Assembly: GCF_036226465.1 (NCBI RefSeq)
Contig: NZ_CP108476.1
Location: forward strand, 372,001-436,000
Direction: 5' to 3'
Source of the DNA: Kitasatospora sp. NBC_01250
GTDB taxonomy: Bacteria; Actinomycetota; Actinomycetes; Streptomycetales; Streptomycetaceae
Length of the DNA stretch: 64,000 bases
Shown here: one piece after another, positions 1 through 64,000 of the stretch
Numbering within the stretch: position 1 is the stretch's first letter
Layout: each line of letters starts with the position of its first letter
Translations under genes and position numbers: made by a program
The notes under the pieces: generated by a model
What the model was told of the DNA's origin: nothing
Databases searched by the model: none
The model's input: the letters and a program-made list of their open reading frames with translations, nothing else

Positions 1-765
1 GATGCCGCCCGAGAAGACGCCCCAGGCGACGGACGCCAGCTCCTGCGGGGACAGGTCGCCGCGGTCACAGCTCCGCAGGAGCCGGGTGAGCAGGTCATCG
101 CCCGGTTCCCGCCGTTTGGCCCCGATGATGCGTGCCCAGAGCCGGAACAGCTCCTCGCGGTCCCGGTGCACGGCCGGCAGGTCGGGGTCGCGGGCGGTGA
201 CCATGGAGATCGTCAGCTCGGTCAGCCGGGGGACGTGCCCGGCTCCGACGCCGAGGATCTGCGCCGTCACGCGGGCGGGCAGCGGCCGGGCGTAGTCGGC
301 CACCAGATCGGCGGTGTCCGCCTCGGCCAGCTCGTCCAGCAGTTCCGCGCAGACCCGGTCGACGAGTGGCCGCCAGCGCAGCGTGGCGCTGCGTGAAAGC
401 AGCGGCCCCAGGACGGCGCGCAGGCGTGCGTGGTCAGGGCCGTCGCTGTTGAGCAGGTGGCGGCCCTCGACGGCGAAGATGTCGTCGGGGTAGCGCCTGC
501 CGCCGAAGCCCTGGTCGGCCGTGGGCAGTCGGCGCATGTCATGGGCCAACCGTGGTTCCGTCAGGGCCTGCTGCGCCTCGGCGTGGCCGGTGACCAGCCA
601 TGCCACGAGTCCGCCGGGAACGACGACTTGTTGGACCCGGGCCTGCTCACGCAGCGCCCGGTAGTCGCGGTGTGCGTCCCAGCGTTCGGGTTCGCCGGTG
701 ACCAGCTGGGCGTGGGGGCAGGCCGAGGTGGCGAAGGCGCCTCCCGGCGGCTGTTGTTGGGACAC
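1..765 (-). CDS. Cytochrome P450, N-terminal part (runs off the left edge)
   Basis: Read leftwards from a GTG at 765, this frame gives 255 residues with the N-terminal half of a bacterial class I cytochrome P450. It starts VSQQQPPGGAFATSACPHAQ, then shows a typical B-helix region (AEAQQALTEPRLAHDMRRLP) and the C-helix phrase LLNSDGPDHARLRAVLGPLL, with the H-x-x-x-R that contacts haem propionates. The I-helix region begins at the window edge (SVAWGVFSGGI), so the ExxR and haem-cysteine motifs lie outside. It would be a soluble monooxygenase needing ferredoxin and a reductase. It is divergent from the dehydrogenase at 977 across 211 bp. An ATG at 776 is in the wrong frame, which is why the GTG is chosen. 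Family assignment is firm; the substrate cannot be told. Confidence 0.85.
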   Translation of the reverse strand, partial: MSQQQPPGGAFATSACPHAQLVTGEPERWDAHRDYRALREQARVQQVVVPGGLVAWLVTGHAEAQQALTEPRLAHDMRRLPTADQGFGGRRYPDDIFAVEGRHLLNSDGPDHARLRAVLGPLLSRSATLRWRPLVDRVCAELLDELAEADTADLVADYARPLPARVTAQILGVGAGHVPRLTELTISMVTARDPDLPAVHRDREELFRLWARIIGAKRREPGDDLLTRLLRSCDRGDLSPQELASVAWGVFSGGI

Positions 766-976
766 GAGGGCTCCATCGCGGTGGCAGGGAGAGCGGTCGT
801 TTCGTGTTCCCACCCTGTCCCCCGCGGTGTCGGGCGACGCCGTGCGGTAGCCCCCTCGGCCCAGACGGGCCGCTCGAACGGGTGAGGCGGCGTGCCGCCC
901 GGGGATCACCGGGCGCCCGACCCCGGATGATCACTGGTCGGTGGCTTTTCGGTGACGAGGCGTTCGGGAGGCGAGC

Positions 977-1720
977 GTGCGGGTGAGAGGCTCGGTCGCG
1001 CTGGTCACCGGTGCGAATCGGGGGCTCGGGCGGGCGTTCGTCCGTGCACTGTTGGAGCGTGGCGCGCGGACCGTCTACTGCGCTGCGCGTGATCCTCGCG
1101 GGGTCGGTGAATCCGGTGGCGTTCCGGTCCGGCTCGACATCACCGTGCCCGAGCACGTGGCGGCGGCAGCGGCCACGTGCTCCGACGTGACGTTGTTGAT
1201 CAACAACGCCGGTGTGCTGATGAGCAGTCCGTTCCTGGCGGTCGACCGTAACGGAGCCGCCGAGACGGAGATGGGGGTGAACTACTTCGGCACGCTGTCC
1301 ATGTGCCGGGCCTTCGCCCCCGTTCTCGGGCGCAACAGCGGAGGAGCGCTGGTCAACGTGCTGTCCGCGGCCAGCTGGATCACCTTGCCGAGCATGGGCT
1401 CGTACTGCGCGTCCAAGGCAGCCGCCTGGGCGCTGACCAACGGCGCCCGCGTCGAGCTGCGCGCTCAGGGCACGCTGGTGGTCGCGGTTCATTCCGGGTT
1501 CATCGACACGGAGATGGCCGCCGCGGTGGGCGGATTCAAGATCGGTCCCGAGACGGTGGCCGCCCGGGCGCTGGATGCCGTGGAGGAGGGCCGGGAGGAG
1601 GTCCTGGCCGATGAGCGCACCCGGCGGATCAAGGCTGCCCTGCCGAACGACCTGGAGCTGATCTACCCGGACGTGCAGGAGCGGTGGGACCGACGGGAGC
1701 GCCCCCTCAGCGAGGGGTGA
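977..1720 (+). CDS. Short-chain dehydrogenase/reductase (SDR)
   Basis: A 247-residue classical SDR. The cofactor loop is TGANRGLG (residues 11-18), the structural NNAG is at 76-79, and the catalytic set is Ser130, Tyr143 and Lys147 (YCASK). The family reduces or oxidises carbonyl/hydroxyl groups with NAD(P)H in the cytosol. A GTG start is chosen because GGGAGG sits about 6 bases upstream. The 3' end overlaps the convergent P450 by 14 bp, so transcripts of the two genes collide. With three P450s and a ketosynthase nearby, a role in tailoring a secondary metabolite is plausible but not shown by the sequence. Confidence 0.88.
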   Translation: MRVRGSVALVTGANRGLGRAFVRALLERGARTVYCAARDPRGVGESGGVPVRLDITVPEHVAAAAATCSDVTLLINNAGVLMSSPFLAVDRNGAAETEMGVNYFGTLSMCRAFAPVLGRNSGGALVNVLSAASWITLPSMGSYCASKAAAWALTNGARVELRAQGTLVVAVHSGFIDTEMAAAVGGFKIGPETVAARALDAVEEGREEVLADERTRRIKAALPNDLELIYPDVQERWDRRERPLSEG

Positions 1721-2912
1721 GCGCGAGGGGGAGGTCGTTCAGGCCGCGGACGGCGGCGGTGATGTCCTTGTGGGACGGGTCCCCGGCCAGCTCCAGGTGG
1801 CGGGTGCGGGCCAGCAGGTGTCCCAGGGCGAGGCCGGCCTCCAGGCGGGCCAGTGGTGCGCCGAGGCAGAAGTGGATGCCCGCTCCGAACGACAGGTGCG
1901 GGTTGGGCGCGCGTTGCAGGTCGAGTCGCTCGGGCCGGGCGAAGGCGCGCGGATCGCGGTTGGCGGATCCGATGAGCAGCGCGACGGGGGTGCCCGGCGA
2001 CAGGGCGGTGCCGGCCACGGCGGTCTCCTGCTGGACGGTGCGGAAGGTGATCTGGATCGGCGAGTCGTAGCGCAGGAGTTCGTCCATGGCGGCGGGGTCG
2101 AGCAGGCCGTCGGTGGTACGGGCGCGGGCTGCTTCGAGTTGGGCGGGGTGCCGCAGCAGGGCGAGGGCGCCGTTGGCGATGATGTTGGCGGTGGTCTCGT
2201 AACCGGCCATCAGCAGCAGCGCGCACATGGGGATCAGGCCGCGCGGGGTGAGGGTCGGGCCCGAGTCGGCATGGGAGATCAACCGGCTGAGCAGGTCGGG
2301 GCCGGGGTGTCGGCGCCGGTGGGTGATCTGCTCACGCAGGTAGGCGACGAAGACGGCGGCGGCCTGTCGGGCGGCGGCGAGGTCGGGCCCGCTGATGGAG
2401 TAGGGCGGATCGAGCAGCCGGCCGATCGGCGGGGTCTGGGCCCGGATCCAGGGCTGGTCCTGCTCGGGCAGGTCGAAGAGGCTGCAGATGACGCGCAGCG
2501 ACAGCGGGTAGGCGAACTCGCCGAGCAGGTCGACGTGTTGCTTCTGCAGCGCGGTGTCGAGCAGGTCGTCGACGAATCCGCTGATGCGGGGTGCGAGCGC
2601 GCTGATCGTCCGGGGGCCGAAGAACTGGGCGGCCACCCGGCGCAGCGGACCGTGCTCGGGCGGATCGAGGCCCAGGAAGGAGAAGATCCGGTTGGGTGCG
2701 GTGGTCGGCCCGTGGCCCAGGCGGGTGTCGCGCAGTGCGGCGGAGACGTCGCGGTGGCGGGTGACCACGGTCAGGCCGTGCGGGCCCTGGCACAGTGGCG
2801 CCGACTCCCTGGCCAGGGCGTAGCGGCTGTAGGGGTCGGCGTGCAGGGCGGGGTCGAAGGGGTCGAAGTACCGCTCCCGGCCGGTGGGGAGGCTCTGGAT
2901 GGTCTGGGTCAT
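1707..2912 (-). CDS. Cytochrome P450
   Basis: A complete 401-residue bacterial P450. The I-helix oxygen-activation motif reads AGYETTAN, the K-helix ExxR lies in MDELLRYDSPIQ, and the haem signature FGAGIHFCLGA places the axial thiolate at about Cys349. Length and motif order match soluble actinomycete class I P450s. No ferredoxin or reductase is encoded next to it. It is convergent with the SDR on its 3' side. The substrate is unknown. Membership of a biosynthetic patch with the P450 at 3811 and the ketosynthase is inferred from proximity only. Confidence 0.93.
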   Translation of the reverse strand: MTQTIQSLPTGRERYFDPFDPALHADPYSRYALARESAPLCQGPHGLTVVTRHRDVSAALRDTRLGHGPTTAPNRIFSFLGLDPPEHGPLRRVAAQFFGPRTISALAPRISGFVDDLLDTALQKQHVDLLGEFAYPLSLRVICSLFDLPEQDQPWIRAQTPPIGRLLDPPYSISGPDLAAARQAAAVFVAYLREQITHRRRHPGPDLLSRLISHADSGPTLTPRGLIPMCALLLMAGYETTANIIANGALALLRHPAQLEAARARTTDGLLDPAAMDELLRYDSPIQITFRTVQQETAVAGTALSPGTPVALLIGSANRDPRAFARPERLDLQRAPNPHLSFGAGIHFCLGAPLARLEAGLALGHLLARTRHLELAGDPSHKDITAAVRGLNDLPLALTPR

Positions 2913-2974
2913 GGGCGGGTGTGTCCCCTGGTTCGAGTCGTCGTCCGGGCCCGTGGCCGGGTGGGGTGACTACT

Positions 2975-3036
2975 GGCGCGGGCCGGTGCGGGCGGAGACG
3001 GCCCTCGGGTCGTGTCCGCCCGCACCGGCCCGCGCC
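2975..3036 (-). terminator. Long hairpin, probable terminator
   Basis: Perfect 22-bp inverted repeat (2975-2996 and 3015-3036) around an 18-base loop, starting about 30 bases after the stop of the secreted-protein gene that reads leftwards. There is no T-run, as is usual in high-GC actinomycetes. Confidence 0.7.
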
Positions 3037-3066
3037 TTCGCGGTGCTGCCAGATTTCCGGTCAGGG

Positions 3067-3642
3067 TCAGAGCTTGGAGAAGGTGACGACCGAGGTCTGC
3101 GACTTGCTGCTCTCGCCGGCCTGGGTTCCGCAGCCGGTGCCGCTGGAGGTCCCGGTGATGGTCGAGGCGTAGCCGGCGAACTTGGTGCTGCCGACGTCCG
3201 TGGTGCCGCTGATCGTCACGGCGCCGGTGCCGTCGGCGTCGAGTTCGTCGAACTTGGTGTAGGTGCCCGTGGTCCTGGTGCCGTCGGACCAGTCGACCTC
3301 GACGGTGTAGCTGCCCGATGTCTCGTCGCCCGTGCACTCGGCTGCGGCGATCGAGCCGCTGAACTTGGTCGTGCCGCGGGCGAGGAGCTTGCCGCCGACG
3401 TCGAGGCAGGTGATGGTCCCGGTGCCGCGGTACGTCTCGGACTGCGGGTTGTCGGTACTGCCCGGGTCAAGGGGCTGGGCGAAGGAGTCGGTGGAGGTGG
3501 AGCTGCAGGTGGCGACGAGGGTCGCGGCGGAGGCGGTGGTGGGGGCCGCGAGCGCCAGTCCACCGGTGAGCAGACCGGCCGCGCTGGCAGCGGCGAGCAG
3601 CCGGGACACGCGGGCCGCGGACTTGGGGGCGAGCAGGAGCAT
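3067..3642 (-). CDS. Secreted protein of unknown function
   Basis: A 191-residue protein starting at MLLLAPKSAARVSRLLAAAS. It has a clear Sec signal peptide: basic start, hydrophobic Ala/Leu stretch, and an ASA-type cleavage region near TTASAA. The mature part is Thr/Ser/Gly-rich and predicted mostly beta, with four Cys (ATCSS, ITCLD, AECTG, GCGTQ) that could form two disulfides. A longer frame opens upstream at 3756, but its extra 38 residues are basic and precede the signal peptide, so the internal ATG is preferred. I do not recognise the family. It is transcribed in the same direction as the P450 genes on either side. Confidence 0.7.
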   Translation of the reverse strand: MLLLAPKSAARVSRLLAAASAAGLLTGGLALAAPTTASAATLVATCSSTSTDSFAQPLDPGSTDNPQSETYRGTGTITCLDVGGKLLARGTTKFSGSIAAAECTGDETSGSYTVEVDWSDGTRTTGTYTKFDELDADGTGAVTISGTTDVGSTKFAGYASTITGTSSGTGCGTQAGESSKSQTSVVTFSKL

Positions 3643-3810
3643 GGGGTCCGTCCGTTTCGGGAGGTCGCGCTGGGGACAGCGCCGTTGCCGGTACGCATTG
3701 ATTCGACTACGCACCGTTCTGTCCTCAGTAGATCGGTGCACTCCCGCCCTCGGCAACCGTGAAGGCCCGAACGGACCCTGTGCGGGTGCCGCCGGCCCGA
3801 GCAGTCCCGG

Positions 3811-5040
3811 TCAGGGGCCGAGCGTGACGGGCAGGGTGGTCCAACCGCGCATGGTGATGCGGTGGTTGCTCTGGGGCGGGCCGGCCGCCCGCAGCCCCGG
3901 GAAGCGGCGGAACAGGGCCGGCAGGATGACCCGTGCCTCCATCCTGGCCAGCACGGCGCCCAGACAGTAGTGGGCGCCGCCGCCGAAGGAGAGCAGTTGG
4001 CCGGTGTCGCGCCGCAGGTCGAAGGCGTCGGGTTCGGGGAAGCGCTCCGGGTCGCGGTGAGCGGCCGCGAGCAGCACCAGGACCTCCTGACCGGCCTTCA
4101 CCGGCAGGTCGCCGACGGCGGTGTCCCGGCGGGCGATCCGGGTGAACAACTGCACCGGCGGGTCGTGGCGCAGGGTCTCCTCCACCGCGGCAGCGGCGGC
4201 GCGCGGATCCTCGGCGACGGCGGCGGACTGTCCGGGGTCGGCCATCAGGGCGCTGATCGCATGGTCGAGCAGGACGGTCGTGGTCTCGAAGCCCGCGGCC
4301 ATCGCGAGGGTCAGTGCTGCTTCGGACTCGTCCTGCGTCAGCCGGCCGGCTGCCTGGGCCCGGGCCAGCTGGGAGGCGAGGTCGTCCCCGGGGCGTCGGC
4401 GGCGCTCGGCCAGCAGCGCGGAGAGGTAGGGGCGAAGAGCCGCGGCGGCCGTGTCGCAGCGTTCCAGGGCGCGGGTGTCGACGTACGGGTCGAGCAGCGC
4501 GAGCAGCGGTTGGACCAACTCGTAGACCCAGCCACTGTCCTGGGCGGGCACGCCGGTGAGAGTGCAGGCGACCGCCAGGGGCAGCGGCAGGGTGAGCAGC
4601 GCGTGCAGGTCGACGCAGCGGCCGTCGGCAGCGAGCCGGCCCAGGGCCTCGAGCCGCTGCCCGGTGATACCGCGCACCAGGTGCTCCAACTCATGGAGGC
4701 GCTGGGGGGTGAAGGCGGCCGACATGACCTTGCGGACGCGCAGGTGGTCCGACCCGTTGCAGAACAGCATGGCGGCACCGAACAGGCGCATCCCGGCGCT
4801 GGAGCGCCAGTGGGGAGTGTGCGCGTCGAACCAGGCCGCGTCCTTCACGGCGAAGGCGGGGTCGCGGGCGATCGAGGCCGCGTCGGCGTAGCGGCTGAAC
4901 ACGTACGTCCCGGTCGCGGTGCGGTGCACGGGGGCGCACTCGCGCAGCTGCGCGTACCAGGGGTAGGGGTCCGTGCGGCCGGTGGGCGAGAACATCCGGC
5001 GCAGCAGGCTGTCAGGTCCGAGGCTGGTGCTGGTGGGCAC
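3811..5040 (-). CDS. Cytochrome P450
   Basis: A 409-residue P450. Motifs in order: C-helix (NGSDHLRVRKVMSAAF), I-helix AGFETTT, K-helix EETLRHDPP, and haem loop FGGGAHYCLGA with Cys359 as thiolate ligand. A GTG at 5040 is used because AAGGGA lies 5-6 bases upstream. The frame stays open to 5856, but that extension is antisense-like sequence under the ketosynthase. The gene follows the ketosynthase by 59 bp on the same strand, so the two are probably co-transcribed and may act on the same acyl or polyketide-like product. Confidence 0.92.
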   Translation of the reverse strand: MPTSTSLGPDSLLRRMFSPTGRTDPYPWYAQLRECAPVHRTATGTYVFSRYADAASIARDPAFAVKDAAWFDAHTPHWRSSAGMRLFGAAMLFCNGSDHLRVRKVMSAAFTPQRLHELEHLVRGITGQRLEALGRLAADGRCVDLHALLTLPLPLAVACTLTGVPAQDSGWVYELVQPLLALLDPYVDTRALERCDTAAAALRPYLSALLAERRRRPGDDLASQLARAQAAGRLTQDESEAALTLAMAAGFETTTVLLDHAISALMADPGQSAAVAEDPRAAAAAVEETLRHDPPVQLFTRIARRDTAVGDLPVKAGQEVLVLLAAAHRDPERFPEPDAFDLRRDTGQLLSFGGGAHYCLGAVLARMEARVILPALFRRFPGLRAAGPPQSNHRITMRGWTTLPVTLGP

Positions 5041-5099
5041 GCGGGTCCCTTCTGGTGCTGGTGCGTGCGGTGTTCCGGAGGGCGGGCGCCCGGGACGGC

Positions 5100-6341
5100 T
5101 CAGTCGACGCGGAAGGCCAGGACGACGTTGTGCCCGCCGAAGCCGATGGAGTTGCTGAGCGCGGCGACCGGACCGAGCGGCAGGTCGCGCGGCTTGTCCC
5201 GGACGATGTCGAGGTCCACGGCCTGGTCGAGTTCCTCGATGTTGACGGTGGCGGGCACCGTGCGGTGGTGCAGGGCCAGCACGGTGGCGATGGCCTCCAC
5301 CGCGCCCGCCGCGCCCAGCAGGTGGCCCGTCATGGACTTGGTGGCGCAGATCGCGAGCCCGGTGGCGAGCGGGCCGAACGCGGCCTTGAGGGCGGCGAGT
5401 TCGGCGAGGTCGCCCTTCGGGGTGGCGGTGGCGTGCGCGTTCACGTGCGCGACCTGCGAGGGATCGATGCCACCGGCGGCCAGGGCCTGCGTGACGGCTT
5501 CGGCGAGCGACCCGCCGCCCGGGGCCGGCTCGGCCACGTGGTAGCCGTCGCTGGTCAGACCCGCCCCCGCCAGCCGGCCGTAGTGCCGCGCGCCACGGGC
5601 GGCGGCGTGCCGGGCCGACTCCAGGACCAGGATGCCCGCGCCCTCGCCCAGCACGAAACCGTCCCGGTCGCGGTCGTAGGGACGTGAGGCCCGCGCGGGA
5701 TCGTCGTTGCGCCTGGAGAGCGCCATCATGTTGCCGAACGCCGCGATCGGCAGCGGATGCACCGCGGCCTCCGCGCCGCCGGCGATGACCACGTCCGCGC
5801 GACCGGCGCGGATCATCTCGAAGCCCTGGGCGATCGCCTCCGCCCCGGACGCGCACGCCGACGTCGGCGCATGCACCCCGGCCCGCGCGCCGAACTCGAC
5901 CCCCAGGGCCACCGCGGGCCCGTTGGGCATCAGCATCGGCACGGACAGCGGCGACACCTGACGCGGCCCCCGCTCACGCATCAGGTCGTGCGCGGCGAGC
6001 AGCGTCGTCACCCCGCCCATGCCGGTGGCCACCGCCACGCCCAGCCGCGCCCCCTCCACCACCGGCGTCCCCGCATCCGCCCACGCCTCCCGGGCGGCGA
6101 CCAGTGCGAACTGCCCGGAGCGGTCCAGTCGGCGGGCCTCCACCCGCCCCAGCACCTCCCGCGGCTCGACCCTCGCCCGCGCCGCGATCCGCACCGGCAG
6201 CGCCGCCGCCCACTCCTCCTCCAGCGCCTGCACCCCGCAGCGGCCCGCCAGCAGCGACTCCCAGGTGTCCGCGACCGAGCCTCCCAGCGGAGTCGTCGCG
6301 CCCAAGCCGGTCACCACCACACCAGTTCCAGGCCCGTCCAC
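5100..6341 (-). CDS. Beta-ketoacyl-ACP synthase II-like ketosynthase (FabF family)
   Basis: A 413-residue ketosynthase that would perform decarboxylative Claisen condensation of an acyl-enzyme with malonyl-ACP. Cys163 (SACAS), His303 (NAHAT) and His340 (KSMTGH) fall at exactly the E. coli FabF positions, followed by GAAGA and the C-terminal NSIGFGGHN loop. The usual HGTST-type loop after the first His reads HATATP here. No acyl-carrier protein, chain-length factor or malonyl transferase lies beside it. Pairing with the downstream P450 rather than with fab genes suggests a specialised-metabolism role over housekeeping fatty-acid synthesis; that is inference. Confidence 0.9.
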   Translation of the reverse strand: MDGPGTGVVVTGLGATTPLGGSVADTWESLLAGRCGVQALEEEWAAALPVRIAARARVEPREVLGRVEARRLDRSGQFALVAAREAWADAGTPVVEGARLGVAVATGMGGVTTLLAAHDLMRERGPRQVSPLSVPMLMPNGPAVALGVEFGARAGVHAPTSACASGAEAIAQGFEMIRAGRADVVIAGGAEAAVHPLPIAAFGNMMALSRRNDDPARASRPYDRDRDGFVLGEGAGILVLESARHAAARGARHYGRLAGAGLTSDGYHVAEPAPGGGSLAEAVTQALAAGGIDPSQVAHVNAHATATPKGDLAELAALKAAFGPLATGLAICATKSMTGHLLGAAGAVEAIATVLALHHRTVPATVNIEELDQAVDLDIVRDKPRDLPLGPVAALSNSIGFGGHNVVLAFRVD

Positions 6342-6678
6342 GCGTCATCCCTTTCCGTCGGCCCACCCGCTGGGCGATGGACTGTGCACTGCGGCACGTC
6401 CCCGGTGGACGGCGGACACCGCCCACACCCGCCATCGTGTGCCGCACCGCCAGGCCCTCGCACGTCCGGCGGCGCAATCGGCAGGCACCCGGCTTTCGCT
6501 GCGCCGACCAGGCCGGAACCGGCTGCGGCCGGACGAGCCGAATCGGACCACCGGCGACGGCGGCCCGATCGGGAGAGAGCCCGTCGGGGATCGGAAGGCG
6601 GGTTCGGCCGCGCCCGCGCGGGACCACCAGCAGCCCGGGCCGCCCCGCCACCCGACGGACCGCGTCCAGGCCGGGCGG
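6342..6678. other. Gene-free stretch between ketosynthase and deaminase
   Basis: About 337 bases. It must hold the promoter of the leftward ketosynthase/P450 unit and the 3' end of the deaminase transcript. Open frames here are antisense-like, Arg/Pro-rich and without a ribosome site. I see no RNA gene or repeat. Confidence 0.5.
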
Positions 6679-7152
6679 CTACCCCCAGTACCCCGTGTGC
6701 ACCGCTGCGGCCTCCTCGAAGAGGTGCGGCCCGGAGACCTCCACGCTGTTCCCGCCGGCTGCGAAGACCTGGCGGCACGGCAGGTCGAGCACCGGCTCGT
6801 CCGGGTCCACTCCCGCGATGGCGTTCAGCTCGGTCGCGGCGAGCGCGTACACGACCCGCCGGATGCCGCTCCAGTAGATCGCGCCGGCACACATCGCGCA
6901 CGGCTCGGTGCTCGTGTACAGGGTGGCCTCGGTGAGCTGGGCCGGGGCCAGGGCGCGGGAGGCCTGCCGGACCAGGTTGGTCTCCGCGTGGGCGGTGACG
7001 TCGTGGTCGGTCAGCACGGTGTTCTCGGCCGTGAGCAGGACGCCCCCGCCGGAGTCGGCGAGCAGGGCGCCGAAGGGATGGTTGCCGTGCGCTCGCGCGG
7101 AGGCTGCCAGCTCGATGGCCGTGAGCAGGTGGGCGTGGGGGTGATCGGCCAT
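6679..7152 (-). CDS. Nucleoside/guanine deaminase (CMP/dCMP deaminase fold)
   Basis: A 157-residue zinc deaminase. The catalytic signature is intact: HAE at 55-57 (His ligand plus proton-shuttling Glu) and PCAMC, with Cys85 and Cys88 completing the zinc site. The surrounding STEPCAMCAGAIYWSGIRRVVY is typical of guanine deaminases and tRNA-adenosine deaminase-like proteins. The C-terminal part (VLDLPCRQVF) fits the stand-alone nucleoside deaminase group better than TadA. The start at 7152 is set by GAGGAG about 7 bases upstream. It would act in the cytosol on a purine base or nucleoside. It appears monocistronic. Confidence 0.88.
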   Translation of the reverse strand: MADHPHAHLLTAIELAASARAHGNHPFGALLADSGGGVLLTAENTVLTDHDVTAHAETNLVRQASRALAPAQLTEATLYTSTEPCAMCAGAIYWSGIRRVVYALAATELNAIAGVDPDEPVLDLPCRQVFAAGGNSVEVSGPHLFEEAAAVHTGYWG

Positions 7153-7433
7153 GACGTGTCTCCTCGGGGCGGTGCGGCCAAGGCCTGCTGACATCACCTG
7201 GGCCGGCACATCAGCCTACTGGTGGTTCGCGGAGGCTTCGGGGTGTCCCCGGATCCCGGCGCGGCACCCGCGCACGGTGGTGCAACCGCAGCACGACGGC
7301 CCGCCGGGCGGGCCGAACGCAGTCACCGGGAGTGACTGTCCGGGGCCGAGAATGCGAATGGCAGAAATCCGAGGAACGAGACAACGAGAAGAACCTGGCA
7401 GGAAAATCCGGGCATGGTGCTAAACATGACAAC

Positions 7434-10169
7434 ATGGTCGAACATACCGACCGATCGCGGGTCGTATTCAGAAAGCCACCGACAGCGAGAAACCGACGCA
7501 GCGTAGCCACTCAGGTATTCGCGCTGGAACTCGTGGTCGTGGTCCTCCTCGTGCTCGGGGCGATCCTGGCGCAGGTCCTGCAGTCGCGGCGGAGCAGCGA
7601 TACCGAGGCGAAGAACAGGTCGGTCGCGGTCGCGGAGACCTTCGCGCATTCTCCCGGCCTGCTCGCCGCACTCAAGTCGCCCGATCCCTCGGCGATTCTC
7701 CAGCCGATCACCGAGGCCACCCGCAAAGTCGCCGGCGTCGACTTCATCGTCGTCATGAACGACCAGGGAATCCGCTACACGCACCCGATGCCGAGCGAGA
7801 TCGGCCACCGGTTCGTCGGCACCATCGGCCCCTCCCTGCACGGGCAGATCTACACCGAGAGCGTGCACGGCCCGCTGGGCCACGAAGTCCAGGCGACCGT
7901 CCCGGTGACCGCCCCGGACGGATCGATACCCGCCCTGGTGTCGGCCGGGCTCAAGGTCAACAACGTCACCGCCGCCGACAACCGGCAGCTGCCACTGATC
8001 CTCGGCACCGGCGCCGTCGCCGTCGTGATCGCCACCACCGGCACCGCGCTGATCGCCCGCAGGCTCAAGCGCCAGACCCACGGCATGGACCCGGGCGAGC
8101 TGGCCCGGATGTACGAGCACCACAACGCCGTCCTGCACGCGGTCCGCGAGGGCGTGGTCATCGTCGGACAGGACGGGCAACTGCTGCTGGCCAACGACGA
8201 GGCGCGCGAGCTGCTGGGTCTGCCCGCCCGGGCCGAGGGCCGGCACCTGGGCGACATCGAGGGCCTCACCCCCGAGACCACCGACCTGCTGCTGTCGGGC
8301 CGGACGGTCACCGACGAACTGCTCCACGTCGGCAGCCGGCTCGTCGCGGTCAACCAGCGGCCGACCGCCCCGCACAGCCGCGCCATGGGCACGGTCGCCA
8401 CTCTTCGCGACTCCACCGAGCTGCTCGCGCTCTCCGGCAAGGCCGAGGTGGCCGGCCAGCGCCTCGCCCTGCTGTACGAGGCGGGTGTCGGCATCGGGAC
8501 CACGCTCGACGTCGAGCGCACCGCCGAGGAGCTGGCCCGGGTCGCGGTGCCCGGCTTCGCGGACTTCGTCACCGTCGACCTCGCCGACCCGGTGCTGCAG
8601 GGCGAGGAGCCCACCGGCGGCGCCGTCAACCTGCGCCGCACCGCTGTCCACGGCATCCGCGACGACCACCCGTTCTACCCCTGCGGCCGACTGACCGCCT
8701 TCATCCCGTCCACCCCGATGGCCCGCGGCTTCGACAGCGGCCGCTCGCAGGTCGTCCCCGATCTGCGGGTCGCGCCCGGCTGGCAGGCCCAGGACCCCGA
8801 GTGGACCGGGCACATCCTCGACTACGGCGTCCACACGCTGGTCACCATCCCGCTGAAGGCCCGCGGCATCATCCTGGGCGTCGTCAACTTCTGGCGGTCG
8901 CAGAAGCCCGAGCCGTTCGACGAGGACGACCGCTCGCTGGCCGAGGAGCTGGTCGCGCGGGCCGCCGTCAGCATCGACAACGCCCGCCGCTACACCCGCG
9001 AGCACGCCATGGCCGTGACCCTGCAGCGCAGCCTGCTGCCGCGCGCCCTGCCCGACCAGAGCGCGCTGGAGGTCGCCCACCGCTACCTGCCGGCGCAGTC
9101 CGGCGTCAGCGGCGACTGGTTCGACGTGATCCCGCTGCCCGGCAGCCGGGTCGCCCTGGTGGTGGGCGACGTGGTCGGCCACGGGCTGCACGCCGCCGCC
9201 ACCATGGGCCGGCTGCGCACCGCCGTCCACAACTTCTCCGCGCTCGACGTGCCGCCCGACGAGGTGCTCGGCCACCTCGACGAGCTGGTCAACCGGATCG
9301 ACCAGGAGGAGAGCGACAGCGGTACCGGCATCGGCGTCACCGGCGCCACCTGCCTGTACGCGATCTACGACCCGACCTCCCGGCTCTGCACCATCGCGAC
9401 CGCCGGCCACCCGCCGCCCGCGCTGGTCGATCCCGACGGCAGGGTCGTCTTCCCGGACCTGCCGACCGGCCCGCCGCTCGGCGCGGGCGGGATGCCGTAC
9501 GAGACGACCCAGGTGCAGCTGGCCGAGGGCACCCAGATCGTGCTCTACACCGACGGCCTGATCGAGGAGCGCACCCGGGACTTCGACGTCGGCATGGACC
9601 TGCTCCGCGCGGCGCTGTCGCAGCGCGGCCGGGAGCCGGAGGAGCACTGCCGGGCAGTGCTGGAGGCGTTGCTGCCGGAGCGCCCGCAGGACGACGTGGC
9701 ACTGCTGATCGCCAGGACCAGGGTGCTCGGCCCCGACCGGGTCGCCGAGCGCGACGTGCCGGGCGACCCGGCCGCCGTCGCCGACATCCGGGCGTGGAGC
9801 GCGGCGACGCTGGACGCATGGGGCCTGGGCGAGCTGTCGTTCGCCACCGAGCTCGCCCTGAGCGAACTGGTCACCAACGCCATCCGCTACGGCTCGGCCC
9901 CGGTGCGGGTCAGGCTGCTGCGCGACCGCAGCCTGATCCTGGAGGTCTCCGACGGCAGCAACACCTCGCCGCACCTGACCTACGCGGCGAGCACCGACGA
10001 GGGCGGCCGCGGGCTGTTCCTGGTGGCCCAGCTCACCGAGCACTGGGGCACCCGCTACACGCCGCACGGCAAGGTCATCTGGGCCGAGCAGGCCTTCCCC
10101 GCCTCCGCCCGCACCCTGACCCCGCAACGTCACGAGGCCCCGCACGCCGTCCCGCTGCCCTCGCCGTGA
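7434..10169 (+). CDS. Membrane sensor with PAS-GAF-PP2C(SpoIIE)-HATPase: RsbU/SpoIIE-type phosphatase
   Basis: A 911-residue multidomain regulator. A TM segment (about 25-47) and a second (about 186-210) bracket an extracytoplasmic single-Cache-like sensor (IRYTHPMPSEIGHRFVG is typical of DcuS/CitA-like sensors). Then come a PAS domain (about 225-320), a GAF domain (about 345-515), a PP2C/SpoIIE phosphatase (about 530-760; SGDWFDVIPL and VVGDVVGHG metal-binding motifs) and a C-terminal anti-sigma-type ATPase (ELVTNAIRYG, DEGGRGLFLVAQL). This architecture controls anti-anti-sigma switches by dephosphorylation. The ATG at 7434 is preferred, but an in-frame GTG at 7332 would add 34 residues and neither has a strong ribosome site. 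No partner sigma or antagonist gene is adjacent. Confidence 0.93.
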   Translation: MVEHTDRSRVVFRKPPTARNRRSVATQVFALELVVVVLLVLGAILAQVLQSRRSSDTEAKNRSVAVAETFAHSPGLLAALKSPDPSAILQPITEATRKVAGVDFIVVMNDQGIRYTHPMPSEIGHRFVGTIGPSLHGQIYTESVHGPLGHEVQATVPVTAPDGSIPALVSAGLKVNNVTAADNRQLPLILGTGAVAVVIATTGTALIARRLKRQTHGMDPGELARMYEHHNAVLHAVREGVVIVGQDGQLLLANDEARELLGLPARAEGRHLGDIEGLTPETTDLLLSGRTVTDELLHVGSRLVAVNQRPTAPHSRAMGTVATLRDSTELLALSGKAEVAGQRLALLYEAGVGIGTTLDVERTAEELARVAVPGFADFVTVDLADPVLQGEEPTGGAVNLRRTAVHGIRDDHPFYPCGRLTAFIPSTPMARGFDSGRSQVVPDLRVAPGWQAQDPEWTGHILDYGVHTLVTIPLKARGIILGVVNFWRSQKPEPFDEDDRSLAEELVARAAVSIDNARRYTREHAMAVTLQRSLLPRALPDQSALEVAHRYLPAQSGVSGDWFDVIPLPGSRVALVVGDVVGHGLHAAATMGRLRTAVHNFSALDVPPDEVLGHLDELVNRIDQEESDSGTGIGVTGATCLYAIYDPTSRLCTIATAGHPPPALVDPDGRVVFPDLPTGPPLGAGGMPYETTQVQLAEGTQIVLYTDGLIEERTRDFDVGMDLLRAALSQRGREPEEHCRAVLEALLPERPQDDVALLIARTRVLGPDRVAERDVPGDPAAVADIRAWSAATLDAWGLGELSFATELALSELVTNAIRYGSAPVRVRLLRDRSLILEVSDGSNTSPHLTYAASTDEGGRGLFLVAQLTEHWGTRYTPHGKVIWAEQAFPASARTLTPQRHEAPHAVPLPSP

Positions 10170-10430
10170 GGCGGGCGTGTCCACCTGTAGCCCTCGGCGC
10201 TGCCGATCGCGCGGCAGCAGTGGAGCGACGCGGCCGGTTCCCGGTGCTCCCGGGGCCGGCCTGGATACCCGCGCGGTCGGCCCCCGGTCCAGCGCGACCA
10301 CTGCCAGCAGCAGGCCGGCGCCTTCCGTCAGCGGACGACCCGTTCCAGCGGCACCGGCTGATCGCGCCGTGCACGGACGTCGCCTCCGGCGGGGTGGTAC
10401 CGGGCGCGCGGTGCGCCCGGCGGGTGGTGG

Positions 10431-10562
10431 TCAGCTGGTGACGTTGACGGCGTTCCAGGCGGCGGCGACGGTGGCGACCGTGTCGCTGCCCGGGCCGAAG
10501 AGATCGGCGGCCGCCTGGAGGGTGGCTGCACGAGCGGCGGAGTAGTCGGTGGTGGTGGTCAT
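10431..10562 (-). pseudogene. C-terminal remnant of an M4 (thermolysin-family) metalloprotease
   Basis: A 43-codon frame ending in TGA reads TDYSAARAATLQAAADLFGP followed by GSDTVATVAAAWNAVNV. This is the characteristic last helix pair of secreted actinomycete M4 neutral proteases (consensus of the type YxxARxATLxAAxxLYGxxSxxxxAVAAAWxAVNV). The upstream coding sequence with HExxH and the zinc Glu is absent. What lies upstream is the 3' end of the LysR gene plus about 90 bases of frame-shifted sequence. It is read as the relic of a deleted protease gene whose regulator survives next door. Confidence 0.6.
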
Positions 10563-10655
10563 CCTTCTTGTCGGCGTCGGCGGGCTGCAGGCTCTCGCGC
10601 GGGTCCAGGTTCAGTGACGTGGCCAGGGTGGCGCCGTCCTCGACCTCGACCTCGA

Positions 10656-11591
10656 TCATCCGTCGGTCCTTCGCTGGAGACTCCGGGGAGGCCCGGTCGG
10701 GTCCCGGCCGGTGAGATGGGCGCGGGCGTGGGCGCGGAAGGCCGCCACCAGGGGGTTGCGGTCGCGGGCCCGGGTGGCGAGCACGACGCGGCTGGGCTCG
10801 ACGCCCTCCAGTGGGATGGCGGTGAGGTCCGGGCGCACGGGGCCGGCGGCGACGGTGATGAACACGGCCTGCCCGGTGGCGGCGAGTTCGATCAGGTCCT
10901 CGGTGGTTTCGGCGAGGGGGCCGTCCGGGGCCGGGCGTCCGTCGGGTCTGGGGTCGATGCGCCAGAAGGCGCTCACCATCGGGTCGCAACCGCGCACCTT
11001 GGGCAGGGGTTCGTCGGCGATGTCGTCCAGGGTGACCGATTCCCGGCCGGCCAGCCGGTGCTCCAACGGCACCAGCAGGACGCGGGGTTCGTCGTAGAGG
11101 GGGGTCACCTCCAGGCCGTCGGTCGCGAACGGCAGCCGGGTGACCAAGGCGTCCACGCGGTGGTCCAGCAGCGCCCGGGGCCGGTCGGGCACGGCCAGGT
11201 GCCGGGTCGCCACCTCGGCGCCGGGGTGCTGCCGGCGCAGGGCGCGCACGGCCGCGGTGATGATGAAGCCCGGCGTGTAGCCGACGGTGATGCGGTCCGG
11301 CTGTGCGGCGGCGCGGGTGTGTGCCGCGGCCTGGTCGGCGCGGTGCAGCAGCGCGGTGGCGAGAGGCAGGAAGACCTCGCCCGCCTGGGTGAGGTGGTTG
11401 CCGTGCGGCGTGCGCTCGAACAGGCGGGTGCCGAGCTGCTGTTCAAGGCGGCGGATCTGCCGGCTCAAGGACGGCTGGGTGGTGTGCAGCGCCTCGGCGG
11501 CGCGGCGGAAATGCCGGTACTCGGCCACGACGGTGAAATACCACACCAGGCGCAGGTCGAAGAGCACCTGAGGCGACGGGAATTCGGACAT
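10656..11591 (-). CDS. LysR-family transcriptional regulator
   Basis: A 311-residue LysR protein. The N-terminal winged helix-turn-helix is unmistakable (FTVVAEYRHFRRAAEALHTT, then QPSLSRQIRRLEQQLGTRLF), followed by the linker helix and a type 2 periplasmic-binding-like effector domain. LysR proteins usually control a neighbouring or divergent gene. Here the downstream neighbour is only the tail of an M4 protease, so the original target may have been lost. An ATG overlapping the stop (ATGA) opens a short frame beginning MIEVEVEDGATLATSLNLDP, which could be a coupled start into the same lost gene; it has no intact continuation. Confidence 0.9.
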   Translation of the reverse strand: MSEFPSPQVLFDLRLVWYFTVVAEYRHFRRAAEALHTTQPSLSRQIRRLEQQLGTRLFERTPHGNHLTQAGEVFLPLATALLHRADQAAAHTRAAAQPDRITVGYTPGFIITAAVRALRRQHPGAEVATRHLAVPDRPRALLDHRVDALVTRLPFATDGLEVTPLYDEPRVLLVPLEHRLAGRESVTLDDIADEPLPKVRGCDPMVSAFWRIDPRPDGRPAPDGPLAETTEDLIELAATGQAVFITVAAGPVRPDLTAIPLEGVEPSRVVLATRARDRNPLVAAFRAHARAHLTGRDPTGPPRSLQRRTDG

Positions 11592-11852
11592 TATTTCGGA
11601 CGGGTCCCTTGCTGGCGCTCTGACAGTGCCTCAAATACCCCTGTGAGCAGGGCGATACACGCAGCGTATTGGCCCATACGGAATGGTCAATAGACATGAG
11701 ATGCTCCGTGGTCGCACAGTAGGACCGTCGGCGGGGCGGCACCCGGGCCCGTCGGCAGGCCGATCCTCGCGCGACCGGCGGCCGGCGCTCGTCCGGCCGC
11801 CCATGTCCGAGGCAACGGCATCGCGTTCGTGCTGGACCAGAGGGAGACTTCC

Positions 11853-12257
11853 GTGGCACACCTGAAGAACAAGATCGTGGCCGCTCTCGCCGCCGGCTTG
11901 GCGACCGTCGGGCTGGCCATCACCCCCACCGGATTCGCGTCGGCGGAAACCGCCAAACCGGCAATCAGCACCGTCCCCTGCAACAGCAACGACTACCTGC
12001 AGGTCTGGTTCCATCAGGAGTACGAAAACCCGCGCGCCGAGGAGATCTGCTTCGCCAACGCCGGGACGTACACGTTCCAGTTCCCGCAGTGCAGCGGCGG
12101 CCCCTGCTGGCTCGACGCATTCTCGACGGGCAACAACGTCGTGCAGTACGAGTCGGACAACAGGTGGCAACCCGACAACCCGGTCGGGAAGTACACCTAC
12201 TTCGGCTTCCCGAACCATCCCGGTGGGGTGGACCTCGACGCCATGAAGATCTTCTGA
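11853..12257 (+). CDS. Secreted beta/gamma-crystallin-like protein, copy 1
   Basis: A 134-residue protein with a Sec signal peptide (hydrophobic core AALAAGLATVGLAI, cleavage near ASAETA). The roughly 100-residue mature domain has CNSNDYLQVWFH, CFANAG and GNNVVQYESDNRWQPD motifs, seen in the small beta/gamma-crystallin family of actinomycetes that includes Streptomyces killer toxin-like protein. Four Cys are available for disulfides. The GTG start is set by AGGGAG 6-7 bases upstream; an in-frame GTG at 11829 would sit ahead of that site. It is followed by a 16-bp-stem hairpin. The function in this strain is unknown; an antimicrobial or morphology role is only suggested by the family. Confidence 0.82.
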   Translation: MAHLKNKIVAALAAGLATVGLAITPTGFASAETAKPAISTVPCNSNDYLQVWFHQEYENPRAEEICFANAGTYTFQFPQCSGGPCWLDAFSTGNNVVQYESDNRWQPDNPVGKYTYFGFPNHPGGVDLDAMKIF

Positions 12258-12280
12258 TCCGGTCTGCCGCCCGACCGGTC

Positions 12281-12337
12281 GGCGGGGGTACGGCTGTCCG
12301 GCTGTCCGGCGCTCGTCCGGCCAGCCGTACCCCCGCC
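12281..12337 (+). terminator. Hairpin after crystallin-like copy 1
   Basis: Perfect 16-bp inverted repeat (12281-12296 with 12322-12337) beginning 24 bases after the stop codon. It separates the two tandem paralogues, so each probably has its own transcript or the second is read through at lower level. A shorter related hairpin (TACGGCTGG/CCAGCCGTA) follows copy 2. Confidence 0.65.
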
Positions 12338-12379
12338 AACTCCGACATCGCATTCGTACTCGACTGTAGGGAGACCCCC

Positions 12380-12787
12380 GTGGCGCACCTGAAGAACAAG
12401 ACCGTGGCCGCTCTCGTCGCCGTCCTGGCCACGGCCGGGCTGGCCATCACCCCCACCGGAATCGCGTCGGCGGAAACCGCCAAACCGGCTATCGACGCCG
12501 TCCTCTGCAACAGCAACGACTACCTGCAGGTCTGGTTCCATCAGGAGAACCAGAGCCCGCGCGCCGAGGAGATCTGCTTCGCCAACGCCGGGACCTACTC
12601 GTTCCCGGACAATCAGCAGTGCACCGGCGGCCCCTGCTGGCTCGACGCATTCTCGACGGGCAACAACGTCGTGCAGTACGAGTCGGACAACAGGTGGCAA
12701 CCCGACAACCCGGTCGGGAAGTACACCTACTTCACCTTCCCGAACCACCCCGGCGGGGTGGAACTCGACGCTATGAAGATCTTCTGA
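12380..12787 (+). CDS. Secreted beta/gamma-crystallin-like protein, copy 2
   Basis: A 135-residue paralogue of the preceding gene with the same signal peptide, motifs and C-terminus (FPNHPGGVELDAMKIF). Differences cluster in the first strand of the mature domain (AVLCNSNDY instead of TVPCNSNDY) and in the loop before CTGGPCW, where a residue is inserted. Homology starts upstream of the GTG, covering the ribosome site and about 20 bases before it, so the duplicated unit is roughly 527 bp long and includes the regulatory region. The start follows GGGAG at 12369-12373. Confidence 0.82.
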   Translation: MAHLKNKTVAALVAVLATAGLAITPTGIASAETAKPAIDAVLCNSNDYLQVWFHQENQSPRAEEICFANAGTYSFPDNQQCTGGPCWLDAFSTGNNVVQYESDNRWQPDNPVGKYTYFTFPNHPGGVELDAMKIF

Positions 12788-12931
12788 TCGGTCTGCCGCC
12801 TGACCGATTGGCGGAGGTACGGCTGGAGGCCACCCTGCGGGGGCGGCCCCCAGCCGTACTCCACTTCACGGCCCGGACCCCGCCATTGATCGCCCGCTGT
12901 GACGGCGAACCTTCTCGTCTAGGCTGTGATC

Positions 12932-13573
12932 ATGTCCAGCTCTGTTCCACTCACCCCCGGTGACGCGCTCGAAATGCTGCTCAGCGGCAACCAGCGATTC
13001 GTGTCGGGCGCACCGGAGCATCCGAACCAGGATGCCGCGCGCCGCGCCGCGCTCGCCCCCGTGCAGAACCCCTTCGCGGTCCTCTTCGGGTGCTCGGACT
13101 CCCGCCTGGCCGCCGAGATCATCTTCGACCGCGGGCTCGGTGACCTGTTCGTCGTGCGGACCGCCGGTCATGTCATCGGCTCGGAGGTCCTGGGCAGCAT
13201 CGAGTACGGCGTGAGCGTGCTGGACTGCCGGCTGGTCGTGGTGCTCGGCCACGACTCCTGCGGCGCCGTGGCAGCGGCCAGCGCCGCGCTGGAGAACGGG
13301 CTGCCGCCGGCGGGGTACGTGCGCGACGTCGTGGAGCGGGTCACTCCGAGCGTCCTCGCTGCGCGCGCGGCCGGGCTGGAGGCGCCCGAGGAGCTCATCG
13401 AGGCGCACATACAGCACACCGTGGACCTGATGCTGGACCGGTCCCGGGTGCTCGCCGAGCAGGTCGCCGCTGGGCGTACCGCGGTCGTCGGCCTCTGCTA
13501 CCGGCTCTCCGACGGCACGGCGCGGATCGTCGCCGCCCGGGGGATGGACGTGGCGCTCGCGCCCGGACCGTGA
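12932..13573 (+). CDS. Beta-class carbonic anhydrase
   Basis: A 213-residue cytosolic enzyme for reversible hydration of CO2. The zinc site is complete: Cys54, His107 and Cys110, with the Asp56-Arg58 dyad of CSDSR. The GHDSCGAV motif and the surrounding VVRTAGHVIGSEVLGSIEYG are typical of actinomycete beta-carbonic anhydrases. An ATG at 12932 is chosen; a GTG six bases earlier is an alternative and neither has a strong ribosome site. It looks monocistronic. Confidence 0.93.
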   Translation: MSSSVPLTPGDALEMLLSGNQRFVSGAPEHPNQDAARRAALAPVQNPFAVLFGCSDSRLAAEIIFDRGLGDLFVVRTAGHVIGSEVLGSIEYGVSVLDCRLVVVLGHDSCGAVAAASAALENGLPPAGYVRDVVERVTPSVLAARAAGLEAPEELIEAHIQHTVDLMLDRSRVLAEQVAAGRTAVVGLCYRLSDGTARIVAARGMDVALAPGP

Positions 13574-13762
13574 GGCCGACGAGGTACGGGCCTGCCGGGC
13601 GGATTTCGGGCGCACCGAGGCGTGGGACCCGGGTGGGCGTGCGCCCGGCAGGATCCGCCGGGCAGGCCCTGGCGCCGAGCGGGCCGAGAGCCTGCCCGAG
13701 GCGCTGGCCGATCGCCACCGTGAGGCTGGCCGCCGCCACAGGTGATCGCGTACGGTGCCGTC

Positions 13763-14668
13763 ATGACGCTACTCGCCGGTAGGCGCTGCTACCAAGCGCT
13801 CAACTCCCTGCACTCGATGGTCTATTTCGCGCCCGAGGCCGAGGAGCAGTTCCATGCCCTCGGTCTCTCGCGAGGCTCCATGAGCTACTTCGCGGGCCGC
13901 TCGGCGGCCATGGGCGCGGTGGGCGCCGGCGCGGTGGCCGCCACGTTCTACAACTTCAACCCGGCGCTGGTCGCCCGCCACCTGCCGCGCGCGTGGGAGA
14001 TCGCCTCGCCCCAGGCGGTGCTGGCCGCCCGGCTGCGGGCGGTCGAGGCCGCGCAGCTGCGCACGCTCGGGGCGGAGACCGTGGCCGGTGCCGAGGTCCG
14101 CGAGGCGGCCGAGCTGGCGCTGCGCGCCGTCGAGGCCTGCTCCCCCGCCGGCCGGCCGCTCTTCGCGGCGCACGCCGACCTGCCGGTGCCGCAGGAGCCG
14201 CACCTCGCGCTCTGGCACGCCGCCACCCTGCTGCGCGAGCACCGCGGCGACGGGCACATCGCCGCGCTGCTCGACGCCGAACTCGACGGCCTCGAAGCGC
14301 TGGTGACCCACACCACCACGGGCAAGGGCTTCGTCCCCGCCATGGCCAAGCACACCCGCGGCTGGAGCGACGACGAGTGGAGCGCAGCGCAGGAGCGGCT
14401 GCGCGAGCGCGGTCTGCTGGACGCGGACGACGCCCTCACCGCGGCGGGCCGCCAGCTGCGCCAGGACATCGAGGACCGCACCGACCGCCTGGCCGGCGCC
14501 CCCTACCGCCAGCTGGGCGAGGAGGCGCTCGGCCGGCTCAGCGAGATCGCCGCGCGGTTGAGCGCGACTTCCGCGGCGAACGGCGCCTTTCCCCAGGAGA
14601 TCTTCGCCGCAAGCAGCGCCGGCACCGCAAGCACCCCAGGCACCGCCGGGACCGGCACCGCCCGCTGA
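13763..14668 (+). CDS. SCO6745-like protein (winged-helix, unknown function)
   Basis: A 301-residue alpha-helical protein matching the actinomycete family often annotated SCO6745/SalK-like. It has an N-terminal RRCYQALNSLHSMVYFAPEA segment, a YFAGRSAAMGAV helix, FYNFNPALV, and a C-terminal winged-helix-like part (KGFVPAMAKHTRGWSDDEWS then LLDADDALTAAGRQLRQDIE). The biochemical role of the family is not established as far as I know. The tail is Ala/Gly/Thr-rich and probably disordered. It ends 2 bp from the convergent TPR gene. Confidence 0.8.
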   Translation: MTLLAGRRCYQALNSLHSMVYFAPEAEEQFHALGLSRGSMSYFAGRSAAMGAVGAGAVAATFYNFNPALVARHLPRAWEIASPQAVLAARLRAVEAAQLRTLGAETVAGAEVREAAELALRAVEACSPAGRPLFAAHADLPVPQEPHLALWHAATLLREHRGDGHIAALLDAELDGLEALVTHTTTGKGFVPAMAKHTRGWSDDEWSAAQERLRERGLLDADDALTAAGRQLRQDIEDRTDRLAGAPYRQLGEEALGRLSEIAARLSATSAANGAFPQEIFAASSAGTASTPGTAGTGTAR

Positions 14669-14670
14669 CC

Positions 14671-16032
14671 TCAGTGCGCCCTGCCGTCGGCGGGCGCCGG
14701 CTCGGCCAGGGCAGCGGTGGCCTTCGGTGCGTGCAGCGGGCTGAAGTGGGGGTTGATCGCCAGGGCCCGGCCGAGGTCGGTGCGGGCCTCGGCGGAGGCC
14801 CCGAGCGCCTTCTCGATCACGCCGCGGTGGTAGTGGAAGAGGGCGTTGCGGGTGCCCAGGGTCAGGGCCTGGTCGGCCTCGGCGAGTGCCTCGCGGTCGC
14901 GACCGCAGGCGTGCAGGGCCCAGGCCAGGGCGTCGTGGGTCTCCAGGAAGGGGCGGGAGAGCAGCGCTTGGCGGGCGAGGGTGAGGGCCTGTTCGGGGTT
15001 CCCGTGGTCGGCTTCGAACAGCGCGGCGTCCGAATCCAGGGTGACCCCGTTGTCGGTGAGGAGCTTCTCCTCGGCACGGAAGACCCGGTACTGCTCCTCG
15101 GCCTCCTGACTGCGGCCCAGGGACTGGTAGAGCTCGCCGAGTTGGAGCACGTAGTCGGGCTGCGGGACGCGCTGGACGGCCTGGCGGTAGTCGTTGACGG
15201 CCGCCTCGGTGTCGCCGAGGGCCGCCTCCGCCCTCGCCTTGGCCTGGAGCAGGGCGGCCTGGCCGGGCGCCGTCGTCAGGCCTGCCCTGGCCTGGGCGAG
15301 GGCGGCGGCCGGGTCACCGCTGTTGGATTCGATTTCGCCCAGGTAGTAGCGGGCGAAGGCCTGGTCGGCCGGGGCACCGGCGTCCTGCAGTGCGCGCCGC
15401 ATGTCCTCGCGCGCGGTGGCGGTGTCGCCACGCAGTTCGGCGACGTACGAGGCCCGCGAGAGCGAGGGGGTGCCGGGGCGCAGGTCCACCATGTGCTGGA
15501 CGGCCTGTGCGGCTTCGGGGTACTGGCCGAGCTGGGTGTACGCGTCGGCGAGGGTTCCGTACAGCGTGGCGTTGTACGGGTTGACGTCGATCGCCTTGCG
15601 GGACCAGTCGAGAGCCTCGCGGAAGTGGTGGCGGCCGGCCTCGAGGGCGGCCATGCCGCCCATCGCGGTGAAGTTGTCCTCGCCCTGGACCGTCAGCGAG
15701 CGGTGCAGCGCGTCCTCGGCCTTGGGGTAGTAGGCGGGATCGGCGGTGGCCTTCGCCTGCTGGACGTAGTCCATGCCGAGGGTGGCCAGTGCCTGGGCGT
15801 CGTCCGGGGCGGCGCGCAGGCGCTCCTGCATGGCCCCGATCTCACCGGTGAGCGTGTCACCGGACCTGCTGCCCGCCCGACCGGTGCCCGCGTCCACGGG
15901 GGCTCCGGAGGTGTCGGCGGGTGCGAGGCCGAGCCCGCCCGCGAGGAAGAGGCCCGCCCCCAGGACGGTGCTTGCGGCGGCGGCCAGCGTGGCGCGCCGC
16001 CACCTCGAGCGCGGTGCGGGGCGAGGGGTCAC
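14671..16032 (-). CDS. Membrane-anchored or secreted TPR-repeat protein
   Basis: A 453-residue protein with a basic N-terminus, one hydrophobic segment (LAAAASTVLGAGLFLAGGLG, about 15-35) acting as anchor or signal, then at least eight tetratricopeptide helices (for example ALATLGMDYVQQAKATADPA, ALAWALHACGRDREALAEAD). TPRs usually mediate protein-protein contact. The GTG start has GGAG about 8 bases upstream. It is downstream of the sortase and DUF4331 genes on the same strand, so the three probably form one operon making a surface assembly. Confidence 0.85.
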   Translation of the reverse strand: MTPRPAPRSRWRRATLAAAASTVLGAGLFLAGGLGLAPADTSGAPVDAGTGRAGSRSGDTLTGEIGAMQERLRAAPDDAQALATLGMDYVQQAKATADPAYYPKAEDALHRSLTVQGEDNFTAMGGMAALEAGRHHFREALDWSRKAIDVNPYNATLYGTLADAYTQLGQYPEAAQAVQHMVDLRPGTPSLSRASYVAELRGDTATAREDMRRALQDAGAPADQAFARYYLGEIESNSGDPAAALAQARAGLTTAPGQAALLQAKARAEAALGDTEAAVNDYRQAVQRVPQPDYVLQLGELYQSLGRSQEAEEQYRVFRAEEKLLTDNGVTLDSDAALFEADHGNPEQALTLARQALLSRPFLETHDALAWALHACGRDREALAEADQALTLGTRNALFHYHRGVIEKALGASAEARTDLGRALAINPHFSPLHAPKATAALAEPAPADGRAH

Positions 16033-16079
16033 GGGTGCTCCGGAGTTCAGGGTGCCGACGCGGGGCGGCCTCGACGGTG

Positions 16080-16790
16080 TCAGGCCTTGTCGCTGAGGGT
16101 CGCGTAGACGACGAGGTTGTCGGTGTAGTCGTGGTGGGTGCGGTCGTAGTCGCCGCCGCAGGTGATCAGGTGCAGCTGCGGGGGTCCGGTGGTCGGGTAG
16201 ACCTGGTCGTCGGGGAAGTCGTCCTTGGCGTACTGGCGCAGCGCTTTGACGGTGAAGCCGAGCCTGCTGCGGTCGGCGCGCTCGACCGTGATGGAGTCGC
16301 CCGGGTGCAGGGCCGAGAGGTTGGAGAAGACGGCGGGCCCGGTGCGGGAGTCGACGTGCCCGACCAGGACGGTGGCGCCCTGGTCGCCGGGGCGGGGCCC
16401 TTCGCTCCACCAGCCGACCTGGTCGGGATCGTCCGGCGCGGCGAGGTGGCCGTCCTGCTGCACGTGCAGGTCGGCCAGTGAGCTGTCCACGCCGATCACG
16501 GGTATTCGCAGCCGCACCGGCGGGGCCGCGGACGTTGCGGCAGCGGCAGCTGGGGCGGATGCGTCCGGTGACACCGGCAGTGCCCCGACGTCCGTGCGGG
16601 CCGCGCTGCGCACGGCCCCGGGCGGCGCGGCCAGGAAGTAGGCGGTGGCGCCGGATCCGGCCAGGGCCACCCCGACGGCCGTGATCAGGGCCGCGGCCGG
16701 GCGGGCGAGCCGCGCCGTGCGCATCCGGCGGCGCAGCCGCCCGCCCACGCTGGTGCGGGGCGGGCGGCCCAATGGGGAGGCGGTGCTCAC
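16080..16790 (-). CDS. Class F sortase
   Basis: A 236-residue transpeptidase with one N-terminal TM helix (about 33-55), an Ala/Pro-rich linker and a sortase barrel starting at about residue 92. Catalytic His145 (LVGHVDS) and Cys211 (LHLITCGGDYD) are present, with the distal Arg probably in DRTHHDY. Class F sortases attach sorting-signal proteins to the cell wall in actinobacteria. The GTG overlaps the stop of the DUF4331 gene by 4 bp (GTGA), showing translational coupling, so the DUF4331 protein is the obvious candidate substrate. Confidence 0.9.
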   Translation of the reverse strand: MSTASPLGRPPRTSVGGRLRRRMRTARLARPAAALITAVGVALAGSGATAYFLAAPPGAVRSAARTDVGALPVSPDASAPAAAAATSAAPPVRLRIPVIGVDSSLADLHVQQDGHLAAPDDPDQVGWWSEGPRPGDQGATVLVGHVDSRTGPAVFSNLSALHPGDSITVERADRSRLGFTVKALRQYAKDDFPDDQVYPTTGPPQLHLITCGGDYDRTHHDYTDNLVVYATLSDKA

Positions 16791-18430
16791 GCCTGGTTCG
16801 CGCGCCGGCGGCGCAGGGCGATGAATCCGGCGCCGGCCAGCAGCACGCCACCGCCGAACGCGGTCGCCGGAATGACCGGGAAGCCGCTGTTCGTCAATGC
16901 GCCGCCGAGGCCCGCGTGCACGCCGCCGTCGGGCTTGGCGGTGTCGGCCTGGTCGACCGCGGCGGTGTTGGGCAGCGCGACGTAGGGGAACGTGGTGCCG
17001 GGCTGGCGGTAGGGGGTGTGGACACCGTCCCCGTTGGCCAGGGCAGGCACGATCTTGCCGGTCTGCGCGGCACCTTCCAGGGCCTGCAGCTCGATGTTGA
17101 CGACGTCGTCGGTCAGCCGGCGGCCGTTGGGGAAGCCGGCCAGGTCCTGGCCGAGGACACCGAAGGTGTTCGGCTTGGCGCTCGGCGGGACCGCCATGTT
17201 CAGGCGCAGCTCCTCGGCCGGGGTGAACTTGTCCTTGCTCACGTCGGCGTTGAGCAGCTGGGAGTTGAGGTCGGCCTGGATCGGGCCGCCGGAGTTCTTC
17301 GAGATGCCGGTGAGGAAGATCTCGGTCAGGTCGTTGCGCGGCGTCGCGGGGGCGGGGATGCCGTAGATGCTCTGGATGAGCTTGGGGACGATCGGGTCCT
17401 TGACCTTGTCGACGACCGGGGTGACGGTGTGGTCGTTCTCCGGGGCCAGGGCGTTGAACGCGTCCTTGTACTTCAGCGGCACCACGACCTCGTTGACCAG
17501 CGGGTTGCCGAGGCGGGAGACCTGGTGCCAGCCGCCGTCCCCGGCGTTCGTCCCCTCGCCGCCCTTGCTCTCGCCACCCTTGTCGGCGGTGACGACGGCG
17601 CCCTTGCGGTCGGTGGTGGCCCACACGCCGATGACCGGGTTGCGGGTCGCATCGCCCTTGAGTGCCAGGTCCTTCTTCGGCACCTGGAGCGCGATGGTGT
17701 TGACGTTGTAGCCGGCGAGCGTGTTGTGGCCGGTCTCGGACAGGTTGCCGCCGTAGAGCAGGTCGAAGACCCGCAGGTCCAGGAAGAACGGGTCGGCGGC
17801 CTGCCCGGCGAAGCTCTGCCCGCCGCCCGGCAGCGACACCATCGCCTGCTGGCGCAGCGAGGCGTAGTCGGGCATCGAGGCCTTGCCGACGTTGGACGGC
17901 GCCGCCGGCGCGTCCTTGACCAGGGTCTTGGTGGTCCCGTCCGGGCCGGTCACCGTCAGCGTGTAGGTCTGGCGGAAGTTCAGGTTGGGGTCGTCCAGCG
18001 CCTTGACCACACCGGTGTTGTAGAGGAACTGGTTGGCGTCGTCGCGGATGTGGTCGCTGAACGTCCACGTGTAGGTGGTGTCGGGCTTGCCGGTGCCCTG
18101 ACTGTCGATCTTGATGTTGTACCGGGCGTCGTTGGCGAAGGGGTAGAAGTTCGGCCCGCCGTTGGGTTCCTCGAACGGGATCCAGTTCGCCACCAGGGTG
18201 ACCGTGTCCGGCTTGTCCGGGCTGGTGAAGGCGTAGACGTCGGTGTTGTCCGCCTTGGGGTCGCCGGAGATCAGCGGTGCCTCGCGGTGGCTGGAGGCGG
18301 AGCTGACGCCGGGCGCCAGCCCGGCCATCGAGGCGGCGGCCGCCAGTGCGAGGACGCCGAGGGAGGCGATCGAGCGTTCGGCGGGGCCTGCGGATCCACC
18401 GCTGCGGCGGAGCAAACGAGGGTGCTGCAT
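16787..18430 (-). CDS. DUF4331 surface protein, likely sortase substrate
   Basis: A 547-residue exported protein with the DUF4331 hallmark SHREAPLISGDPKADNTDVY just after the signal peptide. It ends in a hydrophobic helix plus RRRRANQA tail, the layout of a cell-wall sorting signal. The canonical LPxTG is absent, and IPATA precedes the helix instead. The function of DUF4331 is unknown. The frame opens earlier (18625), but the ATG at 18430 immediately precedes the signal peptide and is preferred. It is first of three genes with the sortase and TPR protein, divergent from the NicO transporter. Confidence 0.87.
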   Translation of the reverse strand: MQHPRLLRRSGGSAGPAERSIASLGVLALAAAASMAGLAPGVSSASSHREAPLISGDPKADNTDVYAFTSPDKPDTVTLVANWIPFEEPNGGPNFYPFANDARYNIKIDSQGTGKPDTTYTWTFSDHIRDDANQFLYNTGVVKALDDPNLNFRQTYTLTVTGPDGTTKTLVKDAPAAPSNVGKASMPDYASLRQQAMVSLPGGGQSFAGQAADPFFLDLRVFDLLYGGNLSETGHNTLAGYNVNTIALQVPKKDLALKGDATRNPVIGVWATTDRKGAVVTADKGGESKGGEGTNAGDGGWHQVSRLGNPLVNEVVVPLKYKDAFNALAPENDHTVTPVVDKVKDPIVPKLIQSIYGIPAPATPRNDLTEIFLTGISKNSGGPIQADLNSQLLNADVSKDKFTPAEELRLNMAVPPSAKPNTFGVLGQDLAGFPNGRRLTDDVVNIELQALEGAAQTGKIVPALANGDGVHTPYRQPGTTFPYVALPNTAAVDQADTAKPDGGVHAGLGGALTNSGFPVIPATAFGGGVLLAGAGFIALRRRRANQA

Positions 18431-18891
18431 GAGCCATCCGTTTCCGATGGGGGGAACACCGCCGACAGCCCTGCCGGCGGTGGAATCGGGGAGAGCGGTG
18501 AACGCTCCCGGCCCAGACGGACAGCGCCGTCTCCGCGTCGCTGCGCGTCCACGGGATTCAGCGGGCACCTCTGCCAGACACCTGAGCTGCTCCCCAGTCA
18601 GCACCAACCGGCACAGCGCTGCCACCGCACTGAGCCGATCGGCGCCGGCCGCTCACTCCGCCGGCCGCGCAAGGCGCCGTCCTGGAAGGGGCCGCCGCCT
18701 GCCCGCGCGGGCCCGGCCCGCCGCACGAGTGAGCCGGGTACGCCAAGCAGGTGAGCAGGCCCGTCGCGCCGCGTCCAATGCGTCCGCGCGGCAACCGGCG
18801 CGGTCATCGTGCCAGGTAGACCATCAGCCCGCCGGACGGGTCCCGGCAGCCTTCCCCGGGCGCGCGGCTGCCCTGCCCATCCGGAGTCCCC
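18431..18891. other. Divergent intergenic region, no gene seen
   Basis: 461 bases between the DUF4331 operon and the NicO transporter, presumably with both promoters. Open frames on both strands are Arg/Pro-rich and lack ribosome sites. I find no convincing -10/-35 pair, RNA gene or repeat. Confidence 0.5.
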
Positions 18892-20613
18892 ATGACCTAC
18901 CGTCATCACCTGTGGCGAGCAGCCGCGGCGGCCGGCGGCGCGGCGGCCCTGCTCGCCCTCGCCCCCAGCGCCGTCGCCCACCCGCTGGGCAACTTCTCGG
19001 TCAACCACTACACGGGACTGACCCTGCACCCCGACCGCGTCGAGGTCCTGGCCGTGACCGACAGCGCCGAGATCCCCACCCTGCAGGAAGCCCCCGAAGT
19101 CCACCCCGGCGCCGGGACGGCCAGCGACGCCGAACGAGCCGCCTGGGCACGGGCACGGTGCGCCCAGAGCGCCGACCGCCTCCGGATCACCACCCCCGCG
19201 CCACTGCACCTGACCGTGCGTTCCGCCACCTTCGACTACCAGAACGGGCAGGCGGGGCTTCGCACCAGCCGCCTCGAATGCCGACTGGAGGCCCCCGCCG
19301 ACCTGACCGCGGCCCCGCTGACCCTGCGGGTGGACACCGGCGTCGACCGCGGCCGGGTCGGCTGGAACGAGATCACCGCCCGTGGCGAGCAGGTCCGCCT
19401 CACCCACAGCACGGTGCCCGACACCTCGCCCTCCCGAGAGCTGCGGGACTACCCCCGCGACCTGCTCGACTCCCCCCGTGGCGACACCAGCGCCGAGCTC
19501 ACCGCGCAAGCAGGCGGCGGCGCCTCCGCCCCGCTCGGGATGCTGCCCGCACTCGGCAGCGCGGACGGGCCCACCGCCCGCGTGGAGCAGATCGCCAAGC
19601 ACCTGAGCGCTCTCACCGCGGCCCGGCACCTGACCGTGCCGCTCGGTCTGCTGGCCGTCCTGCTCTCCATCGCCCTGGGCGCGGGCCACGCGCTGCTGCC
19701 CGGTCACGGCAAGACCGTGATGGCCGCCTACCTCGCCGGGCGCCGGGGCCGGCCCCGTGACGCGCTGACCGTGGGCGCGACCGTGACGCTCACGCACACG
19801 GCCGGCGTCCTGGTCATCGGCATGCTCCTGACGGTGTTCACCGGCCTGGCCGGCGACACACTGCTCGGCTGGCTCGGCGTGGCCAGCGGCACCCTGGTCG
19901 CCCTGGTCGGCGCCGGCCTGCTGATCGACGCGGTCCGGCAGGCCCGTCGGTCACGCACGCCCCGAGCGGGCGCTCCGACGGGCGAACACCCCCACCAGTT
20001 GCTCGCTGCCGTGGCGGCACCCGCCGCCGGCCACGCCGGGGACCACGCTGCGGACCAGCACGAGACCACGGCAGGCCGGCGCGAGCACCAGCACGCCGAC
20101 ACGCTGACCCACGACCACGACCACGCCGATGATCACGACCGCGAAGGGGTTCCGCACCAGCACGAACACCGGACCGACCTCCACCTCCACCTCTACCCCC
20201 ACGACCGGCCCCACCGCCACGGCCTGTTCGGTCACCGCCACACCCTCCACCACGACCACAGCGCCGTCGAAGCAGGTCAGCCGTTCACCACTCGGGGGCT
20301 GATCGGCCTCGGCATCGCCGGCGGCCTCGTCCCCAGCCCCTCGGCACTGGTCGTCCTGCTGGGCGCCATCGCGCTCGGCCGCACCGTCTTCGGCGCGACC
20401 CTGGTCCTCGCCTACGGCTTGGGCATGGCGGCCACCCTCACCGCCGTCGGCCTTGCCCTCGTCCGCTTCGGCGACCGGCTCTCCGCCATGACCAACCCGC
20501 GCCTGCTCGCCACCGTCCGCCGCATCGCCCCGCACGCGGCCGCCCTCACCGCAGCACTGGTCGTCCTGGTGGGACTGGGCCTGACGCTGCGCAGCCTCTA
20601 CCCCCTCATCTGA
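18892..20613 (+). CDS. NicO/RcnA-type nickel-cobalt membrane transporter with His-rich loop
   Basis: A 573-residue membrane protein. A signal peptide and a roughly 200-residue extracytoplasmic N-terminal region precede the first transporter helices. LGAGHALLPGHGKTVMAAYL carries the His motif of the NicO family. A cytosolic or periplasmic loop of about 100 residues is packed with His and Asp (THDHDHADDHDREG, HRTDLHLHLYPHDRPHRHG), a classic metal-binding stretch. The protein ends with three or four more helices. Likely efflux or handling of Ni/Co or a similar divalent metal. It is transcribed divergently from the sortase/DUF4331 operon. Confidence 0.87.
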   Translation: MTYRHHLWRAAAAAGGAAALLALAPSAVAHPLGNFSVNHYTGLTLHPDRVEVLAVTDSAEIPTLQEAPEVHPGAGTASDAERAAWARARCAQSADRLRITTPAPLHLTVRSATFDYQNGQAGLRTSRLECRLEAPADLTAAPLTLRVDTGVDRGRVGWNEITARGEQVRLTHSTVPDTSPSRELRDYPRDLLDSPRGDTSAELTAQAGGGASAPLGMLPALGSADGPTARVEQIAKHLSALTAARHLTVPLGLLAVLLSIALGAGHALLPGHGKTVMAAYLAGRRGRPRDALTVGATVTLTHTAGVLVIGMLLTVFTGLAGDTLLGWLGVASGTLVALVGAGLLIDAVRQARRSRTPRAGAPTGEHPHQLLAAVAAPAAGHAGDHAADQHETTAGRREHQHADTLTHDHDHADDHDREGVPHQHEHRTDLHLHLYPHDRPHRHGLFGHRHTLHHDHSAVEAGQPFTTRGLIGLGIAGGLVPSPSALVVLLGAIALGRTVFGATLVLAYGLGMAATLTAVGLALVRFGDRLSAMTNPRLLATVRRIAPHAAALTAALVVLVGLGLTLRSLYPLI

Positions 20614-20652
20614 ACCGCCCTCCCGAACACCCCCCGAGGGAGCCGAATCACC

Positions 20653-20991
20653 GTGAAGCGCCACACCCCAGCCGCCCTGGCCCTCCTGCTCGCCTGCGGC
20701 CTGGCCAGCGGATGCTCGCCGTCCAGCGACGGTGTCTTCGACGCCCGGGCCACCACCGCCTCCCGCACCTGCCAGGCCCATCAGACCCAGCAACCCGGCC
20801 ACCGCTACACCGCCGGCCCCGGCGCCGACACCGAGTCGATCCTGATGATGATGCGCTACTACACGGCCAACGGCACCAAGACCTTCTGTGACGGACATCC
20901 GCCCACCCCGACGGACGTGCGCTGGATGGACCTCTACCAGGCACTGGGAGGCGAGCCCGCACACATCGGCCGCCCCGCATCGGCGAAGTAG
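20653..20991 (+). CDS. Small lipoprotein
   Basis: A 112-residue protein with a lipoprotein signal (ALALLLACGLASGC, lipobox LASGC, acylated Cys21). The mature part is polar with two Cys and a conserved-looking MMRYYTANGTKTFCDGHPPT stretch. The GTG start has GAGGGAG 10 bases upstream. It lies 39 bp after the NicO gene on the same strand, so it is probably co-transcribed and may assist metal handling outside the membrane. I do not recognise the family. Confidence 0.75.
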   Translation: MKRHTPAALALLLACGLASGCSPSSDGVFDARATTASRTCQAHQTQQPGHRYTAGPGADTESILMMMRYYTANGTKTFCDGHPPTPTDVRWMDLYQALGGEPAHIGRPASAK

Positions 20992-21211
20992 CACCGCGCC
21001 CGCACCCGCACCCGAACCCGCGCGCGCACGAACCGCGCAGCAGCCCGCCCGTTCGGTGAACCGCGTTTGGTCCACCCGGAACCGGACATGCGCATCCCAG
21101 GAAGCCCGGCTCGCCGTCCACGGCCGCCCGCCGACCATCAGAGGTGAAAGGCGCCGACCGAGGGCGCGAGTCGGCTTCAGGCATACGACGCAGATCCCTG
21201 AGGAGCGCGTC

Positions 21212-21826
21212 ATGATCATTATCCTAGGACTCATCCTCCTGGTCGTCGCGGCCGTCGTCGCGATAGCCGGAATCTTCGGCAATACCGGTAGCGCCCACGC
21301 GCTCACCAACGCGTTCTCGGTGTTCGGGCACCACATGACCGGCTCCACCGGCACGCTGTTCCTCTACGGGATCATCGTCGGAGCCGTGGCCATGCTGGGG
21401 CTCGGCCTCCTGCTGACCGGCGCGCGTCGGACCTCGCGCCGCGCCACCGAAGCCCGCCACGGGCTGCGGCACTCGCGCCGTGAGACGGCCGCCGCCCGCA
21501 AGCGCCGCGACGACGTGGTGGAACAGCGCGACGACGCCCGCGCGGAGGCGGCCTCGGTCGCCGACGACCGCGACAGCCTCGCCCAGGAGCGTGATGCGCT
21601 GGCCGCGCAGCGCGACGACCTCGCCCGGCAGCGGAACGACCTGGCCGGCCAGCGCGACGACGCGATCACTCGACAGAGCGAGGCATCCCGCGAGCAGACG
21701 GCCGGCACGCGCGCCACGCCGATGGCGCCGGCCGAGAGCAGCACACCGCAGGCCGAGGACGAGCCTGCGCCCGACACCGGGCACCGCAGGCCGCATCTGC
21801 TCGGGCACCGCTCCGGCCTCCAGTAG
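21212..21826 (+). CDS. Two-TM protein with cytosolic coiled coil
   Basis: A 204-residue protein. Two TM helices (about 2-20 and 49-68, the second ALGLGLLLTGARR-like) lie before a long charged coiled coil with a repeating seven-residue unit, roughly QRDDLAR/QRNDLAG/QRDDAIT, and end in a disordered Pro/Thr/Ala tail. Similar small membrane proteins are common in Streptomyces and often sit beside stress genes. The start is set by GAGGAG upstream. It is followed 50 bp later by a CsbD gene, suggesting a stress-related pair. Confidence 0.75.
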   Translation: MIIILGLILLVVAAVVAIAGIFGNTGSAHALTNAFSVFGHHMTGSTGTLFLYGIIVGAVAMLGLGLLLTGARRTSRRATEARHGLRHSRRETAAARKRRDDVVEQRDDARAEAASVADDRDSLAQERDALAAQRDDLARQRNDLAGQRDDAITRQSEASREQTAGTRATPMAPAESSTPQAEDEPAPDTGHRRPHLLGHRSGLQ

Positions 21827-21876
21827 GCCGGCCGCCGTACCCGCCCCGTCTGATGCACTCACGAAAGGAACCCGTC

Positions 21877-22050
21877 ATGGGTATCGGTAAGAAGGCCGCC
21901 CACAAGGCCGAAGCAGTCAAGGGCGGCGTGAAGAAGACCGTCGGACGCGCCACCGGCGACCGCACCCTTGAGGCCGAGGGCCGCGGCGACCAGGTCAAGG
22001 GCAACACCAAGCAGGCCGGCGCCAAGATCAAGGACGCGTTCAAACACTGA
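21877..22050 (+). CDS. CsbD-like stress protein
   Basis: A 57-residue, Lys/Gly-rich helical protein with the CsbD pattern: AEAVKGGVKKTVGRATGDRT, then GRGDQVKGNTKQAGAKIKDA. CsbD proteins are general-stress (SigB-type) proteins of unknown mechanism. The start at 21877 is chosen because AAAGGA lies 8 bases upstream; an in-frame ATG at 21853 precedes that site. Confidence 0.85.
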   Translation: MGIGKKAAHKAEAVKGGVKKTVGRATGDRTLEAEGRGDQVKGNTKQAGAKIKDAFKH

Positions 22051-22111
22051 CCGCCCGGCCGCGGTGGCCCGATCCTGCTCGGCTCCGGCCACCGCGCGAC
22101 CGCGGCACAAC

Positions 22112-22166
22112 CCGGCGCCTGGCCGTGGGAGCAGGACCGTGTCCTGCTCCCACGGCCAGGCGCCGG
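22112..22166. terminator. Perfect 26-bp inverted repeat, bidirectional terminator
   Basis: 22112-22137 and 22141-22166 are exact reverse complements around a 3-base loop. It lies between the rightward CsbD gene and the leftward helical-protein gene, the position of a shared bidirectional terminator. The unusual length could also suggest a small mobile relic, but no flanking duplication is seen. Confidence 0.8.
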
Positions 22167-22206
22167 CGGGCTCGGACGGAGGAAGCGGCCCGGCCGACAC
22201 CGGGGT

Positions 22207-22743
22207 TCAGCGAGGCAGCGTGCCGCTGTCCGCGCCCGCTGTGCCGCCCTCTCCGGTGAGGACCTCGGCGCTGACCACCTGGTGCCAGCCGTTCAGTGTG
22301 CGTGTCTGTTCGGCTGCACGCTGGATGAGCCGATCCAGCTCGTCCGGATTCAGTCGCAGGTCGTCGTCGGCGATGGCACGCAGCGCCTGCCACAGCGCGG
22401 TCTTGCCTTCGACGCCCACGCGCATCGCCTCCAGTTCGATCAGGTCGCTCAGCGGGGAGCGGCGCACCAGCGTCCCGTTGGGCTTGAGGCGTGCGATCCG
22501 TTCACCCGCGAGACCCAGCCAGGTGCGGTAGTGGCGCACGGGTACGGCGAGGCTGTTCATGATCCGTACGAGGTCGTCGCGGTCCTGCTCCACGTCGCGG
22601 GCCAGGCGGCGCAGTTCGGCTGCGCGCCGGCTGTCCGGGTGGGTGTCGGCCATGCGGTGGGCGAGCGCGGCGCCGCCGAACGCACCGGTCAGGTGGTCGT
22701 TCAGGTAGACGCTCAGTGGCTCCGCCAGGGGTCGGGCAGACAT
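22207..22743 (-). CDS. Helical conserved hypothetical protein
   Basis: A 178-residue, all-alpha, charged protein (LSVYLNDHLTGAFGGAALAH, LARDVEQDRDDLVRIMNSLA, LWQALRAIADDDLRLNPDEL). The helix pattern resembles a four-helix, ferritin-like bundle, but I see no clear ExxH metal pairs, so I do not assign a function. The start at 22743 is supported by GGGAGG 7 bases upstream. Similar proteins are common in Streptomyces. Confidence 0.7.
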   Translation of the reverse strand: MSARPLAEPLSVYLNDHLTGAFGGAALAHRMADTHPDSRRAAELRRLARDVEQDRDDLVRIMNSLAVPVRHYRTWLGLAGERIARLKPNGTLVRRSPLSDLIELEAMRVGVEGKTALWQALRAIADDDLRLNPDELDRLIQRAAEQTRTLNGWHQVVSAEVLTGEGGTAGADSGTLPR

Positions 22744-22992
22744 TGCACGTCCTCCCAGAGGGTGGGCCGATCGGGTGCGCCGCGCGCTGGGGCTTGCAGA
22801 CGTGCCGGCTCCTGCGCGGCGTTGGGGTGCTCTTCCCATGGTGCCCCGCGCCTCGGGCGGATGCGTGCGGGCCGGGCCGGGCCGGGTGGCGGATCAGTGC
22901 CGTACAGCCGCCCCGGCAGCCTGGAGCGGCGCGCACGCCGATCCCTGTCCGTGGGCCAGTGCCCGTTGCGGTGCTGGTTCGTTGTCTCGTGC

Positions 22993-24426
22993 ATGAAGAT
23001 GACCGAGCTGGACGACTATCCGGTGCGGCCTGGGCAGGTACGGGAGTGGACGCTGCACCCGTCCGTGATCTCGGCCGCCCATCAGGCGCAGCGGGCTTCG
23101 ACGCCACCCTCGTACAACCAGGAGTCCCACATCCTCACCATGGCCCGGTTGGAGGAGCGCGGGGCGCGGACCGCCGACTGGGCGGGTGTGGCGTTCGAGC
23201 TGCCGGGCGAGCTCGACGTGGCGGCGTTCGGCAGGGCCCTGGTGGACTGGATGGGCTGGCACGAGACGCTGCGCAGCGGATTCCGCAGGTCGGCTGGGCA
23301 GCTGCACCGCTTCACGCTGCCCGCGGAGGCGATCGAGGTGAGCAGCGAAGTCCTCGGGACCTTTCGTGATCCCGCGACGCTGAGCCGCTTTCTGCGCGAC
23401 CGGCTCGACGCCGGCACCCACACGCTGCGCTGGCCGAGCTTCGTGGGGGAAACGGTTCAGCGGGCCGACTCGGTGACGGTGGTGCTGGCCTTCGACCACA
23501 TGCACTTCGACGGCTACACGCTGTTCGGGATGGTGCAGGAGGTCCGCGAGTTCTACCTGGCCGCCCTCGAAAGGCGGACTCCCGCGGTGGCGGCGGCCGG
23601 CAGCCACGTCAGCTACTGCGATGTGGAACGCCGGGAGGCACTGCTGATCAGCCGCGAGCATCCGACCGTCCTGAAGTGGGAGCGGTTCATCGCGGACAGC
23701 GGCGGCCGGCCACCGCGCTTCCCGCTGCCGCTGGGCACCCAGGAGGAGGGCGAACTCCTGCCCCAGAAGTCGCTGTTCGAGTGGCTGCTGGATCCCGCCG
23801 AGACCGATGCCTTCGCGCAGGTCTGCCAGTCCGAACACACCACCCTGCCCTCCGGGGTGCTCGCGGCAGCAGCCCTGGCAGCACGGGAGCTCGGCGCGCC
23901 AGGGCCCTACCGCACGGTGATGCCCTTCCACACCCGTTCGCGACCGGAGTGGACCTCCTCGGTCGGCTGGTTCGTGGGTGTCGGCCCGGTGGAGGTCGAC
24001 CTGCCGCCCGAGTGCGACTTCCGCGCCGCCCTCCCCCTGGCCCAGGGGTCGGCCCGCGAGGCGAGGCAGGCGGCCCGGGTCCCGTTCTTCCGGGTCTCCG
24101 AGCTCCTGGGGGTGGACTTCAGGAAGGCCGCGCCCGATCCGTTCTCGCTGCTCTCGTACATGGATCTGCGCAACCTTCCCGGCGCCCAGGACTGGACCCG
24201 GTGGAACGCCCGGCTGCTGACCCGGATCTCCGACAGCGGCAAGGCGTGCCTGTGGGCCATGTGCTCCCCCGACGGCCTCTACCTGTTCGCCCGCTACCCC
24301 GACACCGCCCTCGCCGCCACCAACATCGCCCGCTTCGTGGGCGCCGTCCGCACCATCGCCCAGAGCGTCGCCCGCACCGGCAACTTCACCCCCGCCGCAC
24401 TCCACCAGGTGCCGTCAGCGGTATGA
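22993..24426 (+). CDS. Stand-alone condensation-domain acyltransferase-like protein
   Basis: A 477-residue protein with the fold of NRPS condensation domains and Pap-type acyltransferases. The active-site motif HxxxDG is intact (HMHFDG, His about 169), and the DFGW-equivalent region reads SSVGWFVGVGPVEV (about 321-334). No adenylation or carrier domain is attached or adjacent, so it would transfer an acyl group from a free-standing carrier protein or CoA to an amine or alcohol. ATG at 22993 or 22999; no strong ribosome site. Similar orphan condensation proteins occur in several Streptomyces lipopeptide and glycolipid pathways. Confidence 0.82.
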   Translation: MKMTELDDYPVRPGQVREWTLHPSVISAAHQAQRASTPPSYNQESHILTMARLEERGARTADWAGVAFELPGELDVAAFGRALVDWMGWHETLRSGFRRSAGQLHRFTLPAEAIEVSSEVLGTFRDPATLSRFLRDRLDAGTHTLRWPSFVGETVQRADSVTVVLAFDHMHFDGYTLFGMVQEVREFYLAALERRTPAVAAAGSHVSYCDVERREALLISREHPTVLKWERFIADSGGRPPRFPLPLGTQEEGELLPQKSLFEWLLDPAETDAFAQVCQSEHTTLPSGVLAAAALAARELGAPGPYRTVMPFHTRSRPEWTSSVGWFVGVGPVEVDLPPECDFRAALPLAQGSAREARQAARVPFFRVSELLGVDFRKAAPDPFSLLSYMDLRNLPGAQDWTRWNARLLTRISDSGKACLWAMCSPDGLYLFARYPDTALAATNIARFVGAVRTIAQSVARTGNFTPAALHQVPSAV

Positions 24427-24737
24427 CACCGCACGTACCGATGTCACCAGCCGGGATCCGGCTGGTCGGGGTCGGGCCCGGTCGGTGCGGTCGGCGCCGG
24501 TGCGAGCGGCGGGAAGTGCGGGTGGCGGGAAGTGCGGGCGGTACTTGAAAGACGCGCGGTTCCCCACCCTCGCTCATGCCCCGCGCCCTACCCTCCGACC
24601 TTCAGCGGCACGGTTCCCGAGGGCTTCGGCGGGTATGGGGGCCTGCGGCCCGGGTCGTCCCAGGTCCGGGAGTTCTGCCGGTGCTGGGCTGCGCCTTTGC
24701 CCGCGACCAGGCCGCCTGCTGAGGGGATTCCACGACC
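24427..24737. other. Gene-free stretch with a short direct repeat
   Basis: 311 bases without a convincing gene. A GGCGGGAAGTGCGGG-like 15-base unit occurs twice in tandem around 24507-24540. Otherwise I see only the presumed promoter of the next gene. Confidence 0.45.
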
Positions 24738-25397
24738 ATGACCGATGACAACAGCAAGACGGCCGAGCTGCCCGAGATGACCGACCACTGGTGGTGGCGC
24801 CCCGGGTGGCAGCCGGGCACGCGCTGCTACGCCTGGCACCTCACCTTTCAGAGCAGCCCCGAGGTGCACCGGTTCGCCGCGGAGCACCGGGCCGCGCTCG
24901 CCGAGGTGCCCGGCCTGGACCTCATCCCCGACCCGTGGCTGCACCTGACCATGCAGGGGCTCGGCTTCACGACCGAGGTGGGCGAGGACGACGCGCGTGC
25001 CGTCGTACGGGCCGCAGCCCACACCCTCGCGACCGTCCCCGCGTTCACGATGACCCTGGGCCCGGCGATCGTCGTCCCCGAGGCCCTGCTCCTGCCGGCC
25101 GAGCCGGCCGACGCCGTTCGCCAGGTCCGAGGTGCCATCCGCGCGGCCATCGCCCACGTGCGCCCCGAGGTCCCCGAGTCCGCGGACGGCTTCCACCCCC
25201 ACGTCTCGGTCGCCTACTCCAACGCCGTCGGCCCGGCCGCCCCGGCTCTGCGGGCCCTCGAGCCCCTGGCCGACCGCCGCGCCGTCGTCCGCGTGGCCGG
25301 CGCCGAGCTGATCGTCCTGCACCGCGACCGCCGGATGTACGAGTGGGAGACCTTCGCCAGCGTTCCTCTCGGCAGCGTTCCTCTCGGCCGACCATGA
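24738..25397 (+). CDS. 2'-5' RNA ligase family protein (2H phosphoesterase)
   Basis: A 219-residue 2H-superfamily protein. Two His-x-Thr/Ser motifs frame the active site: HLT at 69-71 and HVS at 155-157 (FHPHVSVAYS). These enzymes hydrolyse or form 2',3'-cyclic phosphates and 2'-5' linkages; the physiological substrate here is unknown. The last residues include a tandem SVPLG unit from a 15-base duplication at the 3' end. A 9-bp-stem hairpin follows. Confidence 0.85.
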   Translation: MTDDNSKTAELPEMTDHWWWRPGWQPGTRCYAWHLTFQSSPEVHRFAAEHRAALAEVPGLDLIPDPWLHLTMQGLGFTTEVGEDDARAVVRAAAHTLATVPAFTMTLGPAIVVPEALLLPAEPADAVRQVRGAIRAAIAHVRPEVPESADGFHPHVSVAYSNAVGPAAPALRALEPLADRRAVVRVAGAELIVLHRDRRMYEWETFASVPLGSVPLGRP

Positions 25398-25402
25398 CGA
25401 GA

Positions 25403-25427
25403 AGCCTCTGCGCCCCCGGCAGAGGCT
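25403..25427 (+). terminator. Hairpin terminator after the RNA ligase-like gene
   Basis: Nine-base stem AGCCTCTGC/GCAGAGGCT with a 7-base loop, beginning 5 bases after the stop codon. Confidence 0.7.
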
Positions 25428-25544
25428 CCGTCAGCCGGCCGCGCCGTGCTGTTCGGGCACGAGGCTGGGACGACAACAGTTGATGTGCAACAATCCTGCC
25501 GCGCGCGGCCTCAGCGACGGGCGCACCCCGAGAACGCCCGCCGC

Positions 25545-25837
25545 AAGCCTCCGGCCTCCGGACGCCACACGAACTGCTCCCCGGCGCACTCGCCAAGAAG
25601 AGTCCCGCCCCGGGCGTCACCCTCCTGCGATCCCTCATCGGCCGCGGATACTACGGACCGGAATCCCTCAAGGGCCACGGGCCGCACCGCTACGTCTTCC
25701 AGATCTACGCACTCGGCACCCGTCTCCTGGACCGCCCGGACCGTGCGGCGCTCATCAAGTCCCGGCCCCGCGCCCTCCTCGCCGCCATCGACTCCCCGGT
25801 CCTCGCACGCGGCCGCACCGCCGGCGTCTGCGAACGC
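25545..25837 (+). pseudogene. Remnant of a YbhB/YbcL (PEBP, Raf-kinase-inhibitor-like) gene
   Basis: One frame gives ELLPGALAKKSPAPGVTLLR, then GRGYYGPESLKGHGPHRYVF, QIYAL and finally PVLARGRTAGVCER. This is the C-terminal half of the actinomycete PEBP family, including the ligand-binding GHGPHRYVF. There is no start codon or N-terminal half (no DPDAP motif). The frame runs on past the normal end without a stop, into sequence antisense to the DUF1772 gene. Both ends are therefore lost. The family identity comes from recalled consensus, not a search. Confidence 0.6.
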
Positions 25838-25873
25838 CAGGACCTGTCCGGCGCCCATCGGGTACCCGCGGGC

Positions 25874-26320
25874 TCAGGCGAGGGCGGCGGCCAGCAGGGC
25901 GAAGGCGGCGATGAGGACGGCGACGCGGACGTAGTGGAAGCGGTCCCAGCGCTTCGCCTGTTCCTTCCAGTCCTCGGGCCGGTTCTCGGGGGTCCACGTC
26001 TTGCTCTGGTTGTTGATCGGGACGAGCAGCAGGAGCGACATGATCACGCTGGTGATCAGCAGTGCTCCGGCGGTGACGACAAGGCCGGTGCCGTGCTGGT
26101 GCCATCCAGCGACGGCCCGGGCCGCGACGAGGACGAGCGAGCCGATGTACCAGACCGGCATCACGGCGCCGAGCATCCGGCCCCCGTGGGCGCGGCCGAG
26201 TTGGCCGCTGTCACCGGGAAGTGCGTCGAGGATCGGGTTGATGACGAAGGCGACGGCGAACTCCACCCCCACCATCACGCCGAAGACCACGATGGTGACG
26301 ACCTCGAGTACGTCGAGCAT
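25874..26320 (-). CDS. DUF1772 membrane protein (anthrone oxygenase-like)
   Basis: A 148-residue integral membrane protein with four helices. FAVAFVINPILDAL in the N-terminal part, PINNQSKTW in the middle and DWKEQAKRWDRFHYVRV before the last helix are hallmarks of DUF1772/anthrone oxygenase-like proteins. Some members perform anthrone oxidation in aromatic polyketide pathways; most are uncharacterised. It is divergent from a TetR regulator across a 91-bp gap carrying two copies of one palindrome, so it is almost certainly the regulator's target. Confidence 0.85.
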   Translation of the reverse strand: MLDVLEVVTIVVFGVMVGVEFAVAFVINPILDALPGDSGQLGRAHGGRMLGAVMPVWYIGSLVLVAARAVAGWHQHGTGLVVTAGALLITSVIMSLLLLVPINNQSKTWTPENRPEDWKEQAKRWDRFHYVRVAVLIAAFALLAAALA

Positions 26321-26338
26321 GACGACCCCTCCTGGGAT

Positions 26339-26351
26339 CTAGCGCTGCTAG
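26339..26351. promoter_or_regulatory. TetR operator copy A (CTAGC-N3-GCTAG)
   Basis: 13-bp palindrome CTAGCGCTGCTAG, 18 bases upstream of the DUF1772 start. The same 5-3-5 palindrome recurs at 26390-26402, and a half-site GCTAG is at 26365-26369. Confidence 0.8.
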
Positions 26352-26389
26352 GTAATGAGATAACGCTAGTACTGCTGCCGCTCACTTGT

Positions 26390-26402
26390 CTAGCGATGCT
26401 AG
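26390..26402. promoter_or_regulatory. TetR operator copy B (CTAGC-N3-GCTAG)
   Basis: 13-bp palindrome CTAGCGATGCTAG, ending 9 bases before the TetR start, so binding would also repress the regulator itself. Centre-to-centre distance to copy A is 51 bp. Confidence 0.8.
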
Positions 26403-26411
26403 GATCGAATC

Positions 26412-26990
26412 ATGTCGGTACAGGAACGCAAGGAACGCGATCGGGCGGCCCGCGAGCGCCTCATCGTGGCGACGGCCCGCGAACTCGCCGAGCAGCAGGG
26501 CTGGGACGCGGTCACCACCCGCCGGCTCGCCGAGCGCATCGAATACAGCCAGCCCGTCCTCTACAGCCACTTCCGCGGCAAGCGCGAGATCATCGGCGCC
26601 GTCGCCCTCGAAGGCGCCGCCGAGATGGCCGCGGCGGTGCGTGCCGCGGCCTGCGGCGCGAACGGCCCGCGCACCCGGGTCACCGCCCTCGCCCTCGCCT
26701 ACCTCGACTACGCCGAACGCAACCCGGCGGTCTACGACGCCATGTTCCAGCTCGACGGCGGCCTGGCCTTCGCGGTCGAGGACACCCCGGAGCCGCTGAA
26801 GGACGCCTTCGCCGCCCTGCTGGAGAGCCTCGGCGACGTCGCCGGGGACGGCGTCCACCCGGGACTGTTCACCGAGGTGTTCTGGGCGTCCCTGCACGGA
26901 CTGGCCACCCTGACCCGGGCGGGACGGCTGCCACCGGCGGAAGCCGAGCGGCGGGTGGACCTGCTGGTGGACCGGCTCGCCGCGATCTGA
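26412..26990 (+). CDS. TetR-family repressor
   Basis: A 192-residue TetR protein. The N-terminal helix-turn-helix (ATARELAEQQGWDAVTTRRL, AERIEYSQPVLYSHFRGKRE) is typical and is followed by a helical ligand-binding domain of TetR_C type (YLDYAERNPAVYDAMFQ, FTEVFWASLHGLATL). It probably represses itself and the divergent DUF1772 gene through the two CTAGC-N3-GCTAG palindromes between them. The ligand is unknown. Confidence 0.9.
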   Translation: MSVQERKERDRAARERLIVATARELAEQQGWDAVTTRRLAERIEYSQPVLYSHFRGKREIIGAVALEGAAEMAAAVRAAACGANGPRTRVTALALAYLDYAERNPAVYDAMFQLDGGLAFAVEDTPEPLKDAFAALLESLGDVAGDGVHPGLFTEVFWASLHGLATLTRAGRLPPAEAERRVDLLVDRLAAI

Positions 26991-27065
26991 CACGCCCTCC
27001 GGGCGGAGGGGCAGCCGGGGTCTTCCGGCCCGGCTGCCGGCCGGCCGCGCGGAGCGGCCATGTTT

Positions 27066-27077
27066 TGAACGCGTTCA
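27066..27077. promoter_or_regulatory. Perfect 12-bp palindrome TGAACGCGTTCA, probable operator
   Basis: It lies 44 bases before the epimerase start and is embedded in TTTTGAACGCGTTCAGATTC, the style of TetR-family operators. It is unrelated to the CTAGC palindromes of the preceding TetR gene, so a different regulator encoded elsewhere is implied. Confidence 0.55.
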
Positions 27078-27121
27078 GATTCTGGCTAGAGTTCCCCCAG
27101 GCACCATCCAAGGGGGATCCG

Positions 27122-28063
27122 ATGAAGATCGTGCTGCCCGGGGGCTCCGGGCACGTGGGCAGGCTGCTGGAACGCGCGTGGACCGCTGCCGGCCACGAGG
27201 TCGTCATATTGACCAGGCAGTCGGGCGGTGGCCGGGAGGTCCACTGGGACGGCCGGAGCATCGGCCCCTGGGCCGCGGAGATCGATGGCAGCGACCTCGT
27301 GGTCAATCTCGCCGGACGGAGTGTCAGCTGCCGCTACACGCCGGCCAATCTCCGGGCCATGATGGACTCGCGCGTGCACTCCGCCCGGGTCGTGGGCGAG
27401 GCGATCGCGGCGGCCGCCCGGCCTCCCAAGGTCTGGCTCCAGATGAGCACCGCCACCATCTACGCCCACCGCTTCGACGCGGCCAACGACGAGACCACCG
27501 GCCTGCTCGGCGGCGCCGAACCGGGTGTCCCGCCGTACTGGGCCTACAGCGTCGAGATTGCCAAGGCCTGGGAGCAGGCGCAGGCGCAGGCGGACACCCC
27601 GCGGACGCGCAGGGTGGCGCTGCGCACCGCCATGGTGATGAGCCCCGGGCGAGGCGGCGCCTTCGACCAACTGCTGTGGCTGGCACGGCTGGGGCTCGGC
27701 GGTCCGGTCGCGGGCGGCGCCCAGTACATGTCCTGGATCCACGGCCGTGACCTCGTCCGGTCCCTCGACTTCCTGGTCGGCCGGGAGGACCTCAGCGGAC
27801 CGGTGAACCTTGCGGCTCCCACCCCCTTGCCGTACCGCGACTTCATGCAGGGCGTCCGGGCGGCATGGGGCGTCCCGCTGGGCCTGCCGGCGACCAGGTG
27901 GATGGCCGAGCTCGGCGCGTTCGCGCTGCGATCGGACACCGAACTGCTGCTGAAGAGCCGTCGGGTGGTCCCCGGCCGGCTACTGGAGGCCGGCTTCGAC
28001 TTCGCGTACACCCGCTGGCCCGAGGCCGCCGCCGACCTGGTGCGGAGCACCCGGGGCGGCTAG
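27122..28063 (+). CDS. TIGR01777-type NAD-dependent epimerase/dehydratase
   Basis: A 313-residue extended-SDR protein of the SDR39U1/TIGR01777 group. Features are the N-terminal GGSGHVGRLL nucleotide loop, NLAGRSVSCRYTPANLRAMM, STATIYAHRFDAANDE, and a C-terminal DUF1731-like end (RRVVPGRLLEAGFDFAYTRW). Function in bacteria is not defined; substrates are probably sugar-nucleotide or related. AAGGGGG precedes the ATG. The TAG stop is part of the CTAG that flanks MITE copy 1, so the element inserted exactly at the end of this gene. Confidence 0.88.
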   Translation: MKIVLPGGSGHVGRLLERAWTAAGHEVVILTRQSGGGREVHWDGRSIGPWAAEIDGSDLVVNLAGRSVSCRYTPANLRAMMDSRVHSARVVGEAIAAAARPPKVWLQMSTATIYAHRFDAANDETTGLLGGAEPGVPPYWAYSVEIAKAWEQAQAQADTPRTRRVALRTAMVMSPGRGGAFDQLLWLARLGLGGPVAGGAQYMSWIHGRDLVRSLDFLVGREDLSGPVNLAAPTPLPYRDFMQGVRAAWGVPLGLPATRWMAELGAFALRSDTELLLKSRRVVPGRLLEAGFDFAYTRWPEAAADLVRSTRGG

Positions 28064-28298
28064 GCCGTGTCTCACCATTCCCGCCGGGCGCGCGACGCCG
28101 GCCCGCAGCGTCAGCTGCTGATGTCGCTGCCCGCCTGGACGCACCGGCGAATCATCCACGTACGACCCAGTACGAGGACGCTTCGCCGGCACGCCCAGCC
28201 GGGCGCCACCCAGCCGCCAGGCTGGGTGGCGGGGGTACCTCCCGGCCGAAGGCTGGGGGAACCGCGCGCCGATCCGACGCGAATTGTGAGACACGGCC
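28063..28298 (+). mobile_element. MITE-like element, copy 1
   Basis: A 236-bp non-coding element with about 18-bp terminal inverted repeats (GGCCGTGTCTCACCATTC left; the right end complements GGCCGTGTCTCACAATTC). It is bounded on both sides by CTAG (28060-28063 and 28298-28301), the likely target duplication. It contains an internal hairpin (CACCCAGCCGCCAGGCTGGGTGG). No protein is encoded. Two further copies are at 34015 (same orientation) and 37051 (inverted). CTAG targeting would fit mobilisation by an IS5-group transposase supplied in trans; that is inference. Confidence 0.85.
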
Positions 28299-28377
28299 TA
28301 GTACCGCGTTGGGGCGCGGTACTCCACCGGTTCGACGGGGCCGGTCGGCAGCTGGGCGATCGCGCTGTGCGGCCGAC

Positions 28378-29616
28378 TCAGCGCAGGCCGAGGCAGGGCA
28401 GCCAGGCTCGGGAGGCGCCGTGGCCCGCGGTGAGCAGGGCGCACAGCGGGCCTGCTGCTCCCCCGAGCAGTCCCATGCCGCTCCCGCCGAGGGTCTGCAC
28501 CGCGGGCAGGCGGTCCATCAGGTGCGCGAACAGGCGGGCCTTCAGGGTGTCCGCGGCGGGCAGGCGGGCGTGGCGGGCGAAGGCGTCGGCCACCGCCAGG
28601 ACGCCCGCGGCGCCGTGGCACAGGGCCAGCGGATCGGCCGGCTGGTCGCCGAAGAGGTGGAAGTCCTCGTCGTAGTGTTCGGCGAGCGTGCTGAAGGCTG
28701 CCGCGGCCCAGGCGGCGGTCTCCTGGTCACCCAGCGCGTCCGCCGCGTCCCACAGCGCCCAGGACACTGCGGGGGTGCCGTAGCACCAGGCCTGGCGGGC
28801 GCGCGGCCCGGCGGGCGGCGGGGCGTCGAGTCCGGCGCCGTCCCAGGTGCGGATGGAGCGGGCGTCGTCGAAGGACTGCCGCATCAGCCAGCGGGTCGCG
28901 CGGTGCAGGGCGGCTGTCAGGTCGGGGTGCGGGCCGAGGCGGCGGACCGCGGCGGTGAGCGCGGCGACGACGCCGGCGGTGCCGTGGCCCATGCCGGTGT
29001 TGATCCGTCCGTCGATCCAGGCGAGGTGGGGATGGCCGGCGTAGCCCGCCGTCCGCAGCCGTGGCAGCTCGTCGGCGTCGCACAGCTGCGTCAGCTGGTC
29101 GGCGAAGGGGCCGAGTTCGGCCGGCGTCGGGCGGGTGCCCGCGCTCAGGGCGAGCAGCATGCCGGACGGTCCGGTGATCAGGTCGTAGTCCTCGAAGGCG
29201 AGTTGCTCGCGTCGCCAGCCGAGGGCCGGCGCGGTGCGGACCAGGTGGTCGCGGAGCCGGTCGCCGACGGGCTGCAGCCCGGGTTGGGCCCGGGCGCCCA
29301 GGCGCAGGCCCACCAGCGTTCCGGCCAGGCCGCCGTTGTACAGCCCGCAGTGGCCCGGCCCCCGACCGGCGGTGCGGGCCCAGACCGCCACGGCACGCGC
29401 CGCGGTGGCTGCGGCCTCCGGCGTCCCTGCGGCGTGCAGCAGGGACGCCAGGACGGGAACGCCCGGGTCGGAGGGGGGCTCGGCTCCTGGCCGGCCGTCG
29501 CGGGGCCGGGCGGACCAGGCGTCGAGGAGCCGGGCCGCGAGTTCGGTGACGGCGGTGCCGGCGGTGGTGTGCTCGGTCTGCTCGGCTCTTTCGGCCTTCT
29601 GGGTGTGCTGCGGCAC
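28378..29616 (-). CDS. lanC: Lanthionine synthetase C family cyclase (LanC)
   Basis: A 412-residue LanC cyclase that joins Cys thiols to dehydrated Ser/Thr to make (methyl)lanthionine rings. The zinc ligands are present: Cys278 (WCYG), Cys333 and His334 (LCHGAAG). The proposed catalytic His211 sits in NTGMGHGTAG, and GGSGMGLLGGAAG follows near the end. The GTG start has GAGGAGG immediately upstream. It is the last gene of the leftward lan operon and is separated from lanA by a 15-bp hairpin, so lower expression than the precursor is expected. It ends 79 bp from MITE copy 1. Confidence 0.92.
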   Translation of the reverse strand: MPQHTQKAERAEQTEHTTAGTAVTELAARLLDAWSARPRDGRPGAEPPSDPGVPVLASLLHAAGTPEAAATAARAVAVWARTAGRGPGHCGLYNGGLAGTLVGLRLGARAQPGLQPVGDRLRDHLVRTAPALGWRREQLAFEDYDLITGPSGMLLALSAGTRPTPAELGPFADQLTQLCDADELPRLRTAGYAGHPHLAWIDGRINTGMGHGTAGVVAALTAAVRRLGPHPDLTAALHRATRWLMRQSFDDARSIRTWDGAGLDAPPPAGPRARQAWCYGTPAVSWALWDAADALGDQETAAWAAAAFSTLAEHYDEDFHLFGDQPADPLALCHGAAGVLAVADAFARHARLPAADTLKARLFAHLMDRLPAVQTLGGSGMGLLGGAAGPLCALLTAGHGASRAWLPCLGLR

Positions 29617-29730
29617 GGTACCTCCTCGGGCGTGACGGGCCGGCGCCCCGCCCTTGCGGCCGAACAGGCCGGGCGGGACGCCGGTGGTGCGGCCGTCAGA
29701 GGCCGCTGCCGGGTGGTGCGGGTGGTGCGG

Positions 29731-29763
29731 TCAGGTACTCCGAGGAGCCCTCGGAGTACCTGA
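29731..29763 (-). terminator. Perfect hairpin between lanA and lanC (attenuator)
   Basis: 29731-29745 and 29749-29763 are exact reverse complements with a 3-base AGC loop. It begins 8 bases after the lanA stop, and lanC starts about 115 bases further on with no other obvious promoter. Such hairpins after precursor genes typically act as partial terminators or 3'-end stabilisers that raise precursor over enzyme. Confidence 0.75.
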
Positions 29764-29770
29764 GGGAACA

Positions 29771-29944
29771 TCAACAGACGCCGATGATCCCGCTGCAGAT
29801 GAGGACCGTGGCGCAGGCCACCGTGCAGAGGCCGCTGCACTCCCCGGAGGAGGCCTCGGGGGTCGGCAGGGTGGTCTCGGTGATGCGCTCGTCCAGGTCG
29901 CTGATCAGGGCGTCGAGGTCGGTGAGCGCCATGGTGTCGGGCAT
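29771..29944 (-). CDS. lanA: Class I lanthipeptide precursor peptide (LanA)
   Basis: A 57-residue peptide. The leader is acidic (MALTDLDALISDLDERI, in the place of the class I FNLD box). The core region is SSGECSGLCTVAC followed by ATVLICSGIIGVC. Five Cys (36, 40, 44, 50, 57) each have a Ser/Thr a few residues before: S33-C36, S37-C40, T41-C44, T46-C50, S51-C57, so up to five successive rings could form. GAAGGAGG lies 6 bases before the ATG. It starts 12 bp after lanB and precedes lanC. The core does not match any lantibiotic I know. The cleavage site is uncertain, perhaps near TPEA. Confidence 0.88.
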   Translation of the reverse strand: MPDTMALTDLDALISDLDERITETTLPTPEASSGECSGLCTVACATVLICSGIIGVC

Positions 29945-29956
29945 GGTTGTCCTCCT

Positions 29957-32812
29957 TCAGGACTGGTGATCGGTGTGGGCCGCCCCGGTGGCCCGCCCAC
30001 TGGGAGCGAGTGCCCCGGGGACGTCGGGTTCGCCGCGCAGTGCGGCGGCGGCGAGCGCCGCGAGGTGCTCGGCGCTCTGGTCGTGCGGAAGTCGCAGCAG
30101 CAGTTGGGCGGCGACGGCGGCGCCGCCGTGCAGGGGGTCCTGGAGCAGCAGGTCGCCGGGGGCGGGCAGCATCTCCTCGACCAACAGGTCCTCGCCGGGT
30201 TGCTGGGCGCAGATGCGCTCCAGCAGGGGTACGGCGGTCAGTGCCTTGAAGTCCACGGGCACCGGCTTCGCGTGGGGCACGGCCCGGACGAAGGCGAAGC
30301 GCGGCAGTGCGGCGGAGCGCCCGAGGTCGGCGAGGGCGCGCACCTTGGCCAGGTCGCTCTCCCCCGGCTGCCACAGCCGGGACCGGGGCACCCGCCAGGC
30401 CGCGGGGCTGACGACCAGGGTGCCGCCGACGGTCACCCGGGGCAGGTGGTCCGTGTCGGGGAACGCTTCGGCGAGACCGTCCAGGCAGATGACCTTCGCG
30501 ACCGCCGGGTGGCCGGCGGAGAACAGCAGCCGGAGCAGGAGGTCGTACGGGGGCAGCGGCGTGCGGGTGGCGTGGTGGACGGGCAGGATCCGGCACCCGT
30601 CGGCCTCGGCGATGATCTGCGCGCCGTCCCGTCGCAGGGTGATGCGGTCCAGCGGCAGGTAGCGGGCCGTCAGGCCGGCCGGGCCCTGGTACGGCGTCGG
30701 GTCCGGGTCGCCTGTCCACCAGCCGGTGATGACGGGGCGTCGGACGGCGTTGGCGGCGCGCTCGGCCAGCGGCGGGACCAGTACCTCGACGAAGCGGGCC
30801 CCGGACAGGCGCTCCACGGCGGTGAGGAAGTCCTGGTAGCGCCGGAGGTTGTCGTATCCGCCGTACAGGGTGTGGAGTGCGTCGGCGAAGCGCGCGTCCA
30901 GCATGCCTGCCGCCGAGGCGCTCTCCAGGACGGCGACCGGTCCGGGGCCTGCCAGTGGACGCAGCAGGCAGTCCAGGGGCCAGGGCGGCAGTGCCGTTCG
31001 AGCCGGTGGCGCGCCGAGGGCGTCGAGCAGGTCGTCGTCCAGGTCGACCTGCGCGGTGCCGGCCTGGGCGCTGCCGGCCTGGGAACTGCCGGTCCGGGCG
31101 CTGCCGTCGGCCTGGGCGCTGCCGGTCCGGGCGGACAGGTGGGTCAGCAGCCTGGCGTAACCGGAGCCGGGGGTCTCGGCGGGGTGCCAGCCGGTGGAGC
31201 GGCGCAGGGTCTGCGCTGTCTGCGATGGCGGGGTGGAGCCGTCGGGCAGGTGGCGCGCGAGGATCTCGCCGAGCGGACACGGTTCTTCGGTGAGCTGCGC
31301 CAGCTCCGCGGGCAGCCGGGGCGTGCCTGGCGGCGTGATCCGATCGGCTTCGCGCAGCCAGGCCACGCGCGCCGCGATGGCGAGGCCCCGTTGCACCTGG
31401 CGGGCGGCGGCTGCGGGTACGGCGGAGACGGTGGTGCGGTAGGAGTCGGTGAACCAGGGGTGGGAGCGGTCGGCGGGGGCGTCGGCGTCGGTGGCGTGGG
31501 GTGCCGACTCCAGTGCGGACGCGGATGCGGGCGCGGGTGCGGGTGCGGGCGCGGGTGCGGGTGCGGGTGCGGGTGCGGCGGGATCGTCGCCCGGTATCCG
31601 TGTCGGTGTCGGTGTCGGTATCCGTTGCGGAAGGGTGCCGAGTGTGCGGACGGCCTCGGCGGCGTGCCAGCCGGTGGCGCTGCGGCGCGGGGCCGCGCAG
31701 GCCTGGAGCACGCCGAGCCCGTGCAGGTGCGCGAGGAGGCCGCGGAGCACCGCGGGGTCAGGGGGCGCCGCGCCGCTCGCCGCGGTGCCGGTCGCCGCCG
31801 GGCCCAGCAGGGCCGCTTCGAGGTCGCCCAACGGGCGTGGGCCGTCGGCCAGAAGAGCCAGCACGGCCTCCAGCGGGCGGACGCGGCGCAGGACGACCTG
31901 CCGCATCCGGGCGCGTTCGTGCGGGTCGATCACCCAGCAGCGCAGCACGCCGGTGTCGGATCCGGTGCCCGCCGGCTGGAGGAAGTGCAGCGGTGCCGGG
32001 GCCAGCAGGGTGGCCGGGTCCGCCACCCGCAGGTCCAGGGCGCCGAGCCGGGCGCGCATCGCGTGGACGTTCTCGACGGCGTCGGCTGCCAACTCGCCGA
32101 GGGCCGAGCCGGGTGGGAGGAGGCGCGGGGCGGCAGCGTCGACCTCGTCGCCTGCGTCGTCCGTCACCGTGACCGTGACCGGCAGGAGGCCGACTTGACC
32201 GACCCAGCCGCGCGGGGTGGTCTTCGCCGCGGCCCGGCCGAGCGCCCGCCACAGGTACGCCCCGCGTTTGCGCAGCCGCTTCCCGCCCCAGGGCTCGCCC
32301 GCCGCCAGCCGCGCGGCCACGTCCGCGGCGGCTCCCGGGTCGGCCTCGTCCAGGAAGGCCCGCATGACGGGAGACCCGCACACCAGGGACCAGCCCAGAG
32401 CGCCCACGCGCTCGCGCTCGGCCGCCACCGCGCACTCCAGTCGCCGCAGGGCCGCTGTCGCGGACTCCCCCTGGCGGGAAAGCCGCGCGGCGTCCGCGGC
32501 GAGGCCACCGGCGACGGGCAACCGGTCCAGCAGCCGGCAGTCGGCCGGTCCCGGCACGGCGCCGGCGTGCAGCCGACGGCGCAGGGCCAGCACGGCGCGG
32601 CGGTCGGCGGGCGTGAGGCCGTCGTGCGGCACGACGGTGGCGCCCAACCGCTCGGCCAGCGCGCGGGCTTGCCCGCCTCGCTCGTCGTCCTGCCGGGCGT
32701 GCTCGGCGACCTGGGCGAACAGCTCCGGGTTTCCTGCCGATGCCCATGCCGCCAAGGGCACGCCGGCCACCCGGAGCAGTGCCGCTGGGCCCGGCTTCCG
32801 TTCCTCATGCAC
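29957..32812 (-). CDS. lanB: LanB-type dehydratase, glutamylation protein
   Basis: A 951-residue lantibiotic dehydratase N-terminal (glutamylation) protein, which would use Glu-tRNA to activate Ser/Thr of LanA. The signature AAKTTPRGWVGQVG is at about 195-208, and the later LYGGYDNLRRYQDF, RYLPLDRITLRRDG and FVRAVPHAKPVPVDFKA motifs follow in order. The elimination domain is missing here and is supplied by the preceding gene. Two low-complexity insertions are present: an (Ala-Pro) run at about 413-433 and a Gly-Ser-Ala-Gln repeat at about 557-589. The GTG at 32812 is chosen because GGGAGG lies 7 bases upstream and the upstream gene stops just before it (TGACGTG). Confidence 0.9.
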   Translation of the reverse strand: MHEERKPGPAALLRVAGVPLAAWASAGNPELFAQVAEHARQDDERGGQARALAERLGATVVPHDGLTPADRRAVLALRRRLHAGAVPGPADCRLLDRLPVAGGLAADAARLSRQGESATAALRRLECAVAAERERVGALGWSLVCGSPVMRAFLDEADPGAAADVAARLAAGEPWGGKRLRKRGAYLWRALGRAAAKTTPRGWVGQVGLLPVTVTVTDDAGDEVDAAAPRLLPPGSALGELAADAVENVHAMRARLGALDLRVADPATLLAPAPLHFLQPAGTGSDTGVLRCWVIDPHERARMRQVVLRRVRPLEAVLALLADGPRPLGDLEAALLGPAATGTAASGAAPPDPAVLRGLLAHLHGLGVLQACAAPRRSATGWHAAEAVRTLGTLPQRIPTPTPTRIPGDDPAAPAPAPAPAPAPAPAPASASALESAPHATDADAPADRSHPWFTDSYRTTVSAVPAAAARQVQRGLAIAARVAWLREADRITPPGTPRLPAELAQLTEEPCPLGEILARHLPDGSTPPSQTAQTLRRSTGWHPAETPGSGYARLLTHLSARTGSAQADGSARTGSSQAGSAQAGTAQVDLDDDLLDALGAPPARTALPPWPLDCLLRPLAGPGPVAVLESASAAGMLDARFADALHTLYGGYDNLRRYQDFLTAVERLSGARFVEVLVPPLAERAANAVRRPVITGWWTGDPDPTPYQGPAGLTARYLPLDRITLRRDGAQIIAEADGCRILPVHHATRTPLPPYDLLLRLLFSAGHPAVAKVICLDGLAEAFPDTDHLPRVTVGGTLVVSPAAWRVPRSRLWQPGESDLAKVRALADLGRSAALPRFAFVRAVPHAKPVPVDFKALTAVPLLERICAQQPGEDLLVEEMLPAPGDLLLQDPLHGGAAVAAQLLLRLPHDQSAEHLAALAAAALRGEPDVPGALAPSGRATGAAHTDHQS

Positions 32813-32813
32813 G

Positions 32814-33782
32814 TCATGACCTCCCGTCACCGAGGAGCGCGTGGGTCAGCAGGCTCTGCCGGGCCCCGGAGAGCCGTCCCCGGTTCCAGTGGAAGATGAC
32901 GTGGTAGGCGGCGGCGCGGCGCGGGCCGATCAGCGCCTCACCGGACTCGAAGTACCCGGTGCGCCACTGCTCGGCGGCCAGGCGCACGGCCTCCCCGTGC
33001 GCCTGGATCGCCGCTCGCCGCTCCGGCGGCGCCGAAGCGAGCAGGGCCGGCCCGCCGGCCTGCCAGGCCGCGAGGATGCCGGCGGCGGCACGCCGGGCGT
33101 CGTCGTCCAGCTCGGTGCCCAGCCTGCGCCCGGTGTCGTCCCGGACCACCTGCCAGACCCCGCGGTGCTCCCAGCCGACGACGCCGAGGCCGTGCAGGAG
33201 TTCACCGAGGAGGTGGAGCGAGAACCGCCAGTCCGCAATCGGCTCCGGCCCGCCCTCCTCTGCTGCCGCGGCGATGGCGTCGTGGTGATCGAGCCAGGCG
33301 AAGGAGTCCGCCGTGAACAGATCGTGCACGTATTTCATGGACTGCGGGCCGCCGAAGAGATACGTCTCCGGCTCGTACCGTCCGCAGATCGGCGGGCGCT
33401 GTTGTCCGTCCAAATCCTGCAAGCAGTGCGTCAGTTCACGGCGCAGCGGTTCGACCTCCGGTCGGCCGGCATCGAAGCGGACGCGCAGGCCCGGTGGCTT
33501 GTGCATGAAGAAGAAGGAACGCGCCTCCCCGGCGGCGATCAGCTTGCGGGCCGTGTCCGCGACGACCTGGTACGTCCGGTGCCAGGCCGCGGGCCCCGGT
33601 GCGAGGTTGATCTGGACCCAGCCGCTCTCCGGCACGTCGTCGCGCAGGGCGGCCAGACCGGCCGTCAGAAATGTGTGGCGCGCGGCGTCGTATCCGGGGC
33701 CGGTGGAATCAACCGGCACCACGCCCAGAGGATTGTCGCGCACGTCCTCGAGACAGTCGGCCAGCAGACGTTCGACCTTCAC
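32814..33782 (-). CDS. Thiopeptide-type/SpaB_C lanthipeptide elimination protein
   Basis: A 322-residue protein matching the SpaB C-terminal/thiopeptide-type bacteriocin biosynthesis family, the half of LanB that eliminates glutamate to give dehydroalanine/dehydrobutyrine. Motifs include GWVQINLAPGPAAWHRTYQV, FFFMHKPPGLRVRF, YEPETYLFGG and ADSFAWLDHHD. It is a separate gene, so this is a split LanB system, as in thiopeptide and pinensin-type loci. It is the first gene of the operon. GTG at 33782 has GAGG 7 bases upstream; a GTG one codon earlier is the alternative. The frame stays open upstream to 33950 without a ribosome site. Confidence 0.88.
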   Translation of the reverse strand: MKVERLLADCLEDVRDNPLGVVPVDSTGPGYDAARHTFLTAGLAALRDDVPESGWVQINLAPGPAAWHRTYQVVADTARKLIAAGEARSFFFMHKPPGLRVRFDAGRPEVEPLRRELTHCLQDLDGQQRPPICGRYEPETYLFGGPQSMKYVHDLFTADSFAWLDHHDAIAAAAEEGGPEPIADWRFSLHLLGELLHGLGVVGWEHRGVWQVVRDDTGRRLGTELDDDARRAAAGILAAWQAGGPALLASAPPERRAAIQAHGEAVRLAAEQWRTGYFESGEALIGPRRAAAYHVIFHWNRGRLSGARQSLLTHALLGDGRS

Positions 33783-34014
33783 CACGTCACCTCGCCTTCC
33801 TCGTGTTTTCCGCTTCACTCCTCGGATTTCCACAATTCGGCCTATTTGAAAAACGGAAGACGAATACTCATATGATGAACAAAGTTGCGCCCGGCGCACG
33901 TACGAGCCGGCACGCGCCGCAGGCGCACTCTGCGGGCACATTCCGTGCACCCGAGCGGGTGTTGCGGCGGGGCGAGGTCGGCCGCGATGCGGTGCTATCC
34001 GGTCGAGCGGCTCA
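33783..34014 (-). promoter_or_regulatory. A+T-rich leader of the lan operon
   Basis: The stretch at about 33800-33890 is the most A/T-rich of the surrounding 10 kb (AATTC, ATTTGAAAAACG, ACTCATATGATG on the plus strand). It lies directly upstream of the first lan gene and ends at MITE copy 2, so the lan promoter is most likely here. I cannot assign a specific -10/-35 pair or regulator site. Confidence 0.4.
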
Positions 34015-34250
34015 GGCCGTGTCTCACAATTCCCGCCAGGCGCGCGACGCCGGCCCGCAGCGTCAGCTGCTGATGTCGCTGCCCGCCTGGACGCACCGGC
34101 GAATCATCCACGTACGACCCAGTACGAGGATGCTTCGCCGGCACGCCCAGCCGGGCGCCACCCAGCCGCCAGGCTGGGTGGCGGGGGTACCTCCCGGCCG
34201 AAGGCTGGGGGAGCCGCGCGCTGATCCGACGCGAATTGTGAGACACGGCC
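34015..34250 (+). mobile_element. MITE-like element, copy 2
   Basis: A 236-bp element nearly identical to copy 1 and in the same orientation, differing by a few substitutions (GGCCGTGTCTCACAATTC left end). The left flank is TCAG where CTAG would be expected, and the right flank is CTAG. That right-hand CTAG is also the left target copy of the IS1182-family element, so the IS inserted into the edge of this MITE. Confidence 0.85.
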
Positions 34251-34253
34251 TAG

Positions 34254-35965
34254 GAGGCTCGTGAAGATCTTGTTGAGGGGCTGTCCGGCCGTAGGCCGGG
34301 CTGCCCCTCTGGTTATGCGTTGGTTGCCGGGGTGAGTTGCCAGGTGCTGCCGGTGTGGGTGAGTCCGAGGTTGATCAGGCGGCGGAGGTTGAGGGCGGCG
34401 GCTCGGGTGTGGAGCCAGGTGTCGTTCTTGATGGTGCCGCGGTAGCGGAGTCTGCGGTTGCCCCGGTGGACGATCCAGGCGACTGCGCGTTCGACGGGTG
34501 GTCGCCAGCGGCGGTAGTCGGCTTGCCAGTCGGGGTCGGTGGCGGCCTGGCGGCGGGCGGCGGTGAGGAGGTCGTGGTGCGGGCGGATGGTCAGGGTGCG
34601 TCCGGCCCTGGCCTTGGTGCACCGCTCGCGCAGGGGGCACCCGGTGCACAGGCCGGCGAAGGTGGCCTTGCGCTGCTGGTGGCGGCCGCCGGGATCGGAG
34701 AGCGGGACGGTGTGTCCGGCGGGGCAGGTCACGGTGGCGGCGGTGGTGTCGATGGTGAAGTCGTCGAGGGTGAAGCCGCCGGGGACGGCTGCCCGCAGTG
34801 GGGCGGGTTTGAGGAACAGTCGGTGCCCTTGCTGTTCCAGGGCCTGGCGGGCGTCGCCGGTGGAGTAGGCGGTGTCTGCGAAGGCGTCCACCGGGGCGTC
34901 CTCGTCGGCGAGCAGGTCGAGTCCGACGGCGGCCTCGTGGTGTTCTGCTCCAGCGCCGGGCCGCAGGGCGACCGCGGTGTATAACCCTGTCTCGGGCTCG
35001 ATGGCGAGGTGGGCCTTGAAGCCGTCCTGCCGGTGGGTGCGGGTCTTGTGCACGTGCCGGGCCTCGGGGTCGACGGTGGAGACCATCCGGTCGTGGGCGG
35101 TGCCCCGGGTGATGCGCCAGCGTCCGTCGCGTCCGTCGGAGTCCTCGGCGGGCTCGACGTCCTGTCCCGCGACCAGGGCCAGCAGGCCGACCGCGTTCGC
35201 GGCCTTCTCGCCGAGTTGTTGCTCGGGCAGGTGCCCGAGCAGCCGCAGCGCGTCGCCGACCAGGGCGTCGACGAGGTCGGCTCGGGCCTGCTCGTCGTTC
35301 CACGCGATGCGGGGTTTGCCCGGGTCGGTGTAGTCGTGGGCGGTGCAGTGCACGGCCGCGACCGCATCCGCGCCGGGGACTTCGCGGATCACCGCCCGGA
35401 CGGAGGCGATGATCTGGGTGACGGTGTCCTGGGTGGCGACCGCGTCGTCCAGCACGGTGGAGTCCAGCGCCCGCCGGTGCTTGCCCTTGAGGACGCCGGT
35501 GGCCCGCACGACCTCACGCACGGCCTCGAAGATCCGGTTGGGCCGGGGAGAGCGGGCCAGCCGGCGGCGGAAGTAGGCCAGCAGCGACGGGTCGAACGCG
35601 GTGTCGTTCAGGCCCAGTCCGCACGCGGCCTTCCACCGCAGGTCGCACCGCAGTTCCTGGACCGTCTCGAAGTCCGACAGGCCGTGCAGGGCCTGCAGCG
35701 CGATCGCCGCGGCCAGGATCTGCGGCGGCATGCTCGGCCGCCCGTTCGCCGACGGGTACATGTCCGCGAACATCACCGCCGGGAACAACTCACCACGGTG
35801 CTCGGCCAGGAACGCGAACACGCTGCCCACCGGGATCAACCCCCGGCACGTCTCCCAGACATCCGGCCCGACCGTCTCCCCGGACCACTCACCCATCGCC
35901 ACAAGAAACAGTCTGGCCCCGCCGCTCGCGCGGCGAGGCCAGAACCCAAGATCTTCACGAGCCTC
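34254..35965 (-). mobile_element. IS1182-family insertion sequence, complete
   Basis: A 1712-bp element with perfect 19-bp terminal inverted repeats (GAGGCTCGTGAAGATCTTG at 34254-34272, its complement at 35947-35965) and a CTAG on each side (34250-34253, 35966-35969). It carries one intact transposase reading leftwards. All parts are intact, so it is potentially active or recently arrived. Confidence 0.9.
34313..35902 (-). CDS. IS1182-family transposase
   Basis: A 529-residue DDE transposase. The N-terminal DUF772-type part (MYPSANGRPSMPPQILAAAI, then LRWKAACGLGLNDTAFDPS) is followed by the catalytic core with likely Asp residues in ALDSTVLDDAVATQDT and FADTAYSTGDAR and Glu in ERAVAWIVH. A C-terminal cysteine cluster (CPAGH, CTGCPLRERC) resembles the zinc-binding insert of IS1182 proteins. 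GTG at 35902 or ATG at 35896; no strong ribosome site. There is no frameshift or internal stop. Confidence 0.93.
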   Translation of the reverse strand: MAMGEWSGETVGPDVWETCRGLIPVGSVFAFLAEHRGELFPAVMFADMYPSANGRPSMPPQILAAAIALQALHGLSDFETVQELRCDLRWKAACGLGLNDTAFDPSLLAYFRRRLARSPRPNRIFEAVREVVRATGVLKGKHRRALDSTVLDDAVATQDTVTQIIASVRAVIREVPGADAVAAVHCTAHDYTDPGKPRIAWNDEQARADLVDALVGDALRLLGHLPEQQLGEKAANAVGLLALVAGQDVEPAEDSDGRDGRWRITRGTAHDRMVSTVDPEARHVHKTRTHRQDGFKAHLAIEPETGLYTAVALRPGAGAEHHEAAVGLDLLADEDAPVDAFADTAYSTGDARQALEQQGHRLFLKPAPLRAAVPGGFTLDDFTIDTTAATVTCPAGHTVPLSDPGGRHQQRKATFAGLCTGCPLRERCTKARAGRTLTIRPHHDLLTAARRQAATDPDWQADYRRWRPPVERAVAWIVHRGNRRLRYRGTIKNDTWLHTRAAALNLRRLINLGLTHTGSTWQLTPATNA

Positions 35966-36004
35966 CTAGGCTGCCTACAACCGCGATTGCGAGACGCCCA
36001 CACC

Positions 36005-36907
36005 ATGATCGACGCCACCGCCGACACGCCGCTGCTGCCGCCCCCGCTCCAGCGCTGGCTCGCCGACCGCCTGCCGGAGCTGGAGGCCGTCACGGACGTG
36101 TCCTGGCCCCGCGACAGCTCCCGGGTCTGGCGGCTCTCCACGCCTGCAGGTGCGGCGTTCGCGAAGATCAGCCCGTCCGTGGAGGACTACCAGCGCGAGG
36201 TGTACGCCTACGAGCACGTGGCCGGCGTTCTCGCCGACCACGAGGCGCCGCGCCTGCTCTCGGCGGACCCGCACCTGCGCGCGCTGCTGACCACCCCGCT
36301 GCCGGGCCGCGTCGTGCGTGATCTGCCCCTGGAGCCGCGGGCCGAGCAGCGGGCGCACGAGCTCGCCGGCCAGCTGCTCCGCCGCTGGCACGACCACCCT
36401 GTCACCGACCCCGACCAGGTCCGCGGCCGGATCGTCGCGTCGGCCACCGCCCAGGCGGACGAAGCCTCCCGGTGCTTGGAGCGCACGGCCGGACAACTCA
36501 CCGACGACCAGTACGCCTTGGTCGAGCAGGTGGTCCACGAGCTTCCCGCTCTGGCCGAGCAGCTTCCGATCGTCTACCAGCACGGTGACTTCTCGCCGCG
36601 CAACTGGCTCTGGGACGAGTCGGCCGAGTCCCTGGGCCTGATCGACTTCCAGCTGTCCGCCCACGGCAGCGCGGTGGGCGACCTGATCTGGCTGCACGGA
36701 GCGCTGTGGCCGATCCGCCCCGACCTCAAGGACGCCTTCTTCACCGGCTTCGCCCGCGACCTCACCGACGCCGAACGGCGGGCGCTTCCCCTCCTCACCA
36801 CGCGACTGGCCGTCTCCTACCTGACCACCGGCCTCACCGTGGACAACGCCATGCTCATCGACCGCGGCCGTGCCGTCCTCGCCCGCCTGGTGGAGGCCCA
36901 CGGCTGA
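36005..36907 (+). CDS. Aminoglycoside phosphotransferase/APH-like kinase
   Basis: A 300-residue kinase-fold phosphotransferase. Brenner-type catalytic loop YQHGDFSPRNW (HGD at about 193) and the metal-binding IDFQ that follows are present, with an N-terminal lobe lacking an obvious Gly-rich loop, as in APH proteins. The substrate may be an aminoglycoside, a homoserine-like small molecule or another alcohol; sequence alone does not say. It starts 36 bp after the IS and lies between MITE copies 2 and 3. A short hairpin (CCGGCGG-AGTG-CCGCCGG) follows the stop. Confidence 0.83.
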   Translation: MIDATADTPLLPPPLQRWLADRLPELEAVTDVSWPRDSSRVWRLSTPAGAAFAKISPSVEDYQREVYAYEHVAGVLADHEAPRLLSADPHLRALLTTPLPGRVVRDLPLEPRAEQRAHELAGQLLRRWHDHPVTDPDQVRGRIVASATAQADEASRCLERTAGQLTDDQYALVEQVVHELPALAEQLPIVYQHGDFSPRNWLWDESAESLGLIDFQLSAHGSAVGDLIWLHGALWPIRPDLKDAFFTGFARDLTDAERRALPLLTTRLAVSYLTTGLTVDNAMLIDRGRAVLARLVEAHG

Positions 36908-37050
36908 GCGGTTCCCGCACCCGCGGCCGGCGGAGTGCCGCCGGGGCGGCCTCCGGACGCGCCGACCGGGCGCTTCCGCCGTCCGCCCCGGACTGCGAAA
37001 AGGCAGACCGTCCTCGCCGTTCCCTCGTCCGGTGGCGCCCGCTCCCCTGG

Positions 37051-37285
37051 GCCGTGTCTCACAATTCGCGTCGGATCAGCGCGCGGCTCCCCCAGCCTTC
37101 GGCCGGGAGGTACCCCCGCCACCCAGCCTGGCGGCTGGGTGGCGCCCGGCTGGGCGTGCCGGCGAAGCATCCTCGTACTGGGTCGTACGTGGATGATTCG
37201 CCGGTGCGTCCAGGCGGGCAGCGACATCAGCAGCTGACGCTGCGGGCCGGCGTCGCGCGCCTGGCGGGAATGGTGAGACACGGCC
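37051..37285 (-). mobile_element. MITE-like element, copy 3 (inverted)
   Basis: A 235-bp copy in opposite orientation to copies 1 and 2, with GGCCGTGTCTCACAATTC at its left end and the complement of GGCCGTGTCTCACCATTC at its right. The right flank is CTAG; the left flank is CTGG, one base off. It sits 82 bp upstream of the Trypco1-like start, so it occupies that operon's promoter region and may have brought or disrupted control sequences. Confidence 0.85.
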
Positions 37286-37367
37286 TAGCATGGCCGCACA
37301 GCAGCGGAGTGCCGTTCAACGTGTGGGCGAATTCGGCGACTTGCCGGAATCGAGGAGAGGCAGTCGT

Positions 37368-37694
37368 ATGTACCTGAGTGTGCCCTTCGACAACGGTGAG
37401 ACGTTTGTCGTGGAACTCTCCGAGGGAGAGGGCTCCGGAGTCATCCGGGCGAGCCGCGGCGAGGGGCTGGTCGAGTCCTCCACCGAGACCTTCGAGGCGG
37501 GCCTGGTCCGGGTGCGACACCTCGCCACGGCACTGCTGGAGCGGCTGAAGGACCTGCCCAGGAGCCCCGATCACATACGGGCCGAGTTCGGGATCAAGGT
37601 CACGGCCGAGGCGGGGCTCGTCGTGGCCAAGGCGTCGGGCGATGCGCACATCACCCTGGAACTGGAGTGGAGCCGCCAAGAGGGCGAGGAGTGA
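37368..37694 (+). CDS. Trypco1/CU044_2847-like small protein
   Basis: A 108-residue beta-rich protein: YLSVPFDNGETFVVELSEGE, then a central helix (VRVRHLATALLERLKDLPRS) and IRAEFGIKVTAEAGLVVAKA. This matches the small trypsin-co-occurring domain (Trypco1, also annotated CU044_2847 family) linked by comparative genomics to bacterial conflict systems. GGAGAGG precedes the ATG at 37368; the frame opens earlier at 37290 without such a site. Its stop overlaps the next start (GTGA), so the two proteins are made together and probably interact. Confidence 0.75.
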   Translation: MYLSVPFDNGETFVVELSEGEGSGVIRASRGEGLVESSTETFEAGLVRVRHLATALLERLKDLPRSPDHIRAEFGIKVTAEAGLVVAKASGDAHITLELEWSRQEGEE

Positions 37695-40600
37695 GCCGGT
37701 CGCCGGACAGACCGGGCAGCATGGCCTGGGAGCGGGGTACGGCACGTGTCCTGGACGGCGGACGCCCGGTCGGGGGCGCCTTCCTGATCCCCGGTGGGCT
37801 CCTGCTCACCTGCTCCCATGTCATCTCCGCGATCGCCGGTCTTCGGGACGACCAGCCGTTGCCCGCGAACCTCCCCGTGACCGTCGACTTCCCGCTGTTG
37901 CCCGGCCACCCGGTGGCAGCAGCCACGGTGCACTTCAGCGTGCCGGTGGCCGCGGACAACAGCGGTGACGTCGCCGTGCTGGAGTTGACCGATCAGCCAC
38001 CGGCCGGCGCCGTCCCGCTGCGGATCCTGGAGGCGGACGACCTGGCCGGGCACCGCTGGCGGGCGTTCGGGTTCCCGCGATACCCGGGCCCGAACGGCGG
38101 CAAGGACGCCGGGATCTGGACCCGCGGCACCATCGAGGGCCGGGAGGGCACCGGCTGGTGGCAGCTGACCTGCGACGAGGACGCGGGCTTTCCACTGGCC
38201 GGCGGCTTCAGCGGGGCGCCCGTGTGGGACGAGGAGTACCAAGGGGTGGTCGGTGTCGTCGTCGCCGTCGAAGGCGACCAGCGGCGCCGGACCGGCTACG
38301 CGCTGACGGTGGAGTCGCTCGCCCGCGAATGGCCGCAGTTGCGCCAGCGGTTGCTCGCCGACAGTCCCTTTCGCGAGCTCCTGCCCTTCACCGAGCAGGA
38401 CAGCGCGGTGTTCCACGGGCGCGACCACGAGACGCGTCAACTGCTCGACCTCCTCGTGGAACAGCAGGTCCCGGTCCTGCCGGTCCTCGGCGCCTCCGGC
38501 GTCGGCAAGTCCTCGCTGACCGGCGCCGGCCTGCTGGCACGGGTCGACGACGGCAGCTACCTGATCGCTCAACTCCCCCACGGCCTACGGCTGACCGCCG
38601 AGGAACTGCTCGCCTGGGCGCTGGCGGCTGCGGGCGACCCGGACACGACCACGGCCGACTGGCACGAACGCTGGACCGACCTGACCCGCCGGCTGGGCGA
38701 CGAGCACGGACTGCGCGCCGCGCTCGAGCAGACACTGGCCCGACAGGGCAGGCGGTCCAGACTCCTGCTCGTCGTCGACCAGTTCGAGACCCTGCTCGCG
38801 GACGCGCCGGAGACCGCGCGCAAGCTGGACACGATGATCGGCGTCCTGACCGCGCGTCGAACCGATGGCAGCCGGCCGGCTCAGGCGGTGGTCGTCGCCC
38901 GGATCGACTTCCTGCCGCAGATCGAGAAGCTGCCCGTCCTTCGTGCGGCGTGGGAAGCGACCAACATCGTGGTACCGCCGATGACGCGGGATCAGCTGCT
39001 CCTGGCCATCACCCGCCCGTTGGAGGGGCACGCGGGCATCCGCTTCGCCGACGGTCTGGTCGAGCAGCTGCTGCACGACACCCCGCGCGGTGCCGCCGCA
39101 CTGCCCATGCTGGAGTACACCCTGAGCCAGCTGTGGGCACGGCAGGAACGCGGCTTCCTCACCAGCTCCGCCTACCAGGCGCTCGGCGGGGTCGAAGGAG
39201 CCCTGGTCGGCAACGCGGAACGCACCCTGTGGGAGTGGGCGGACGACTCCGAGCAGGCGGCACTGGAGCGGATCTTCATCCAGCTGGTCCGCCCCGCCGA
39301 ACAGTTGGACGCCGGCGAACGCGGCCCCGACACACGAAGGGTCGCCGACCGCACACAGTTCTCCGAGCACGACTGGTCGTTGATCCACCGCCTCGCCAGC
39401 ACCCGGTTGGTGGTCGTGACCCGCCGACCCTCGCAGCTGGACACGGCCGAACTCGCGCACCAGGCACTGGTGGAGAGCTGGCCGCGACTTCAGCGCTGGG
39501 TCGAGCGCAACCGTGGGTTCCGCAGCTGGCAGGAGGAGCTTCGGCGCGCCCTGCGGGCCTGGCAGGAACAGGACCAACCGCCCGAACTCGCCCTCGACCG
39601 CAGACGAATCGCCGAGGCACAGCGGTGGCTCGGCCTCAGAGCCGCCGAAATATCCGCCGAGGAAGCCGGGTTCGTCGATGCCAGCGTCCAGGCCCAGCGC
39701 CGGCGCACCCGCCGGCGGCGCCTCGTCCTGGCCGGCTTCGTCCTGCTGACCGCCCTCGTCCTCGTCGCCTCCGGCCTCGCGTCCATCAACGCCCGGAGCA
39801 GCGACGACCACCGCGACCTGGCCGCCACCCAGCAACTGACCTCCCAGAGCCAGCTCCAGGCCGCAGCCGACCCCGCCCTCGCCGCCCGCCTCGCTCTGGC
39901 CGCTCAGCGCATCCACCCCACCGCCGACACCCGAACCCGACTCCTGACCACCCTCGCCTCACCCGCACGCGCCACCCTCACCGGCTCCACCGGGCCGGTG
40001 GCCTCGGTGGCCTTCAGCCCGGACGGAAACACCCTCGCCACCGGCAGTCGAGATCGGACGGTGCGACTGTGGGACGTGCAGACCCGCCGTCAACTGGCCA
40101 CCCTCACCGGACAGAGCGGCTCGGTGGATTCGGTGACGTTCAGCCCGGACGGAAGGACCCTGGCCACCAGCAGTGAGGACGGGACGGTGCGGCTGTGGGA
40201 CGTGAAGACCCGACACCTTCTCAGCACCCTCGACGACACGGCGACCCCGGTGGTATTCAGCCCCGACGGGCAGACCCTGGCCACCGGCGGCAAGCAGGGG
40301 ACGGTGCGGTTGTGGGACGTGCGGACCCAGCATCTGCTGACCACTCTCACGGGCCACAAGGACTCCTCGACGCTGTCCGTCGCCTTCAGCCCGGACGGAA
40401 AGACCCTCGCCACCGGCGGCAGCAGCGACGCGCTCGTGCAGCTGTGGGACGTACCGACCCAGCGCCTGCTGGCCACCCTCACCGCCGACAACGGTGCCTT
40501 GGTGCAGTCGGTGGCCTTCAGCCCCGACGGAAGCACCCTCGCCAGCGGCAGCAACGACCGCACCGCGCGGCTGTGGGATGTTCGGACCCACCGTCAGCTG

Positions 40601-42142
40601 GCCGCCCTCACGGGACAGGGCGGTACGGTGTTTTCGGTGGCCTTCAGCCCGAACGGGCAGATCCTGGCCACCGGCAGCGACGATCACACGGTGTGGCTGT
40701 GGGACGTGAAGGCCCGACGTGCGCTGGCAAGCTTCACCGGCCACACCGGCTCGGTGCGCTCGGTGGCCTTCAGCCCGGACGGAAACACCCTGGCCACCGG
40801 CGCTGAAGATGCCACGGCGCGGCTGTGGGACATGCGGGCCAGCCGTCCGCTGACCACCCTCACCGAACAGGGCGGCTCGATGGACGTGATGGCCTTCAGC
40901 CCCGACGGGCAGACCCTGGCCACCGGAAGCGACGACGGGCAGGTCGAGTTGTGGGACGCCCGGACCCACCGCGCGCTGGCCACCCTCACCGGACAGGGCG
41001 GCTCGATGGACGTGATGGCCTTCAGCCCCGACGGGCAGACCCTGGCCACCGGAAGCGACGACGGGCAGGTCGAGTTGTGGGACGCCCGGACCCACCACAC
41101 CCTGGCCACCCTCACCGGCCACCGGGGCGAGGTGAGCTCGATGGCTTTCAGCCCGGACGGTAGGACCCTGGCCACCGGAAGTTACGTCGACCAGACGGTG
41201 CGGCTGTGGGATGTGCAGACCCACCGCGCGCTGGCCACCCTCACCAGCTCACCAGAGCACGTGGTCTTCAGCCCTGATGGAGCAACCCTGGCCACCACCG
41301 GCGGAGGCTACGCCGACCAGACGGTGCAGCTGTGGGACGTACGGACCCACCGTGCGCTGGCCCCCCTCGCCGACCAGGGTGGCTGGGTGAGCTCGATGGT
41401 CTTCAGTCCGGACGGAAAGACCCTGGCCACCGGTGGCTGGGACGGTACGGTCCGGCTGTGGGACGTGCAGACCCACCACGCCCTGGCCACCCTCACCGGC
41501 CACACCGACATGGTGCAATCGGTGGCCTTCAGCCCGGACGGCACCACCCTCGCAAGCAGCGGCAGGGACGATACCGCGCGGCTGTGGGACGTCCGGACCC
41601 ACCGTCAACTGGCCATCCTCACCGGCCACACCGGCATCGTCTCGTCGGTGACCTTCAGCCCCGACGGAAACACCCTGGCCACCAGCAGCGACGACCGCAC
41701 GGCCCGCCTCTGGGACGTGCGGACCCACCGTGAACTGGCCATCCTCACCGGCCACACCGGCATCGTCTCGTCGGTGGCCTTCAGCCCCGACGGAAAGACC
41801 CTGGCCACCAGCAGCGACGACGGCACGGTACGGCTGTGGGACACCGACATGTTCAGCGATCTCCACACCCTCATCGACAGGGTCTGCGCGATCGCGGGCC
41901 GGTCCATGACGCCGGGCGCGACGGCGTTGACGCGGATGCCCTCCGGTCCGTACGTGACGGCTGCCGATGCGGTGAGGCTGTTGACCGCCCGCTTCGCCGC
42001 GCCGTACACGGGCAGCTCGGGATTGGCCATCAGGCTGCCGACACTGGAGGTGTTGACGATGGCTCCGCGCTTCGCGGTGGCGCGGATCGCCGCGACCTCG
42101 GCGGTCATGGCCAGCCACGGGCCCTTGAGATCGACGGCGTAG
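37691..42142 (+). CDS. Trypsin-STAND NTPase-TM-WD40 giant protein, 3' end replaced
   Basis: A 1483-residue predicted NLR-like effector. Residues 1-230 form a trypsin-like protease with His43 (TCSHV), Asp93 (SGDVAVLEL) and Ser174 (GGFSGAPVW). Residues 235-600 form a STAND-type ATPase (Walker A GASGVGKSS 267-275; Walker B LLLVVDQFE near 358). A TM helix lies at about 678-698, then 15 WD40 repeats of about 42 residues (about 760-1387, each with FSPDG and LWD). Repeats 8 and 9 share 100 identical bases. The normal C-terminal phrase RVCAIAGRSMTP appears, after which the frame runs antisense through a truncated dehydrogenase to a stop at 42142. Coupled to the Trypco1-like gene. Confidence 0.85.
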   Translation: MSRSPDRPGSMAWERGTARVLDGGRPVGGAFLIPGGLLLTCSHVISAIAGLRDDQPLPANLPVTVDFPLLPGHPVAAATVHFSVPVAADNSGDVAVLELTDQPPAGAVPLRILEADDLAGHRWRAFGFPRYPGPNGGKDAGIWTRGTIEGREGTGWWQLTCDEDAGFPLAGGFSGAPVWDEEYQGVVGVVVAVEGDQRRRTGYALTVESLAREWPQLRQRLLADSPFRELLPFTEQDSAVFHGRDHETRQLLDLLVEQQVPVLPVLGASGVGKSSLTGAGLLARVDDGSYLIAQLPHGLRLTAEELLAWALAAAGDPDTTTADWHERWTDLTRRLGDEHGLRAALEQTLARQGRRSRLLLVVDQFETLLADAPETARKLDTMIGVLTARRTDGSRPAQAVVVARIDFLPQIEKLPVLRAAWEATNIVVPPMTRDQLLLAITRPLEGHAGIRFADGLVEQLLHDTPRGAAALPMLEYTLSQLWARQERGFLTSSAYQALGGVEGALVGNAERTLWEWADDSEQAALERIFIQLVRPAEQLDAGERGPDTRRVADRTQFSEHDWSLIHRLASTRLVVVTRRPSQLDTAELAHQALVESWPRLQRWVERNRGFRSWQEELRRALRAWQEQDQPPELALDRRRIAEAQRWLGLRAAEISAEEAGFVDASVQAQRRRTRRRRLVLAGFVLLTALVLVASGLASINARSSDDHRDLAATQQLTSQSQLQAAADPALAARLALAAQRIHPTADTRTRLLTTLASPARATLTGSTGPVASVAFSPDGNTLATGSRDRTVRLWDVQTRRQLATLTGQSGSVDSVTFSPDGRTLATSSEDGTVRLWDVKTRHLLSTLDDTATPVVFSPDGQTLATGGKQGTVRLWDVRTQHLLTTLTGHKDSSTLSVAFSPDGKTLATGGSSDALVQLWDVPTQRLLATLTADNGALVQSVAFSPDGSTLASGSNDRTARLWDVRTHRQLAALTGQGGTVFSVAFSPNGQILATGSDDHTVWLWDVKARRALASFTGHTGSVRSVAFSPDGNTLATGAEDATARLWDMRASRPLTTLTEQGGSMDVMAFSPDGQTLATGSDDGQVELWDARTHRALATLTGQGGSMDVMAFSPDGQTLATGSDDGQVELWDARTHHTLATLTGHRGEVSSMAFSPDGRTLATGSYVDQTVRLWDVQTHRALATLTSSPEHVVFSPDGATLATTGGGYADQTVQLWDVRTHRALAPLADQGGWVSSMVFSPDGKTLATGGWDGTVRLWDVQTHHALATLTGHTDMVQSVAFSPDGTTLASSGRDDTARLWDVRTHRQLAILTGHTGIVSSVTFSPDGNTLATSSDDRTARLWDVRTHRELAILTGHTGIVSSVAFSPDGKTLATSSDDGTVRLWDTDMFSDLHTLIDRVCAIAGRSMTPGATALTRMPSGPYVTAADAVRLLTARFAAPYTGSSGLAIRLPTLEVLTMAPRFAVARIAATSAVMASHGPLRSTA
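40871..41096 (+). repeat. Exact tandem duplication of one WD40 unit
   Basis: 40871-40970 and 40997-41096 are identical over 100 bases, with a 126-base period (one blade). It marks recent expansion or gene conversion in the sensor propeller. The last two repeats (14, 15) are also very close. Confidence 0.85.
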
Positions 42143-42510
42143 ACGTGGTCGAAGTCGGCCTCGGACAGCTGGTCCATCGGGCCGGGCGGCTGACCCGTCG
42201 CACCGTTGTTGAAGGCCACGTCGAGCCGGCCGTACAGCTCCACGGCCCGGTCGACGGCGGCACGGACGGCTGCCGGGTCGGCCAGGTCGCACACCGCGTA
42301 GTCCGCGGTGCCGCCGGCCGTCCGGATCTCCTCGGTCACCGCCTTGAGTTGGGCCTCCGTGCGTGCCGCGAGGAGCACCCGGGCACCCTCCCGGGCGAAC
42401 AGCCGCGCTGCCGCGGCGCCGATGCCGCGACCGGCACCCGTGATGAAGGCGACCTTGTCGGTGAGCAGGCCCGAGGTCGTGATGGGCGAGGTGGTCGGTG
42501 TGTTGTTCAT
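41905..42510 (-). pseudogene. Short-chain dehydrogenase, C-terminus lost at a rearrangement
   Basis: Reads leftwards from the ATG at 42510: TGAGRGIG cofactor loop, NNGATG, NTSSVGSL, YGAAK catalytic Tyr/Lys, then RVNAVAPGVMDRP. From about 41905 the frame continues antisense through the WD40 gene and stops only at 41605, so the last 50-60 residues of a normal SDR (the GRxGxPxEVA and VDGG region) are absent. It would give a 302-residue chimera. The gene is divergent from the MmyB-like regulator, the usual arrangement for such pairs. It may or may not retain activity. Confidence 0.72.
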
Positions 42511-42597
42511 GCCGACGAGCCTGTGCCCGGCCGACGCGCTCATCCAGGCACCGGCAGTACCTGGCTGGGTGCCTCGGCGCCCGGGCACACTGGAGAG

Positions 42598-43458
42598 GTG
42601 GATCGACGAGTACGACGAGAGCTTGGTGACTTCCTGCGCAGCAGGCGCGAGCGCATCACCCCCGCCGACGTGGGGCTGCCCGCAGGGGCGCGCCGCCGCA
42701 CCCCGGGACTGCGCCGTGAGGAGGTGGCACAACTGGCGTTCATCTCGACCGAGTACTACGCGCGTCTGGAGCAGGCCCGCGCCCCGCACCCCTCGCGCGC
42801 GGTTCTGGCCCAACTTGCCCGCGCGCTGCGTCTGTCGGACGCCGAGCGCGATCACCTCCACCACCTCGGCGGTGCCCCGCCCGGACCGCCGCCGGGGCCG
42901 TCGCGGGAGGTGCGGCAGAGCATCACCGATCTGCTGCCGCGGCTGCCGGAGACCGCGGCGATCGTGATCTCCGCGACGTACGAGGTCATTGCCTGGAACG
43001 GACTGGCCACCGCCCTGATGGAGGACTTCTCCGCGCTGTCCCGTCGGGACCGCAACCTCCTGCGACGCGCCTTCCTCGGCCCGCACCGGCACGGCCGACG
43101 GCTGTACGGCGTCTCGGACGCCGACGAGTTCGCCCGGACGTCGGCCCAGCACCTGCGAGCGGCCGCGGCCCGCTACCCGGACGACCCGGAGGTGGCCGGT
43201 CTGGTCGAGGAACTCCTCGCCGGCAGCGAGGAGTTCACCCGCCTCTGGGCCACCCACGATGTGACCGCCCGCCCCACTCTCTGCAAGACCTTCGAGCACC
43301 CCCTCGTCGGCCCCGTGAGCGTCAGCTGCGACGTCCTGGACATCACCGACCGGGACCAGCACCTCATCATCTACACCGCCGCTCCGGGCTCGCCGTCGGC
43401 GGAGGCACTGCGCCTGCTGTCCGTCGTCGGCACGCAGCGCATGGGCGCGCCCGGCTGA
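42598..43458 (+). CDS. MmyB-like helix-turn-helix regulator
   Basis: A 286-residue regulator. An Xre-type HTH with the MmyB signature RTPGLRREEVAQLAFISTEY is followed by YARLEQARAPHPS and then the PAS-like ligand-binding MmyB_LBD (ETAAIVISATYEVIAWNGLA, RLWATHDVTARPTLCKTFEH). These regulators are typically divergent from and control a short-chain dehydrogenase, exactly the neighbour at 42510. The GTG start has GGAGAG just upstream. The target's truncation may leave this regulator without a functional partner. Confidence 0.9.
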   Translation: MDRRVRRELGDFLRSRRERITPADVGLPAGARRRTPGLRREEVAQLAFISTEYYARLEQARAPHPSRAVLAQLARALRLSDAERDHLHHLGGAPPGPPPGPSREVRQSITDLLPRLPETAAIVISATYEVIAWNGLATALMEDFSALSRRDRNLLRRAFLGPHRHGRRLYGVSDADEFARTSAQHLRAAAARYPDDPEVAGLVEELLAGSEEFTRLWATHDVTARPTLCKTFEHPLVGPVSVSCDVLDITDRDQHLIIYTAAPGSPSAEALRLLSVVGTQRMGAPG

Positions 43459-43511
43459 GGGGGCGGGTGAGAGCCGACCGTAGGCCGGTCCGTGCCCGCG
43501 GCGGTCGGGCT

Positions 43512-43590
43512 CAGCCCCGCGCGCCGGACGTGGCGAGGTTCTTCTCGAACGCCGCCAGGTAGTTGCGCAGGTGGTGGTCCTTGATGGCAC
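43512..43590 (-). pseudogene. Possible C-terminal gene remnant
   Basis: A short frame read leftwards, AIKDHHLRNYLAAFEKNLAT then SGARG and TGA, looks like a genuine protein C-terminus by composition, but no start or upstream domain exists. I cannot name the family. The rest of the 298-base gap to the response regulator shows nothing. Confidence 0.25.
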
Positions 43591-43756
43591 AGCAACATAG
43601 CCCGGTACACGAACCGACGGGGCATGGCCGCGCCACCTGCCACCCGTCCGGACGCAGTGGCGCGATCGGGCTCTGCCACGGACCCGCCATGACCTGGAGG
43701 TCGGGCAGCGGGGGGGCGGTGTCACCGGCCCTGCCCGGCCGGTCGACAATGGGATC

Positions 43757-44440
43757 ATGACTGACCGTCTCCTACGCGTGGTACTGGCCGAGGACTCCGT
43801 CATCCTGCGCGACGGCATGGTGGAGCTGCTCAACGCGAGAGGGTGCCAGGTCGTCGCCACGGCCGGGACTGCGGAAGAGCTGCTGGCGGCGGCGGCCGAC
43901 CGCCGCCCCGACGTGGCGGTGGTGGACGTACGGATGCCGCCCACGTACACCGACGAGGGCATCCGTGCCGCCGTCGAGCTACGGGCCGCCCGGCCGGGGC
44001 TCGGTGTCCTGGTCTTCTCCCAGCATGTGGAGACCGTCTGGGCCCAGCGGCTGTTGGAGGGAAGTGCGGCCGGGGTCGGCTATCTGCTGAAGGAGCGCAT
44101 CGCCCGCACCTCGGAACTGGTCGAGGCGCTGCATCGGGTGGCCGCGGGTGGTACCGCGCTCGACCCGGAGATCGTCACCCGGCTGATCCGCGGCGGGCGG
44201 CGCCGCAGTCGGATCGAGTCGCTCACGCCACGGGAGCGGGAGACCTTGGAGCTGATGGCACAGGGCCATTCCAACCGTTCCATTGCCGCGCGGCTGGTGG
44301 TGTCGGAGCGGGCGGTGGAGAAGCACGTGGCCGCGATCTTCGTCAAGTTCGACCTGCCGGCCCGTGAGGCCGAGAACCGCCGGGTGAAGGTGGTGCTGGC
44401 GTATCTGGCCGAGGCGGGCTCGGCACCACCCGCGCACTGA
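43757..44440 (+). CDS. NarL/LuxR-type response regulator
   Basis: A 227-residue two-component regulator. The receiver domain has the acidic pair in LAEDSVILRDG, phospho-acceptor Asp57 (VVDVRMPP) and the switch Lys in LLKERI. The C-terminal LuxR helix-turn-helix is SLTPRERETLELMAQGHSNR followed by SIAARLVVSERAVEKHVAAI. The nearest kinase is the leftward histidine kinase 75 bp away; the two genes are convergent, but pairing is likely. Confidence 0.92.
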   Translation: MTDRLLRVVLAEDSVILRDGMVELLNARGCQVVATAGTAEELLAAAADRRPDVAVVDVRMPPTYTDEGIRAAVELRAARPGLGVLVFSQHVETVWAQRLLEGSAAGVGYLLKERIARTSELVEALHRVAAGGTALDPEIVTRLIRGGRRRSRIESLTPRERETLELMAQGHSNRSIAARLVVSERAVEKHVAAIFVKFDLPAREAENRRVKVVLAYLAEAGSAPPAH

Positions 44441-44457
44441 TCCCCCGCGGGCTTTTC

Positions 44458-44517
44458 GGATGCAGGCTGATCGGATGCGGGCTGATCCCCCGCGGGCTGA
44501 TCAGATGCTGGCTGATC
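44458..44517. repeat. Four tandem 15-bp units between RR and HK genes
   Basis: Units 44458-44472, 44473-44487, 44488-44502 and 44503-44517 follow the pattern GGATGCGGGCTGATC with few changes; the last overlaps the kinase stop codon. GCTGATC is repeated in each. It may form a structured 3' region for the two convergent transcripts. Confidence 0.7.
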
Positions 44518-45757
44518 AGATGCGGGTGGGGAGTTCGGCGGTGATGACGGTCGGCCCGCCGACCGGGCTGGCGATCCGCAGCGTGCCGTCCACCGCGGCC
44601 AGCCGTTCGCGCAGGCCGGTCAGGCCGCTTCCGGCACCCGGGAGAGCCCCGCCCCGGCCGTTGTCGCTCACCACCGCGCGGACCCGTCCCTGCGCGGAGC
44701 GGACCTCGACGGTGGCCGCCTGCGCTCCGCTGTGCTTGGCCATGTTCGTCAGGAGTTCGGCGATGCAGAAGTAGACGGCCCGCTCGATCGCCGGGTCCGG
44801 GCGCTCCCGCAGGTCCAGACGCGTGGTGACGGGGACGGGGCCGGCGTCGGTCAGCGTGGGCAACGCCTCGCCGAGGCCTGCGTCCAGGGCCACCGGGTGG
44901 ATGCCCCGGGTGAGCCTGCGCAGGCCCGCGATGGTGCCATCGGTCTGCTCACGCGCGCGGGTGAGCAGCGTGCGCAGGCGCGCGAGGTCGGCGCCGCCCT
45001 CGGGGGTGAGCGCGTCGTCGGCCAGCGACAGGGTGATGGCGATGGCGACCAGCTGCGCCTGGGTGCCGTCGTGCAGATCGCGCTCCAGCCGACGCAGGTT
45101 CTCGGTGTTCTCCGCGGCCAGTGTGCTGCGGGCCTGTTCGAGTGCCCGCAGGCGCCGGTGCGCACGGGCGGGACCGAGCAACTGCCGGGCGAGACGGCGG
45201 TTGAGCCCACTCATGGCGCGGACCGCGGCGGGCACGGCGACGAGCAGCGCAGCGCCGAGCAGCAGGCCGACCGGGTCGAGCCACCACGCGGGCCGGTCCG
45301 GTGGGGCCAGCAGGCGCACCCAGAGGGGAAAGCCGATCAACCATCCGGCGGCGAGCGGCAGGACGACGGCGGCGGCGAACGTCAGCACGCCGACCGGCAG
45401 GCGCAGGCCCAGGTAGAGCAGAGCCCGCCAGCCCACCGGGTCGGTCAGCAGTGTCCGGACCCGGGCGATCACGCCGTGGGCCGCGGGCAGGGGCGCCGGC
45501 GGCTCGACGGCCTCCCCGAGCAACCGGCCCGCCAGGTGCCGGTGCAGTGTGCCCAGGGCGCGGGCCCCGCGGACCGCGGCCGCCACCAGGGGCAGCCCGA
45601 GCACGGTGAGGGACAGCAGCGTGCCCGCGTAGAGGACCGCGAGCACATAGCCGAAGCCGATGATCGCCGGCGGCAGCCCGACCACGGCGAAGGCGATGTC
45701 CCCGGCGCGTACGGCAGGCCGCGAGCGCCGGAGCAGGCCGCGCCCGCGGTCAGCCAC
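44516..45757 (-). CDS. Sensor histidine kinase (HisKA_3 type)
   Basis: A 413-residue kinase. Two sensor-like hydrophobic regions (about 20-60 and 112-180, roughly four to six TM helices) precede the dimerisation/phospho-acceptor motif RRLERDLHDGTQ, with His229. The ATPase domain (ELLTNMAKHSGA, VVSDNGRGGALPGAGSGL) completes it. HisKA_3 kinases pair with LuxR-type regulators such as the convergent neighbour. Its start overlaps the permease stop by 8 bp, so it is the last gene of an ABC transporter operon and may sense the transported compound. Confidence 0.92.
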   Translation of the reverse strand: MADRGRGLLRRSRPAVRAGDIAFAVVGLPPAIIGFGYVLAVLYAGTLLSLTVLGLPLVAAAVRGARALGTLHRHLAGRLLGEAVEPPAPLPAAHGVIARVRTLLTDPVGWRALLYLGLRLPVGVLTFAAAVVLPLAAGWLIGFPLWVRLLAPPDRPAWWLDPVGLLLGAALLVAVPAAVRAMSGLNRRLARQLLGPARAHRRLRALEQARSTLAAENTENLRRLERDLHDGTQAQLVAIAITLSLADDALTPEGGADLARLRTLLTRAREQTDGTIAGLRRLTRGIHPVALDAGLGEALPTLTDAGPVPVTTRLDLRERPDPAIERAVYFCIAELLTNMAKHSGAQAATVEVRSAQGRVRAVVSDNGRGGALPGAGSGLTGLRERLAAVDGTLRIASPVGGPTVITAELPTRI

Positions 45758-47129
45758 GCTGCCCTCCGACCAGCTCCGTCGCGCGGCCCGAGGTGGCGCG
45801 CAGACCGGCGCCGAGGATGCCCGGTGCGGTCAGGGCAAGGGCACCGAGCACGATCCAGGCGTACGCCCGCCACGGCACGGACGGCAGCGCGGAGCCCGTC
45901 ACGGACAGGCTGAACGCCGCCGCGGTGGTGCCCGCGACCGCGGTGCCCAGCAGCACGCCCACCGCCGCGGTCAGGAGCATCTCGACGCAGAGCGTGCGCG
46001 CCAGCTGACGACGTGTCGCCCCGAGCAGGGTGAGCAGGGCGAACTCGCGGCGGCGGTCGGCGGTCAGGGCGGCCAGGGTGTTGACCGTCGAGACGGCGGC
46101 GAAGCAGACCAGCATGGCCAGCTCGGCCTGCCGCAACCAGACGTCACTGGCCGAGTTCACCGTCGACAGGCTCGCGTCCGCAGGCCGCCCGGTCGCGTGT
46201 TCGACGGTGGTGGTCATGAACACCATGGTGCAGGACAGCCCCACCAGGAGGGACACCGGCACCACCGCGGCCGACAGCCGGTGGGCGTAGCCCCGCAGAT
46301 TGGCGTCGGCCAACCAGCCGCAGCACCTGGCCGAGGCCCGGACCGGGGCGCCCAGCACCGTCACGACGGCCCTGGCGAGCAAGGGCCCCAGCAGCGCGAC
46401 CGCCACCAGCAGGACCAGCGCCGCCAACAGCGCCGCCTGGCCCGCCTTGTCGGCCGGCTGCGTGGCGACCAGACGGAGCAGCAGACCCCCGCCGCCCAGC
46501 CAGCCCAGCCCTGCGACCACCCGGAACCAGCCCGTCCGGTGGTGCTCGGTCGTGCTCGCCGCCATGGCCTCGGCCGGCGCGATCCGGGTGATCCGACGGG
46601 CGGCGACCGAGGCCGACAGCAGGCCCACGGCCAGCGCGGCCACGACCGCCACCAGCAGCGGCACGGGTGAAGCGGGGACGTGGACCGTGGGGGCGGCCAT
46701 GGTGCGTACCACCAGCGCGTGCAGGAACCAGCGGGCTCCCGCCGCCCCCGTGGCCAGGGCCGCCGGGGCGACCAGCAGCACCGTCACCAGCACCTGCCAT
46801 CGAACCAGCCGCCGGACCTGGCCGGGCGTGGCCGCCACGGTGCGCAACAGGGCCAGTTCCCAGTGCTGCTGGCGGATCGCGAAGCCGAGGGTGTTGACCA
46901 CCACGAAGAACGACACCAGCACGGCGATCTCCCCGAACCCGGCGGCGATCACGGTCAGGCCGGGCCCGGCCACCGCCCGTCCCGGCGCGGCGGGAGCGGC
47001 GATACCGGCGGCCAGCAGGGAGCCGAACAGCGTGAGGGTGGCGACCGCGAGGAACAGCGCCGCCGCGAGACCGGCGAACGCTGCGGGCCGCAGCCTGATC
47101 TGCCCGAAGGCGAAGCTCAGCACGGTCAA
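45750..47129 (-). CDS. FtsX-like ABC transporter permease
   Basis: A 459-residue permease with about eight hydrophobic segments in two halves. FtsX/MacB-type blocks are visible in both: NTLGFAIRQQHWELALLRTV (first) and NTLAALTADRRREFALLTLL (second), each followed by a Gly-Ala-Thr-type coupling motif. It is translationally coupled to the ATPase (4-bp overlap) and to the kinase. Such MacB-like exporters in actinomycetes commonly export peptides or lipids or confer antibiotic resistance. Confidence 0.88.
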   Translation of the reverse strand: MTVLSFAFGQIRLRPAAFAGLAAALFLAVATLTLFGSLLAAGIAAPAAPGRAVAGPGLTVIAAGFGEIAVLVSFFVVVNTLGFAIRQQHWELALLRTVAATPGQVRRLVRWQVLVTVLLVAPAALATGAAGARWFLHALVVRTMAAPTVHVPASPVPLLVAVVAALAVGLLSASVAARRITRIAPAEAMAASTTEHHRTGWFRVVAGLGWLGGGGLLLRLVATQPADKAGQAALLAALVLLVAVALLGPLLARAVVTVLGAPVRASARCCGWLADANLRGYAHRLSAAVVPVSLLVGLSCTMVFMTTTVEHATGRPADASLSTVNSASDVWLRQAELAMLVCFAAVSTVNTLAALTADRRREFALLTLLGATRRQLARTLCVEMLLTAAVGVLLGTAVAGTTAAAFSLSVTGSALPSVPWRAYAWIVLGALALTAPGILGAGLRATSGRATELVGGQRG

Positions 47130-47899
47130 CCACCCAGCCGGCTCAGCCGGTCGGCGACCGCTGGCACCGACGGCCGGTCGAGGTCGTCGACCACCCGACC
47201 GTCGGCCAGCACCACCACCCGGTCCGCGTAGCCCGCCGCGACCGGGTCATGGGTCACCATGACGCAGGTCTGCCCCCGCCGGTCCACCCCGTCGCGCAGC
47301 AGCGCAAGAATCTCGTGCCCGGTACGGCGGTCCAGCGCCCCGGTTGGCTCGTCCGCGAACAGCACCGAGGGCCGGCAGACCAGCGCCCGGGCGATGGCCA
47401 CCCGCTGCTGCTGGCCTCCGGAGAGCCGGCCGGGCCGATGCCGCTCGCGGCCGGCCAGGCCCACCTGTTCCAGGGCCGCCCGCACCGCTGCCCGGTCGAC
47501 CCGCTCGCCGGCCAGCCGCCCGGGCAGCTCGACGTTCTGCGCCACCGTCATGGCCGGCATCAGGTTGAACGCCTGGAACACGAAGCCGACCCGGCTCCGC
47601 CGCAGCACGGCGAGCCGCCGCTCCGCCAGCCGCGACACCTCCGTGTCCCCCCACCAGACCGCCCCGCCGGTCGGTCGGTCCATGCCGGCCAGGCAGTGCA
47701 TCAGCGTGGTCTTGCCCGAACCCGACGGCCCCATCACCGCGGTGAAGGTGCCCGGCCACAGCTCCAGCGTCACCGCGTGCAACGCGCGTACGCTCCCGGC
47801 GCCCCGGCCGTACTGCCGGCTCAGCTCCTCGGCCCGCACAGCGGCGTGGGGGCTCGACGAGCAGGTGTTCTCTGTCCTGTCGACCATGACGTCATCCAT
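47126..47899 (-). CDS. ABC transporter ATP-binding protein (LolD/MacB type)
   Basis: A 257-residue ATPase with Walker A GPSGSGKTT (57-65), Q-loop QAFNLMPAMT, signature LSGGQQQRVAIARAL, Walker B VLFADEPTGALD and the switch His in VTHD. The ATG at 47899 has GAGG 8 bases upstream. The frame is open to 47986, with GTG 47944 as alternative. At the start, ATGACGTCAT occurs twice 12 bp apart, making the repeated MDDVMVDR-type N-terminus. First gene of the ATPase-permease-kinase operon. Confidence 0.92.
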   Translation of the reverse strand: MDDVMVDRTENTCSSSPHAAVRAEELSRQYGRGAGSVRALHAVTLELWPGTFTAVMGPSGSGKTTLMHCLAGMDRPTGGAVWWGDTEVSRLAERRLAVLRRSRVGFVFQAFNLMPAMTVAQNVELPGRLAGERVDRAAVRAALEQVGLAGRERHRPGRLSGGQQQRVAIARALVCRPSVLFADEPTGALDRRTGHEILALLRDGVDRRGQTCVMVTHDPVAAGYADRVVVLADGRVVDDLDRPSVPAVADRLSRLGG

Positions 47900-48037
47900 G
47901 ACGTCATCCTCGGCGGACGAGGTCAGGGAATCGATCGTGCTCACCCCCGAGTGCTTGGTACGGAAACCCGTACCTCCCTCGCCCATCGGGGTGTCGCCCC
48001 CTGGATGCAGTCCAGCGGCACGTGCCCCGTCCGGTGG

Positions 48038-49183
48038 CTACGCGGGGCCCGCCTGGCACAGTTGCTGGTCGACCAGGGTGTCCAGGGCGGCCTGGCTGTC
48101 CGCGTCGCCGTCGCCGGTGCTCGCGACCACGGCTGCCCGCTGGCCGTCGGGGGTCGCGCCGACGAGGGTGTTGTAGCCGGGGGCGCCGCCGGAGTGGCCG
48201 TAGTAGCCGCCGCCGCAGGAGAGCGGTACCCACCAGAGGCCGAGGCCGTAGCGCGCGCCGGGCCAGAGGGGGGCCGGCACGGTGGACTCCATCTGGGCCA
48301 GTTGGGCCGGGGCGAGCAGCTGACCGCGCATCAGCGCGGTGTAGAACGTGGTGAGGTCCGCGGTGGTGCTGATGATCTCCGCGGCGGCGTCGCCCAGGGT
48401 CGGGTTGAGCGCGGTGACGTCGATCGTCGGGCCGGACCCGAAGGTGGAGTAGCCGTGCAGGTGCGGGCCGGGGATGAAGGGGTCGGCGACCGGTGCGCTG
48501 GTGTGCCGCAGCCCCAGGGGCCGGATGATGCGCGCGGTGACCTCGTCCTGCCAGGTGTGCCCGGTGACCCGGTTGATGATCATGCCGGCCAGGATGTAGT
48601 TGGTGTTCGAGTACTGCCAGTCGGTGCCGGGGGCGAAGGACGGGGCGTGCCGCATGGCGATGGCGACCAGTTGCGCCGGGGTGTAGCTGGTGAACCGGTT
48701 GGCCAGGAAGCCCGACGTCGAGGCGAGCACGGGCAGGTCGTGGGTGTAGTCGTAGATCCCGCTGGTGTGCTGCAGCAGTTGGCGCACGGTGATCCTGCTG
48801 CCGTCGTTGCCGTTGCCGGAGACCACGCCCGGCAGCCAGTGATCGACGCTGTCGTCCAGCGACAGCCGTCCCTCGCCGGCCAGTTGGAGCAGCACGGTGG
48901 CCGTGAAGGTCTTGGTGAGGCTGGCGATCCGGAAGGCGTCGTTTCGCACGGCGGGCGCGCCGGTGCTGGTGTCGGCCTGTCCCGCGGTGGCGAAACGGTG
49001 GCCGCGCGCGCCGGTCGCCTCGGCCACGACGCCCTCGTTGCCGGTGGCCTTGATCGCGTTCACCTCGCCCTGCAGCGAGCTTGGTCGGGCGGCGGCCGCG
49101 CCGGCCGCCGGCGCGCACGCCAGCGCGGCCAGCGCGGCGACGAGCACCGCGGCACCGATGCGACGCGGGTGTCTGTTACGCAT
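48038..49183 (-). CDS. Secreted serine hydrolase (beta-lactamase/DD-peptidase family)
   Basis: A 381-residue class C-type serine hydrolase (Pfam Beta-lactamase). A signal peptide ends near AAGAAAA. Catalytic Ser88 and Lys91 lie in SLTK, Tyr191 and Asn193 in YSN, and the third motif is HSGG in GHSGGAPG. Close relatives are D-Ala-D-Ala carboxypeptidases, esterases and D-aminopeptidases; true beta-lactamase activity is not implied. The ATG at 49183 is chosen for the GAGGAGG 6 bases upstream and the signal peptide right after it. Confidence 0.9.
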   Translation of the reverse strand: MRNRHPRRIGAAVLVAALAALACAPAAGAAAARPSSLQGEVNAIKATGNEGVVAEATGARGHRFATAGQADTSTGAPAVRNDAFRIASLTKTFTATVLLQLAGEGRLSLDDSVDHWLPGVVSGNGNDGSRITVRQLLQHTSGIYDYTHDLPVLASTSGFLANRFTSYTPAQLVAIAMRHAPSFAPGTDWQYSNTNYILAGMIINRVTGHTWQDEVTARIIRPLGLRHTSAPVADPFIPGPHLHGYSTFGSGPTIDVTALNPTLGDAAAEIISTTADLTTFYTALMRGQLLAPAQLAQMESTVPAPLWPGARYGLGLWWVPLSCGGGYYGHSGGAPGYNTLVGATPDGQRAAVVASTGDGDADSQAALDTLVDQQLCQAGPA

Positions 49184-49520
49184 GAGTTGCCTCCTCGCGG
49201 AATGACGAACGCACCACGACAGCGGTGCGACAGCCACGCTAGGGAGGAGCCGGGCGACCCACGATGGAGCTACCACCCGCGCCCGCGATGGGGGCAGCCC
49301 CACCCCGCACCGGCAAGTCCCGGTTGCCCGCGCTGCCTTGCGGGAGCGGGTGCTGTCTGACGCGGCGTCATGTGTGCGAGCCCCCAGGTCCTCGACCGCG
49401 TTCCGCTCCGGTGCGTATGCGGGCAGCGTTTCACCCGACTTTCACCGGGGCATGCTGCCACCCGGTGCGGCGAAGATCGGAGCCACGAAGCAGGTGGCAC
49501 TGCGTCCGAGGAGGCATGCG
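49184..49520. other. Divergent intergenic region, no gene seen
   Basis: 337 bases between the secreted hydrolase and the dioxygenase, presumably carrying both promoters and any iron-dependent control of the siderophore genes. I looked for the DtxR/IdeR-type TTAGGTTAGG-like palindrome and did not find a convincing one. Confidence 0.45.
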
Positions 49521-50471
49521 GTGACGGATCCAGCCATCGCTGGGTTGGACGTGCGACCGATGGCCACCCACATCGGAGCCGAGATCTCCGGTGTGGATCT
49601 CTCCGGCCCGCTGGAGGACGAGGTCGTCGACGCGATCCGGTCCGCGGTGCTGCGGTGGAAGGTGGTCTTCTTCCGTGAGCAGCACCTCGACCACGCCGGG
49701 CATCTCGCCTTCGCCCGCCGGTTCGGCGAACCCATCGTCTCGCCCTCGCGCGGCGACGCCTCCCCGGCGGAGTTCCCGCAGGTGCAGACGATGGTCGACC
49801 GGCTCGAACTGGCCGGACGCTACGGGCAGGACCGCGCGCAATGGCGGGACCGGCGGCGGAACTCACTGCTCCACGACTGGCACAGTGACCTGACTCCCTG
49901 GATCGATCCCCCGGCTGCCACCATCCTGCGGGCGGAGGCCACCCCGCCCTACGGTGGCGACACGACCTGGGCCAACCTGGCCACCGCCTACGCCGGCCTG
50001 TCCGAACCACTGCAGCGCCTCGCCGAGAGCCTGCGGGCCGAGCACCGGCGAGGTGTCGGGTATCTGCCGAAGCCGGGCCCCGACTCCTACCTGAAGGATC
50101 TGCAGGAGCAGCCGGTGGTCTCGATCCACCCGCTCGTGCGGGTCCATCCGGAGACCCGGGAGCGGCTGCTGCTCGTCAACCCGTACTACCTCGAGCGGTT
50201 CGTCGAGCTCTCCCGGGCCGAGAGCCGCGCCGTGCTCGACATGTTCGTGGACCAGGCCACCCGGCCCGAGTACACCGTCCGGTTCCGGTGGGAGCCCGGG
50301 AGCGTCGCGTTCTGGGACAACCGGGCCACCATCCACCTGGGCGCCCAGGACCGTGAGCAGCTCGGCTCCCCGCGCGTCCTGCACCGGGTCATGGTCGCCG
50401 GCGATGTCCCGGTCGGGGTGGACGGCACCCCGTCGACAGCGGTCGCCGGGCGGCCTCTCAGCGAGAGCTGA
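49521..50471 (+). CDS. TauD/TfdA-family Fe(II)/2-oxoglutarate dioxygenase
   Basis: A 316-residue non-haem iron dioxygenase. The HxD of the facial triad is His121-Asp123 (WHSDLT), the distal His is about 272 (NRATIHLGAQD) and the 2-oxoglutarate-binding Arg about 289 (LHRVMV). The N-terminal GAEISGVDLS motif is typical of the TauD group. GAGGAGG precedes the GTG at 49521, so the long upstream extension of the frame is discarded. It lies 89 bp before the siderophore synthetase on the same strand; hydroxylation of a siderophore building block is an attractive but unproven role. Confidence 0.9.
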   Translation: MTDPAIAGLDVRPMATHIGAEISGVDLSGPLEDEVVDAIRSAVLRWKVVFFREQHLDHAGHLAFARRFGEPIVSPSRGDASPAEFPQVQTMVDRLELAGRYGQDRAQWRDRRRNSLLHDWHSDLTPWIDPPAATILRAEATPPYGGDTTWANLATAYAGLSEPLQRLAESLRAEHRRGVGYLPKPGPDSYLKDLQEQPVVSIHPLVRVHPETRERLLLVNPYYLERFVELSRAESRAVLDMFVDQATRPEYTVRFRWEPGSVAFWDNRATIHLGAQDREQLGSPRVLHRVMVAGDVPVGVDGTPSTAVAGRPLSES

Positions 50472-50560
50472 CGGACGAACTCACCGCACCGCGCTGATGT
50501 GTCCGCCTCGCAGCAGCCCGTTGCACCGTCGCAGGGAATCGAACCTTGGGGGGACAACGG

Positions 50561-53500
50561 ATGGCTGAGGTCCCGCGCTCGGCGCCGCAGCAGACGCAGG
50601 CGCATGCCGTCTCCGACGAATCCAGGCAGGCCGCCTGTGCGCGAGGCCTCGACCGGCTGGTCTCGGCCCTGGTCCGGGAGGAGTTGCTGGACCTCGACGA
50701 GGCCGAGCAGCAGGGCTTGACCATTCCGGTGCGGCACGTCACCTCGGCCGGGCGGCTGGTGGTCGACGGTGTCGTCGCCCTGCGGACCGGCGCCGACGCG
50801 CGGGAGCCGATCACCGAACCGGTCCGCCTCATCGACGTGTTGCTCCGCCGCGGGCTGGTGCCGGCGAGCGGACTGGAGTGGGCACGGGTCCGCAGCGAGG
50901 TCGCGGCCAGCGTCGAGGGACATGCGCTCGCGCTGGACGGGGCGGCTCGGCAGGCGGGCAAGGCGCGAGCCGACGGTCCGTGGGATCCGCTGCGCCCCTT
51001 CACCGCTCTGCTGGAGCGGCTGCCCGCCGACTCGCCGCTGGTGGGGTTCGAGCAGCTGGTCGTGGACGGTCATCCCCTGCACCCGGCGGCCAAGGGACGG
51101 CTCGGGATGTCCGCCGCCGACGCGCTGCGCTACGCTCCCGAATCCGGCGCCGCCTTCCCGCTCGCCCTGGTCGCGGTGGCACGCGAGGCAGCCTCGGGGG
51201 CGGACGGCCGGGGCGGGGCCTCCGGGGCGGACGGCCGGGGCAGGACAAAGTCCGGCGACCGCGGTGCCGGCCTGGCGGCGGCCGAGGCGGTGCTGGCACA
51301 GGCCTTTCCCGCCGCGGTCTCGGCGGCCCGGGCCGAACTGGCGCAGGCCGGGCACGCCCCCGATCGGTACGTGCTCCTGCCGGTCCACCCGCACCAGCGC
51401 GACCACGCCCTCCCGCGACTGCACGGTGACGCCCTGACGGCTGGACTCGTCGTGCCGCTGTCCGCCACGCTCCCGGCGTGTCCGCTGCTGTCCACCCGCA
51501 CCCTGGCCGTCCGCGAGCCGGGCGCTGCGGCCGGCCTGCACATCAAGACGGCCCTGGAGGTGCAGATCACCAACGCGGTCCGCGGTGTCTCCTTCCAGGC
51601 CGCGCACAACGGCCCGCGGCTCTCGGCGCTTCTGGCGGACATCGCCGCGCAAGAACCGGGCCTGCGGACCCTCACCATCTGCCGGGAGCTGGCCGGGGTC
51701 TGCTTCGTGCCCGTCGAGCAGGCCGGGGCCGACCACAGCGCCCGCCGCCGGTCCCTGGGAGCGATCCTGCGCGAGGACCCGGAAACCCTCCTTGCGCCGG
51801 ACGAGGTGGCGTTGCCGGTCGCGGCGCTGCTCGCCCGGTCACCGCTCACCGGCCGGACGGTGGTTCACGATGTGGTCACCGAACTGGCGGGCCGGGAGAC
51901 GTCCCGCGCCGACGCGGTGCACAGCTGGCTCCGCCGGTACCTGGAGCTGATCGTGCCGCCCACGCTGACCCTGCTGACCCAGTACGGGATCGCGCTGGAG
52001 GCCCATGCGCAGAACACCCTGCTCGCCCTGCGCGGCGGGCTGCCCAGCCGGGTCCTGGTCCGGGATCTCGGCAGCATCCGCATCCTGTCCTCGCGCCTGG
52101 CCGCTCGGGGGCACACGGTCACGCTGGCGCCCGGCTCAGCGCTGCACGCCTCGGGCACCGACCCGCTGCGGTCCAAGCTGTACTTCGCGCTCTTCACGCA
52201 CCAACTCGGCGAGCTGGTGCCTGCCCTGGCCGAGGCAGCCGACTGCCGGGAGCAGGAGCTGTGGCCGGTCGTCCGGGATGTCTGTCTGCAGGCCTTCCGC
52301 CACCTGATCGCCCGGGCGCCCAACACGGCCGAGGCAGCGGACGCCTGTGCCGACGCCCTGGCCCTGCTCGAAGATCCCTGGCCGCTCAAGGCCCTGCTGC
52401 GGCTGCGCCTGGCCGGGCAGGTGGCGCAGCAGCCCCACTTCAGCGGCCCGAACCCGCTGCGCCGAGCAGACGGCGAGGCGGCGGCCGGTGTCCTGGCCGA
52501 ACTTCGCTCCCGCGAACCGGAGTTGGCCATCCGATGGCTGACCGAACTCGACGGCGCGCGACGGGACACAGCGCAGGACCTCCTCGCGGCACTGCAACGC
52601 GAAGGAATCGTCGACGGCGCTGTCGGTGGCCCTGTCAGTGGCGCTGTCGGTGGCCCTGTCAGTGGCGTTGTGAATGGCGTCGCCACCGGCCGACCGTGCG
52701 ACGCGGACCGGCCCGAGCAGGTGGTCGACAAGCTGCGGACCGCGAGCGGCAACTGGGAGGCCGTACGGGAGGAACTGGTCGACTCCGCCGCCAACCTGGC
52801 CCTGAGCCGGGCCATGGCCGGGCGCCGGAGAGAAGCACTCCAGGCCACGGGGGCTGCCGGCCTGCTCACGTCGGTTCCCGCCGGACTTTCACCCTCCGAC
52901 GTCACCCTTCTGCTGGACGGCCTGGAGACCGAGGGCCACGCCCTGCACCCGTGCCGCCGCACCCGGCTCGGGTTCTCCACCGCCGACGTGCTCGCCCACA
53001 CCCCGGAATCCGGCGCGACGGTGACCGTGGAACTGGCCGCCGTCCACCGCGACTCCGTTCTGCAGACACCGGACGAGGACGGGCGCACCGTGGGCGACCT
53101 GCTCGCAGCGGCCTACCCCGCCACGGCCGCCCGGGCCGTGCGCGGTCTGAAGGAACGCGGGCACGACCCGGACGCCTACGTGCTGGTCCCGGTGCACCCC
53201 TGGCAGGCACGGAACGCGCTCCCGTCCGTCTACGGCGCCGACCTCGACGCCGGTCGGATCGTGCGACTGCCCGAGGCCGCCCTGGAGTGCCGCCCGACGT
53301 CCAGCATCCGCACCGTGGTCACCACCGAGCCGGGCCAGGACGGGAAGCGAGTCACCCTCAAACTCGCCCTGGACATACGACTCACCGGGGGACGCCGAAC
53401 CATCTCGCCCGCAACGACCCGCAACAGCCCACGCCTTGGCCCGCTCCTGCAGCAACTGCTGGCCGCCGAGCCCCGGGCCACCGGACGGGTGGACTTCGTC

Positions 53501-54307
53501 CCGGAGCTGGCCGGCGTCGCCTTCAGCCCACCGGAAGGCGCGTCGGCTCCGGACGCCCGCCACCGGGGACTGTCCGCCCTGCTGCGCCCGGACCCGGCGG
53601 AAGGGCTCCGCCCGGGCGAGACCATGGTCAGCTGCGTCGCCCTGCTGGCCCGCTCACCGGTGACCGGACGCCCCCTGCTGACCGAGGTGGTCAACGCCCG
53701 GGCCATCGCGGAGGGCATCGCACCTCGCGCCGCCGCGCTGGTCTTCCTGCGCGAGTACAGCGACCTGCTCTGCTCGGCCGCGTTGCCCCTGCTGTGGCGC
53801 CACGGGATCGCGATCGAGGCGCATCTGCAGAACACCCTGCTGGTGCTGCGCCACCCGCGTCCGACCCGGCTCGTGCTGCGCGACAGCGCCGGGCTGCGCC
53901 TGCACCTGGGCCGCTTCCGCGCGACCGGGTCCGACTTCACCCCGTATCCGCACTCGTTGACGGCCACCGAGGACATCGGGGAGGTCCGCGCCAAGCTCTG
54001 CCACGCGGTGTTCCACGCCAATCTGGGCATCCTGATCGACCGGCTGCGGCTGGACCACGGGCTGCCCGCACAGGCCCTGTGGGACGTGGTCCGGGCCGCC
54101 GTCGAGGAGACCCGCGCGGACGTGTTGCGCAGCGCGACGCCCCGGCTGGCCGGGCGAGTGGCCCAGGACACCGCGGCGCTGCTGGGCCCTGGCCTGCCGC
54201 AGAAGGCGCTGCTCACGATGCGGCTGTTTCCCGGCCGCGGCGACATCTACCTCCCCCAGCCGAACCCGCTGCACCGCGCCGAGCCGGCCGACGGCGCCGT
54301 TCCGTAG
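50561..54307 (+). CDS. Bimodular IucA/IucC (NIS) siderophore synthetase fusion
   Basis: A 1248-residue polypeptide with two complete NRPS-independent siderophore synthetase modules, which adenylate a carboxylate (often citrate) and condense it with an amine or alcohol. Module A: GHPLHPAAKGRLG (about 169), HPHQ, STRT (about 310), HIKTALEVQITN, EAHAQNTLL (about 480). Module B: GHALHPCRRTRLG (about 792), HPWQ, SIRT (about 915), TLKLALDIRLTGGRR, EAHLQNTLL (about 1085). ATP-site residues appear kept in both. A linker at about 684-707 is a 24-base tandem repeat (AVGGPVSG). GGGGGGA precedes the ATG. NIS synthetases are normally separate proteins of about 600 residues. Confidence 0.9.
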   Translation: MAEVPRSAPQQTQAHAVSDESRQAACARGLDRLVSALVREELLDLDEAEQQGLTIPVRHVTSAGRLVVDGVVALRTGADAREPITEPVRLIDVLLRRGLVPASGLEWARVRSEVAASVEGHALALDGAARQAGKARADGPWDPLRPFTALLERLPADSPLVGFEQLVVDGHPLHPAAKGRLGMSAADALRYAPESGAAFPLALVAVAREAASGADGRGGASGADGRGRTKSGDRGAGLAAAEAVLAQAFPAAVSAARAELAQAGHAPDRYVLLPVHPHQRDHALPRLHGDALTAGLVVPLSATLPACPLLSTRTLAVREPGAAAGLHIKTALEVQITNAVRGVSFQAAHNGPRLSALLADIAAQEPGLRTLTICRELAGVCFVPVEQAGADHSARRRSLGAILREDPETLLAPDEVALPVAALLARSPLTGRTVVHDVVTELAGRETSRADAVHSWLRRYLELIVPPTLTLLTQYGIALEAHAQNTLLALRGGLPSRVLVRDLGSIRILSSRLAARGHTVTLAPGSALHASGTDPLRSKLYFALFTHQLGELVPALAEAADCREQELWPVVRDVCLQAFRHLIARAPNTAEAADACADALALLEDPWPLKALLRLRLAGQVAQQPHFSGPNPLRRADGEAAAGVLAELRSREPELAIRWLTELDGARRDTAQDLLAALQREGIVDGAVGGPVSGAVGGPVSGVVNGVATGRPCDADRPEQVVDKLRTASGNWEAVREELVDSAANLALSRAMAGRRREALQATGAAGLLTSVPAGLSPSDVTLLLDGLETEGHALHPCRRTRLGFSTADVLAHTPESGATVTVELAAVHRDSVLQTPDEDGRTVGDLLAAAYPATAARAVRGLKERGHDPDAYVLVPVHPWQARNALPSVYGADLDAGRIVRLPEAALECRPTSSIRTVVTTEPGQDGKRVTLKLALDIRLTGGRRTISPATTRNSPRLGPLLQQLLAAEPRATGRVDFVPELAGVAFSPPEGASAPDARHRGLSALLRPDPAEGLRPGETMVSCVALLARSPVTGRPLLTEVVNARAIAEGIAPRAAALVFLREYSDLLCSAALPLLWRHGIAIEAHLQNTLLVLRHPRPTRLVLRDSAGLRLHLGRFRATGSDFTPYPHSLTATEDIGEVRAKLCHAVFHANLGILIDRLRLDHGLPAQALWDVVRAAVEETRADVLRSATPRLAGRVAQDTAALLGPGLPQKALLTMRLFPGRGDIYLPQPNPLHRAEPADGAVP
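52616..52676 (+). repeat. 24-base tandem repeat in the inter-module linker
   Basis: GCTGTCGGTGGCCCTGTCAGTG is repeated about 2.5 times at the junction of the two synthetase modules, encoding a flexible Gly/Val/Ser linker. It may be the scar of the fusion event. Confidence 0.75.
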
Positions 54308-54415
54308 TCGGCAGTGACGGTGGGTGGTCGACCGTCGCCCCACCCGCGTCGCGGCCGGCCGCGCCCCAGAATGGAACGACGGCGCAGCAGCGCACCTCTA
54401 CCGGAGGAGTCGGCC

Positions 54416-55447
54416 ATGACCGCGTCCGGATATCCGCACCAGCGCACGACGGCCTGGGTGGTGGAACGCCCCGGCCCGATCGGCTCCGCCCCGCTGCGCC
54501 GGGTGGAGCGGGTGCTGGAGGAGCCCGGGCCGTGGGAGCTGCTGATCGACGTCGGCGCCTGCGGGGTCTGCCGCACGGATCTGCACCTGGCCGAGGGCGA
54601 CCTCGCACCGCATCTGCCGGCCTGCACGCCCGGGCACGAGATCGTGGGCCGCGTCCTGCACACGGGCTCCCAGGTACGGGAGTTCGGGCCCGGTGACCGG
54701 GTGGGCGCGGCCTGGCTCGCGGGCACCTGCGGCACCTGCCGGTACTGCCGGGCGGGCCACGAGAACCTCTGCCCCCGCTCCCGGTACACCGGGTGGGACA
54801 CCCACGGCGGTTACGCCGGACAGGCCCTGGTCGACGCCCGCTACGCCTACCCGCTCCCCGACGAGCGCCCCGACGAGGAGATCGCTCCCCTGCTGTGCGC
54901 GGGCATCATCGGCTACCGCGCCCTGGAACGCGCCCAGCTGCCGCCGGGCGGCCGGCTGGGCATCTACGGGTACGGCGCCTCCGGACACCTCACCGCCCAG
55001 CTCGCGCTCTCCCGGGGCGCGAGCGTGCACGTCCTCACCCGGGCGGCGGAGGCCAGGCGCCTGGCCCTGGAGCTGGGCGCGGCCTCCGCGCGCGACGCCT
55101 ACGAGACGCCGCCCGAACCGCTGGACGCGGCCCTCCTCTTCGCCCCGGTGGGCGATCTGGTGCCGGTCGCGCTCGCCGCGCTGGACCGCGGCGGCACCCT
55201 CGCGGTGGCCGGGATCCACCTCTCCGACATCCCCCCACTCGATTACCAGCAGCACCTGTTCCGGGAGCGCTCGCTGCGCAGCGTCACCGCCAACACCCGC
55301 GAGGACGGCCGGGCCTACCTCGCAGAGGCCGCCCGGCACCGCCCCACGGTCCATGTGCAGCGCTACCCGATGAGCCACGCCGACACCGCGCTGGCCGACC
55401 TCGCGGCGGGGCGCGTCACCGGCGTCGCCGTGCTGATGGCGCGGTGA
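54416..55447 (+). CDS. Zinc-dependent alcohol dehydrogenase (MDR family)
   Basis: A 343-residue medium-chain dehydrogenase. The catalytic zinc site includes Cys52 (GVCRTDLH) and His74 (GHE). The structural zinc Cys are 105, 108, 111 and 119 ([15 protein letters not shown]). The cofactor fold has [17 protein letters not shown] in place of the usual GxGxxG. It resembles the AdhA/YogA-type actinomycete enzymes acting on simple or aromatic alcohols. GGAGGAG precedes the ATG. It follows the synthetase by about 108 bp but shows no clear functional link to it. Confidence 0.9.
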
Positions 55448-55697
55448 CCGGGCGCTTACGCCTGCACAGCCGGCCCGGAGCAGGGCCGTCGCGGTCGTCG
55501 GCCCGCAAACGGCGCCCGGGCCGTGCGACGAGGCGAACGGCGCCGACCTCCTCGCCCCCACCGTCCAGCGCTACCGTGCCGATCCCCGGCCCGCCCGGGG
55601 CAGCGAGCCCACGGCTGGGCCGAGCGGGCCTGTCCAGTGCATGGCCGGTTCTCGCGAAACCCCGCCGGAGGTCCACTGCCGCCGCCCCGCCGACGGC

Positions 55698-56354
55698 TCA
55701 CCCCGGCCCCACCCGGCGCCCGCTGATCCGGTCCGGAGTGATGCGGATCCACAGCGGGCGGTTGCCACCCGCCCAGGGCTCGGTCCCGGGCAGGAGGGCC
55801 AGTCGCCCGATGGTGGCGGCGTCCTCGATGGGCTGGGCGGTACCGGCGATCAGGACGCTCCAGCCCTGGCTCAGGTGGTCGTTGATCCGGTCGACCTGGA
55901 AGGAGAGGGTGCTGCCGGGCGCGGCGGCCGGCGCGCTGTGCGGTGCGGTGCGGTAGACGACCGTGTGCGCGTCGACGGTGTAGTTGACCGGGAACACCTG
56001 CGGCGCGGGCTCGGCCGGCACCACCACGCGACCGACACCGTGGGTGCCGAGGCGCTCCCAGCACTCCGTCCCGGTCAGGCGGGACAGCACCGGATGCGGG
56101 GCCGGCCCACCGCTGCCGGGAGCGGCGTCCCGGCGTCCCTCCAGCAGCTCCTGGTAGGTGAGTTCGAGGGCGGCGGCAAGGCGCAGGAACCCGGACGGGT
56201 CGAATGCGGTACCGGCCTCGATCAGCAGCGTCAGGTACTGCGGGGACATCCCGGCCTTGGCGGCCAACCTGGCCTCGGTCAGACCGAGTTCGGCGGACCG
56301 GTCGGCGATCCGACGGGCGAGCGCGGCGGACGTGGGAGCGGGGTCCGGGTGCAC
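55698..56354 (-). CDS. HTH-PPOx fusion (Xre-like DNA-binding plus flavin reductase-like domain)
   Basis: A 218-residue protein. An N-terminal Cro/Xre-like helix-turn-helix (LGLTEARLAAKAGMSPQYLT) is joined to a pyridoxamine-phosphate-oxidase-like split barrel (GRVVVPAEPAPQVFPVNYTV, VVYRTAPHSAPAAAPGSTLSF, WSVLIAGTAQPIED). This arrangement is known in actinomycetes and suggests a flavin- or F420-responsive regulator. The GTG at 56354 follows GAGGAGG. Confidence 0.85.
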   Translation of the reverse strand: MHPDPAPTSAALARRIADRSAELGLTEARLAAKAGMSPQYLTLLIEAGTAFDPSGFLRLAAALELTYQELLEGRRDAAPGSGGPAPHPVLSRLTGTECWERLGTHGVGRVVVPAEPAPQVFPVNYTVDAHTVVYRTAPHSAPAAAPGSTLSFQVDRINDHLSQGWSVLIAGTAQPIEDAATIGRLALLPGTEPWAGGNRPLWIRITPDRISGRRVGPG

Positions 56355-56982
56355 GATGCCTCCTCGTGTGCGCTGGTGGCCGCCGCACGTCGTGGCGTTT
56401 CAGGTCCGGACAGGAACGCGGCCCTCCTTCGTCGGCCGCTCCCGTCCAGGATCTGCTCGGCCTGCCTCTCCAGCCTCCATCACCTTCCGGTCCGGCGCAC
56501 GGTCCGGGCACGGCTTCCTACGCTGAGGGGGTAAGCGGTGCACTCGGTCCGCCGTCGCGCAGCGCGCTCCACCGCGAGCAGCCGGCCCGGGCGGCGCGGC
56601 TTCCGCGCGGGCGCGGGGACGGCCTCGGCCTGGGTCAGCGGGAGCGGAGCGAGGTGGCCCTCGGCCGTCAGGGTGATCCGGGCAGCAGGCCGAGCAGGCA
56701 ACGAGCAACGCCTCGATGAGGTGCTCGGCGCGTTCGGTGGCCCGGGTGACGTCGCGGGCCATGCGCCCGGGGAGCGCTGAGCGGGCCACGATTCAGAGGA
56801 ATCTCAGCAGGCAGGAACATGGCGATCGTGCCGGCCGGACGCCAGCATTGACCGGGCAACGTCAAGTCGCTTTCCCTCGGCGACACTTCGGCCTGCCCGT
56901 CCGGCTCTCCGGGTCCAGCACCGCACCCGGCCCGCCGTTCCCCGCCCGCGCCCCGTTCCTCTCCCCTGCCCCGGAGGCTCCG
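56355..56982. other. 628-base region with no intact gene
   Basis: No frame has both a ribosome site and convincing protein-like composition. A short histidine-kinase-like fragment is noted separately at about 56700-56763. The region otherwise holds the promoters of the leftward HTH-PPOx gene and the rightward membrane-protein gene. Confidence 0.5.
56700..56763 (-). pseudogene. Possible histidine-kinase dimerisation-helix remnant
   Basis: The leftward frame reads MARDVTRATERAEHLIEALL, closely resembling the second HisKA helix of OmpR-class sensor kinases (pattern VxxATERAExLIEALLxLARS). Neither the phospho-acceptor His helix before it nor an ATPase domain after it is present, and the frame degenerates at once. 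Too short to be sure. Confidence 0.35.
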
Positions 56983-57456
56983 ATGCCCCTGACCGCTGTC
57001 CCCCCTGCCCGCGTGCTCGCCCGCACGGCGGCAGCACTGCTCTGCCTGGCGGTGTCCTGGATCCACGTCCAGGACCAGGGCGGCTTTCCCGGCGACAAGA
57101 CGCCGCACTACGTCGGCGTCGGCTACTACCTGCTGGAGGTGACCGGCGTGCTCTGTGCGGTCCTGCTGCTGGCCGGCACCCGACCACGCACCGCCCGCGC
57201 CAGCGCCTACCCGCTCGACTGGCTGCTCGCCGCCGCCGTGGCGCTCGGCCCGCTCGTCGGCTTCGTCCTCTCCCGGGGACCCGGCCTGCCCGACTACAGC
57301 GACGACAGGGGCAACTGGACCGAACCCCTGGCCCTCATCAGCGTCGCCGTGGAGGGCGCCCTCCTGATCACGGCCGCCACGGTCCTGCTGGCCGCGACCC
57401 GAACAGCACGGACCGTTCCCGCCCGGCCCGCGCGCGGCACCTCCGCCGCCCGCTGA
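56983..57456 (+). CDS. Small four-TM membrane protein
   Basis: A 157-residue integral membrane protein with four hydrophobic helices (about 8-26, 47-66, 79-99, 118-138). Conserved-looking loops are WIHVQDQGGFPGDKTPHYVG and GPGLPDYSDDRGNWTEPLAL. I recognise the pattern as a Streptomyces hypothetical membrane family but know no function. CGGAGG precedes the ATG. The C-terminal tail is Arg/Pro-rich and cytosolic. Confidence 0.75.
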   Translation: MPLTAVPPARVLARTAAALLCLAVSWIHVQDQGGFPGDKTPHYVGVGYYLLEVTGVLCAVLLLAGTRPRTARASAYPLDWLLAAAVALGPLVGFVLSRGPGLPDYSDDRGNWTEPLALISVAVEGALLITAATVLLAATRTARTVPARPARGTSAAR

Positions 57457-57617
57457 CCGAGCAGCACCCGGGCGGCGGCCCACCCGGACCACGCGTCGCG
57501 GACCTCGCCGACCGGTCCTGCTGCGATCGTGGTCGGCGTCAGCCTGGTGTGCCGACCGGCAGCGACACTGCTCGGCGCTCACCGGCCCGCGCCGGCAGGT
57601 GCCCGCCGCCAACCGCA

Positions 57618-58109
57618 CTACGCCGCGATCAGCCGCGGCGCGTCGTCCGCCGCACGGGCCGTGCTCGCGACGACCGCTCCGGAGGGCACGGCGATCACGG
57701 TGCACAGGGCCCGGGCCACGCAGTGGCGGCTGACCGTCCCGTGCACCAGCCGCTGCAGCGGGCCGCGGCGGCCGGTGCCCACCACGAGCACGTCGCCCGG
57801 GCGGTCGGCGATCCGGACGAGGGCGCGGCCGGCCTCGCCGCGGATCACCACGGGGTCGATCCGCAGGTTCGTCGGGTAGCCGCCGAGGGCGTCCGCGAAC
57901 GCGTCGTCCAGTCGGGTACGGGCCGCCTGCTCCCAGAGCGCCGCCAGCGACGGGCAGGGGTGGGCCCGCTCCCCGCCGACCGGGGTCCAGGCGATCACCG
58001 GGACGAGGACGGCACCGCGCCTGGTCGCCTCGTCCACCGCGCGCCGCAGGACCGCCGCGCTCCGCTTCGATCCGCTGACTCCGACGACGACCCGGCTGGT
58101 CTCGGCCAT
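57618..58109 (-). CDS. Universal stress protein (UspA family)
   Basis: A 163-residue single-domain USP. It opens with the beta-strand VVVGVSGSKRSAAVLRRAVD and carries the nucleotide-binding pattern G-x2-G-x9-G-(S/T) in GTGRRGPLQRLVHGTVSRHC. Family members modulate stress survival and often sit near potassium or redox genes. It is separated from kdpD by 216 bp on the same strand and may have its own promoter there. Confidence 0.9.
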   Translation of the reverse strand: MAETSRVVVGVSGSKRSAAVLRRAVDEATRRGAVLVPVIAWTPVGGERAHPCPSLAALWEQAARTRLDDAFADALGGYPTNLRIDPVVIRGEAGRALVRIADRPGDVLVVGTGRRGPLQRLVHGTVSRHCVARALCTVIAVPSGAVVASTARAADDAPRLIAA

Positions 58110-58325
58110 GGTGCTGCACTTCCTCGATCCTCAGGCCCCGCAGAGGGCCTTCGCTTTCCAGCCGCGATACGGACTGGACCTTCGAAACAGTCGACTCGTG
58201 GTCGGCCGTCCCGCTGATCCATGGAACCCTGGCGATGCGCGCCATCGCCGGCTCTTAACGCGTCCGAGACGCGCCGTCGCCGCTTCCTGACGAACCCCTG
58301 ACGTCGGCCCGGTCAGGGGCAGTGG

Positions 58326-59534
58326 TCACAGCTCCGGGGCGGTGCCGCGAGGTGCCGGTTCGACGGTGGCCTCGTGACCGCCCGGGCCGTGCTGCCTGGT
58401 CCCGCCGAAGCGTCCGTGCCCCCGCCCTGCGGCGGCCTCGTGGGTGACCATGTGGACGTCGATGTCGCCGGAGAGCGCGATGGTGGTCTCCCCGATGCCG
58501 CGGCCGCCCAGTGCGCGGGCGAGCCGGCCGTGGCGACTGGTGCCGAGCACCAGCTGGGTGGCGTTCTGCGAGCGGGCGAAGGCCAGCAGGGTGGTGGGGA
58601 TGTCCTCGCCGACCACCCAGTGGAAGCTTCCGCCCAGGCTCTCGACCAGGCCGCGCTGGGCGCTGAGGGCCTCGGGGCGGGCATCGGCGAGCCCGTCGCC
58701 GTGCGCGACGTGGACGGCGAGCAGGTCGCCACCGCCGGTGCGGGCGGCGATCCGAGCGGCGCGGCGGATCAGTGTGTCGTCCTCGGGCCCGCCGGTGAGG
58801 GCGACCACGACCCGCTCGCTGGTCTCCCATATTCCGCTGATGCCCTGCTCCACGCGGTAGTCCTGCAGCCGCTCGTCCACCCGGCCGGCCAGCCAGAGCA
58901 GGGCGAGCTGGCGCAGCGCGGTGAGGTTGCCGGTCCGGAAGTAGTTGCCGAGCGCGGTGTCGACCTTCTCCGTGGCGTAGACGTTCCCGTGCACCATCCG
59001 GCGGCGCAGCGCCTCCGGTGCCATGTCGACCAGCTCGATCTGCCAGGCGCGGCGCACCAGCTCGTCGGGGACGGTCTCGTGCTGCGGGACTCCGGTGACC
59101 TTGAGGACGACGTCGGTGAGGGATTCGAGGTGCTGGATGTTGAGCGTGGTGATGACCTCGATGCCGGCGGCCAGCAGTTCCTCGACGTCCTGCCAGCGCT
59201 TGGGATGGCGCCCGCCGGGGACGTTGGTGTGGGCGAGTTCGTCGACCAGCGCCACCTGGGGGCGGCGGGCGAGCGCCGCGTCGACGTCGAGCTCGGTGAA
59301 CTCGGCTCCCCGGTAGGTGCGGTGTGCGCGCGGCAGGCACTCCAGGCCGTCGAGCAGCGACTCGGTGCGCTCCCGGCCGTGGCATTCGACGAAGGCGACG
59401 ACGACGTCGGTGCCGCGGGCCCGGCGGCGCAGCGCCTCGTCGAGCATGCGGTAGGTCTTTCCGACGCCCGGCGCGGCGCCGAGGTACACCTTCAGCCGGC
59501 CGGGCCCGGCCCGGGTCGCCTTCTGCTCGACCAC
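58326..59534 (-). CDS. kdpD: Short KdpD: sensor domain plus USP domain, no kinase
   Basis: A 402-residue protein with the KdpD N-terminal domain (Walker A GAAPGVGKTY at 19-28, VDELAHTNVPGGRHPKRWQD) and a USP domain (VVVALTGGPEDDTLIRRAAR, LVLGTSRHGRLARALGGRGI). It stops before the four TM helices, HisKA and ATPase domains of full-length KdpD (about 850-900 residues). Such short KdpD forms are known in some bacteria and may bind KdpFABC or modulate a separate kinase. The GTG starts 24 bp after kdpC. No KdpE or kinase gene is in the window. Confidence 0.9.
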   Translation of the reverse strand: MVEQKATRAGPGRLKVYLGAAPGVGKTYRMLDEALRRRARGTDVVVAFVECHGRERTESLLDGLECLPRAHRTYRGAEFTELDVDAALARRPQVALVDELAHTNVPGGRHPKRWQDVEELLAAGIEVITTLNIQHLESLTDVVLKVTGVPQHETVPDELVRRAWQIELVDMAPEALRRRMVHGNVYATEKVDTALGNYFRTGNLTALRQLALLWLAGRVDERLQDYRVEQGISGIWETSERVVVALTGGPEDDTLIRRAARIAARTGGGDLLAVHVAHGDGLADARPEALSAQRGLVESLGGSFHWVVGEDIPTTLLAFARSQNATQLVLGTSRHGRLARALGGRGIGETTIALSGDIDVHMVTHEAAAGRGHGRFGGTRQHGPGGHEATVEPAPRGTAPEL

Positions 59535-59558
59535 CGCGCGCCTCCTTGCCGGCCGGGG

Positions 59559-60197
59559 TCAGCCGAGCCGCGCGAGCGCGAGGTTGAGCGTGACGACGTC
59601 CACCCGCCGTTCGCCGAGGAAGCCCAGGTCGCGGCCCTGGGTGTGGTCCTTCACCAGCTGACGGACCCTGGCCGGGTCGAGACCGCGCGCCTTCGCCACT
59701 CGGTCGACCTGTTCATCAGCGTAGGCGGGCGAGATGTCCGGGTCGAGCCCGGAGCCGCTCGCGGTGAGCGCGTCCGGGGGCACCTGGCCGGGCGGAACGC
59801 CGTCGAACGCGGCGGCCGCGGCGCGGCGTTCGCGCACGGTCCGGGTCAGGCCCGCGTCGTTGGGGCCGAGGTTGGAGGCGCCCGAGGCCAGCGGGTCGTA
59901 GCCGGTGGGGCCGGCCGCCGAAGGACGCGGCTGGAACCACTTCGGGTCGGGCCGGGCCGCCTCGTTCGGATCCGCGGGGTTCTGCTTCGGCAGGTCGAAG
60001 TTCTGCCCCAGCAGGCTGGAGCCGACCACCTGGCCGTTCTGCTTCAGCTGCGAGCCGTTGGCCTGGTGGGAGAAGGCGAGCTCGGCGATGCCGGTGATCA
60101 GCAGGGGGTACGCCAGGCCGCAGACCACGGTGAAGACCAGCAGCAGGCGCAGGCCGGTGAGGTGCAGCCGGACCAGGGCCGGCAGGGGACGTGCCAC
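59559..60197 (-). CDS. kdpC: Potassium-transporting ATPase subunit C
   Basis: A 212-residue KdpC with one N-terminal TM helix (LRLLLVFTVVCGLAYPLLIT), then the conserved GSSLLGQNFDLPKQN, SGASNLGPN and PPDALTASGSGLDPDISPAY blocks. KdpC stabilises nucleotide binding and couples KdpA to KdpB. It lies 16 bp after kdpB. GTG start. Confidence 0.95.
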   Translation of the reverse strand: MARPLPALVRLHLTGLRLLLVFTVVCGLAYPLLITGIAELAFSHQANGSQLKQNGQVVGSSLLGQNFDLPKQNPADPNEAARPDPKWFQPRPSAAGPTGYDPLASGASNLGPNDAGLTRTVRERRAAAAAFDGVPPGQVPPDALTASGSGLDPDISPAYADEQVDRVAKARGLDPARVRQLVKDHTQGRDLGFLGERRVDVVTLNLALARLG

Positions 60198-60213
60198 GCG
60201 CGGGCTCCTTCGC

Positions 60214-62324
<2,111 letters not shown>

Positions 62325-62328
<4 letters not shown>

Positions 62329-63989
62329 CGGTGCAGGCCTTCCGCGAGCGGCCCCAGAGCCAGGGCGGGGAAGTAGGTGAGGCCGACCACGATCAGCACC
62401 ACACCGCAGAGCATCCCCACGAACAGCGGCCGGTGGGTCGGCAGCGTGCCCGCGGTGACCGGGACGGGCTGCTGGCGGGCCAGCGAGCCGGCCAGCCCCA
62501 GCACGAAGACCATCGGCAGCAGGCGGCCGAAGAGCATCACCAGGCCGAGCGCGGTGTTCCACCAGGTGCTGGTGGCGGTCAGGCCGGCGAACGCGGAGCC
62601 GTTGTTGTTGGCCGCCGAGGTGAAGGCGTACAGCACCTCGGAGAATCCGTGCGGACCGCTGTTCAGGATGGCGGCCCGCTCGGCCTTGAAGGTCATCGCC
62701 GTGCCGGTGCCGATCAGCACGATCGCCGGCGTGGTCAGGATGTAGAGGGAGGCGAACTTCATCTCCCGGCCGCCGAGCTTCTTGCCCAGGTACTCGGGCG
62801 TGCGCCCGACCATCAGGCCCGCCACGAAGACCGCGACCACGGCCAGCACCAGGATCCCGTAGAGCCCGGAGCCGGTCCCGCCGGGCGCGATCTCACCCAG
62901 CATCATGTCGAAGATCGTCACCCCGCCGCCCAGCGGCGAGAAGGAGTCGTGGAAGGAGTCGACCGCGCCGGTGGAGGTCAGGGTGGTGGAGGAGGCGAAG
63001 AGCGCGGAGGAGGCGATGCCGAAGCGCACCTCCTTGCCCTCCATCGCGGCTCCGGCCGCGTGCAGCGCGGTGCCGGTGTGCTGCCACTCGAAGAACGTCA
63101 GGAGGGCGGCCGAGGCCACCCAGAACAGCGCCATCACGGCCACGATCGCGTAGCCCTGGCGCCGGTCGCCCACCATCGTGCCGAAGGTGCGCGGCAGCGA
63201 GAAGGAGATCACCAGCAGCAGGTAGATCTCCAGCCAGTTGGTGAACGGATTCGGGTTCTCGAACGGGTGCGCCGAGTTGGCGTTGTAGAAGCCGCCGCCG
63301 TTGGTGCCCAGCAGCTTGATGACCTCCTGCGAGGCCACCGGACCGCCGGTGATGCTCTGGCTGCCCCCGCCCACCGTGCTGACCTGGGCTGCCGCGTGCA
63401 GGTTCTCGACCATGCCCGACGCCACGAAGACGATCGCCAGGACCACCGAGACCGGCAGCAGCAGCCGCACCGTCACCCGCACCAGGTCCACCCAGAAGTT
63501 GCCGACCCGGTCCGTGCCGGTGCGCCGGAAACCGCGGATCAGTGCGGCCACCACGGCGATGCCGACCGCGGCCGACAGGAAGTTCTGGACGGCGAGCCCC
63601 GCCATCTGCACCAGGTGACCCATCGTCGACTCGCCGGAGTACGACTGCCAGTTGGTGTTGGTGACGAACGAGGCCGCGGTGTTCCAGGCCGTCGCCGGGT
63701 GGACCGCGGGGAACCCGAGCGAGAGCCAGAGGTGGTTCTGCAACCGCTGGAAGGCGTAGAGGAACAGCACCGAGACGGCGGAGAAGGCGAGCACACTGCG
63801 CAGGTACGCCATCCAGGTCTGGTCGAAGTCCCCGTTGACGCCGATCAGCCGGTGGACACCGCGTTCGGCACGCAGGTGCTTGGCGCTGCTCAGCACGTGC
63901 GCCAGGTAGTCCCCCAGCGGGCGGTGCGAGAGAGCGAGCGCCGCCACCAGTGCCAGCGCCTGCAGAAAGCCCGCGAGGGTCGGGGTCAC
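62325..63989 (-). CDS. kdpA: Potassium-transporting ATPase potassium-binding subunit
   Basis: A 554-residue membrane channel-like subunit with ten or so TM helices and the four pore-loop segments of the KdpA filter ([41 protein letters not shown]). The GTG start has GAGG 7 bases upstream at the very window edge. A TGA just before it may be the stop of kdpF, which would lie outside the window. First visible gene of kdpA-B-C-D. Confidence 0.96.
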
Positions 63990-64000
63990 CTCAGAACCTC

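Follow-up and report, generated by a model that had tools for sequence, protein, structure and literature searches.

Gene content of the locus

Four genes lie side by side on the minus strand at positions 28378-33785 of the window, which is the whole 64,000-nucleotide stretch of DNA that was analysed. From left to right they encode LanC, a precursor of 57 aa, the LanB protein for glutamylation and a glutamyl lyase that stands alone. The features of the locus and its surroundings are listed below, with the basis of each assignment in brackets.

28060-28301, plus strand: hairpin element (MITE-like), copy 1 (sequence)
28378-29616, minus strand: LanC cyclase (PF05147; invariant C278, C333 and H334)
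29617-29770, minus strand: lanA-lanC gap with a hairpin of 15-bp stem (stem search)
29771-29944, minus strand: precursor LanA, 57 aa, with predicted leader 1-31, predicted core 32-57 and five Cys (108-member precursor family)
29957-32830, minus strand: LanB N-part, predicted Glu-tRNA-dependent glutamyl transferase (PF04738, TTPRG, alignment of eight sequences)
32814-33785, minus strand: glutamyl lyase, the elimination protein, predicted to be of the SapT/SptBb-like syn type (PF14028, TIGR03891, Lys and Leu marks)
33868-33890, minus strand: conserved motif GCGCAM-N4-GTYSAT-N2-TATGA, predicted promoter or operator (recurrence upstream of the lyase)
34014-34253, plus strand: hairpin element, copy 2 (sequence)
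34254-35965, minus strand: IS1182-type insertion sequence with its transposase at 34313-35902 and CTAG on each side (NF033551)
37046-37288, minus strand: hairpin element, copy 3, inverted and outside the bracket formed by copies 1 and 2 (sequence)

A preliminary description of this DNA had read the four adjacent leftward genes as a class I lanthipeptide locus with a split LanB and a LanC, and the gene calls and profile matches bear this out. All four frames are open in the ORF listing. The lyase and LanB genes overlap by 17 bp, and 12 bp separate LanB from the precursor gene. Predicted glutamylation and elimination are divided between two proteins encoded beside LanC and the precursor. No immunity gene, ABC transporter or protease is present among the four genes of the block.

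The lyase matches PF14028 (53.2 bits) and TIGR03891 (73.3 bits), both above cut-off. Alignment with its relatives places its start at the GTG at 33785, and the listed 378-aa ORF from 33950 is over-long. The residues that mark its type are known from SptBb, the lyase of SapT biosynthesis, in which Lys replaces the Tyr of NisB and Leu the Arg, and the catalytic His is missing (PMC9011353). In PMC9486935, these marks are used to separate syn- from anti-lyases, and lyases with the syn marks are reported from class I lanthipeptide clusters only. Like SptBb, the window lyase has Lys for Tyr, a hydrophobic residue (Leu) for NisB Arg826 and no catalytic His. Its letters at the marks are FFFMHKPPGLRVRF and YEPETYLFGG; the marked residues are K98 and L145 when counted from 33791, and K96 and L143 when counted from the GTG. 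The Lys and Leu are invariant and the His is missing in all nine aligned lyase orthologues.

The criteria for syn and anti types were taken from PMC9011353 and PMC9486935, and the controls were the other lyases of the same genome. A PF14028 search of the genome gave nine matches: the window lyase, seven domains that were aligned, and one match of 25.7 bits without a locus. The His before LRL or LRI is kept in six of the seven other domains (L040-L044 and L046). The second mark is Arg or Lys in five of the seven, L046 being the exception among those that keep the His. The remaining domain, L045, is syn-like (MRK and ETEAFGG) and adjoins L044, as in coi-type clusters. From its residues at the marks, the window lyase is predicted to be a SapT-type syn-lyase. 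A comparison of the lyase with solved structures found no LanB chain.

LanB matches PF04738 above cut-off (42.8 bits), with the match confined to residues 590-862. The TTPRG motif seen earlier is present at residues 204-208; T204, T205, P206 and R207 are invariant in an alignment of eight sequences, and G208 lies outside the list of invariant columns. LanC matches PF05147 with 68.9 bits. Its zinc triad is intact, as first described: C278, C333 and H334, presumably the zinc ligands, are invariant in all 10 LanC sequences.

Precursor family and related loci

The precursor gave no family hit. Its Cys residues at positions 36, 40, 44, 50 and 57 are paired with S33, S37, T41, T46 and S51. The distances are 3, 3, 3, 4 and 6, in agreement with the earlier observation that each of the five Cys follows a Ser or Thr within 3-6 residues. 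The leader is LTDLDALISDLDERI and the core is hydrophobic (GRAVY 1.54). From the numbering of dmxorosin, we infer cleavage before S32, and the predicted product is SSGECSGLCTVACATVLICSGIIGVC minus 5 H2O (monoisotopic 2355.055).

Used alone as a query, the precursor retrieves seven proteins, itself included. A profile search retrieves a family of 108, again with the window precursor among them. Where hosts are shown they are Streptomyces or Kitasatospora (P0003 and P0005 are named Kitasatospora), except for P0101 (Salinifilum) and P0107 (Bounagaea). In PMC9011353, SapT homologues are reported from Streptomyces only. Most family members are named "hypothetical protein", and three names contain "Lantibiotic". 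The leader pattern L(D/E)xLIxxL(D/E)x(R/Q) is matched by 105 of the 108 members.

SapT belongs to a rare class I subtype in which LanB is split (PMC9011353) and is encoded by the spt cluster of Streptomyces lavenduligriseus Tu901 (PMC9011353, PMC9890492). Dmxorosin is encoded by the dmx cluster of Streptomyces thermolilacinus SPC6, which has dmxA, dmxBL, dmxBS and dmxC. According to PMC11855644, T2, S6, T10 and T16 of dmxorosin are dehydrated, its four Cys are closed, and DmxA is grouped with SapT in the authors' network. Both clusters combine a split LanB with LanC and, as described, contain no protease (PMC9011353, PMC11855644). Compared by description, SapT and the window locus share the split LanB, LanC, the lack of a protease in the cluster and a small hydrophobic core. 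SapT has four rings (one Lan and three MeLan), against five pairs of Ser/Thr and Cys in the window core; SptA is compared here by its published description.

The likeness to dmxorosin, with DmxA also taken by description, lies in the T2/S6/T10/T16 pattern of the window precursor family and in the peptides encoded by the dmxorosin primers. As printed, these primers translate to PQTLEL and CATVV; an MPQTLEL start is found in three of the 108 family members and CATVV in 16. No core among the 108 has the exact dmxorosin formula, and the core of P0015 is off by two CH2. Dmxorosin has four Cys against five in the window core, and ring C of the window core is one residue shorter. A match of the core to a characterised lanthipeptide, which the preliminary description had named as a possible outcome, is found at the level of the family but not by identity.

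The exact four-ring spacing of SapT and dmxorosin is present in 57 of the 108 family members; the window precursor is not among them. Its ring C is contracted to T-x2-C, a form found in two of the 86 parsed members, the other being P0002. Some added C-terminal Ser/Thr-Cys pair is present in 15 of the 108, and the window tail SGIIGVC is unique (1/108). Six of 41 SapT homologues are described in PMC9011353 with an extra S-G-(V/I/L/F)-(V/I/G/F)-C placed at the N-terminus. This motif is C-terminal in all 10 family proteins that carry it. The C-terminal motif found here and the N-terminal extra ring of that report may be one feature. Locally new in the window precursor are two predicted features, the contracted third ring and the fifth ring of seven residues.

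Alignment of the precursor homologues led to nine related loci in genome contigs, all titled Streptomyces. The order lyase, LanB, precursor, LanC is found in eight of the nine; the contig of the other, L033, begins inside LanB. Identity to the window lyase is 51-76% in these other eight loci. Neighbouring genes were called with a simple gene finder of our own and grouped by BLASTP, and among them no further gene group is common to more than two of the nine loci. L032 and L035 have in common a glycosyltransferase downstream and two groups upstream; one of the ORFs involved runs antisense to the L035 lyase and is likely a false call. A further neighbour group is common to L032 and L037. Twenty chosen neighbours have varied functions by Pfam, with MFS genes near L034 and L036.

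Among 30 other genomes in the genus sample, two gave a match to the lyase with an E-value no higher than 1e-20. One lyase (G021) is 76% identical and its genome is likely the same as that of the nearest related locus, L031. The other (G027) is distant (41%), and no LanB or LanC match at 1e-10 was found within the 19.5 kb read around it. L063 is a longer piece of the genome that L031 comes from. Next to its lanC is a two-component pair that matches the one at 43757-45757 of the window (45% identity over 54% of the kinase, and 50%). Its arrangement is different and the match is taken as coincidence.

The preliminary description had regarded as unusual the split LanB beside LanC, the precursor in third place and the missing protease and transporter. 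All three are normal for this kind of locus. The split LanB beside LanC and the third place of the precursor are found again in the related loci, and the published SapT and dmxorosin clusters also combine a split LanB with LanC and have no protease. The architecture of the window locus is ordinary for the SapT/dmxorosin kind.

Other systems share parts of this arrangement. Thiopeptide split LanB pairs are likewise two-protein dehydratases. Unlike them, the window block has a LanC, and the profile search gave no match to an azole-forming cyclodehydratase among its four genes; no further gene is common to more than two of the related loci. Pinensins come from Bacteroidetes. In the pinensin system, as in the window, glutamylation and elimination are on separate proteins; the class I precursors of Bacteroidetes are described with an LxLxKx5L leader motif, in contrast to the window leader (PMC7268733). 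The coi cluster of Streptomyces coelicolor A3(2) also has a syn-type lyase domain. In coi, as described in PMC9486935, the LanB is full-length and the lyase is joined to a methyltransferase in one protein; the window block has neither feature.

Expression signals and predicted product

The motif GCGCAM-N4-GTYSAT-N2-TATGA lies 82 bp upstream of the lyase GTG. Eight other loci have a complete lyase. In six of them (L034-L039) a looser form of the motif precedes it, and L031 and L032 have near versions; the motif was drawn from these same loci, so their matching is not independent. In the whole genome (9.0 Mb), the lan site is the one exact match and three sites differ from the motif at 2 positions, whereas the reversed control gave no site of either kind. 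In 64 kb, 0.29 matches are expected if as many as 3 mismatches are allowed; one is seen, and it is exact. The homology upstream of the lyase extends for 152 bp before its start, up to 33943. A sigma-70 scan gave nothing, and neither did an Rfam scan of 24000-44000.

A lanA-lanC hairpin with a stem of 12-16 is present in all 10 loci, with several of the LanC starts chosen by hand. The argument for it rests on this recurrence, because only in three loci (L031, L033 and L034) is the stem longer than any obtained from 60 mononucleotide shuffles. Such a hairpin could lead to more precursor than cyclase being made.

Insertions crowd the upstream side of the operon, both hairpin elements and an IS, and dmx is described as silent in its native host (PMC11855644). 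These observations would fit a degenerate or silent relic that was cut off by the insertions and is no longer expressed. Against this reading, which is quite unlikely, the four frames are open, the active-site residues are intact, and the upstream motif is kept along with the 152-bp homologous stretch ahead of the lyase.

If the operon is expressed, a single transcript would start near the conserved motif. The transferase would load Glu from Glu-tRNA onto Ser and Thr of the core, and the lyase would remove it by syn-elimination, giving (E)-Dhb from Thr. A Dhb-containing SapT intermediate shows (E)-Dhb according to PMC9890492. LanC would then add the Cys thiols, giving MeLan rings of D-allo-L configuration, and a protease encoded elsewhere would cut before S32. 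Five rings, if formed, would extend the ring pattern of SapT.

The genes at 28378-33785 very probably constitute a class I cluster of the SapT/dmxorosin type for a predicted hydrophobic five-ring peptide, likely acting in aerial growth rather than in killing bacteria, beside hairpin elements that are likely independent of it. An antibacterial lantibiotic or thiopeptide-like product in place of a morphogen is unlikely. It would agree with the above-cut-off match of the lyase to TIGR03891, a profile for thiopeptide-type bacteriocin proteins. None of the four genes matches a cyclodehydratase, and none is for immunity or an ABC transporter. Genes beyond these four are shared by two related loci at most, and the lyase carries the syn marks reported for class I lanthipeptide clusters only. 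Dmxorosin also gave no antibacterial zones, as described in PMC11855644. With the SapT/dmxorosin assignment, an unannotated locus joins a family whose chemistry is known and whose role is likely developmental. The hunt for an odd antibiotic becomes a specific test of mass, stereochemistry and aerial growth.

Flanking hairpin elements

Copies 1 and 2 of a 242-bp hairpin element bracket the block in the same direction, as first described, with 5712 bp between them. They are 98% identical, and the element folds strongly (z -9.7). Copy 1 starts at a CTAG that contains the stop codon of the epimerase gene at 27122-28063. Copy 3 is inverted and lies 3 kb from the right-hand bracket. Six full-length copies were compared pairwise; gap columns in this comparison stem from the chosen end points. 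Copies 1 and 2 differ by five mismatches, copies 2 and 3 by one, copies 1 and 3 by four, and copy 1 and the distant copy L003 by five.

A BLAST search of the genome with the element gave 66 pieces. Its end pattern, with up to 1 mismatch, is found at 29 forward and 29 reverse ends, and the control gave 0. These ends pair into 25 elements of 51-240 bp and leave eight single ends, for a total of about 33 copies. Three elements lie within 9.2 kb at the locus, and two other close groups occur in the genome. CTAG is present at both ends in eight of the 18 copies with both ends shown.

DNA homology to the nearest related locus, L031, covers 28378-33943 and thus stops short of the two element copies, by 70 and 76 bp, on the block side. 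The hairpin element is found at the block edges in none of the nine related loci. Its only trace there is a 37-nt piece about 3 kb past lanC in L039; in the longer L031-genome stretch, L063, a sequence resembling the element (81%) lies about 8.5 kb away from the block. The epimerase was searched in 12 other genomes and gave five matches near 70%. These orthologues have other neighbours in the four stretches read, and other window-gene matches are scattered and distant. No relative with the same insertion site was found among the genomes searched. The preliminary description had named close relatives with the four genes at this locus, but lacking the elements, as evidence against its reading. 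Related genomes that have the four genes and lack the elements do exist, but the genes lie at other sites there.

The segment 28060-34253 could in principle be a composite mobile unit, with the element copies as ends for a trans-acting transposase and the lan genes carried between them. Two same-direction copies flank the block, CTAG is present at both outer ends, the L031 homology stops just short of each copy on the block side, and the lan genes are sparse in the genus sample. CTAG is also present on each side of copy 1, the pattern that an element inserted alone would leave. Copies 1 and 2 do not form a matched pair, because copy 2 is closer to copy 3 than to copy 1, and it differs from copy 1 by as many mismatches as the distant copy does. 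Composite transposition finds no support in the flanks of the copies, in their pairwise distances or in the nine related loci; the many elements and local clusters elsewhere in the genome also count against it, and a composite unit is very improbable. The flanking elements likely arrived as separate insertions. The preliminary description had inferred that the block moves as one unit between the two MITEs, and this is not supported. A further, very improbable reading joins mobility with function. The block would then be a mobile developmental cassette that moves between chromosomes on hairpin-element ends, with a four-gene SapT-type operon under its own promoter, and would here make a five-ring SapT-like morphogen with D-allo-L-MeLan, in which the third ring is contracted and the last has seven residues.

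The IS1182-type element lies directly against copy 2 on its right. It is complete, with the transposase between terminal inverted repeats and an NF033551 match of 348.9 bits (cut-off 270). Four near-identical full copies are present in the genome. All four have CTAG on both sides, and in all four a hairpin element begins or ends at one CTAG. CTAG occurs 14 times in the 64 kb of the window, five of them at these elements. By a rough estimate, only a few per cent of insertions into randomly chosen CTAG sites would land at the end of an element. This suggests that the IS1182-type element targets the ends of hairpin elements. Among the literature matches listed, none was recognised by title or abstract start as dealing with IS1182 targeting of hairpin elements or with MITEs flanking lanthipeptide genes. 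The observation could help explain the choice of hairpin ends as targets by some insertion sequences.

Sequences flanking the lanthipeptide genes

A 23-bp motif lies upstream of the four-gene lanthipeptide block at 33868-33890 and has one exact site in the whole genome. Related SapT-type loci carry the motif at the same position. At the other end of the block, two of the nine related Streptomyces loci have in common a gene for a macrolide-type glycosyltransferase, located just 3' of lanC:

L032, 10663-12072, macrolide-type glycosyltransferase gene
L035, 10902-12071, macrolide-type glycosyltransferase gene

A LuxR-type response regulator and a sensor kinase are encoded at 43757-45757, 10 kb from the block. 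They are 50% and 45% alike, respectively, to the response regulator/sensor kinase pair that directly adjoins lanC in one related Streptomyces genome (L063, 3689-5028), but the arrangement differs.

Lyase pair and IS1182-type copies across the genome

Outside the window, in the same genome, a canonical lyase domain adjoins a syn-like one (L044 and L045, G000:C1:8387475-8390302). The syn-like domain of this pair contains the residues MRK and ETEAFGG. The layout, canonical beside syn-like, is the same as that of coi-type lanthipeptide clusters.

All four full genome copies of the IS1182-type element (34254-35965 in the window; L069, L071 and L072 elsewhere) abut the CTAG end of a copy of the MITE-like hairpin element, and CTAG flanks each of the four on both sides. 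It is as if hairpin-element ends were the preferred target of the IS1182-type element.

Other genes of the window

Within 37290-42142, a Trypco1 (trypsin-co-occurring) gene adjoins the gene for a 1491-aa protein with an nSTAND1 NTPase and many WD40 repeats. The N-terminal part of this protein has weak matches to protease parts of defence models. The pair is a candidate conflict or defence system.

The frame at 22282-24426 contains one condensation domain (PF00668), and its listed start is likely too early. Genes for a TauD-like oxygenase, a single 1253-aa protein with IucA/IucC and FhuF parts, and an alcohol dehydrogenase occupy 49338-55447, and this set is a likely siderophore cluster.
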